Source of the DNA: Candidatus Caccousia avicola
GTDB taxonomy: Bacteria; Bacillota; Clostridia; Oscillospirales; Acutalibacteraceae
Length of the DNA stretch: 33,251 nt
NCBI GenBank assembly: GCA_018712435.1
Contig: DVGZ01000047.1
Span: 1 to 33,251 of the forward strand
Direction of reading: 5' to 3'
A program made the translations under genes and the position numbers. The notes under the pieces were generated by a model. That model was not told the DNA's origin. It saw nothing but the letters and a program-made list of their open reading frames with translations, and searched no databases. Numbering within the stretch: position 1 is the stretch's first letter; the number at the start of each line of letters is the position of its first letter. Positions 1 through 33,251 of this stretch are shown here, piece by piece.

Positions 1-216
1 GCCGGCCGTGACGGGGGAGAGGGGGCGGCAAACCAACGTAGAAAACAAAGCGTGGGGTTCGAAGGGGCAAAGCCCCTCGCGAATCTTTGCCTACTTTCTT
101 TTCGCAAAGAAAGTAGGGGCCCGTCGCGGCCTGAGCGACTCATGTACTGGCTGACGCCAGCACATAGTCTGAAGCATAATTTTGCGGTTCTCACAAACCG
201 GAAAATTACGCTTCAG
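1..216 (+). repeat. Structured intergenic repeat, copy A
   Basis: This non-coding stretch matches, in reverse complement, the block at 23239-23453. Shared segments include GCCGGCCGTGACGGGGGA at the outer end, GCGTGGGGTTCGAAGGGG in the middle and GGCCTGAGCGACT. Four hairpins can be drawn: 63-77 (AGGGGC/GCCCCT), 90-117 (CCTACTTTCTTT/AAAGAAAGTAGG), 147-160 (CTGGC/GCCAG) and 169-216 (a long imperfect stem starting CTGAAGC). Copy B keeps the same four stems with different paired bases. The repeat begins at or before the window edge. A short open frame (52-300) is an accident of the repeat. Function unknown. Confidence 0.8.
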
Positions 217-231
217 CGGCAGGGTACAAAC

Positions 232-279
232 CAAAAACAGGGGCCCTTTTGCGATACCAACACCGCAAAAGAGCCCCTG
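232..279 (-). terminator. Intrinsic terminator of the ilvBNC operon
   Basis: On the minus strand, just after the ilvC stop codon, a long stem pairs CAGGGGCTCTTTTGCG with CGCAAAAGGGCCCCTG around a 10-nt loop and is followed by a short T run (232-237). It ends the minus-strand ilv transcript and separates it from the repeat at 1-216. Confidence 0.85.
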
Positions 280-296
280 CAAATATTTATTGCGAA

Positions 297-1385
<1,089 letters not shown>

Positions 1386-1394
1386 TCAGCAGAT

Positions 1395-1898
1395 TTATTT
1401 CTTGCCCGAGGGGGCGGTGACGCCGGAGCCTTTTTCCAGCGCGATGGTACCCGCGCGGCAGATCTCCTTGATGCCGAACGGATGCAGCAGCGCGATGCAC
1501 GTCTCGGTTTCCTCCGCCGTGGCGGCGAGCTGGAGCGTGAGGCTGTTGGTTGTCACATCGACGATCCCGGCGTTCATGAGCTGGGCGATCTGCATGATCT
1601 CGAGCCGCTGCTTGGTGTTGCAGTTAACCTTGATCAGCGACAGCTCGCGGCTGATAAACGCTTCGGGCTGGAGCACCTTGACCTTGATGACGGGAATCAC
1701 CTTGTTCAGCTGCTTTTCCACTTGCTCGACAATATATTCGTCACCGTTGACCACGATGGTCATGCGGGAGATCTCGGGATGCTCCGTCACACCGACGGCG
1801 AGGCTGTCGATGTTGAAGCCGCGCCTTGCAAACAGACCGGCCACCTTCGAGAGGACGCCGGGCTGGTTTTCCACCAGAACGGAAAGCGTGTATTTCAT
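1395..1898 (-). CDS. ilvN: Acetolactate synthase, small regulatory subunit
   Basis: This 167-residue protein is the ACT-domain regulatory subunit that activates IlvB and normally confers valine feedback inhibition. The N-terminal ACT domain is plain (YTLSVLVENQPGVLSKVAG at residues 3-21, then RRGFNIDSLAVG), followed by the second domain with ISRELSLIKV near residues 80-90. The start at 1898 (MKYTLSV) is preceded by GGAAGGAGG; longer reading frames upstream overlap ilvB and have no family similarity. It starts 16 nt after the ilvB stop, consistent with translational coupling. Length is typical for Firmicutes IlvN/IlvH. Confidence 0.96.
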   Translation of the reverse strand: MKYTLSVLVENQPGVLSKVAGLFARRGFNIDSLAVGVTEHPEISRMTIVVNGDEYIVEQVEKQLNKVIPVIKVKVLQPEAFISRELSLIKVNCNTKQRLEIMQIAQLMNAGIVDVTTNSLTLQLAATAEETETCIALLHPFGIKEICRAGTIALEKGSGVTAPSGKK

Positions 1899-1914
1899 AC
1901 CGGGGCCTCCTTCC

Positions 1915-3534
1915 TCAAATACTCGGCACGTCGGGATCGACGCGGCACACCAGAATGAAGGGACCGTCGGTTTCCAGCATGGTGCGGGCCAGCTCCTTCG
2001 CCTGCTCGTTCGTCTCCGCCCGTGCGGCGGGGATGCCATACGCTTCGGCCAGCTTCACGAAATCCGGATCGCCGCGCAGGACGGTCGCCATGTACCGCTT
2101 GCCGTACAGCCGATCCTGGAACTCCTTCACCATGCCGAGCCGCCCGTTTTCCATGACGATGATCTTCACCGCCGCGCCCTCCTGACAGAGGGTGCCGAGC
2201 TCGCACATGCTCATCTGGAACGAGCCGTCGCCGCACACGGCCACCACCTGACGGTGGGGCTTGGCAAGCTTCGCGCCGATGGCGGCGGGGATAGAATAGC
2301 CCATCGTGCCGAGGCCGCCGCTTGTCAGGAAACGGCCCTCCTTGACGTTGAAATTGCGGGCCGCCCAAATCTGGTTTTGTCCCACGTCCGCGACGAGGAT
2401 CGCGTTCTCCTGCATCATCGCGGAGAGGTCGCGGATGAACACGCGCGGTTCCACGCTGTCGGTGCGCGGCTCCCCGCGGCTGGGATACGTTTTTTTATAG
2501 CCGAGCGTCTGGTCGAGCCATTCCTGCGGGACGGTGTTTTTCACCTGATCGGCCAGCGCGCGCATGACCGTGCGGATGTCGCCCACAATCGGAATGTCGA
2601 CCGGCATATTTTTGCCGATCTCGGCGGGATCAATATCAATATGAATGACGACGGCCTTCTCCGCGATCTGCTGGGGCGCGGACACCGCCCGATCGCCCAC
2701 GCGCGCGCCGCAGAGGATCACCAGATCGGCTTCCTTCATCGCGCGGTTCGCGCCGGTGCGCCCGTGCATGCCGATCATACCGAGGTAATACGGATCGTCC
2801 ATCGGGATGACCCCGATGCCCATCATCGTGGCGCACACCGGGATGCCGCTGCTCCGCGCGAACGCGACCAGCTCCTCCCGCGCGCCCGCGAGCACCACGC
2901 CGCCGCCGCAGCAGATGATCGGACGCTGGGCCTTCTCGATCGCTTCCAGCGCCTTGCGGATCTGGATCGCGTGGCCCTGCGTGCGGGGCTTGTAGCCGAT
3001 AATCGCCGCTTTTTCCGGGTAATGGAATTCCTCAATTTCCTCCTGCTGCACGTCCACGGGGACGTCGATCAGCACCGGGCCGGGACGGCCTGTGGAGGCG
3101 ATATGAAACGCTTCCTTGAACACGCGCGGCAGATCCTTCGCGTGCTTGACCAGATACGAATGCTTTGTAAAGGGTTCGCAGGCGCCGGTGATATCGGCTT
3201 CCTGGAACACGTCACGGCCGAGCAGCTCCGAATTGACCTGCCCTGTGATGGCCACGAGCGGGATGCTGTCCATATACGCCGTGGCAATGCCGGTGATGAG
3301 GTTCGTCGCGCCGGGGCCGGAGGTGGCGATGCACACGCCGGGCTTGCCGCTCGAACGGGCATACCCGCTGGCCGCGTGGGCCGCGTTCTGCTCCTCGCGC
3401 ACCAGGACATGCCGGATGTCGGACTGGTAAAGGAAATCATAGAACGGGCAGATCGCCGCGCCGGGATAACCGAAGGCCAGCTGTACGCCCTCAAGCTCCA
3501 GACATTTTACCATGATTTCTGCGCCGCTGATCAT
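1915..3534 (-). CDS. ilvB: Acetolactate synthase, large catalytic subunit
   Basis: IlvB is the thiamine diphosphate- and FAD-dependent catalytic subunit condensing pyruvate with pyruvate or 2-oxobutyrate, the first committed step of branched-chain amino acid synthesis. Visible features are FGYPGAAICPFYDFL near the N-terminus, the catalytic glutamate context VREEQNAAHAASGYAR, and the TPP/Mg2+ motif starting GDGSFQMSMCELGTL near residue 430, ending with ENGRLGMV. The 539-residue length is slightly short but normal. The start at 3534 (MISGAEIMVK) has AAAGGA at good spacing; an upstream in-frame ATG at 3555 (MWKGWCP) would overlap that site. First gene of the operon, 150 nt after the T-box terminator. 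Confidence 0.97.
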   Translation of the reverse strand: MISGAEIMVKCLELEGVQLAFGYPGAAICPFYDFLYQSDIRHVLVREEQNAAHAASGYARSSGKPGVCIATSGPGATNLITGIATAYMDSIPLVAITGQVNSELLGRDVFQEADITGACEPFTKHSYLVKHAKDLPRVFKEAFHIASTGRPGPVLIDVPVDVQQEEIEEFHYPEKAAIIGYKPRTQGHAIQIRKALEAIEKAQRPIICCGGGVVLAGAREELVAFARSSGIPVCATMMGIGVIPMDDPYYLGMIGMHGRTGANRAMKEADLVILCGARVGDRAVSAPQQIAEKAVVIHIDIDPAEIGKNMPVDIPIVGDIRTVMRALADQVKNTVPQEWLDQTLGYKKTYPSRGEPRTDSVEPRVFIRDLSAMMQENAILVADVGQNQIWAARNFNVKEGRFLTSGGLGTMGYSIPAAIGAKLAKPHRQVVAVCGDGSFQMSMCELGTLCQEGAAVKIIVMENGRLGMVKEFQDRLYGKRYMATVLRGDPDFVKLAEAYGIPAARAETNEQAKELARTMLETDGPFILVCRVDPDVPSI

Positions 3535-3683
3535 GGGGCACCATCCTTTCCACAAAAAATTTCAGTCCAAGCCGGAGTCCGGGCCATATGCACCAATTTA
3601 TCATTCATTATAGTGACATTTCCCGTCCCCGTCAAGACTTTATCACGCTAACAGGATAAATTTCCAAATTGCCGTTAAAATCA

Positions 3684-3725
3684 AACAAAAAAGCCCGCCC
3701 CAAGCCGTCTCGCTTAGGGCGGGCT
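3684..3725 (-). terminator. T-box-controlled terminator before ilvB
   Basis: Minus-strand stem AGCCCGCCCTAAGCG / GCTTGGGGCGGGCT followed by TTTTTTGTTTG. Its 5' arm follows immediately after the T-box sequence (3734-3746), the arrangement expected for a mutually exclusive terminator/antiterminator pair. Confidence 0.9.
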
Positions 3726-3958
3726 GAACAGTCCGCGGTACCACCTAATTTCGGGAATCCTCCCGCACTCTGCCGGCGGGCAATCGCCTGCCGCCGCCCG
3801 GTAACGGAGGGGAACCGCCGGAGCCTACTGAGACAAGCTGTTCGGTCCGGAGCTCGGGGGCCACGTTCGGCGGGCGTTTCACGAAGCTTTTCACCGGCCA
3901 GCTTCTCTCTTGGCTTTCGCGCACGCTTACTTTTCCCTGTCAAAGCCTTTGTCTGATT
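3692..3958 (-). promoter_or_regulatory. T-box leader of the ilvBNC operon
   Basis: The minus strand holds the T-box core AGGTGGTACCGCGG (3733-3746) that pairs with the acceptor end of uncharged tRNA, followed by the terminator. Upstream are stem I hallmarks: GGGAAAAGTA (loop-E side), the AGAGAGA bulge, and the GGTGAAA distal loop enclosed by GAAGCT/AGCTTC, then CTCAGTAGG of the linker. The specifier is not certain. By analogy with the hisS leader here, GAA-C-GTG gives GTG (Val) at 3862-3864, while a CTC (Leu) lies in GAGCTC at 3850-3855. Expected effect: readthrough into ilvB when the cognate tRNA is uncharged. Confidence 0.92.
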
Positions 3959-3964
3959 TTCATT

Positions 3965-3993
3965 ATTTTACCGCGCACCCGCGCGATTGTCAA
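3965..3993 (-). promoter_or_regulatory. Sigma-A promoter of the T-box/ilv transcript
   Basis: TTGACA (3988-3993) and TAAAAT (3965-3970) with exactly 17 nt between, on the minus strand. The -10 box contains the TAA stop codon of tetR, so the ilv promoter lies inside the 3' end of that gene. Predicted start near 3958, at the beginning of the T-box leader. Confidence 0.85.
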
Positions 3994-4603
3994 GTGCAAA
4001 TCCACTCAAACATCCGCCCGCTTCCTCCTCCTGACGGGCCGCCGCCGCGCCGCGCACCTGATTGCGCAGAATCCGGTCGGCAAAGGCGATCAGCTCCTCG
4101 GGCGTCCGGTCGATCTCCCCGAGCAGCCAGCTTTCCATAACCGCCGCGAGCGAGAGGATCGCAAAATGCGTGAGCAGTTCCAGCTCGTCCTCGTCCGTGC
4201 AGCCCGCCTCCCCGGCGATCGCCGCGACGGTGCGCCCCACGATGGCATATAGATCGGTATGGAAAAAGTGCTTGAGGTGCGTGCGGCTCAGCGAGTGGAG
4301 CGCACACAGGCACACCGCCCGGTTTTCCTGCAAATACTGGAACAGCTGCAAGAGCCCCTCCTGCCACAGCAGCGCCCCCTCCTGCCGTTTGAGCAGCGAG
4401 ACGGCCTCCTCCTGGAACATCCAGCGCACCAGATCGTAGATATCTTCAAAATGATAGTAAAAATGCTGCCGCACCATCCCGCACCGAGCCATGATCTCAC
4501 TCACGGTGATACGTTCCAGCGGCTTCTGGGCCATCAGCTCCTTGAGCGCGGCGCAGATGGCCTGCTTTGTCGCGTGCGACGATTCATAGCTTTTGTTTTT
4601 CAT
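3968..4603 (-). CDS. TetR/AcrR-family transcriptional regulator
   Basis: This 211-residue protein has an N-terminal TetR helix-turn-helix (residues about 10-55, with ERITVSEIMARCGMVRQHFY and YHFEDIYDL) and an all-helical C-terminal ligand/dimer domain. The C-terminus resembles the DhaS-like TetR subgroup (an AISLAAV-type helix, WLLGEIDRTPEELI), followed by an Ala/Glu-rich tail. It is divergent from the MMPL operon, with a 54-bp palindrome between them, so it probably represses that operon and itself. The start at 4603 has GGGGGAGG upstream and its promoter is at 4631-4659. Its stop codon is part of the ilv -10 box. The ligand cannot be told from sequence. Confidence 0.9.
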   Translation of the reverse strand: MKNKSYESSHATKQAICAALKELMAQKPLERITVSEIMARCGMVRQHFYYHFEDIYDLVRWMFQEEAVSLLKRQEGALLWQEGLLQLFQYLQENRAVCLCALHSLSRTHLKHFFHTDLYAIVGRTVAAIAGEAGCTDEDELELLTHFAILSLAAVMESWLLGEIDRTPEELIAFADRILRNQVRGAAAARQEEEAGGCLSGFALDNRAGAR

Positions 4604-4630
4604 GAATAGGAACCTCCCCCTTAGAATTTT

Positions 4631-4659
4631 ATTTTACCACACTCACATTTTCCAGTAAA
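4631..4659 (-). promoter_or_regulatory. Promoter of tetR
   Basis: TTTACT (4654-4659) and TAAAAT (4631-4636) separated by 17 nt on the minus strand, 28 nt before the tetR start codon. The palindrome at 4677-4730 lies directly upstream of the -35 box. Confidence 0.7.
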
Positions 4660-4676
4660 TTTCTTTTCCCGAATTT

Positions 4677-4730
4677 CATGCACATAGGCCGTCCGTGTCA
4701 CAATTCTGACAGGGACGGCCTGTGTGCATG
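4677..4730. promoter_or_regulatory. 54-bp near-perfect palindrome, candidate TetR operator
   Basis: Two 24-nt arms (4677-4700 and 4707-4730) are inverted copies that agree at 22 of 24 positions, around the spacer CAATTC. The centre reads TGTCA-CAATTC-TGACA and the outer part GGCCGTCC/GGGACGGCC, CATGCAC/GTGCATG. It sits between divergent tetR and the MMPL operon. A plausible plus-strand -35 (CTGACA at 4706-4711) lies inside it, with only a poor -10 (TGTTGT) at 17 nt. The likely role is binding of the TetR protein; it is longer than a usual single TetR site and may hold two overlapping ones. Confidence 0.65.
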
Positions 4731-4811
4731 TTGTGCTTCGGCATCACGGGGCGTATGCTGAAGCTGTAATCCCGCGATAAGCGCGGACTTTTTCGGAAGG
4801 AAGGATCCACC

Positions 4812-5135
4812 ATGAAGGAGCTGTACGAGCTGATTCTGCACAGCCAGCTTGGCCCCCGCCCGGGGCTTCTCTCGCTTCTGCGCCATGGCCCGGACGTTTC
4901 GGGAACGCTCTCCCTCGCAGGCTATGAAAACAGCGTCAACGGACAGTGGGACGGCGTGCGCACGTTTACCCTGCTGCACCCCCTGCGCACCGCCGTGGGA
5001 ACCCACCAGTGCCGCAGCGTGCTGACCCTCGCCGGGGAAACGATCACCGGCACCGCCGAGCTGGAAGAATGCACCATGCATTGGAGCGGGCGCAGGCTGC
5101 CCGCAAACGAACCAAAGGAGGGAGACTGTGAGTAA
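4812..5135 (+). CDS. Small beta-rich protein of the MMPL operon, function unknown
   Basis: A 107-residue protein with AAGGAAGGA upstream of its ATG. It has no signal peptide or membrane segment, and is predicted from alternation of residues to be mostly beta strands (SGTLSLAGYENSVNG, RSVLTLAGETITGTAEL). It contains a GTL...NGQW pattern repeated by a second GTAELEE half, suggesting a small barrel. I do not recognise a named family. It is the first gene of the operon and overlaps the GTG start of the MMPL gene by 8 nt, so translation is probably coupled and its role is probably tied to the exporter, perhaps as a cytoplasmic accessory or sensor. Confidence 0.8.
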   Translation: MKELYELILHSQLGPRPGLLSLLRHGPDVSGTLSLAGYENSVNGQWDGVRTFTLLHPLRTAVGTHQCRSVLTLAGETITGTAELEECTMHWSGRRLPANEPKEGDCE

Positions 5136-7695
5136 AAAGAACGATTCCCCCTCTTTCATGGTGCGTCTTGCCACCCTGATTGTGGACAAACGAAACCTGA
5201 TCTTTTTTCTGTACATCTGCGCGGCCATCTTCTCGATCTTTTCGCGCAACTGGGTGCAGGTGTGCAACGACATCACCCAGTATCTGCCCCCGACGACGGA
5301 AACGCGCCAGGGCCTGACGCTCATGCAGGAGGAGACCACCACCTTCGCCACCGCGCGCGTGATGGTTTCCCATGTCACGCTTGACACGGCGGAGCATCTG
5401 GCCGATCAGCTCGCGGAGCTGGAGGGCGTGACCTCCGCGACGCTCGGAAACAGCCTGGGCCCGCAGGAGGAAACCACTCCCACACCCGAGGAGATCAACT
5501 CCTACTGCCACGGCGACGATGCGCTCATCTCCGTCACCTTCGCGGGCGAGGAGACCGATCCCGTCAGCCTGGAAGCGCTCGGCCGCGTGCGGGAGCTGCT
5601 CGCCCCCTACGACGTGCAGATCGACACGCCCGTGGGCAGCGATTCCTCCACCACGCTGCAATCGGAAATGGACGTTATTCTGGTGATCGCGGCCATTGTG
5701 ATTCTGCTTGTGCTGCTGCTGACCTCGAAATCCTACGCCGAGATCCCGGTGCTCGTCATCACCTTCGGCGCGGCGGCGGTGCTGAACCTCGGCACGAACT
5801 TCCTGCTCGGGGAGATCTCCTTCGTCTCGAACTCCGTGACGGTGATCCTTCAGCTGGCCCTCGCGATCGACTACGCGATCATCCTGCTGCACCGCTTTCT
5901 GGAGGAGCGCGAGCACGCCGGGGACCGCGAAGCGTGCATCACCGCGCTGAGCGTCTCGATCCCGTCGATCTCCGCCAGCAGTCTGACGACCATCTCCGGC
6001 CTGGCGGCCATGATGTTCATGGAATTCCGCATCGGCTTCGACATGGGGCTGGTGCTGATCAAGGCCATCTGCCTGAGCATGCTCTCCGTGTTCACCCTCA
6101 TGCCCGGTCTGCTCATGATCTTCTGCCGCGCCATGGACCGCACACGGCACAAGAACTTCATCCCGTCGATCGACCGCTGGGGCAAGCTCGTGGTAAAGCT
6201 TCGCTATGTGGGCGTGCCGGTGTTCGCCGTCTGTCTGGTGGGCGCGTTCTTCCTCTCCAACCAGTGCCCCTATGTGTACGGCTACAGCGAGATCCACACC
6301 GCCCGCCAGAACGAAGCACAGATCGCGCAGGAGACGATCGACGAAGCGTTCGGCTCGCAGAACGTTATGGCCATGCTGGTGCCGCGCGGGGACTACGAGA
6401 GCGAGAAAGCCCTGCTGAATCGGCTCGAAACCTATGAGGAGATTGACTCCGCGCTCGGACTGGCGAACATTGAAGCCATGGACGGCTACACGCTCACCGA
6501 CGCGCTCACGCCCCGCGAGTTTTCGGAGCTGATCGACCTCGACTACGAGCAGGCCCGCCTGCTCTACGCCGCCTACGCCGCCGATCGCGAGGAATACGGG
6601 CGGATCGTCGGGGGCGTGGAGGATTACAAAATCCCTCTGATGGATCTTTTCCTCTTTATCCACGACTGCAAGGAGGACGGCTACATCACGCTGGACGACG
6701 AGCTGAACGATCAAATCGACGATCTCTACACCCAGCTGACCGACGCGCGCGCCCAGATGCTCGGGGAAAACTACTCCCGCCTGGTGCTCACGCTGAACCT
6801 GCCGGAGGAGGGCACGGAAACGTTCGCGTTCCTGCAAACGCTCCACAAGGAAGCGGAGCGCTACTACCCAGCCGAAAGCGTCTATCTTGTGGGCGACTCC
6901 ACCAGCGATTACGACCTCTCCACGTCCTTCGCGCGGGATAACATTCTGATCAGCGTGCTGACAGTTGTGTTCGTCATCGTGGTGCTGCTGTTCACCTTCC
7001 TCTCCGTCGGCCTGCCGATCCTGCTGATCCTCGTGATTCAGGGAAGCATCTGGCTGAACTTCGCGTTCCCCGGCTTCACAGGGGAGCCGATCTTCTTCAT
7101 GAGCTATCTGATCGTCACGGCCATCCAGATGGGCGCGAACATCGACTACGCCATCGTCATCTCCACCTGGTACAACGATCTCAAAACCACCATGCCGAAA
7201 AAGGAAGCCATCATCCGCGCGCTGAGCCTGTCCTTCCCGACGGTGCTCACCTCCGGCAGCATTCTTTCCATCGCGGCCTTCCTGATTGCGCAGATCACCA
7301 CCGAGCCGAGCATTGTCGGCATCGGCCAGTGCCTGTGCCGCGGCACGCTGATCTCGATGTTCCTCGTCATGTTCATCCTGCCGCAGATCCTCCTGCTCGG
7401 GGACAGCCTTGTGGAGCGCACACGCTTCAACATCAAGCTGCCTGTGCCGGATCGCGGCCGCCTGACGCGCGGCAGCGGATCGTTTTATGTCAACGGCCGG
7501 GTGCGCGGACAGGTGAACGGCATCATCGACGCAGATGTGCGCGGCGTGATTCGCGGAACCGTGTCCGCCACGGTGGAAACGGGACAGGACGGCGGCATGT
7601 CGGATGAACCCGCTCTGCCGGAGGAATCCGAAGCAAACGAATCCCCGTCGGACGAGGGAAAGGAGGAACCACACGATGAAACGACAGTGGAATAA
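5128..7695 (+). CDS. MMPL/RND-superfamily membrane exporter
   Basis: An 855-residue protein of the MMPL (RND) family, proton-driven exporters of lipids or other hydrophobic molecules. It has the two-repeat layout: TM1 (residues about 18-38), an extracytoplasmic domain, TM2-6 (about 187-335) and TM7 near 355. A second extracytoplasmic domain follows, then TM8-12 (about 610-755). The conserved aspartate/tyrosine motifs of both halves are present (LAIDYAIILLHRF and ANIDYAIVISTWY), which in the family relay protons. The start is GTG at 5128 with AAAGGAGGGAG upstream. The cytoplasmic tail has a repetitive valine/glycine stretch (YVNGRVRGQVNG, DVRGVIRGTVSA) reminiscent of a short beta-helix, then an acidic tail. 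Substrate unknown; the neighbours suggest an envelope function under TetR control. Confidence 0.93.
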   Translation: MSKKNDSPSFMVRLATLIVDKRNLIFFLYICAAIFSIFSRNWVQVCNDITQYLPPTTETRQGLTLMQEETTTFATARVMVSHVTLDTAEHLADQLAELEGVTSATLGNSLGPQEETTPTPEEINSYCHGDDALISVTFAGEETDPVSLEALGRVRELLAPYDVQIDTPVGSDSSTTLQSEMDVILVIAAIVILLVLLLTSKSYAEIPVLVITFGAAAVLNLGTNFLLGEISFVSNSVTVILQLALAIDYAIILLHRFLEEREHAGDREACITALSVSIPSISASSLTTISGLAAMMFMEFRIGFDMGLVLIKAICLSMLSVFTLMPGLLMIFCRAMDRTRHKNFIPSIDRWGKLVVKLRYVGVPVFAVCLVGAFFLSNQCPYVYGYSEIHTARQNEAQIAQETIDEAFGSQNVMAMLVPRGDYESEKALLNRLETYEEIDSALGLANIEAMDGYTLTDALTPREFSELIDLDYEQARLLYAAYAADREEYGRIVGGVEDYKIPLMDLFLFIHDCKEDGYITLDDELNDQIDDLYTQLTDARAQMLGENYSRLVLTLNLPEEGTETFAFLQTLHKEAERYYPAESVYLVGDSTSDYDLSTSFARDNILISVLTVVFVIVVLLFTFLSVGLPILLILVIQGSIWLNFAFPGFTGEPIFFMSYLIVTAIQMGANIDYAIVISTWYNDLKTTMPKKEAIIRALSLSFPTVLTSGSILSIAAFLIAQITTEPSIVGIGQCLCRGTLISMFLVMFILPQILLLGDSLVERTRFNIKLPVPDRGRLTRGSGSFYVNGRVRGQVNGIIDADVRGVIRGTVSATVETGQDGGMSDEPALPEESEANESPSDEGKEEPHDETTVE

Positions 7696-10600
7696 AGCGG
7701 CGGCATCCCTTTTGGCCGCGGTGATGCTGGTGTTCTCCTGCCCCATCCCCGCGCTGGCTCAGGAGGAGACGGTGCACATCCGCACCGTACAGGATCTGCA
7801 GGCCTTTGCGAAAAGCTGTACGCTCGACAGCTGGTCGCGCGGAAAAACGGCGGTGCTCGAAGCCGATCTCGACCTTACGGGGGTCAGCTTTTCCGGCATT
7901 CCCACCTTCGGCGGCGTATTTGACGGCGGCGGCCACACCGTCTCCGGCCTTTCCCTCACGGGAGACGGCGGGACGCAGGGGCTGTTCCGATCCGTCCAGA
8001 AGGGCGCGGTCGTGCAGGATCTCCGCGTGGAGGGAACGGTTTCCCCCACCGGGACGCGCGATATCGTGGGCGGCGTGGCCGGGCGCAACGAAGGAACGCT
8101 GCTGCGCTGCTCCTTCTCCGGCACAGTGCGGGGCGGCACGGACGCCGGCGGCATTGCCGGAAGAAACGAAGCGGGCGGCGAGCTGACGGGCTGCACCTTT
8201 GAGGGAAGCCTGTCCGGCGAGCTGCACGCGGGCGGCGTTGTGGGCCAGAACCTCGGCAGCGCCGTGGAGTGCATCAATCTGGGCAGCGTCAACACCACCC
8301 AGCTCGAGGAGGAAGCCACAGCCCAGACCGTGCTGGAGGAAAGCTCCGTCACGGACGCGGCCACGGATCTCTCCGGCTGGACAGACGTGGGGGGCGTGGC
8401 GGGCTACTCCGCCGGAATCCTCCAGAACTGCCGCAATGAGGGCAGCGTCGGCTATCCGCACATCGGCTACAACGCCGGCGGTGTGGCCGGACGGCAGAGC
8501 GGCCTGCTCGACGGCTGCACCAACAGCGGCAGCGTGCAGGGCCGCAAGGACGTTGGCGGCATTGTGGGCCAGCTGGAGCCGGAGGTGACGCTGCTGTACA
8601 GCCAGACCTTTCTGCAAAAGCTTGGCGACGAGCTTTCCACCCTGCAAACGAAAACGGACGCTCTGCTGAACGACGCGGGGAACGTCTCGGGCAACCTGTC
8701 CGCCAGCCTTTCCGCCCTTTCGGATCGGACCGACGAAGCACGCGCCGCCGCAAACGCGCTTTCCGGCGCGGCGGCGGACTGGGCCGACGAGGGCACGGGC
8801 CAGCTCAACGATCTCTCCGCGCGCGTCTCCCGTGCGCTGAACCTGCTCGACCCGGCGCTGGCAAACGCGGACGATCAGCTCCGCACGCTCTCGCAGGCAG
8901 CCGGTAAGCTGTCCGACGCGATGGACGAGGCGGAACGGCTCGGCAGACTGACGGGCAAGAGCCTGCAAAGCGCCCGCGCCGCCCTGCGCGACCTGGAAAC
9001 CGCTCTGGAAAAAACGCGCGCCGCGCTCAAGGACGTGCAGACCGCCGGACAGGAGCTGCGCGCGTCGCTGGGCAATCTCTCCGAGATGAAGCAGGCCGCT
9101 GAAAAGCTGCTGGCCGCGTGCGAAACGCTCAACACGACCGTGACCGGCGGCTTGCAGACGAGCGCCGCCGCCCTGCGTAAAGCATTGGATGAAGCACAGC
9201 TTGCCGTGAACGGCACGGACGATCTGGCCGCCGCCCTGGGCAGCGCGTCGGACGATCTGGCGCGGGCGCTCTCCGGACTGGCGGACTCCTCCGAAAGCCT
9301 GCACAGCGCCGCGCAGGAGCTGACCAATGGCCCGTCCCTGCACATTCCCGCGCTGAACGGGGATGTGACGCAAAAGGCGGACGACCTCAACGCATCCCTT
9401 TCCGCGCTGACGCAGGCCGCGAACGATCTGAACGCGGCGGCAAGCGGTTCCTCGGACAGCCTGCTCGGGGATCTGCGGAACATCAACCAGCAGATGGGCG
9501 TGATTGCGTCGCTCATTCAGGACGAAGGCTCCCGCCAGGCCGACGCGCAGGATCGCTATGAGGACGTTTCCGATCCGGCGCAGCTGCGCAGCCAGCGGGC
9601 GGGCCGCGTCTCCGCGTGCCGGAACACCGGCGCGGTGGAGGGCGATCTGAACACCGCCGGAATCGCGGGCTCCATGGCCATTGATCTGGAATTCGACCCC
9701 GAGGACGATCTGACGCAGAAGGGCGACCGCTCCGTGAGCTTCCTCATTCAGACGATGGCGGCGGTGTTTGACTGCGTGAACGAAGGGACCGTCACCGTGA
9801 AGAAGGACTGCGCGGGCGGCATCGTGGGACGCATGGACCTCGGCATGGCGGACGGGTGCGAAAGCTACGGAGACGTAAAAAGCACCGGCGGCAGCTGCGC
9901 GGGCGGCGTCGCGGGCGACGCGGCCGGGGCGATCCGAAGCTGCTGGAGCCGGTGCACGGTCACGGGAAAACACAATGTGGGCGGTATCGCGGGGCGCGCC
10001 GCCTCTCTGACGGACTGCCGTTCCGCCGCGCAGGCGCACGGGGAATCCAAGGCGGGATCCATCGCCGGGGAATTGATGGAGGACGCGACGGCCAGCGGCT
10101 GCCTGTATGCCGAGGGCCTGACAGCCGCCATTGACGGCGTGAGCTATGCCGGGCAGGCCGAGCCCATCGCCTTCTCCGACCTCTGCGCCCTGCCGGACGC
10201 GCCGGAAAACTTCTCCAATCTCACGCTTACCTTCAGGGATGGGGAATCGGTGGTCGCGACGCTGACCGTCCCCTACGGCGGCGCGCTGGACTCCCTGCCG
10301 GAGATCCCGGCGCGGGAGGGCTGCTCCGCGTCGTGGCCCGCGCTGGACTACGGCTGCATCACGGCAAGCCGCACCATCGAGGCCGTCTACACGCCGTACC
10401 GCTCCGCCCTCTCCGACGGCAGCGAACCGGCGCAGATTCTCGCGGAGGGCCGTTTCGGCACGGCGGCAAAGCTTTCCGCCGTCTCGGAGGAGAGCACCTG
10501 GCAGGATGCGTCGGGCGTTTCCCACACCGGCACGGTCTGGACCGTGACGGTGACGGACCCGGAGCTGGGCGTTTCGTCCCGCACGCTGCACTGCCGCCTG

Positions 10601-10843
10601 CCGGAGGACGGCTCGCGGTGGCAGCTGTGGGTGCGCGGCGCGGACGGCTGGCAGAAGCAGGACTTCACGATAGACGGAAGCTATCTGCTCTTTTCCACCG
10701 ACGGGGAGGAAACCACCTTCTGCATACTCCCCGGCGATTTCCCCGTGCTGCCCGCGGCAGCCGCCGCAGGCGCGGCGCTTGTGGTGCTCGCGGCGGGAAT
10801 CCTCCTGCTGCGCCGCCGCCGCAAGCACAAAAAAGCAACCTGA
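7676..10843 (+). CDS. Large secreted surface protein with GLUG-like repeats and a coiled coil
   Basis: A 1055-residue protein. It starts with a signal peptide (residues 1-27, cut near ALA-QE), followed by GLUG-like beta-solenoid repeats at about 30-300 (NAGGVAGRQSGLLDGC, DVGGIVGQ). An alanine/leucine-rich helical region of about 310 residues (305-620) looks like a long coiled coil with Leu/Ala heptads. A second GLUG set follows at about 640-820 (AGGIVGRMDLGMADGC, NVGGIAGRA), then a beta domain, and finally one membrane helix (about 1021-1045) with an RRRRKHKK stop. No LPXTG motif. The start at 7676 has AAAGGAGG and overlaps the MMPL gene by 20 nt. I infer an envelope-spanning partner of the exporter, loosely comparable in architecture to YhgE/Pip-type heptad proteins, but without their two-sided membrane anchor. 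Confidence 0.88.
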   Translation: MKRQWNKAAASLLAAVMLVFSCPIPALAQEETVHIRTVQDLQAFAKSCTLDSWSRGKTAVLEADLDLTGVSFSGIPTFGGVFDGGGHTVSGLSLTGDGGTQGLFRSVQKGAVVQDLRVEGTVSPTGTRDIVGGVAGRNEGTLLRCSFSGTVRGGTDAGGIAGRNEAGGELTGCTFEGSLSGELHAGGVVGQNLGSAVECINLGSVNTTQLEEEATAQTVLEESSVTDAATDLSGWTDVGGVAGYSAGILQNCRNEGSVGYPHIGYNAGGVAGRQSGLLDGCTNSGSVQGRKDVGGIVGQLEPEVTLLYSQTFLQKLGDELSTLQTKTDALLNDAGNVSGNLSASLSALSDRTDEARAAANALSGAAADWADEGTGQLNDLSARVSRALNLLDPALANADDQLRTLSQAAGKLSDAMDEAERLGRLTGKSLQSARAALRDLETALEKTRAALKDVQTAGQELRASLGNLSEMKQAAEKLLAACETLNTTVTGGLQTSAAALRKALDEAQLAVNGTDDLAAALGSASDDLARALSGLADSSESLHSAAQELTNGPSLHIPALNGDVTQKADDLNASLSALTQAANDLNAAASGSSDSLLGDLRNINQQMGVIASLIQDEGSRQADAQDRYEDVSDPAQLRSQRAGRVSACRNTGAVEGDLNTAGIAGSMAIDLEFDPEDDLTQKGDRSVSFLIQTMAAVFDCVNEGTVTVKKDCAGGIVGRMDLGMADGCESYGDVKSTGGSCAGGVAGDAAGAIRSCWSRCTVTGKHNVGGIAGRAASLTDCRSAAQAHGESKAGSIAGELMEDATASGCLYAEGLTAAIDGVSYAGQAEPIAFSDLCALPDAPENFSNLTLTFRDGESVVATLTVPYGGALDSLPEIPAREGCSASWPALDYGCITASRTIEAVYTPYRSALSDGSEPAQILAEGRFGTAAKLSAVSEESTWQDASGVSHTGTVWTVTVTDPELGVSSRTLHCRLPEDGSRWQLWVRGADGWQKQDFTIDGSYLLFSTDGEETTFCILPGDFPVLPAAAAAGAALVVLAAGILLLRRRRKHKKAT

Positions 10844-10852
10844 GCGTGCGCT

Positions 10853-12673
10853 TTACGCGCCGCTCTGGCACGCGTCATGCGTGAACTGCTGCAAATACAG
10901 GTCGCGGTAATAGCCCTTTTTGCGCAGCAGCTCCTCATGCGTGCCGCTCTCCACGATCGTTCCGTCGCGCACCACGAGAATCAGGTCGGCGCGGCGGATC
11001 GTGGAAAGGCGGTGCGCGATGAGGAAGGAGGTGCGGTCGCGCAGAAGCAGCTCCGTCGCCTTCTGGATCAGCTGCTCGGTCTGGGTGTCGATGGAGCTGG
11101 TGGCCTCGTCGAGCACAAAGATGCGCGGGTCGGCCAGCACGGCGCGGGCAAAGGAAATCAGCTGCTTTTCGCCGGTCGACAGGCGGTCGCCGCCCTCGCC
11201 CACGTTGCTCTCATAGCCGTTTTCCAGCTTCGCCGCCACCTGGTCGGCGGAGACGGCCTTCGCCGCCGCGATAACCTCCTCGTCCGTCGCGTCAAGACGG
11301 CCATAGCGGATGTTCTCCATCACGGTGCCGGAAAACAGGTGCGGGCTTTGCAGCACATAGCCGATGCTGCTGTGCAGCCACAGCTGGCTGCGCTCGCGGT
11401 AATCCTTGCCGTCGATCAGCACCTGTCCGGCCGTCGGTTCAAAGAACCGGCACGCGAGATTCACCAGCGTGCTTTTTCCAGCCCCCGTCTCGCCCACGAT
11501 GGCAATCGTGGACCCGGCGGGGATTTTCAGGTTAAAGTGGCTCAGCACGTCCTCGTTGCCGTCCGGATAGCGGAAGGAAACGTCGCGGAATTCGATCTCG
11601 CCGCGGATCGGCTCCCAGTTCTCGCGCTTGGCCTCAAAGGCCGTGCCGTAGCGCTCGATCACCTCGGGCGTGTCCGTGATCAGCGGCTTCTGGTCAAGCA
11701 ATCCCATGACGCGCTCGATGTTCGCCTGAAGCGACAGAATATCCGCGATATTCCGCGCGATCTGCTGGATCGGCTCGAAGATGCCCACCGCGTAGGACGT
11801 GAACGCCGAGAGCGTGCCGATCAGCAGAAGATCGGAGAGCACCAGCGAGCCGCCGCGCGCGAGGACGATCGCCGTGGTCAGCGAGCTGAAAAACATGACA
11901 AGCGGGATATACACGGCGGAGAGCCGCGCCGCCTTCACGGAGGACACGCGCATGTCCTGCGTCACGGACTCAAACTCGCGGCAGTTCTGATCCTCAATAA
12001 CGAGCGTTTTCGACGTGCGCGCGCCCATGATTCCCTCGTTGTACGCGCTGGTGATCCGCGAGTTCATCTTGCGCACGCGGCGGTTCCAGCGCAGGATGCG
12101 GTCCTGGAACCAGCCGGTCAAAAGCGAAATCACCGGCACAATGAGGATGACCGCCGCGGCCAGGCCGGGATTGAGGAAAAACATCGCGATAAACACGCCG
12201 AGCACATAGAAAATTGCCCACAGGATATCCACCATATTCCACGCGATCATGCCCGCGATACGGTTGGTGTCGCTCATGATCCGGGAGAGCAGATAGCCCA
12301 CCGGGGTGACGTTGTAATACGAGAGCGAGAGCGTCTGCAAATGCACAAAGCAGGCGCGCTTCATGTCGCGCCCCAGGCTCATCTCAATGCGCATGGAGCG
12401 GCGTGTGAACAGGATGACGGCCAGCGTTTGCAGCACGATCACGGCGGCATACGCCGCCGCGAACCACGGCAGGCCGGTGTCGTCCCCCGTCTCGATGAAT
12501 TCATCGATCGCGTACCGCTGGAACAGCGGCAAAGCAATGTCGATGCAGGCGCACACAAGGTTCAGCGCCAGCACCGCTAAAATCAGCTTTCGGTAGGGCT
12601 TCAAAAAGGGAAGCAGCTTTTTCCAGGACGACCATTCAAACGATTTGGTATATTCCTGCTCATCATACCCCAT
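10853..12673 (-). CDS. Heterodimeric ABC exporter, BmrD/YheH-type subunit with consensus ATPase site
   Basis: A 606-residue half transporter: an ABC-type I exporter membrane domain (residues about 30-320, six helices, with PLFQRYAIDEFI early) fused to an ATPase. Walker A is GETGAGKST near 390 and Walker B is FVLDEATSS with the catalytic Glu intact. The signature is the altered LSTGEKQ. This pairing of a good Walker B with a poor signature is what the consensus-site subunit of asymmetric exporters (BmrD, TM288-type) shows. The start at 12673 (MGYDEQEYTKS) has AAGGAGG and overlaps the partner gene by 11 nt. It ends 9 bp from the convergent surface-protein gene with no clear terminator. Likely role: multidrug or amphiphile export. 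Confidence 0.93.
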   Translation of the reverse strand: MGYDEQEYTKSFEWSSWKKLLPFLKPYRKLILAVLALNLVCACIDIALPLFQRYAIDEFIETGDDTGLPWFAAAYAAVIVLQTLAVILFTRRSMRIEMSLGRDMKRACFVHLQTLSLSYYNVTPVGYLLSRIMSDTNRIAGMIAWNMVDILWAIFYVLGVFIAMFFLNPGLAAAVILIVPVISLLTGWFQDRILRWNRRVRKMNSRITSAYNEGIMGARTSKTLVIEDQNCREFESVTQDMRVSSVKAARLSAVYIPLVMFFSSLTTAIVLARGGSLVLSDLLLIGTLSAFTSYAVGIFEPIQQIARNIADILSLQANIERVMGLLDQKPLITDTPEVIERYGTAFEAKRENWEPIRGEIEFRDVSFRYPDGNEDVLSHFNLKIPAGSTIAIVGETGAGKSTLVNLACRFFEPTAGQVLIDGKDYRERSQLWLHSSIGYVLQSPHLFSGTVMENIRYGRLDATDEEVIAAAKAVSADQVAAKLENGYESNVGEGGDRLSTGEKQLISFARAVLADPRIFVLDEATSSIDTQTEQLIQKATELLLRDRTSFLIAHRLSTIRRADLILVVRDGTIVESGTHEELLRKKGYYRDLYLQQFTHDACQSGA

Positions 12674-14489
12674 GGCTTTCGCCTCCTTCCTCCTCACGCA
12701 GCAGCTCGCGGTCGGCGGCCGCCGTCTGGATATCGTACGTTTCGCGGTAGATCCCGCCGCGCGCGAGAAGCTCCTCGTGCGTGCCGATCTCCGCGACTTT
12801 TCCGTTTTGCAGGACCAGGATTTGATCCGCCTGCATCAGCGTGGTCACGCGGTGCGAGATCAGAATGACCGTCGCGCTGCCCTTCGCGTCGTGCAGAGAG
12901 GCGCGGATCTGCGCGTCCGTCTCCGCGTCCACGGCGGAAAGTGAGTCGTCGAAAATGAGGACGGGCGCGTCCTGCATCAGCGTGCGCGCAATCGCGACGC
13001 GCTGCTTCTGTCCGCCGGAGAGCGTCACGCCGCGCTCGCCCACGATCGTGTCGTAGCCCTCGGCAAATTCCAGAATGGCCTCGTCCACATGGGCCGTGCC
13101 CGCGTGGCGGCGCACCTCCTCGATGCCCGCGCCAGGGCGCACCGCCGCGATGTTCTCCCGGATGGTGCGCGAGAACAGGAACGGCTCCTGCAAGACCATG
13201 CCGATGTTCCGCCGCAGATACGGGCGGCTGATGTTCGAGAGCTCCACGCCGCCGATGGTGATCTTACCGCCGTCCGGCGGCAGCTCATAGAGCCGGTCGA
13301 GCAGGTGCATCATGGTTGATTTGCCGCTTCCCGTGCCGCCGAGGATCGCAAAGGTTTTGCCCGCCGGGATCGTGAAGCTCACGTCCTGCAAAACGGGCTG
13401 CTCGCCGTAGGAGAACGAGACATGGTCGAACACGATGTCCTTGTCCATCGGCGGGGTCTGCGCGTCCGGCGGATCCTGCTCCGTCTCGGAATCGAGGATG
13501 TACGCGAGACGGTCGATCGACACGCCCGCCTTACTCATCTCCGAGAGAATGCGGCCCAGGCCGCGCACCGGCCATACCAGCGACTGGTTGTACGACACGA
13601 ACGCCAGAAATTCACCGAGCGTGATTTCCCCGTTCACCGCCTGCGTCACGCCGACGCAGATTACCGTGAGAATCTGAAGGCCCGTGATCAGGTCCCCGAT
13701 TCCCCAGTACGCGCTCAGCAGCCGTCCCAGGCGGATCCAGAGCATCGCCCAGCGATCGTTTTTCTGATCGAAGCGCTCCACCTCATACTTCTCGCGCCCG
13801 AACGCGCGCACGACGCGCACGCCCGTCAGGTTCTCCTGCACCGCCGCCGAAAGCTCGCCCTCGGCCTCGTCCGCCGTGAGGAAGCGCTTTGCGATTTTGG
13901 AATAAAAGAATCCCGAGTACAGCAAAATAACAGGCAGGAAGCCGAGTGCGATCAGCGAGGTTTTCCAGTTCATGGAGAACATCACCGCCAGCGAAAAGAC
14001 CACCAGAAACACGATGCGGAACACTTCGAGCAGCTGGTTTGTCACGAAGTTGCGCACCACCTCCACGTCCGACGTACACCGCTGGATGATTTCACCGGTG
14101 CTGTGCTGGACGTGCCATGCGTAGGGCAGGCGCTGGATATGCTGGTACAGCCCGTCCCGCATGGATTTCACAAAGCTCTCCGATCCCTTGGCCGTGGTCA
14201 TGCGGCTGCCGTAGGTGCACAGCCCGGAGAACACCGCCACCAGCAGCAGAAAACCCGCCGCGGCGAAAAGCTGCGTCATCGGCTCCGCCTGCGTCAGCCC
14301 CGGGACCAGCAGCGTCACCACCTCCGGGAACGGCTCTCCGCCGAGCACGCAGTCCACGGCCACGCGGACCACCTGCGGCGTCAGCGAGCCGAGCACCGTG
14401 TTGCACACGGAGAACAGCAGGGTCAGCGCGAAGATCCACGCGTAGGGCCGCAGAAAGCGCCAAATCAGCGCGCGTTTTGTCTCTTTCAA
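12663..14489 (-). CDS. Heterodimeric ABC exporter, BmrC/YheI-type subunit with degenerate ATPase site
   Basis: A 608-residue half transporter with a six-helix membrane domain (residues about 20-320) and an ATPase: Walker A GGTGSGKST near 380, canonical signature LSGGQKQR, and Walker B LIFDDSLSAVD. In Walker B, aspartate replaces the catalytic glutamate. Together with the partner's intact DEATSS and poor LSTGE, one of the two ATP sites of the pair is predicted to be non-hydrolytic, as in BmrC/BmrD. I chose TTG at 14489 as the start (LKETKRALIW) because GAGGAGGGG sits just upstream. An in-frame TTG at 14537 lies in the terminator tail and is unlikely. The gene is preceded by a leader peptide and terminator, suggesting attenuation. 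Confidence 0.93.
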   Translation of the reverse strand: MKETKRALIWRFLRPYAWIFALTLLFSVCNTVLGSLTPQVVRVAVDCVLGGEPFPEVVTLLVPGLTQAEPMTQLFAAAGFLLLVAVFSGLCTYGSRMTTAKGSESFVKSMRDGLYQHIQRLPYAWHVQHSTGEIIQRCTSDVEVVRNFVTNQLLEVFRIVFLVVFSLAVMFSMNWKTSLIALGFLPVILLYSGFFYSKIAKRFLTADEAEGELSAAVQENLTGVRVVRAFGREKYEVERFDQKNDRWAMLWIRLGRLLSAYWGIGDLITGLQILTVICVGVTQAVNGEITLGEFLAFVSYNQSLVWPVRGLGRILSEMSKAGVSIDRLAYILDSETEQDPPDAQTPPMDKDIVFDHVSFSYGEQPVLQDVSFTIPAGKTFAILGGTGSGKSTMMHLLDRLYELPPDGGKITIGGVELSNISRPYLRRNIGMVLQEPFLFSRTIRENIAAVRPGAGIEEVRRHAGTAHVDEAILEFAEGYDTIVGERGVTLSGGQKQRVAIARTLMQDAPVLIFDDSLSAVDAETDAQIRASLHDAKGSATVILISHRVTTLMQADQILVLQNGKVAEIGTHEELLARGGIYRETYDIQTAAADRELLREEEGGESHGV

Positions 14490-14533
14490 AAAATCCCCTC
14501 CTCTATCATGTTCGGGCGTTTCCCTTCGAAAAC

Positions 14534-14570
14534 GCAAAAAAAGCGCCTCCGGCCCAAGCCGGAGGCGCTT
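14534..14570 (-). terminator. Attenuator terminator before the ABC exporter genes
   Basis: A perfect 13-bp stem (AAGCGCCTCCGGC / GCCGGAGGCGCTT, 4-nt loop) followed on the minus strand by TTTTTTTGCGTTTT. It lies between the leader peptide stop (14592) and the first ABC gene (14489), inside the same transcription unit, so it must be read through for the exporter to be expressed. Confidence 0.85.
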
Positions 14571-14591
14571 ATCCGCACAAAATACACCCCG

Positions 14592-14684
14592 TTACAACAG
14601 ACGGGGACGGCACGCGGACAGACGTCTTCCAGAGAGCCCGGATCTTTTGTTGTTCTGAGCTGTGATTCGATTCTTACCGATCAT
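14592..14684 (-). CDS. 30-residue leader peptide of the ABC exporter operon
   Basis: A short frame starting MIGKNRITAQNNK and ending CRPRLL-stop, basic (seven Arg and three Lys). It has the strong ribosome binding site AAAGGAGG 8 nt before its ATG and lies about 50 nt downstream of a near-consensus promoter. It ends 21 nt before the terminator hairpin. Position and size match the bmrB leader that controls bmrCD in Bacillus subtilis by ribosome-mediated attenuation, though I see no sequence similarity that I could assert. The segment TCTGTCCGC in its 3' half (14614-14622) is complementary over 9 nt to the site just before its own start codon (14685-14693). Confidence 0.7.
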   Translation of the reverse strand: MIGKNRITAQNNKRSGLSGRRLSACRPRLL

Positions 14685-14704
14685 TCTGTCCGCCTCCTTT
14701 CTGT

Positions 14705-14728
14705 ATTATGATTTCTTTTTGTCATAAT
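14705..14728. promoter_or_regulatory. Inverted repeat downstream of the ABC-operon promoter
   Basis: ATTATGA and TCATAAT arms separated by 10 nt, located just after the predicted transcription start of the ABC operon. It could be an operator or a 5'-end hairpin; there is no evidence to choose. Confidence 0.4.
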
Positions 14729-14742
14729 AGCAAGACAAGGGT

Positions 14743-14771
14743 AGTATACCGCCTGCATTTCTGAAAGTCAA
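14743..14771 (-). promoter_or_regulatory. Promoter of the leader-peptide/ABC exporter operon
   Basis: TTGACT (14766-14771) and TATACT (14743-14748) with a 17-nt spacer on the minus strand, close to the sigma-A consensus. It is 58 nt before the leader-peptide start codon. Confidence 0.8.
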
Positions 14772-14800
14772 GGGGAATTTACAAAAAATATGGGAATGCG

Positions 14801-15049
14801 TTATCTCAGCTCACGGATGCAGTTCTCACAGAGATAGCATCCCGGTTTGAGCTCTTTCAGACCCTCCTCCGACTGGCACCGCAGACACACCGGCTTCACC
14901 TTTTTCAGCACAATCTCCCCGCTGCTCTCCCGCAGCGAAATCTGGAACTCCTCTCCCTTTTCGATCCCCGCCTGTTTGCGCAGCTCGATCGGAAGAACAA
15001 TGCGTCCCAACTCATCCACCCGGCGGGTAACCGCCACCGGTTTTTCCAT
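14801..15049 (-). CDS. AbrB/SpoVT-type DNA-binding protein with C-terminal zinc ribbon
   Basis: An 82-residue protein. Residues 8-52 form the AbrB swapped-hairpin fold (TRRVDELGRIVLPIELRKQ, then GIEKGEEFQISL), a dimeric DNA-binding domain of transition-state regulators. Residues 57-78 carry CLRC and CENC, a likely zinc ribbon. The start at 15049 (MEKPVAVTR) has GGAAGGGAGGGG upstream; a longer frame to 15118 starts inside the promoter. It is divergent from the XRE regulator at 15225, with shared operator-like sites between. A partial relative with the same domain pair is at 33024-33251. Target genes unknown. Confidence 0.9.
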   Translation of the reverse strand: MEKPVAVTRRVDELGRIVLPIELRKQAGIEKGEEFQISLRESSGEIVLKKVKPVCLRCQSEEGLKELKPGCYLCENCIRELR

Positions 15050-15097
15050 CGTTTCCCCTCCCTTCCGCAGGCCGCTGATACTGGATTCCATTTTCCC

Positions 15098-15126
15098 ATG
15101 GTAAGATACTTTTTCCAAACAGTCAA
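15098..15126 (-). promoter_or_regulatory. Promoter of the AbrB-like gene
   Basis: TTGACT (15121-15126) and TACCAT (15098-15103) with 17 nt between, on the minus strand. The -35 box touches the first of the repeated CTATTC-type sites. Confidence 0.6.
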
Positions 15127-15218
15127 CCCCTATTCAGGGATTTTTCTCCGAATAGAGCATTTTCCCTTTTTCCCACTGTTGGTATGCTAAGGGGTGTAAA
15201 GGTCCCGAAATAGGGGGT
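15125..15218. promoter_or_regulatory. Three related operator-like sites between the AbrB and XRE genes
   Basis: AACCCCTATTCAGGG (15125-15139) is repeated in inverse orientation as CCCGAAATAGGGGGT (15204-15218), agreeing at about 12 of 15 positions. A third shorter copy, TCCGAATAGAG, lies at about 15147-15157. The sites overlap or flank the promoters of both divergent regulators. A weak plus-strand promoter (TTTTCC 15160-15165, TATGCT 15183-15188, 17-nt spacer) for the XRE gene lies among them. Auto- or cross-regulation is inferred. Confidence 0.5.
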
Positions 15219-15224
15219 GTCTGG

Positions 15225-15557
15225 ATGGACTGCAAAAGCATGGGAAGGAAATTGAGGGCAAGCCGCGCACAGCACGGCTGGAGCATGAAGGAATGCGCGG
15301 ATCGGGTCGGAATCAGCACGCGCTACCTCGCGGACATTGAGCGCGGCGACAAGGTTCCGAAGCTGGAAACTCTCCTCCAGCTGCTCAATACCCTGGACGT
15401 TTCCGCCGACTCCGTCCTCCAGGACAGCCTGTCGGTCGGGTATGAAACCAAAAGCAACGATCTGATGCGCCGTCTGAACACACTCGACAGCGCGCACCGG
15501 AAACAAGCCATTGATTTGTTTGAGGCAATTCTGTCCGTTTTGGGAGAGTCTGTGTGA
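15225..15557 (+). CDS. XRE-family helix-turn-helix regulator
   Basis: A 110-residue cytoplasmic protein. Residues 7-62 form a Cro/C1-type HTH: GRKLRASRAQHGWSMKECAD, then VGISTRYLADIERGDKVPKL, the family's recognition-helix and following turn. The C-terminal part is a short helical region (LMRRLNTLDSAHRKQAIDLF), likely for dimerisation. A GGGGG-containing ribosome site precedes the ATG. It is divergent from the AbrB-like gene. No phage genes are nearby, so it is more likely a chromosomal regulator than a prophage repressor. Targets unknown. Confidence 0.9.
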   Translation: MDCKSMGRKLRASRAQHGWSMKECADRVGISTRYLADIERGDKVPKLETLLQLLNTLDVSADSVLQDSLSVGYETKSNDLMRRLNTLDSAHRKQAIDLFEAILSVLGESV

Positions 15558-15570
15558 ATCTCTGTCCCGC

Positions 15571-15599
15571 TTGCCAAAGGGATATAAATCGGGTATAAT
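15571..15599 (+). promoter_or_regulatory. Promoter of the rhomboid-like gene
   Basis: TTGCCA (15571-15576) and TATAAT (15594-15599) separated by 17 nt, just after the XRE stop codon. Confidence 0.8.
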
Positions 15600-15666
15600 C
15601 GTTTTATGATTTTTTGAAGTCTTTCTGTGATGCGGCGCAGAGAGGAAAGGAGCGAAACCTTATCGT

Positions 15667-16308
15667 ATGAACTGGATTGACCGCCTGGAGCGCAAAGCCA
15701 GAAGGCTGGCCGTTCCGAACCTGATGTTCTTCCTTTCGGGAGCCATGCTGCTGGTCTATATTCTCAGCATGTTCTTTCCCGCCTTGCCGATGCTGCTCTC
15801 GCTGGATCGAAGCTTTCTGCTGCGCGGGCAGGTGTGGAGGCTTGTCACCTTCCTGTTTCTGCCGCCCTCGTCCTCTCCGCTGTGGATTCTCTTTAATCTG
15901 TATTTCTACTGCCTGCTTGGACGCGGGCTGGAACAGCAGTGGGGCGTGTTCCGCTTCAACCTGTTTTACCTGTGCGGCGTGGTGGGCGCGATCCTCACGG
16001 CGCTTATCACCGGCTTCGGGAGCAACTATTATCTGAACCTCTCGCTCTTTCTCGCTTTCGCGGCGTTTTATCCCGATTACCGGCTGATGATTTTCTTTGT
16101 GCTGCCGGTTAAAATCAAGTATCTCGCGATTCTCGACGCGGTGCTTCTGCTCGTCAGCTTTATCCTTGGCGGCTGGCCGGCCAGAATCGGTATTTTGATG
16201 TCCCTCGCAAACATCTTCCTGTTTTTCGGCGGAAGCAGTCTCAAGCGTCTCAAAACGCAGATGGGCTACTGGAAAACCCGCCGCAACTTCCGAAAATATA
16301 TGAAATAA
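15667..16308 (+). CDS. Rhomboid-fold membrane protein lacking protease residues
   Basis: A 213-residue integral membrane protein with about six helices. The rhomboid/derlin signature is visible: the L1-loop motif GQVWRLVTFLFLPP at residues 54-67, then NLYFYCLLGRGLEQQWG matching the second-helix region of derlin-like rhomboids. The catalytic serine motif GxSG is not found; the corresponding area reads GFGSNYYLN. The histidine expected in the last helix is also missing (SLANIFLFFGG). It is therefore probably a pseudoprotease that binds or handles membrane proteins. The AAGGAG site lies about 14 nt before the ATG, further than usual, but no other start is available. Its own promoter is at 15571-15599. 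Confidence 0.8.
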   Translation: MNWIDRLERKARRLAVPNLMFFLSGAMLLVYILSMFFPALPMLLSLDRSFLLRGQVWRLVTFLFLPPSSSPLWILFNLYFYCLLGRGLEQQWGVFRFNLFYLCGVVGAILTALITGFGSNYYLNLSLFLAFAAFYPDYRLMIFFVLPVKIKYLAILDAVLLLVSFILGGWPARIGILMSLANIFLFFGGSSLKRLKTQMGYWKTRRNFRKYMK

Positions 16309-16310
16309 AA

Positions 16311-16352
16311 AACAGCCCTCCTGGCGGCGCTCCTGCCGCGAAGAGGGCTGTT
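16311..16352. terminator. Bidirectional terminator
   Basis: AACAGCCCTC pairs with GAGGGCTGTT around an inner GCGGC-containing loop, with A run before and T-rich tail (CTGTTTT) after. It lies between the convergent rhomboid-like and flippase-like genes. Confidence 0.85.
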
Positions 16353-16369
16353 CTGTTTTGCGATGGAAA

Positions 16370-17449
16370 TCAGGCGCTTTCCGCGCCGTCCCCGGCGGGG
16401 GAAGGCTCCGGATCGTGCTTGGCGTAGCGTTTTCCTCCCCACACGGAGAAGAAGCCGCCGAGCGCAATGTTCACATAATACGTCAGGAGCCGCCACAGGA
16501 ACATGGCCGGGACGATATCCTGCCCGAAGAATTTGCCGAAGAAGATGACAAACGATCCCTCCGCGCCGCCTGACGCGCCCGGCAGAGGAACGAACGCGGA
16601 GACCATCGCCACAAATACCTGCGCCGCCACCATCGTGACGACGGAGACGCTCTCCGCAGGCAGGGCAAAGCTCCGATAAATGAAATACGAGATCAAACTG
16701 TTGACCGTGATCTGCACGACGGTGAGCACAGCGGTGACAAAGTAGAGCTTAAACGAGCGGCCCATGATCCCGGCGCTCTTGTGGAACATGGCAAGCTGCG
16801 CGTGGATCCGCTGGTAACGCCGCACGGGATGGCGCACCAGGCGCATCCGGTACAGAAGGCGCAGAATAAAACGCATGGCGCGGTCGGTGCCCCGCTCGCT
16901 CACGGTGAAGGTGAGCACGGCGGCGATAAAAGCGCTGTTTGAGAGCAGGCCGATCACCGTGACAAACGAGAAATTGCTGATGTGGCTCTGGAAAAAGCCG
17001 AGCTGGGTGGAGACGAGCAGCAGCGAATAGAGCACCATCACCACCTGGTACACCAGCGTTTTCATGGCGATGACGCTGCCCGCCCGGCCGGTGTCCATGC
17101 CCATCTTGTTCATGGAATAGATCTGCATCGGCTGCCCGCCGGTCGAAAACGGCGTGATGGCGCTGTAGAACAGGCCCGTCATTCCCACGGAGAACGACCG
17201 CCCGAAGCTCCACCACGGGCAGACATGGCGGCAGAACAGGTTCAGCGTGAAGCCCTCGAGCAGCAGCGTGCCGCCCGCCGCCGCGATCGCCAGCGCGAGC
17301 CATTCCCAGCGCAGGCGCAGCAGAATCTCGCCCAGATTCTGCACCCCGCCGTTGGAGAGCAGGAAGTACAGGACAAACACCATCGTGATGGAGATCGTCA
17401 GGATCGGGAACAGGTTCTTTTTCAGCTTGCTTGAAAAATATAATCGCAT
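16370..17449 (-). CDS. Flippase-like integral membrane protein (UPF0104/lysyl-PG synthase TM domain family)
   Basis: A 359-residue polytopic protein with about eight membrane segments. Family hallmarks are GMTGLFYSAITPFSTGGQPM near residues 88-107 and PLPGASGGAEGSFV near residues 296-309. This is the membrane domain found alone in YbhN-type proteins and fused to a synthase in MprF, where it flips aminoacylated phospholipids. Alone, its substrate is unknown; lipid translocation is inferred. A GC-rich polar tail ends the protein. The start at 17449 (MRLYFSSKLKK) has AGAGGT upstream and a promoter at 17500-17529. It is divergent from zapA. Confidence 0.9.
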   Translation of the reverse strand: MRLYFSSKLKKNLFPILTISITMVFVLYFLLSNGGVQNLGEILLRLRWEWLALAIAAAGGTLLLEGFTLNLFCRHVCPWWSFGRSFSVGMTGLFYSAITPFSTGGQPMQIYSMNKMGMDTGRAGSVIAMKTLVYQVVMVLYSLLLVSTQLGFFQSHISNFSFVTVIGLLSNSAFIAAVLTFTVSERGTDRAMRFILRLLYRMRLVRHPVRRYQRIHAQLAMFHKSAGIMGRSFKLYFVTAVLTVVQITVNSLISYFIYRSFALPAESVSVVTMVAAQVFVAMVSAFVPLPGASGGAEGSFVIFFGKFFGQDIVPAMFLWRLLTYYVNIALGGFFSVWGGKRYAKHDPEPSPAGDGAESA

Positions 17450-17499
17450 CCCATAACCTCTTGTTTCATAAAATTCAAAGCTTCTGTTTTCGTCTTTCT

Positions 17500-17529
17500 A
17501 TTGTATACCAATCCGCCCGTTTTCACAAC
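17500..17529 (-). promoter_or_regulatory. Promoter of the flippase-like gene
   Basis: TTGTGA (17524-17529) and TACAAT (17500-17505) with 18 nt between on the minus strand. Confidence 0.6.
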
Positions 17530-17620
17530 CCCGGCGCACGGGAATCACGCGGGTTTTAAAAGCCGGTTCTCCTATGCTATCATCCATTTCTCAATCCTTT
17601 ATCAACTTTTCCCGGAACGC

Positions 17621-17650
17621 TTGCCGCCCCGCCGTCTTTCGTGCTATGAT
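17621..17650 (+). promoter_or_regulatory. Promoter of zapA
   Basis: TTGCCG (17621-17626) and TATGAT (17645-17650) with 18 nt between. A small CCCCGAAAGGGG hairpin with a GAAA loop follows in the leader. Confidence 0.6.
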
Positions 17651-17704
17651 AAAGAGAAACAGAACGCGCCCCCGAAAGGGGCTTTCCGGAAAGGGTGACA
17701 GGCT

Positions 17705-18220
17705 TTGAGTAAAAATAGAATCCGCCTTGAGATCTGCGGCGTGGAGTGCGTCATCGGAAGCGACGACAGCGAGGAGTACATCCGCGCGATCGGAGCCGAG
17801 GTGGCCCGCTCCATGAACGCCATGTGCCGTCAGAACGAACGCATTTCCATCGCCACGGCGGCTGTGTTTGCCGCGCTCAATTATTGTGACGACGCGCAGA
17901 AGGCAAAAGCCGCCGCGGACAACCTGCGCGCCCAGATCAAGAATTATGTGGAGGACGCTTCCCACGCGCGCATGGAGGCGGACGAGGCCCGCCGCGAGGC
18001 CGATCGCCTGAGCCGCGAGGTGCAGCGCCTGCGCGCCCGCCTGGCCGAGGAGGAAACGGACGAGCCGAAGCCGGAAAGCCCGCCCCAGCACAAGATGCAG
18101 GAGGAGAAGCCCGCCCCCGCCGAAACGCCCCAGCCGCAGGAGAACGCGCCGGAGACCGTCGATCCCGACGCGGAGAAGGGCTTTATCTCCTTCTTTGAGA
18201 AGAAAACAGACGAGGAGTGA
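17705..18220 (+). CDS. zapA: ZapA-like cell division protein with extended tail
   Basis: ZapA binds and bundles FtsZ at the division site. Residues 1-85 match the ZapA domain (NRIRLEICGVECVIGSDDSE, then YIRAIGAEVARSMN). A charged coiled coil (about 85-120, with RREADRLSREVQRLRARLAEEE) follows. A long Pro/Glu/Lys linker then leads to a short hydrophobic end (GFISFFEKK). At 171 residues it is longer than usual ZapA (about 90), because of the linker and tail, which might bind another division protein. The start is TTG at 17705 with GAAAGGGTG upstream. It is followed by the U32 gene with almost no gap, a pairing seen in other Firmicutes. Confidence 0.88.
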   Translation: MSKNRIRLEICGVECVIGSDDSEEYIRAIGAEVARSMNAMCRQNERISIATAAVFAALNYCDDAQKAKAAADNLRAQIKNYVEDASHARMEADEARREADRLSREVQRLRARLAEEETDEPKPESPPQHKMQEEKPAPAETPQPQENAPETVDPDAEKGFISFFEKKTDEE

Positions 18221-18228
18221 CCGCCGTG

Positions 18229-20301
18229 ATGGAAATTCTTGCCCCAGCGGGCTCCCCGAAGAGCTTGCAGGCTGCCGTGCGCGCCGGAGCGGACGCCGTC
18301 TATCTGGGCGGCGGATCGTTTTCGGCGCGCGCGTTTGCGCATAACTTTGACGACAACGCCCTGCGCGAGGCCGTGCGCTACTGTCACGCGCGCGGCGTGC
18401 GCGTCCATCTGGCTGTGAACACGCTCCTGCGCGACGAGGAGATCGAGCGCGCCGTGGAGTTTGTCCGCTTTGCCTGCACCCTGCCGGTGGACGCGGTGCT
18501 GGTGCAGGACACAGGGCTGCTGCTCCGCCTGCGCGAGTGCGCGCCCGCGCTGCCGCTGCACGCTTCCACCCAGATGAGCCTGCACACCCCGCAGGGCGCG
18601 GCCGCCGCCGAGGAAGCGGGCATGACGCGCGCCGTGCTCTCCCGCGAGATGACCGCCGCCGAGCTTCGCGAAACGCGCGGAGCCGTGTCAATTGAGCTGG
18701 AAAGCTTTGTACACGGCGCGCTGTGCATGTCCGTCTCCGGGCAATGCTATTTCAGCGCCATGCTCGGCTCGCGCAGCGGCAACCGTGGCATGTGCGCCCA
18801 GACGTGCCGCCTGCCCTTTTCCGCGCCCGGCGGCACCGGGCACGACCTGAGCCTGAAGGATCTTTCGCTCATTCCCCGCCTGCGCGAGCTGGAGGACGCG
18901 GGCGTGATGAGCGCTAAAATAGAGGGACGCATGAAGCGGCCGGAGTATGTGGCCGCCGCCGTCGCCGCCTGCCGCCGTGCCGCGGACGGTGAGGAGATCC
19001 CGCCCCGCCTGCTGGAAAATCTGGAAGCCGTGTTCTCGCGCTCCGGGTTCACCACGGGCTTTTTCGACGCGCCCGCGCGCGGCCGGACGCGCTCCCTGTT
19101 CGGCACGCGCTCGAAGGAGGACGCCGCCGCCGCGACGGGAGCGGTGTTCGGAGAGCTGCACGGATTATACCGCGAGGAATATCCCCGCGTCGCGGTGCAC
19201 ATGAAGCTGACGGCCCGCGCCGGGGAACCGGTCTCGCTCACCGTGACGGACGCGGAGGGCTTTTCCGCGACGGCTGCGGGCGCTCCGCCCGAAGCGGCCC
19301 GCACCCGGCCCGCCGACCCGGCCCGCTGCGCCGATCAGCTCAAAAAGACCGGCGGCACGCCGTTTTACGCCGGGGAGGTATCGTGCGATCTGGACGAAGG
19401 GATCGCCCTGCCCGCTTCCGCGCTCAACGCTTTGCGCCGGGAAGCCCTCGCTTCGCTTTTGACGCAGCGCGAGGAGCGTCCCCCGATCCCGTTTACCCCC
19501 GTGCCCTTCTCCGCTCCGGCGCATCCGGCGCGGGAGGGGGCGCTTCCTCTGCGTGCGCGGTTCCCCTCGGCCCGTCTGCCGAAGGAAGCGTTGCGCTGCG
19601 AGCTGTGCTTTGTTCCGTGGGACACGAAGGAGGACGCGCTTTCCCGTTTGATCGACGAGGGGTATTCCCTCGCTCTGGAGCTGCCCCGGGGGCTGTTCGG
19701 CCTGGAACGGGAAGCCGCGCGGCGGCTGGAAGCGGCGCGGCGCGCGGGCGTGACGCACTGCTGGGCCGGAAACCTCGGCGCGTTGCGGCTGGCCCGGGAG
19801 CTGGGCTTCGCCGTCCACGGCGGCTTTTCGTTGAACATCACCAACACGGCGGCGCTCACGTTTTATGAGCGCTTCGGCCTGACCGACACGGAGCTGAGCT
19901 TTGAACTGACGCTCCCCCAGAGCGCGAAGATCGGCGGGCTTCTGCCGCGCGGCCTGCTGGTGTATGGCCGTCAGCCGCTCATGCTGACGCGCGCCTGCCC
20001 GGCGGCGAACGGCCCGCGCGGCTGTCTGAACTGCCACCAGACGGGAGAAGTCCCCGTCCTGACGGACCGGCGCGGCGTGCGCTTCCCGGTGCAGTGCACG
20101 GGAGCGTGCAGCGAGGTGCTCAACAGCGTCCCGCTGGAACTGTGCGACCGGCCGGACGAGCTGCGCTGGGCCGATTTCGGCGTGGTGCGGCTGACCTGCG
20201 AGCCCGAAGCGGAATGGGGAGAAATCCTGCGCCGCTGCTTCGCGGGCGAGCCGCCCGCCGGGGAATGGACGCGCGGCCTTGCGTACCGTGGAATCGAATG
20301 A
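18229..20301 (+). CDS. U32-family peptidase/RNA hydroxylation-type protein
   Basis: A 690-residue cytoplasmic protein. The N-terminal TIM-barrel-like part begins EILAPAGSPKSLQAAVRAGA. The U32 signature occurs near residues 160-190 (SFVHGALCMSVSGQCYFSAM, then GNRGMCAQTCRLPF), with the conserved cysteines likely holding an iron-sulfur cluster. A collagenase-like DUF3656 region follows, and a second cysteine group (CPAANGPRGCLNCHQTG) lies near residues 588-604. Some relatives (RlhA, TrhP) are needed for hydroxylation of rRNA or tRNA rather than proteolysis, which may be the true role. I prefer ATG 18229 because homologues start with MEILAPAG; GTG 18226 is an alternative. Confidence 0.9.
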   Translation: MEILAPAGSPKSLQAAVRAGADAVYLGGGSFSARAFAHNFDDNALREAVRYCHARGVRVHLAVNTLLRDEEIERAVEFVRFACTLPVDAVLVQDTGLLLRLRECAPALPLHASTQMSLHTPQGAAAAEEAGMTRAVLSREMTAAELRETRGAVSIELESFVHGALCMSVSGQCYFSAMLGSRSGNRGMCAQTCRLPFSAPGGTGHDLSLKDLSLIPRLRELEDAGVMSAKIEGRMKRPEYVAAAVAACRRAADGEEIPPRLLENLEAVFSRSGFTTGFFDAPARGRTRSLFGTRSKEDAAAATGAVFGELHGLYREEYPRVAVHMKLTARAGEPVSLTVTDAEGFSATAAGAPPEAARTRPADPARCADQLKKTGGTPFYAGEVSCDLDEGIALPASALNALRREALASLLTQREERPPIPFTPVPFSAPAHPAREGALPLRARFPSARLPKEALRCELCFVPWDTKEDALSRLIDEGYSLALELPRGLFGLEREAARRLEAARRAGVTHCWAGNLGALRLARELGFAVHGGFSLNITNTAALTFYERFGLTDTELSFELTLPQSAKIGGLLPRGLLVYGRQPLMLTRACPAANGPRGCLNCHQTGEVPVLTDRRGVRFPVQCTGACSEVLNSVPLELCDRPDELRWADFGVVRLTCEPEAEWGEILRRCFAGEPPAGEWTRGLAYRGIE

Positions 20302-20326
20302 ACCAGAGCGAAAGGATGCTTTTTCT

Positions 20327-20791
20327 ATGGACGAACTGAAAATCAAACGACTGCGGGAAAACGCCATTGTCCCCACGCGCGCCACAGAGGGATCGGCGGG
20401 GATGGATCTGAGCGCCTGCCTGGACAAGCCTCTGGCCATTCCCTCCGGCGGACGGGCGCTGATCCCCACGGGGATCGCGATCGCCCTGCCCGGCCCGTCC
20501 TATGTGGCCCTGCTCTTTGCCAGAAGCAGTCTCGGCATACGCCGGGGGCTGATGCTCTCGAACGGCGTGGGCGTGATTGACAGCGACTATCGCGGGGAAA
20601 TCCTTATCGGGGTATATAATTTCACGAACGAACCGTGCATTGTGGAAAACGGGGAACGTTTGGCGCAGCTGGTGGTGGTTCCCACCGCGCTGCTGCCGGT
20701 GTGCGAGACGCAGGATCTGGAGGGCACGGCGCGCGGCGCGGGCGGGTTCGGCTCCACCGGCACAGCCGCCATGAGGGAGGAAACGACATGA
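20327..20791 (+). CDS. dut: dUTP diphosphatase
   Basis: Hydrolyses dUTP to dUMP and diphosphate, keeping uracil out of DNA and feeding thymidylate synthesis. All five trimeric dUTPase motifs are readable in 154 residues: 1 GSAGMDLSA, 2 ARSSLG, 3 GVGVIDSDYRGEI, 4 GERLAQLVV, 5 GAGGFGSTG. The start at 20327 (MDELKIKRL) has AAAGGA upstream; frames from 20279 overlap the U32 gene. The stop overlaps the next start (ATGA), implying translational coupling. Confidence 0.96.
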   Translation: MDELKIKRLRENAIVPTRATEGSAGMDLSACLDKPLAIPSGGRALIPTGIAIALPGPSYVALLFARSSLGIRRGLMLSNGVGVIDSDYRGEILIGVYNFTNEPCIVENGERLAQLVVVPTALLPVCETQDLEGTARGAGGFGSTGTAAMREETT

Positions 20792-21054
20792 AAAAGAACA
20801 TCATCCGCACGCTTCTGCTGGTCATCCTGCTGCTTTTGGCCATCGTGCTGGGCAAGGTGATCGGGAATGTGACGGCGGGCGTGTCGTTCCTGTCGTGGCT
20901 GGGGCTTTCGGCGCAGTTCGGGCTGGCTCCCGCCACGCTCGATCTGGCCGTGCTGACGGTGACGTTCGGCGTGCAGATCAGTGTGAACGTCGCGCAGGCA
21001 ATTCTGCTCCTTGTGGCGATCCTTGTCTACAGCCGGATCCATATTCACGAATAA
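20788..21054 (+). CDS. DUF4321 small membrane protein
   Basis: An 88-residue protein with two or three membrane helices (residues 7-29 TLLLVILLLLAIVLGKVIG and 66-83 NVAQAILLLVAILVY). Size, hydrophobicity and position directly before maf fit the DUF4321 family found in Clostridia; the function is unknown. It overlaps dut by 4 nt and has AGGGAGGAAA upstream of its ATG. Confidence 0.85.
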   Translation: MKKNIIRTLLLVILLLLAIVLGKVIGNVTAGVSFLSWLGLSAQFGLAPATLDLAVLTVTFGVQISVNVAQAILLLVAILVYSRIHIHE

Positions 21055-21067
21055 GGGAGGGGCTGTC

Positions 21068-21643
21068 ATGCTGTATCTGGCTTCCGCGTCTCCCCGACGG
21101 AAAGAGCTTCTCACGCTGGCGGGCTATTCCTTCACCGTGCTCCCCGCCAACGCGGACGAGACGGCCCCTTTGGGCTTGTCCCCGCGCGAAACCGCCGGAT
21201 TGCTGGCACGCCGCAAGGCGGAGGCCGTGCTGGCGCTGCCCGCATTTTCCGATCGTCAAAAGCCGGGGGACGTGATCCTCGCGGCGGATACGGTGGTGGA
21301 TCTCGGCGGAAAAATCCTCGGCAAGCCGAAGGATCGGGAGGACGCAAAACAGATCCTGCTCTCCCTGTCCGGCAGGCGGCACAGCGTGCACACCGGCTTT
21401 TGCGTGCTCGCGGGCGCGAAGAAGATGTGCGGGGTGGAATCCACGGCGGTGGAATTTTATCCGCTCACGCAGGAGGAGATCGAAACCTATCTTGACACAG
21501 GCGAACCGATGGACAAGGCGGGAGCCTACGGGATCCAGGGGCGCGGCGCGCTTTTTGTGCGTCGGATCGCCGGAGATTATTACACCGTGGTCGGCCTTCC
21601 GATCGCGCGTATCGACCGGATTCTGCGCGCCCTTTCCGTCTGA
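21068..21643 (+). CDS. maf: Maf-family nucleoside triphosphate pyrophosphatase
   Basis: Maf proteins hydrolyse dTTP, UTP and modified nucleotides, and are genetically linked to shape and septum genes. In 191 residues the hallmarks are ASASPRRKELL at the N-terminus, ILAADTVVDLGGKILGKPKD near 75-94 with the catalytic aspartate, and DKAGAYGIQGRGALFV near 150-165. The start at 21068 has GGGAGGGG upstream. It follows DUF4321 by 13 nt and precedes mreB, matching the maf-mreBCD order of many Firmicutes, though radC is absent here. Confidence 0.95.
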   Translation: MLYLASASPRRKELLTLAGYSFTVLPANADETAPLGLSPRETAGLLARRKAEAVLALPAFSDRQKPGDVILAADTVVDLGGKILGKPKDREDAKQILLSLSGRRHSVHTGFCVLAGAKKMCGVESTAVEFYPLTQEEIETYLDTGEPMDKAGAYGIQGRGALFVRRIAGDYYTVVGLPIARIDRILRALSV

Positions 21644-21718
21644 CGCGCCGCGTCGCAAACCGGGCGAAATCCTACAGAATCGGCGGCTCCGGGTCGCCTC
21701 GAATTTACATTTTTTTTA

Positions 21719-21747
21719 TTGTGTATTTCCCATCAAGGGGTTATAAT
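21719..21747 (+). promoter_or_regulatory. Promoter of mreB
   Basis: TTGTGT (21719-21724) and a perfect TATAAT (21742-21747) with a 17-nt spacer, within an AT-rich stretch of the maf-mreB gap. It gives mreB an about 77-nt leader. Confidence 0.8.
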
Positions 21748-21830
21748 AGCCTTATATTGTGTCATTATGTCAAGTTGAAAAATTTAGAGGGACGGGCGCC
21801 GATGCTGGGGCCCGGAAAGGGGATACATTC

Positions 21831-22844
21831 ATGTTTTCCAAGGATATCGGCATTGATCTGGGCACCGCGAACACTCTGGTGTTTATGAAAGGTAAGGGCA
21901 TTGTGATGCGCGAACCGTCCGTTGTGGCGGTGGACGTGCGCAGCGACACGGTGCTGGCCGTCGGCACGGCGGCAAAGGAAATGATCGGACGCACTCCCGG
22001 TTCCATTGTGGCGGTTCGCCCGCTCAAGGACGGCGTTATTGCGGACTTCGACATCACGGCCACGATGCTCAAGCATTTTATCCGCAAGGTTGTGCGCTCC
22101 ACGATGTTCTCCAAGCCGCATATTGTCGTTTGCATCCCCTCCGGCGTCACAGAGGTGGAGCGGCGCGCGGTGGAGGACGCGGCGCGTCAGGCCGGAGCGT
22201 CCCAGGTGGAGCTGATCGAGGAGCCGATGTCGGCGGCGATCGGCGCGGGACTGCCCGTCGCGGAGCCGACCGGCAGCATGGTGGTGGATATCGGCGGCGG
22301 CACGGCCGAGGTAGCGGTGATCTCGCTGGGCGACATCGTGACCTCCTGCTCCGTCCGCGTGGCCGGTGACAAGTTTGACGAATCCATTATTTCCTATGTC
22401 AAGAAGAAATACAACCTCCTGATCGGTGAGCGCACGGCCGAGCAGATCAAGATTGCGATCGGCTCCGCGTACCCGACGGAGGACAACAACGGCACGAGCG
22501 TGGAGATCAAGGGCCGCAACCTGGTGGACGGTCTGCCGAAAAACGTGACCATCACGGCGGAGGAAGTGCGTGAAGCGCTCTCCGATCCGCTCTCGACGAT
22601 TGTGGACGCAATCAAGAGCACGCTGGAAAAGACTCCTCCGGAGCTTTCCGCCGATATCATTGACCACGGCATTATGCTCACGGGCGGCGGCGCGCTGCTG
22701 CGCGGCCTGGATCAGCTTGTCGAGCGCGAGACCGGCATGCCGGTTCATGTAGCCGAAAGCCCGCTTGACTGCGTGGTGGACGGCACCGGCAAGCGTCTTG
22801 AAGTCAACATGCCCAACGCATATTACAAGAACAACAGACGCTAA
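21831..22844 (+). CDS. mreB: Rod shape-determining protein MreB
   Basis: MreB is the bacterial actin that organises lateral wall synthesis at the inner membrane face. The 337-residue protein shows the actin-fold phosphate motifs: [19 protein letters not shown] at the N-terminus, [18 protein letters not shown] near residues 150-167, and [14 protein letters not shown]-type ATP motif ([13 protein letters not shown] near 280). The start at 21831 (MFSKDIGID) has GAAAGGGG upstream; longer frames begin in the promoter. Unusually, mreC does not follow directly: 913 bp of hairpins and repeats lie between. Confidence 0.97.
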
Positions 22845-22845
22845 G

Positions 22846-23115
22846 GCAGGCTGAGCCTGCACGCAGCGGCCCGCGCGGCAGATGCGTGCAAAATGGAAAG
22901 CCCGGCGGCGCGGGACGGTCTGGACATGCTCCCGGCGTCCCGGAAGCACGGCGCAGCCGCATGAAAGTTTTCGTCCACCTTTTTCAAAAGGTGGTGGGGT
23001 TTTAGGGGTGAAACCCCTAAACTGTAACCTTTTCCTTCCCAAAATGCAGGAGGGGAAGGAAAAACAGTCCGGGGGACTGTTTTTCCGTAGGGGGACCCAC
23101 ATGAGGGGTCCCCCT
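22846..23115. repeat. Array of about eight hairpins after mreB
   Basis: Consecutive inverted repeats: 22846-22860 (GCAGGCT/AGCCTGC), 22858-22890 (TGCACGCA/TGCGTGCA), 22911-22942 (CGGGACG/CGTCCCG) and 22975-22994 (CCACCTTTT/AAAAGGTGG). Further on are 23001-23021 (TTTAGGGGT/ACCCCTAAA), 23030-23063 (TTTTCCTTCCC/GGGAAGGAAAA), 23060-23084 (AAAAACAGTCC/GGACTGTTTTT) and 23089-23115 (AGGGGGACCC/GGGTCCCCCT). Several are perfect, with loops of 1-8 nt. No coding frame is credible. The 23060-23084 stem has A and T runs and could terminate transcription in either direction. Together it may be a composite intergenic repeat or a structured RNA. Confidence 0.75.
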
Positions 23116-23238
23116 GTGTGCTGGCGCAAGCCGGGACACAACTTGACATCGTGCTCACCAGCCACACACAGCGTCCGGTTTACACCTAGCGGCTGAACTT
23201 TGATTTTCTCTTTGTCGCTTCTTTGCCGCACTTAGCTG

Positions 23239-23453
23239 CTGAACTTTGATTTTCCGGTTCGCAAGAACCGCAAAATTGAAGTTCAGTCTGCGAACCGCCG
23301 CAGGCGGGGCGCAAGTCGCTCAGGCCGCGGCGGCCCCCCATTTCTTGCCGCCAAGAAATGGGGGAAAGAACCGCGAGGGGCTTTGCCCCTTCGAACCCCA
23401 CGCTTTCTTTTCTACGTCAGACTTGCGCCCCCCTTTCCCCCGTCACGGCCGGC
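23239..23453 (-). repeat. Structured intergenic repeat, copy B (inverted relative to 1-216)
   Basis: Reading the minus strand from 23453, this block follows copy A segment by segment. Hairpins: 23376-23390 (AGGGGC/GCCCCT), 23335-23364 (CCCCCATTTCTTG/CAAGAAATGGGGG), 23295-23307 (CCGCC/GGCGG) and 23239-23286 (a 22-bp imperfect stem with a GCAA loop). Bases in the stems differ from copy A while pairing is kept; the linkers GCGTGGGGTTCGAAGGGG and GGCCTGAGCGACT are the same. This suggests selection on structure. Confidence 0.8.
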
Positions 23454-23494
23454 CAAATTTGCGCTGACGCGCAAGACTGGCCGGCTGGTGGGGG
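23437..23494. repeat. Long nested inverted repeat
   Basis: CCCCC (23437-23441) with GGGGG (23490-23494), GGCCGGCC with TGGCCGGC, and an inner TTGCGC-TGAC-GCGCAA stem make a nested, bulged hairpin. It starts at the outer end of copy B; in copy A the corresponding part would lie before base 1 of the window. Confidence 0.55.
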
Positions 23495-23529
23495 AAAACC
23501 TCAAAATTAGCGTGGGGAATAATTTTGAT

Positions 23530-23559
23530 GTTTTCCGTGCGTTGGGGTTACGGCTCTAC
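23530..23559 (+). repeat. Direct repeat unit 1 (partner at 23662-23690)
   Basis: GTTTTCCGTGCGTTGGGG followed by ACGGCTCTAC occurs here and again at 23662-23690, differing only by one or two bases in the junction. The two units flank the hairpin at 23580-23633. Confidence 0.8.
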
Positions 23560-23579
23560 AAAGGATTGCAGATAACACC

Positions 23580-23633
23580 TAGCTGCTGAACTTTGATTTT
23601 CCGGTTCGCAAGAACCGCAAAATTGAAGTTCAG
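23580..23633 (+). repeat. 54-bp exact direct repeat containing the GCAA-loop hairpin (copy C)
   Basis: The 54 bp are identical to 23233-23286. Within it, 23586-23633 folds into the same 22-bp imperfect stem closed by a GCAA loop (GGTTC-GCAA-GAACC). A further hairpin follows at 23637-23659 (GCGAAGCACC/GGTGCTTTGC). A shortened relative starting CTAGCGGCTGAACTTTGA is at about 23186. It lies about 125 bp before mreC. Confidence 0.85.
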
Positions 23634-23661
23634 ACCGCGAAGCACCGTAGGTGCTTTGCGC

Positions 23662-23690
23662 GTTTTCCGTGCGTTGGGGAACGGCTCTAC
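23662..23690 (+). repeat. Direct repeat unit 2 (partner at 23530-23559)
   Basis: Second copy of the GTTTTCCGTGCGTTGGGG...ACGGCTCTAC unit, ending about 68 nt before the mreC start. Confidence 0.8.
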
Positions 23691-23757
23691 GGAGGAAACA
23701 GGGGTGTACGCAGGCAATTTACAAAAACCACAAGAAAAAAGAGGTGATGAACAACAC

Positions 23758-24759
23758 ATGAATCACAACGATCTGCTTCATACCCGCAGCTTCAAGATTC
23801 TCCTGACGGTGTGCGCGGCGATGCTGTGCCTGATGCTGTTCACCGCCGGGTTTGGCGGGGAAGCGCCATCGAACCTTCTGAGCTTTTTTTCCACCCCGAT
23901 GCAGCGCGTCGGCACGCTGGTGACGACGAACGCCGCTGTCGCTGCGCGCGACGCTTCCACCTCCAAGGAGGAACTGATGGAGGAAAACGCTCAGCTCCGC
24001 CAGCAGATCGCGGAGCTGCAAAGCCAGCTGGTGGATTATTACGATCTCAAAAAGGAAAACGCTCAGCTTTACAAATATCTGGACATGAAAGAGCTGAACC
24101 CGGATTTTCAGCTTGTCTCCGCTTCCGTGATTGGGCGTGATCCGAACCGCTTTTACACCTTCACCATCGACCGTGGAACGGCGGCGGGCGTTTCCGTCAA
24201 CGATCCCGTCGTCACCGATGAGGGCGTGGTCGGCTGGGTGTCAAGCGCCAACTCAATCTCCGCGGAGGTCACGACGATCCTTTCTCCCGATACGCGCATG
24301 GGCGGCTTCGCGGAGACGGGCGGCACCGACAAGGTGGTCGGCGAGAGCGGCGTGATCAGCACCGACATCAAGCTGGCGGATCAGGGGCTGATCAAGCTCG
24401 GCTACCTGACGGCGGATACCCAGGCGAAGGCCGGGGATATTGTCGTAACAAGCGGTCTCGGCAGCATTTATCCGCAGAACCTCAAAATCGGCGTGATTGA
24501 ATCCATCGGCCATGAGGAATACGACGTCTCGCTGTACGCGCTGGTGCGTCCGTTTGTGGACGTGACCGAAGTGCGCGACGTGATGGTGATCACCTCCTTC
24601 CTCGGCCAAGGCGAAGCCATGACCGGCTCCGATACCTCGTCGGGCGCTTCGTCCGGCACAACCTCCGGAGACAGCGCGTCCTCGCAGGAGACGGCTTCCG
24701 GCGCTTCCTCTGAAACGGCTTCCTCCGCATCCTCTTCCTCCTCGGAGGACACGCCATGA
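23758..24759 (+). CDS. mreC: Rod shape-determining protein MreC
   Basis: MreC is a bitopic membrane protein that links MreB to the wall synthesis enzymes. In 333 residues: a short cytoplasmic N-terminus, one membrane helix (about 13-32, ILLTVCAAMLCLMLFTAGF), a coiled coil (about 65-105, with EELMEENAQLRQQIAELQSQ), and the extracellular beta domain (VIGRDPNRFYTFTIDRGTAA, GVVGWVSSANS, VVTSGLGSIYPQNLKIG). A Ser/Glu-rich low-complexity tail of about 45 residues is added. The start at 23758 (MNHNDLLHTRS) has GAGGTGAT upstream; the same frame continues upstream into the repeat and should not be used. It overlaps mreD by 4 nt. Confidence 0.95.
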   Translation: MNHNDLLHTRSFKILLTVCAAMLCLMLFTAGFGGEAPSNLLSFFSTPMQRVGTLVTTNAAVAARDASTSKEELMEENAQLRQQIAELQSQLVDYYDLKKENAQLYKYLDMKELNPDFQLVSASVIGRDPNRFYTFTIDRGTAAGVSVNDPVVTDEGVVGWVSSANSISAEVTTILSPDTRMGGFAETGGTDKVVGESGVISTDIKLADQGLIKLGYLTADTQAKAGDIVVTSGLGSIYPQNLKIGVIESIGHEEYDVSLYALVRPFVDVTEVRDVMVITSFLGQGEAMTGSDTSSGASSGTTSGDSASSQETASGASSETASSASSSSSEDTP

Positions 24760-25265
24760 ACCGCTACAAGGGAATCCGTTTTTTTGCCTATGTTCTCGAA
24801 ATCCTCGTTTTGTTCATGGTGCAGGAAACTCCCGGACTGCTGCCCCCCATCCTGGGCGCGCGTCCGGTGCTTTTGATCCCCGTCGCGCTCTCGATCGCGT
24901 TTTTTGAGACGGATCTGGCGGCGATGGCCTTCGGCGTGCTGTGCGGCCTGTTTCTCGATTTCGGCATGGGAACGGCTTTCGGCTTTCACGGGCTGTTTCT
25001 CGGCGTGATGTGCTGGCTGCTCGGCTGTCTGGCGGCGGAATTGATCCGCACCAACCTGCTCACGGCGATTCTCGCCGGAATACTGGGGATCTTCCTTCTG
25101 CTTTCGATTCAATGGTTTTTCTGCTACCTGCTTTACGGTTACGACTATCCGGGCTACGCCTATGTGCACCACTATCTTCCGCGCATGGGATACACCTTGA
25201 TCTTTATGCCTATCACCTATTATTTCAACCGCGCGCTTGCCCTGTTCCTGCGCGAGCGTGATTAG
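24756..25265 (+). CDS. mreD: Rod shape-determining protein MreD
   Basis: A 169-residue membrane protein with five or six helices, fitting MreD in size, order and features (FLDFGMGTAFGFHGL near 68-82 resembles the family's LLLDL..G..LG..L motif). It acts with MreB, MreC, RodA and PBP2 in the elongation complex. ATGA overlap with mreC couples translation; the PBP2 gene follows after 13 nt. Confidence 0.93.
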   Translation: MNRYKGIRFFAYVLEILVLFMVQETPGLLPPILGARPVLLIPVALSIAFFETDLAAMAFGVLCGLFLDFGMGTAFGFHGLFLGVMCWLLGCLAAELIRTNLLTAILAGILGIFLLLSIQWFFCYLLYGYDYPGYAYVHHYLPRMGYTLIFMPITYYFNRALALFLRERD

Positions 25266-25278
25266 GAAGGAGGCTTCC

Positions 25279-27453
25279 ATGGAAAAGCGTCCCCGCCCCG
25301 CGTGGCGGTATGTGTTCTGTGTCGTGCTGCTGATCGCCGTGTTCGGCGCGTATGTGCTGCGCCTGTATGACTGGCAGATCGTGAACGGCGACACCTGGCT
25401 GACGACAGCGGACAATTCCACGCAGTCCACGGTGAAAATGACGGCCGCCCGGGGAGAGATCCTCGACGTCAACGGCGAACCTCTGGCCGTGAACCGCACC
25501 GGCTATGCCATTGTACTCGACTGGGCCTACATGCGCCTTGACACGATGGCCGAGACGGTCAAGCAGGAAAACGAGACGATCCACCAGATCATCACGCTGC
25601 TGGACGAGCACGGTGAGGAGTGGACGGACGTTTTGCCGATTGTCTGGGAAAACGGCGCTTACGCCTTTACGCCGGACAGCGACAAGGAAATTGAAACGCT
25701 CAAAGGACGCGATTACGCCGACGTCAATTCCTACGCCTCGGCGGATCTCTGCATGGAAAGCCTGATTGAAAAATACAGCGTGGAGGGCTACACGCCCGAG
25801 GAGACGCGCGACATCGTCTCCGTGCGCTATAATATGACAAAAAACCAGTTCGGCATCTCGAACCCCTACACGATGGCGGACGACGTTTCGCTCGAGATCG
25901 TCACGATCCTGAGCGAGAACACGCAGAAGCTGCCGGGCGTGTCCATCGAGGTGACAACAGCCCGCGAATACCAGAACACTTCTCTGATTCCGCATATCGT
26001 CGGGCGTTTGGGGAAATTCTCCTCTATGGAGGACTGGCAGAATAATTACCAGGAAAAGGGCTACGCCTTTGACGACAGCATCGGCATCAGCGGTATCGAG
26101 AGCGCGTTTGAGGATCTGCTGCGCGGCAAGGACGGCGAAAAGGTGGTCGAAATCACCAGCATGGGCTCGCTTGCCAGCGAAACCGTGACCCAGGCTCCCG
26201 AGGCGGGCGACACGATCTACCTGACCATTGACAAGCGGATCCAGGAAGTGGTCAACGCCTCTCTGGCGGAGAACATCACCGCCACGCGGGAGAACGGCGA
26301 ATACCTCAACTCCATCAACAAGGACAACCGATCGCAGGATCACGGCGAGGACTGCTATGCGGGCGGAGCCGTGGTGATGGACGTGAAAACAGGAGCGATC
26401 CTGGCCGCCGGGACATATCCCACCTACGATTTGATTTTAGCGCAGGAGGACGCGGCCTACTATTCGTCTCTGGCAAACGATACGCTCGGCACCCCTCTGG
26501 TCAACAAAGCCTTTATCGGCACCTTCACCCCCGGCTCGTGCTTCAAGCCCGCCGTGGCCTGTGCGGCGCTCGAGGAAGGGGTTATCACCAACAGCACCGT
26601 GATCCACTGCGGTCACTACTACACCCGCTTCACAAACGGCAGCACCACCGGCGCGCCGACGTGTCTCGGCTGGCACGGGGACGTTTCCCTGCGCTCGGCG
26701 CTGGCGGACTCCTGCAATATCTTCTTCTTTGAGACGGGCTATCAGCTGGGCATCACGGCCATGAATCTCTATTGCCAGCGCTTCGGCCTCGGCGTGAAGA
26801 CCGGGATCGAGATCGGGGAAAGCGCGGGCGTTCTGGCGGGTCCCGGCTCGCGCGACGTGTGGTATCAGGGCGAAACGCTCAACGCGGCCATCGGCCAGTC
26901 CGACAACGCCTTTACCCCCTTGCAGCTGTGCACCTACGCCGCCACCCTGGCCAACAACGGCAACCGCCCCCGCGCAACCCTTGTGAGCAAGATCACCGAC
27001 TACACCCGCGAGACGGTCAAGGAAGAAATTGCGCTGGAGATCGTGGAAAACGTCGGTGTGTCGCAGGAAAATCTGGATGATGTAAAGGAAGGCATGAAAG
27101 CGGTCATCACGGAGAGCAGCGCGCGCTCCACGCTCGGCAAATACCCCATCGAAATCGCGGGCAAAACCGGCACGGCGCAGCGCACCAGCGGATCCGATAA
27201 CGTGACCTTTATCGGCTACGCGCCCGCCGACGACCCGCAGATCGCTTTTTCCGTGGTGCTTGACCACGGTTCCACCGGCACCTACTGCCAAAATGTAGTG
27301 CGCGACATTCTCGACGCGTACTTCTACGACGCGGAGGTCTGCGACGACGGCCAGATCCGTACGGCAACCGAGCGGAGTGAGTACGCCCAGCAGCAGGCCG
27401 CGAGCAGCAGCGCATCCAGTGAATCCTCCAGCAGCGCCTCCTCGGAGGGTTAA
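25279..27453 (+). CDS. mrdA: Class B penicillin-binding protein 2 (elongasome transpeptidase)
   Basis: A 724-residue single-pass membrane protein that cross-links peptidoglycan. It has a membrane anchor (residues about 11-30, VFCVVLLIAVFGAYVLRLYD), a PBP dimerisation domain beginning ARGEILDVNGEPLAVNRTGYA, and a transpeptidase domain. Active-site motifs are SCFK (about 421, acylated serine), SCN (about 478) and KTG (about 629, AGKTGTAQRTSG). The tail is rich in serine and alanine, like that of MreC. The start at 25279 (MEKRPRPAWRY) has GGAAGGAGG upstream. It is the last gene of mreC-mreD-pbp2; no clear terminator is visible in the 143 bp that follow. Confidence 0.95.
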   Translation: MEKRPRPAWRYVFCVVLLIAVFGAYVLRLYDWQIVNGDTWLTTADNSTQSTVKMTAARGEILDVNGEPLAVNRTGYAIVLDWAYMRLDTMAETVKQENETIHQIITLLDEHGEEWTDVLPIVWENGAYAFTPDSDKEIETLKGRDYADVNSYASADLCMESLIEKYSVEGYTPEETRDIVSVRYNMTKNQFGISNPYTMADDVSLEIVTILSENTQKLPGVSIEVTTAREYQNTSLIPHIVGRLGKFSSMEDWQNNYQEKGYAFDDSIGISGIESAFEDLLRGKDGEKVVEITSMGSLASETVTQAPEAGDTIYLTIDKRIQEVVNASLAENITATRENGEYLNSINKDNRSQDHGEDCYAGGAVVMDVKTGAILAAGTYPTYDLILAQEDAAYYSSLANDTLGTPLVNKAFIGTFTPGSCFKPAVACAALEEGVITNSTVIHCGHYYTRFTNGSTTGAPTCLGWHGDVSLRSALADSCNIFFFETGYQLGITAMNLYCQRFGLGVKTGIEIGESAGVLAGPGSRDVWYQGETLNAAIGQSDNAFTPLQLCTYAATLANNGNRPRATLVSKITDYTRETVKEEIALEIVENVGVSQENLDDVKEGMKAVITESSARSTLGKYPIEIAGKTGTAQRTSGSDNVTFIGYAPADDPQIAFSVVLDHGSTGTYCQNVVRDILDAYFYDAEVCDDGQIRTATERSEYAQQQAASSSASSESSSSASSEG

Positions 27454-27540
27454 AAAGGGTAGGGCAAAAAGTAGCCAAACGCGCTTTCCTTCTGTTGTAT
27501 AACCCACATAAAAAAGTTGCTTTACGCATTATTCACGAAA

Positions 27541-27575
27541 AATCTTTTGACTAACCCAAAAGATTGTGATACTAT
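27541..27575 (+). promoter_or_regulatory. Promoter of minD with overlapping palindrome
   Basis: TTGACT (27547-27552) and TACTAT (27570-27575) with a 17-nt spacer. A perfect inverted repeat, AATCTTTTG-ACTAACC-CAAAAGATT (27541-27565), covers the -35 box and much of the spacer, which would suit a repressor site. The minD start codon is 21 nt after the -10 box. Confidence 0.65.
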
Positions 27576-27596
27576 GGAACTATTGAGGAGGATCGC

Positions 27597-28343
27597 ATGG
27601 GCGCAGTAACTGTGATAACATCTGGAAAAGGCGGAGTTGGGAAATCCACTCTCGCTACAGGCCTGGGTTCCGCACTGGCGCGTCGCGGCAAGCGCGTGCT
27701 GTTGATCGACGGGGACGCCGGGCTTTCTTGTCTTGACCACATGCTGGACGTTGCGGAAGAGCGCGTCTATGATATTTCCGACGTGATTGCCGGAGGAGCC
27801 GAGCTCAACCAGGCAATTTATCCGTGCTCATGGCAGGAGGGAATGTACCTGCTGGCCGCGCCCTCGCGCGAGGAGGACGTCGTGAGTCCCGGTGTGATGA
27901 AACAGCTTGTGGGCGCTCTTTCCCGTTATTACGACCATATCCTCATCGACTGCCCGGCCGGGCTCGGCGCGGGCTTTGAGAGCGCTGTCGCGGCCGCACA
28001 GCGCGCGCTGCTCGTCTCCACACCGGATCCCGTCTGCCTGCGCAACGGGGCCAAAACCCGCATGGCGCTGGAACGGCTTGGCCTGACACAGCACCGCCTT
28101 GTGATCAACCGCTTTTCCGGAACCGCCTTCCGCAGCCAGGCGGTCTATCACAGCCTGGACGACGTGATTGACGCGGTGGGAGTGCGTCTGATCGCCGTCA
28201 TCCCCGAGGATTTGGAACTCGCAGCCGCCACGGCGGAAGCCTGCGCTTTCCCGGAACGCAGCCAGGGCGCGCTCGCCTTTGGCCGTCTCGCCGCCCGTCT
28301 GGAAGGCGAGCAGGTTCCGCTTGTCTCTCTCCGTAAATTTTAG
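27597..28343 (+). CDS. minD: MinD-like septum-site ATPase
   Basis: A 248-residue ParA/MinD-family ATPase. The deviant Walker A is [13 protein letters not shown] at residues 8-20, followed by [16 protein letters not shown] (switch region) and [14 protein letters not shown] near residues 114-127. MinD positions the division septum with MinC. Two oddities: no minC is in the window (it normally precedes minD in this cluster), and the C-terminus ([12 protein letters not shown]) does not resemble the basic amphipathic membrane helix of MinD. It may therefore be a divergent MinD or a related ParA-type protein. The start has GAGGAGG; mgsA follows after 37 nt. Confidence 0.82.
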
Positions 28344-28380
28344 CTTTTCATCCGAACAACCAAGAAGGAGGGGTTCCACG

Positions 28381-28785
28381 ATGAATATCGCATTGATTGC
28401 CCACGACGCCAAAAAGGAACTGATGGTTCAATTCTGCATTGCTTACTGCGGCGTGCTCAGCCGCCACAACCTCTGCGCCACCGGCACAACCGGAAAGATG
28501 GTTGCCGAATCCACCGGCCTGCGCATCCAGCGCTTTCTTGCCGGATCACAGGGCGGCGATCAGCAGATTGCCGCGCGCATCGCGTGCAACGAGGTGGACT
28601 TGCTCCTTTTGTTCCGCGACCCGCTCACGGCCAAGCCGCATGAGCCGAATGACATGAATCTTCTGCGTCTGTGCGACATGCACAACATCCCTGTCGCCAC
28701 CAACATCGCGACCGCCGAGGTTCTGATCCACGGCCTTGAGAGGGGCGATCTGGACTGGAGAAACATTCTGAACCCGAAGAACTGA
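28381..28785 (+). CDS. mgsA: Methylglyoxal synthase
   Basis: MgsA converts dihydroxyacetone phosphate to methylglyoxal and phosphate, a bypass of lower glycolysis when phosphate is short. The 134-residue protein matches throughout: [18 protein letters not shown] at the N-terminus, ATGTTGKMV near 39-47, [14 protein letters not shown] near 60-73 with the catalytic aspartate, and FFRDPLTA-type phosphate loop ([15 protein letters not shown]). The start at 28381 has AAGGAGGGG upstream. Probably cotranscribed with minD. Confidence 0.96.
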
Positions 28786-28820
28786 GCCGGACAAAGCCAG
28801 CTTTTCGGGGTTCTGTATAG

Positions 28821-29077
28821 AAAACCGGCGACGAACGGGAGCAGTACCCGAAGCACCGCACAGAGAAGCGCGCCATCGGCTGGAAGCGCGCCGCGCCCCT
28901 GCTTCGGAGAAGGACACCCGGGAGCCGCTGCGCCCCCCTCGCAGAACACAGGGGGAAAAGGAAGGAGCGCCGTTTGCCCGGCGCTTGAAAAAAGGGTGGC
29001 ACCGCGAGGATCTCCCCTCGTCCCTTTTGAGGCGGCCGCACGGCCGGCGCTCGGGGACTGGGAGATCTTTTTTCTTT
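28821..29077 (+). promoter_or_regulatory. T-box leader of hisS-aspS
   Basis: The core T-box AGGGTGGCACCGCG is at 28993-29006. Stem I is clear: GGGAGCAGTA (28838-28846), the helix CCGAAGC (28848-28854) with GCTTCGG (28901-28907), and an AGAGA bulge with a GCGCGCC/GGCTGGAA distal loop. The specifier loop AGAAGGACAC follows at 28908-28917. This contains CAC (His, 28915-28917) overlapping GAC (Asp, 28913-28915). The operon encodes both HisRS and AspRS. No convincing promoter was found in the about 40 nt between mgsA and the leader. Confidence 0.92.
29009..29077 (+). terminator. T-box-controlled terminator before hisS
   Basis: GATCTCCC (29009-29016) pairs with GGGAGATC (29060-29067), extended inward by GTCCC/GGGAC and an inner GC-rich hairpin, and followed by TTTTTTCTTTTTC. 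The 5' arm abuts the T-box core, as in other T-box switches. Confidence 0.9.
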
Positions 29078-29120
29078 TTCCGATAAATCCAACAGTTTAC
29101 CATAGGAAAGGACGATGATT

Positions 29121-30413
29121 ATGGCAATTCTGACTCAGGCCCCGCGCGGGACCGAGGATATCCTTCCCGAGGAGGCTGCTCAGTGGCAGGTACTCGAGGA
29201 GGTCATGCGGGGGGAAGCTTCCCTGCACGGCTTTGGGGAGATCCGCACCCCCGTCTTTGAGCACACCGAGCTGTTCCAGCGCAGCGTCGGAGACACCACC
29301 GACGTGGTACAGAAGGAAATGTACACCTTCCTCGACAAGGGAGGACGCTCCATCACCCTGCGCCCGGAGGGCACCGCGGGCGCGGCGCGCGCCATGCTGG
29401 AGCACGGTGTATACAACAGCGGTCTGCCGGTGAAATTCTACTATTTCACCTCCTGCTACCGCTACGAAAAGGCGCAGAAGGGCCGTCTGCGCGAATTCCA
29501 CCAGTTCGGCGCGGAGATGTACGGCTCGGCCGGACCGCTCGCGGACGCCGAAGTGATCCTCATGGCCCGCTCTATTTTTGACCGCACCGGCCTTTCCGGC
29601 GTCTCGCTGGAGCTCAATTCCATCGGCTGCCCGGAATGCCGCGCCAAATACACCGAAGCCCTCAAAGCGTATTTCGGAGAGCACCGCGAGGAGCTGTGCT
29701 CCACCTGCCTGGATCGTCTGGACCGCAATCCCATGCGCATTCTGGACTGCAAGAGCCCCGAGTGCGGCCGCGTTGCGGCGGGCGCGCCCCGGATGCTCGA
29801 CTACCTCTGCGACGACTGCAAGGCGCACTTTGAGAGCGTCAAGGAAGCCCTCACCGCCGCCGGTGTGGAATACACCGTGAACCCGTCCATCGTGCGCGGC
29901 CTGGACTACTACACCCGCACCGTGTTCGAGTTTGTCTGCGAGCTCGACGGCAAACCGATCACCGTCTGCGGCGGCGGCCGGTATGACGGGCTGATCGAGG
30001 AGCTGGGCGGCCAGCCCATGCCCGCGCTCGGCTTCGGTCTCGGCATGGAGCGTCTGCTTCTCCTGCTGCGCCAGCAGAACATTGAACTGCCCGGCGAAGA
30101 TCCGTGCGAACTGTTTATCGCGTCCCTCGGCGAGCCTGCCAAGATGGCCGCGTTCCGTCTGTGCGACACGCTCTGGAAGAGCGGCGTGAAAGCCGCCTGC
30201 GACGTAAACGATCGCGGACTCAAAGCACAGATGAAGTATGCCGACAAGATCGGCGCGAAATACAGCATCGTACTCGGCGACGACGAGCTGGCCGCCGGAA
30301 AAGCGGAAATGAAGAATATGGAAACCGGTGAAAAGAAGAAAATTTCGCTCGGGGAAAACTTCCTCGACGACTTCCTCACCATCACCACGATGGACGAGGA
30401 TCTGTCATTCTGA
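29121..30413 (+). CDS. hisS: Histidyl-tRNA synthetase
   Basis: A 430-residue class II synthetase charging tRNA-His. Motif 1 region is near GFGEIRTPVFEHTELF, and motif 2 is YRYEKAQKGRLREFHQFG near 110-127. The histidine signatures are RGLDYYTRTVFEF near 260-272 and GGGRYDGLIEELGG near 283-296, and motif 3 is ALGFGLGMERLLLLL. The C-terminal anticodon-binding domain starts near 330. I chose ATG 29121 because the AGGAAAGGA site sits 5-9 nt before it; ATG 29115 is too close. Governed by the T-box upstream and followed by aspS. Confidence 0.96.
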   Translation: MAILTQAPRGTEDILPEEAAQWQVLEEVMRGEASLHGFGEIRTPVFEHTELFQRSVGDTTDVVQKEMYTFLDKGGRSITLRPEGTAGAARAMLEHGVYNSGLPVKFYYFTSCYRYEKAQKGRLREFHQFGAEMYGSAGPLADAEVILMARSIFDRTGLSGVSLELNSIGCPECRAKYTEALKAYFGEHREELCSTCLDRLDRNPMRILDCKSPECGRVAAGAPRMLDYLCDDCKAHFESVKEALTAAGVEYTVNPSIVRGLDYYTRTVFEFVCELDGKPITVCGGGRYDGLIEELGGQPMPALGFGLGMERLLLLLRQQNIELPGEDPCELFIASLGEPAKMAAFRLCDTLWKSGVKAACDVNDRGLKAQMKYADKIGAKYSIVLGDDELAAGKAEMKNMETGEKKKISLGENFLDDFLTITTMDEDLSF

Positions 30414-30427
30414 CCGGTTTTCCACAC

Positions 30428-30450
30428 TTTCCACAATGAAATTGTGGAAA
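30428..30450 (+). other. Perfect hairpin between hisS and aspS
   Basis: TTTCCACAAT-GAA-ATTGTGGAAA, a perfect 10-bp stem with a 3-nt loop, 14 nt after the hisS stop. It lacks a T run, so it is more likely an RNA-processing or stability element than a terminator. The rest of the 134-nt gap has no credible gene. Confidence 0.5.
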
Positions 30451-30547
30451 ACTCTGAAAAGCGTTTTTTCCAGGCGTACCGGGCTTTCCGCCCGTTTCGC
30501 CCTCATGGGAGAAAGACAAAAATAGACAGGAAAAGAGAGGTTTCAAC

Positions 30548-32344
<1,797 letters not shown>

Positions 32345-32345
32345 C

Positions 32346-32978
32346 ATGCCGGAAAACAGGGTGAATTATCAGCGGGAGCTGGACCGCATCCTCGCGGCGC
32401 TGCCGGAAAACGGCGCGCCGCCCACGCTTCTGCTCCATGCGTGCTGTGCGCCGTGCAGCAGCTATGTGCTGGAATACCTTTCGCGGTATTTTTCCATCAC
32501 GCTCCTGTTTTACAATCCGAATATTTCCCCCGCGCCGGAGTATGACCACCGGCTGGAGGAGGTGCGCCGTCTGGTGAGCGAGATGCCGCTGAAAAACCCG
32601 GTAACAGTCGAGGCCGGACGCTATGAGCCGTCCGAGTTTACGGGGATTGCACGCGGCCTGGAACGCGTCCCGGAGGGCGGCGAACGGTGCTTCCGCTGCT
32701 ACGAGCTGCGCCTGCGCGAAGCCGCTCAAATCGCAAAGGAGCGTGGCTTCGACTGGTTCTGCACCACCCTTTCCATCAGCCCGCTGAAAAACGCGCAGAA
32801 GCTCAATGAAATCGGGCTGCGCCTTGCCGCCGAAACCGGCGTGCGCTGGCTTCCTTCCGATTTCAAGAAGAAGGAGGGCTTCAAGCGCTCGATCGTTCTC
32901 TCGGAGGAATACAGCCTTTACCGGCAGAACTATTGCGGCTGTGTATACAGCAAGGCCCTTGCCGGAAAATCGGTCTAA
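32346..32978 (+). CDS. queH: Epoxyqueuosine reductase QueH
   Basis: QueH (DUF208) performs the last step of queuosine formation in tRNA wobble position 34, reducing epoxyqueuosine; it is the non-homologous replacement of QueG. The 210-residue protein has the metal-binding cysteine pairs HACCAPCSSYV near 33-43, GERCFRCYELRL near 116-127, and NYCGCVYS near 197-204, plus FYNPNISPAPEY and CTTLSISPLKN. The queuosine-bearing tRNAs include tRNA-His and tRNA-Asp, so its place right behind hisS and aspS is functionally apt. Start one base after the aspS stop; translation is probably coupled. Confidence 0.94.
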   Translation: MPENRVNYQRELDRILAALPENGAPPTLLLHACCAPCSSYVLEYLSRYFSITLLFYNPNISPAPEYDHRLEEVRRLVSEMPLKNPVTVEAGRYEPSEFTGIARGLERVPEGGERCFRCYELRLREAAQIAKERGFDWFCTTLSISPLKNAQKLNEIGLRLAAETGVRWLPSDFKKKEGFKRSIVLSEEYSLYRQNYCGCVYSKALAGKSV

Positions 32979-32984
32979 TTTTAA

Positions 32985-33032
32985 AAAATGCACAGTGTAT
33001 CAATTTTAGATACGCTGTGCATTTTATTTTTT
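32985..33032. terminator. Terminator after queH (bidirectional)
   Basis: AAAATGCACAGTGTATC (32985-33001) pairs with GATACGCTGTGCATTTT (33009-33025), with one mismatch and a 7-nt loop, then ATTTTTT. An A run on the left makes it able to act for the minus-strand gene as well. Confidence 0.88.
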
Positions 33033-33251
33033 ATCACTTTCAAATCCCGCTTTTATCAGCTTTTCCAGACAGGAGGAACAAATGATCTCTCCGTACTTTT
33101 TTTGCAAATCCTTTTCATTTCCGCAAAAAACACAACGGGTTTCTTCTTTTTCTAACAGAATCGCTGTTCCTTTCAATTTCACTGTCAAATAATCCCCTTG
33201 GCGTATGTCGAGTATTTTACAGACTTCTTTTGGAAGGATCATTCTTCTGCC
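33024..33251 (-). CDS. Partial AbrB-like protein with C-terminal zinc ribbon
   Basis: The frame runs off the window end; only the last 75 residues are seen. They begin with GRRMILPKEVCKILDIRQGD, the second half of an AbrB fold, so MILPKEV is internal and not the start. A zinc ribbon follows (CVFC and CSSC spaced by about 16 residues). It has the same domain order as the 82-residue protein at 14801-15049, but is clearly different in sequence and much more AT-rich than its neighbours, which may hint at separate acquisition. Its stop codon lies inside the terminator at 32985-33032. Confidence 0.85.
   Translation of the reverse strand, partial: GRRMILPKEVCKILDIRQGDYLTVKLKGTAILLEKEETRCVFCGNEKDLQKKYGEIICSSCLEKLIKAGFESDKK

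Follow-up and report, generated by a model that had tools for sequence, protein, structure and literature searches.

The window, that is, the whole stretch of 33,251 nucleotides of DNA analysed here, carries two copies of a structured repeat in opposite orientations, one (copy A) adjoining ilvC at its 3′ end and the other (copy B) between mreB and mreC, antisense to the mreB-mreC operon. Both copies, together with the stems quoted for them, were found in the sequence as described in the initial annotation, and their predicted folds are far more stable than those of shuffled sequence (z −6.9 for copy A and z −4.8 for copy B). Because the window starts at the first base of its contig (contig C14 of the genome designated G000), copy A is truncated; complete copies found elsewhere start ~100 nt further upstream, where a motif ending in ACGCACGG is followed by two additional hairpins, H1 and H2 (GCCGGCC..GGCCGGC). 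The arms of H1 are wholly different between species, with their pairing kept. Downstream of these hairpins, an 85-nt unit occupies positions 54-139 in copy A and 23315-23399 in copy B. All four hairpins previously reported as common to both copies are real; the third and fourth (147-216 in copy A), however, form a separate repeat module (Table 1).

Copy B and the modules around it put ~750 bp (22844-23593) between mreB and mreC, which are normally near neighbours within one operon. More mosaic hairpin modules, among them GGGGGACCCCTCATGTGGGTCCCCC and AAAAACAGTCCCCCGGACTGTTTTT, lie at 22985-23235; they recur elsewhere in the genome, and several congeneric species contain parts of them. On the minus strand, the window also contains a T-box leader (RF00230) at 3712-3952.

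Table 1. Positions of the repeat features within the window
Feature	Position	Strand	Basis or remark
Copy A, H2 3′ arm (GCCGGCC)	1..7	+	Remaining H2 and H1 beyond contig edge; compared with complete copies
Copy A, hairpin H3 AGGGGC-AAA-GCCCCT	63..77	+	6 of 6 pairs vary on both sides, 95 units
Copy A, pseudoknot strand a (GCGAA)	79..83	+	Partner 101-105
Copy A, pyrimidine strand L1 (TCTTTG)	84..89	+	Predicted triplex third strand with purine arm 107-117; swap test
Copy A, stem S2/H4 5′ arm (CCTACTTTCTT)	90..100	+	Stem covariation
Copy A, loop strand a′ (TTCGC)	101..105	+	Partner 79-83
Copy A, S2 3′ purine arm (AAGAAAGTAGG)	107..117	+	Stem covariation and L1 matching
Copy A, hairpin H5 GTCGC-GGCCTGA-GCGAC	123..139	+	Stem variable, 5 of 5 pairs vary on both sides; loop conserved within order
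Copy A, separate 3′ module: CTGGC/GCCAG and CTGAAGC..GCTTCAG hairpins	147..216	+	Also alone or in tandem elsewhere in genome
Copy B, hairpin H1 (GGAAAACATCAAAATTA / TAATTTTGAGGTTTTCC)	23493..23536	-	Comparison with complete copies
Copy B, hairpin H2 (GCCGGCC..GGCCGGC, inner stem TTGCGC/GCGCAA)	23448..23485	-	Comparison with complete copies
Copy B, hairpin H3	23376..23390	-	Covariance model and stem covariation
Copy B, L1 (TTCTTTC), S2 5′ arm, loop GCGG and S2 purine arm CAAGAAATGGGG	23336..23370	-	
Copy B, hairpin H5, loop GGCCTGA, one C-A mismatch in stem	23315..23331	-	
Copy B, 3′ module	23229..23304	-	Direct repeat; further copy at 23576-23651, other side of core

The possibility that the two copies are the only ones in the genome did not hold, as many more were found both in the genome and in its relatives: G000 contains at least 11 cores, and the family is also present in four other species of the genus. 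Units occur mostly singly or as inverted pairs, and separate palindromic modules form a mosaic around the cores. One of these, the 3′ module with its CTGGC/GCCAG and CTGAAGC hairpins, is found alone and as a 131-bp tandem array next to a core copy (L069; G000:C131:17539-17905), the tandem unit consisting of the 3′ module, CCGTAACCCCAACCCACGG and a CTGGC/GCCAG hairpin.

Comparison of G000 with the genome of a second species, G002, revealed seven G000 sites common to both and two G002 copies that are missing at the syntenic G000 sites. At one empty G000 site the DNA passes from the adjacent repeat directly into the flank, which indicates that the element is gained and lost, and the compared site showed no evident target duplication. 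The two species carry different types of stem 2 at the ilvC site that they share, next to a right flank that is 97.8% identical, so stems are exchanged as blocks within the genus. The paired changes between copies A and B, which had been read as compensatory, are genuine stem differences, but stem 2 did not change point by point, and since stems move as blocks, the comparison of A and B alone does not prove compensatory change.

R1, a covariance model built on the element's 3′ half, detected the 85-nt unit in 32 of the 394 genomes searched within the order, corresponding to 25 of 169 genera, and a further model (R2), searched across a sample of the phylum, matched in 7 of 267 genera. Among 95 distinct units, 93.4% of the cells are paired and both partners vary in 22 of the 23 stem pairs, with one inner-stem pair (T-A) invariant and the adjacent pairs almost fixed. 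Double-changed cells numbered 506, as compared to 143 after shuffling, and the covariation score of 0.604 fell to 0.05-0.14 when partners were slid by 1-3 columns. This signal, far above both the shuffle and the slide controls, establishes at the sequence level that compensatory evolution of the stems is real, and it bears out the earlier proposal of selection for RNA or DNA structure.

Stem 2 as first described is only half of the predicted fold, as its loop can also pair with an upstream segment, and the strands then follow one another as a, L1, b, a′, b′, as they do in an H-type pseudoknot. Using a threshold of at least 4 bp, a:a′ matches were found in 55 of the 95 units of the order, against 21 (maximum 31) after loops had been swapped between units, a control that removes shared ancestry in part. 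Similar results were obtained for 83 units from several phyla, which had been picked by the L1/stem pattern alone, without selection for a:a′ pairing: 56 of them matched, compared with 29 after swapping (maximum 41 in 1000 swaps), and 35 different complementary a:a′ pairs were represented. Strand a mostly ends 0-2 nt before a conserved TTCTTTG.

The pyrimidine strand L1, in turn, is a parallel match to the stem's purine arm (TTCTTT/AAGAAA, TCTTTT/AGAAAA, TTTTT/AAAAA and TTTCTT/AAAGAA). Full matches were observed in 54 of 90 distinct combinations, against 21 (maximum 32 in 2000 swaps) when L1 was swapped, which likewise removes shared ancestry in part; the scan was also run without a composition filter. 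Major-groove triple helices follow this pattern of parallel matching, with U•A-U and C+•G-C triples. The near-fixed inner stem would be accounted for by the surrounding a:a′ pairing and L1 matching, and a stem of ~12 bp would suit such a fold, offering ~6-7 triplex pairs and leaving the linker ~5 free pairs over which to cross the groove. Copy B represents the predominant stem type in the window's genus; in it, the triplex register is retained and the pseudoknot pairing is weak (3 bp and a wobble). In some copies the H1 loop CCCCACGC can pair with GCGTGGGG ahead of H3, but this pairing was discarded, the variation there being without covariation. Taken together, the swap tests demonstrate covariation of both the pseudoknot and the triplex, and, judged by its sequences, the unit combines a crossing a:a′ pairing with a pyrimidine strand parallel to a purine arm, as in the class of triple-helix H-type pseudoknots; we infer that the fold does form.

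The triplex pseudoknot, as well as the spread across phyla described below, goes beyond the initial annotation. The exact pattern TTCTTTGCCTACTTTCTT-N4-12-AAGAAAGTAGG was found in at least 119 stretches, although some of these are plain hairpins without the pseudoknot. Its hosts are Paraburkholderia, Caballeronia, Cupriavidus, Variovorax, Haemophilus, Rodentibacter, Avibacterium, Desulfuromonadales, Bacteroidetes, Lentisphaerae, Gemmiger and Oscillospiraceae. The core itself recurs in Burkholderiaceae, Pasteurellaceae, Desulfuromonadales, Bacteroidetes and Lentisphaerae, with 29 bases identical in several phyla. Paraburkholderia chromids hold at least 30 copies of their own version, the best matches having no annotated feature beneath them, and in Rodentibacter the element lies in the purH-purD gap. 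The window's copy had no match among phage and plasmid records, other copies had none among phage records, and E. coli gave none. In viral contigs, exact H5 words were mostly chance matches by covariance score, and exact core patterns matched a few contigs. Comparison of the copies establishes, at the sequence level, the repeat, its dispersal and its distribution. In the Lentisphaerae genome SIG97 (L325, ~4613-5009), core hairpins also form a tandem array with a period of ~90 bp and without pseudoknot pairing.

In Haemophilus, the unit is part of an imperfect palindrome of ~505 bp that recurs several times per genome, its ends being similar from site to site (for example L340:2056-2562, with ends TCAGGATTTCGCC..GGCGAAATCCTGA); Rodentibacter carries copies of the palindrome as well. 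Each arm of the Haemophilus palindrome contains one outward-facing pseudoknot unit. As read from the sequence, L1 of the left arm (TTTCTTTTT) matches AAAGAAAAA and L1 of the right arm (TTTTCTTT) matches AAAAGAAA, so that within a single element the triplex rule is kept in both arms by sequences that differ. Among the fetched loci, unit pairs less than 700 bp apart were divergent in 14 cases and convergent in 4 (9 versus 1 under a stricter rule). The element is thus a gene-free inverted repeat in several copies, a feature of MITEs. No ORF common to the palindromes and no transposase-bearing version was present in the fetched loci, a small sample, and no target-site duplication was obvious at the Haemophilus element ends.

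Two ORFs were noted between units. At L187 (G376:C65, ~857-1096), a Cys-rich ORF of 61 amino acids (CKSCKHFRLHY..GHCVYPRCKKR..CPACANW) lies between palindrome arms; it had no Pfam or NCBIfam match and was rejected as a mobiliser, as no second palindrome with such an ORF was found. In a member of the Rhodocyclaceae (L268, 4704-6457), a divergent unit pair 1.75 kb apart encloses an ORF of 372 amino acids, the first 80 residues of which matched no Pfam family.

RAYT and IS200 transposases were considered as mobilisers and rejected, being unlinked to the units: G000 encodes one full Y1_Tnp protein, of the IS200 type, and its flanks are without a unit. In Bacteroidetes bacterium LEAD1 (L304, 1044-1671, minus strand), a RAYT-like tyrosine transposase is accompanied by its own palindrome (GTCGAAGCTAGA), which is unrelated to the unit 6 kb away. 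When the units were inspected for a REP tag, GTAG was present in some stem types only (GAAAGTAGG), others having ATGGGG, GGAAC or GTCACC there. Across the window and 15 other loci, Rfam 15 gave no match over the element at the gathering threshold, and elsewhere only sub-threshold, chance-like matches. A search of the literature outside subscription journals, by sequence words and by topic, found no published description of the element. The additional copies, the covariation, the species-variable sites and the lack of an Rfam match support the earlier suggestion, which was a mobile element of the REP/MITE kind or else an RNA family not yet described.

Overall, these results suggest, with a probability of about 60%, a non-autonomous, dispersed and probably mobile element that is spread across bacterial phyla and carries a conserved RNA triplex pseudoknot. 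Mobility is likely because of the presence/absence differences, the sharp ends and the spread over phyla; the fold would be one of RNA, and the element would move in trans. In the model that we propose, strand a would pair with the loop a′ of the ~12-bp stem, giving an H-type pseudoknot as the invariant part of the element, and L1 would lie in the stem's major groove and run parallel to the purine arm, making U•A-U and C+•G-C triples. The complete element would be a gene-free imperfect palindrome of 0.5-0.7 kb with an outward-facing pseudoknot in each arm, best seen in Haemophilus and Paraburkholderia, H1 and H2 taking the place of one arm in the window's genus. The pseudoknot strand is most likely transcribed, with selection acting to keep the RNA knot; as a committed guess, the knot may be recognised by the element's copying machinery or may protect the RNA. 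A more far-reaching and still tentative version holds that this is an undescribed cross-phylum mobile element whose movement or survival depends on an RNA triple-helix pseudoknot at each arm, and hence a selfish element whose defining feature would be its RNA tertiary fold, and neither a transposase nor its primary sequence.

The structure might instead act at the level of DNA, as a REP/BIME-like mosaic of extruded or single-stranded hairpins serving as transposase substrate or protein-binding site, with the arms kept by DNA constraint or by arm copying. The intergenic placement without an orientation rule, the palindromic modules surrounding the cores and the exchange of stem blocks between copies would all suit such a mosaic, and the triplex rule (T•A-T and C+•G-C) is possible in DNA too. 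Wobble pairs are also very few (G•T ~1% in absolute terms), as would fit DNA-level structure too, yet with symmetric scoring the stem mismatches on the pseudoknot strand comprised nine G•T, eight of them in the outer five pairs, and no A•C, which favours RNA of this strand; in the model-fitted alignment the split was weaker (24 G•T versus 16 A•C). This asymmetry moderately favours RNA over DNA. Arm copying, moreover, cannot account for the match of strand a to the loop or for that of L1 to the purine arm, and neither a RAYT nor another transposase is linked to the units, so we consider the DNA reading rather doubtful.

Less probable still, the unit could be a cis-acting RNA element of host mRNAs, for example a knot at the 3′ end that stabilises them by blocking exonucleases; occasional recombination would then have spread it without its being selfish, and the palindrome would let it work from either side. 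Triplex pseudoknots are known as stable RNA folds, any transcript crossing the palindrome would meet one sense knot, and the sites in the purH-purD gap of Rodentibacter and the mreB/mreC gap of the window would suit this role. By eye, no T run of an intrinsic terminator follows H4/H5 on either strand in copy A or in the other examples inspected. Against a host function, single copies lie in both orientations relative to genes, no clear orientation rule emerging from ORF calls that are noisy in this GC-rich DNA, and copies are present or absent between close species. Finally, ordinary hairpin repeats with covariation produced by gene conversion among paralogous copies in one genus are very improbable, because the same rules are followed by many different sequences from numerous genera and from several phyla, even though stem types were swapped as blocks at the ilvC site.

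The identical 29-base core in Firmicutes, Proteobacteria, Bacteroidetes and Lentisphaerae has to be accounted for, either by one cross-phylum mobile system or by a widely conserved factor that recognises the fold. The triplex rule gives testable single-base predictions and a route to annotating many unnamed intergenic repeats, and RNA-level selection on bacterial MITE-like repeats becomes testable.

H-type pseudoknots with a triple helix also occur in SAM-II and telomerase RNA, and pseudoknot repeats adjoin a ToxN-family nuclease gene in type III toxin-antitoxin RNA (ToxI-like). With the RAYT-mobilised REP, BIME and REPIN elements (PMC2817692, PMC3116915), the unit shares a dispersed, intergenic, palindromic and multi-copy nature, often with inverted pairs and module mosaics. 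A conserved GTAG or CGTC tag stands beside the palindrome of REPs (PMC3733652), whereas the unit described here is a predicted pseudoknot with a matched pyrimidine third strand rather than a tagged simple hairpin, spans several phyla with an identical core, and has no linked RAYT in the window's genome, where the sole full Y1 transposase is of the IS200 type; of the REPIN hallmarks examined, both the linked RAYT and the constant tag are therefore missing. Like MITEs (PMC10969869), the element is short, gene-free, inverted-repeat, multi-copy and polymorphic between species, but it differs from them in its structured ends and conserved single-strand fold, and neither a parent transposon nor a target-site duplication was found for it. 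The SAM-V (PMC6061858) and guanidine-III (PMC5696562) riboswitches resemble the unit in its predicted H-type topology and triple-helix logic; in contrast to them, the unit has no Rfam match, would stack about six or more triples in an unbroken run within a ~12-bp stem, and resides in a dispersed repeat rather than in the leader of one gene class.

Follow-up and report, generated by a model that had tools for sequence, protein, structure and literature searches.

Attenuation through a leader ORF is a known kind of control, and an earlier survey described leaders resembling attenuators for many ABC transporters, including a Lactobacillus multidrug exporter (PMC2965389). In the vmlR leader of Bacillus subtilis, ribosomes arrested at initiation are described as preventing an anti-antiterminator, upon which the antiterminator forms, and variants of the leader peptide (MDN and MDK) are reported to be functional as well (PMC9226507). 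For bmrB-bmrCD of the same species, induction by antibiotics has been reported to require translation of the leader (PMC4191407). In Escherichia coli, the uORF toiL upstream of topAI was proposed to sense many classes of drugs, with stalls at several positions opening one structure (PMC12121999).

The window analyzed here is the whole stretch of 33,251 nucleotides from Candidatus Caccousia avicola (contig DVGZ01000047.1 of assembly GCA_018712435.1). On its minus strand it carries, in this order, a strong promoter, a 30-codon leader, a terminator and two ABC half-exporters, all of which were found where a first-pass annotation made from the letters alone had located them. The features are the following.

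14743-14771, minus strand: promoter, TTGACT (14771-14766), 17 nt, TATACT (14748-14743)
From 14700, minus strand: ribosome site of the leader, AAAGGAGG
14682-14700, minus strand: segment 1, AAAGGAGGCGGACAGAATG, comprising the ribosome site of the leader and its start codon; it would form the 5' strand of the anti-antiterminator
14592-14684, minus strand: leader ORF, 30 codons and a stop (MIGKNRITAQNNKRSGLSGRRLSACRPRLL), ATG at 14684, TAA at 14594-14592
14609-14622, minus strand: core of segment 2, TCTGTCCGC(GTGCC), partner of segment 1 in helix 1:2
14611-14632, minus strand: extended segment 2 (CTGGAAGACGTCTGTCCGC...), proposed 5' strand of antiterminator 2:3
14587-14606, minus strand: hairpin CCCCGT/ACGGGG, enclosed by 2:3; the stop codon extends over its loop and 3' arm
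14558-14578, minus strand: segment 3, GTGCGGATAA and the terminator 5' arm GCGCCTCCGGC, proposed 3' strand of 2:3
14536-14570, minus strand: intrinsic terminator AAGCGCCTCCGGC-TTGG-GCCGGAGGCGCTT, 13 perfect pairs followed by T7
12663-14489, minus strand: ABC half-exporter 1, TTG start at 14489, LSGGQ signature, Walker B ending in DD (degenerate site), motifs read by eye
10853-12697, minus strand: ABC half-exporter 2, LSTGE signature, Walker B ending in DE, motifs read by eye

Both exporter halves match multidrug ABC exporters in protein comparisons, and the Walker B ending of the first half together with the signature of the second, as read by eye, fits a heterodimer with one degenerate site. 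As in bmrB, a heterodimeric multidrug ABC exporter is preceded by a leader ORF and a terminator, but bmrB is described as having 53 codons and a terminator inside the coding region (PMC4191407), whereas the window terminator starts 22 nt past the leader stop. BmrC and BmrD are exporter halves of the same broad type as those of the window, yet several other exporters match the window halves better than they do (E 2e-91 for BmrC and E 7e-91 for BmrD). The initial label of the locus as bmrB-like thus fits as a kind of mechanism, while membership of bmrB is doubtful: the terminator lies outside the ORF, and the transporter resembles other exporters at least as closely as BmrCD. An AbrB/SpoVT-type gene (14801-15118, minus strand) adjoins the leader promoter upstream; the 3' end of a similar AbrB gene is also present in the closest relative (locus L007), and by eye none is seen at the other leaders. 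As AbrB is reported to repress bmrBCD in B. subtilis, this neighbor is suggestive, although AbrB control has been demonstrated for bmrB (PMC4191407), whereas at the leaders studied here an AbrB-family gene lies next door in the lineage of the window only.

Compared with Rfam, the leader gave no match at gathering score, and the matches up to E 10 were all far below gathering scores. Together with a conserved part that consists of ribosome site, start codon and ORF, this argues against a riboswitch or T-box, responding to a metabolite or to tRNA, in place of a ribosome sensor. We regard such an RNA as highly improbable here, even though a T-box leader (RF00230, 103 bits) does occur elsewhere in the window, at 3712-3952 on the minus strand, just upstream of an ilvB-like gene in an ilv cluster.

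Searches with the exporter were extended from the family (17 of 398 genomes at E 1e-230) to the order (10 of 375 genomes at 1e-240, five new loci) and to two other families (7 of 230 genomes with four new loci and 14 of 148 genomes with 13 new loci, both at 1e-235). They yielded 39 distinct exporter loci, for each of which the upstream region was read. The same layout precedes 25 of these 39 ABC orthologue loci, distributed over 15 genera and three families (6, 5 and 4 genera). Within the genus of the window, all five genomes possess the exporter and all five the leader; among named relatives, Anaeromassilibacillus sp. An200 (locus L037) is the closest, and Anaeromassilibacillus is placed in Acutalibacteraceae. 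A promoter is found in 25/25 related leaders, where it matches 10-11 of 12 consensus bases, a quality equal to that of the window promoter. The leader ORF varies from 20 to 45 codons, and the terminator is located 22-62 nt past the leader stop (counted from the start of the stop codon; 22 nt in the window) in all 25 loci, L080 being the weakest case. What is expected of a leader-ORF attenuator, namely a promoter, a leader ORF with a ribosome site and an intrinsic terminator before the gene, is therefore present in 25/25 leaders. A small hairpin at or beside the leader stop codon, which may act as a pause or a spacer, was noticed in the loci read by eye, among a set of 12 loci.

Inspection by eye found no such element upstream of the other 14 loci (L013, L014, L015, L016, L041, L064, L076, L077, L078, L079, L081, L082, L083 and L084). 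One of them, L064, has a promoter and a terminator correctly placed, without a clear ribosome site or leader ORF, and may be a decayed or different version. The upstream regions of more distant exporters (L017-L029) were inspected as well and left out of the 39-locus count. Five of these (L020, L022, L023, L024 and L028) have strong promoters followed by extended upstream regions in which CCGT-type inverted segments recur; these are possibly other structured leaders, for which a search of Rfam returned no match. The exporter frame contains one internal TGA in each of L031 (genome G200) and L016 (genome G028).

Other search handles added little to this set. When named genomes were scanned with the N-terminal part of the exporter, two loci came up, both previously in the set, and a family-wide DNA pattern, whose third block GGGCG excludes the window's own GAGGCGC, gave five hits in 4 of 398 genomes, of which three were loci already in hand. 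A second copy was also sought in 1,004,661 of the 2,486,925 bases of the own genome. Of the short ORFs preceded by a ribosome site (532), 11 were followed by a terminator, and the window leader ranked first; the runner-up (L133), which has a TTG start, was taken as chance.

The central observation is the pairing between the ribosome site and start codon of the leader and its own last codons. In the window, 14685-14693 is an exact 9-nt complement of 14614-14622, as the first-pass annotation had pointed out, and so is the 7-nt complement that it had indicated between the same ribosome site (14691-14697) and the terminator 5' arm (14561-14567, within segment 3). When the partner was dinucleotide-shuffled in the window sequence alone, the first complement was equalled in 7/500 and 10/300 shuffles and the second in 30/500 and 14/300, so that each is only moderately unusual in this single sequence. 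It is the covariation in relatives that indicates that the 9-nt pairing is real. Indeed, segment 1 pairs with the 3' part of the leader in 25/25 loci, with strands as different as GCGGACAGA/TCTGTCCGC in the window, GGCAGGCAA/TTGCCTGCC in L031, GGCGCACAA/TTGTGCGCC in L065 and GGCATACAGGA/TCCTGTATGCC in L070, and in many loci the helix extends over the start codon.

In an alignment of 24 distinct rows (L007 was omitted, its row being identical to that of L006), 92.7% of the cells are standard pairs, and six of the eight pairs are altered on both sides, a count that was reached in 16/500 column shuffles. Paired cells and covariation score were equalled in 0/500. Since the register was picked by pairing, slid controls of this alignment test flatter the helix, and MAFFT on whole leaders misplaced segment 2. 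A fairer test searched the last 60 nt of each leader for the best duplex at any position and swapped leaders between 15 groups. With the 25 loci, the cognate sum was reached in 0/50,000 swaps in all six tests, with raw energies or after subtraction of shuffled energies; with the first 12 loci, it was reached in 16-418 of 40,320. Locus by locus, between 0 and 74 of 300 shuffled leaders equalled the real one. Judged on these comparisons, 1:2 is a covarying RNA helix kept by compensatory change and absent from Rfam. The exclusive pairing of ribosome site and leader codons had been proposed at first pass with covariation among homologous loci as its check, and the covariation turns out to be strong.

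The same annotation had gone further and assigned the antiterminator to the 7-bp pairing 1:3: a ribosome slowed late in the leader would cover segment 2, and the freed ribosome site would pair with the terminator 5' arm and abolish termination. Besides the exact complement, this reading can call on the rarity of the arm, as CGCCTCC occurs in 1 of 35 terminator-like hairpins in 242 kb of the own genome, that one being the window's own; GCGCCTCC as a common terminator sequence of this genome is ruled out by the same count. However, 1:3 displayed no cognate preference in the swap tests, whether with 25 loci (13,806-28,817 of 50,000) or with 12 (5,419-33,600 of 40,320). It is weaker than -12 kcal/mol in 12/25 loci and merely reaches -5.9 to -9.5 kcal/mol in 8/25, where 1:2 persists. 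In the related loci L039 and L009, the arm is altered to CGCCCCC with no matching change opposite. The pairing is strong chiefly where both strands are near-invariant, and covariation is consequently silent on that part. Neither covariation nor cognate preference was thus seen for 1:3 in three tests, and we consider the late-stall antiterminator unlikely, although the folding results below leave it some likelihood in the lineage of the window. Two parts of the initial reading stand: an ABC exporter preceded by a leader ORF and a terminator, and the exclusive pairing 1:2.

An alternative partner for the terminator arm arose from folding the leader without its ribosome site. In this fold, the extended segment 2 pairs with the stretch preceding the arm and with the arm itself, giving a long imperfect helix (2:3) that encloses the stop-codon hairpin. 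With the segment 1 region omitted, 2:3 is part of the minimum free energy structure of 11/12 loci; L009 fails, and the helix is weak in L008 (outer arm pairs with a probability of 0.26) and L010. Its cognate sum was reached in 129-3,342 of 40,320 swaps with 12 loci and in 932-8,238 of 50,000 with 25, the upper value coming from one residual test. These numbers suggest a moderate cognate preference and a weak covariation, in agreement with 2:3 as the alternative antiterminator. Because both use segment 2, 1:2 and 2:3 are mutually exclusive, and an antiterminator of this type would need a ribosome held early and not late. As regards the covarying exclusive pairings of an attenuator, the comparison of relatives hence points strongly to 1:2, moderately to 2:3 and not to 1:3.

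The dominance of 1:2, by far the strongest signal and one that covers the start codon in many loci, would also suit a simpler role, in which the helix does no more than restrict leader translation (self-sequestration once a single pioneer ribosome has passed), while the exporter is kept constantly low by the terminator. Yet 2:3 covaries above chance in most tests, and the terminator found behind the stop in every one of the 25 loci would be purposeless if leader translation alone were controlled, which makes this role quite improbable in our opinion.

Folding with a ribosome mask, a crude model, was used to compare ribosome positions; the mask covered ~30 nt around the P site, and the score was the gain of the terminator arm from upstream partners before the 3' arm exists. 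Without a ribosome, the arm gain is small, as 1:2 is then formed. With the mask at codon 1 or 3, this gain exceeds that of the ribosome-free state by 2 kcal/mol or more in 19/25 loci; a mask late in the leader frees the arm in 21/25 and a mask at codon 9 in 5/25. The early gain differs from that of shuffled leaders with a group z of -4.1, and the late gain from that of shuffled 5' ends with a group z of -2.8, the latter being in line with the late-stall proposal. In these models, folding would permit both an early and a late route, and covariation favors the early one. In every locus compared, neither antiterminator comes near the terminator in stability, so the outcome must depend on kinetics, as the first-pass annotation had anticipated in stressing timing.

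That both routes fold leaves some room for a two-ended sensor, a tentative and rather doubtful idea, in which start and end of the leader hold each other and each can also capture the terminator arm. Stalling of a ribosome at the start would let the end block the terminator (2:3), and stalling at the end would let the start do so (1:3). Any long stop except in mid-leader would then turn the exporter on, an arrest peptide would be unneeded, and the free drift of the peptide in three families while the helix stays would be explained.

The leader peptide is indeed poorly kept. Segment 2 occurs in all three reading frames across loci, and the peptides score only 11-27 against that of the window, with the exception of the closest relative (127). 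It is therefore the RNA pairing that is conserved and not the peptide. A search of 200 family genomes with the peptide gave one true relative (87%) and three weak matches (E 0.04-0.09), making it useless as a search handle. Drug-specific sensing by an arrest peptide, as in tlrB/yxjB of B. subtilis, was considered and rejected. That system is similar in its leader peptide, intrinsic terminator and ribosome-dependent readthrough, but it is described as requiring a drug-specific RYR arrest motif at the C terminus of the peptide, none being conserved in the 25 leaders here, and as having the stalled ribosome itself block the terminator (PMC6851288). The motif R/K-X-R/K is not enriched in our set, with 14/25 peptides versus a shuffled mean of 12.1 (490/2000 shuffles had as many or more), and it lies near the peptide end in 5/25, which also weighs against a late stall. 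Given this freedom of the peptide, the sensor probably responds to any slowing or block of translation and not to one drug-specific arrest peptide.

Taken together, we slightly favor a ribosome-sensing transcription attenuator with a logic similar to that of vmlR, built from pairings 1:2, 2:3 and the terminator (3:4), in which the leader ribosome site would form part of the anti-antiterminator. On a leader that is empty or carries a normally finishing ribosome, 1:2 would form, shutting leader initiation as well; the terminator would then fold and the exporter would be off. If a ribosome-targeting drug, or a queue behind a stalled ribosome, kept a ribosome at the start codon or within the first few codons, segment 1 would be covered and segment 2 left free to pair with the pre-arm stretch and the terminator 5' arm, so that RNA polymerase would read into the exporter pair. 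We infer that specific drugs could trigger the window leader in this manner. The vmlR leader, as described, likewise has its ORF in a helix that excludes the antiterminator, just as 1:2 shares segment 2 with 2:3 in the window. It differs in serving an ABC-F factor and not an exporter, in a uORF of three codons with a ribosome site reported to lie unpaired ahead of the stem (in the window, ribosome site and start codon are a helix strand), and in also hiding its own ribosome site (SL-4) (PMC9226507). A precedent for a uORF answering many drug classes is provided by toiL, which is however described as acting on topAI translation and Rho and not on an intrinsic terminator (PMC12121999).

Among the papers searched on bmrCD and ABC-transporter leader attenuation, uORF anti-antiterminators and attenuation in Anaeromassilibacillus, no title or abstract opening described this element, which is no proof of absence. 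The variant, in which the ribosome site would be a strand of the anti-antiterminator, appears to be new, and the element is defined by covariation in 15 genera and absent from Rfam. If the proposed mechanism is true, several families of gut Clostridia would control a drug exporter by a ribosome sensor independent of its peptide, in which the switch strand would be the leader's own ribosome site and which would act as a general detector of translation stress, not of a single drug.
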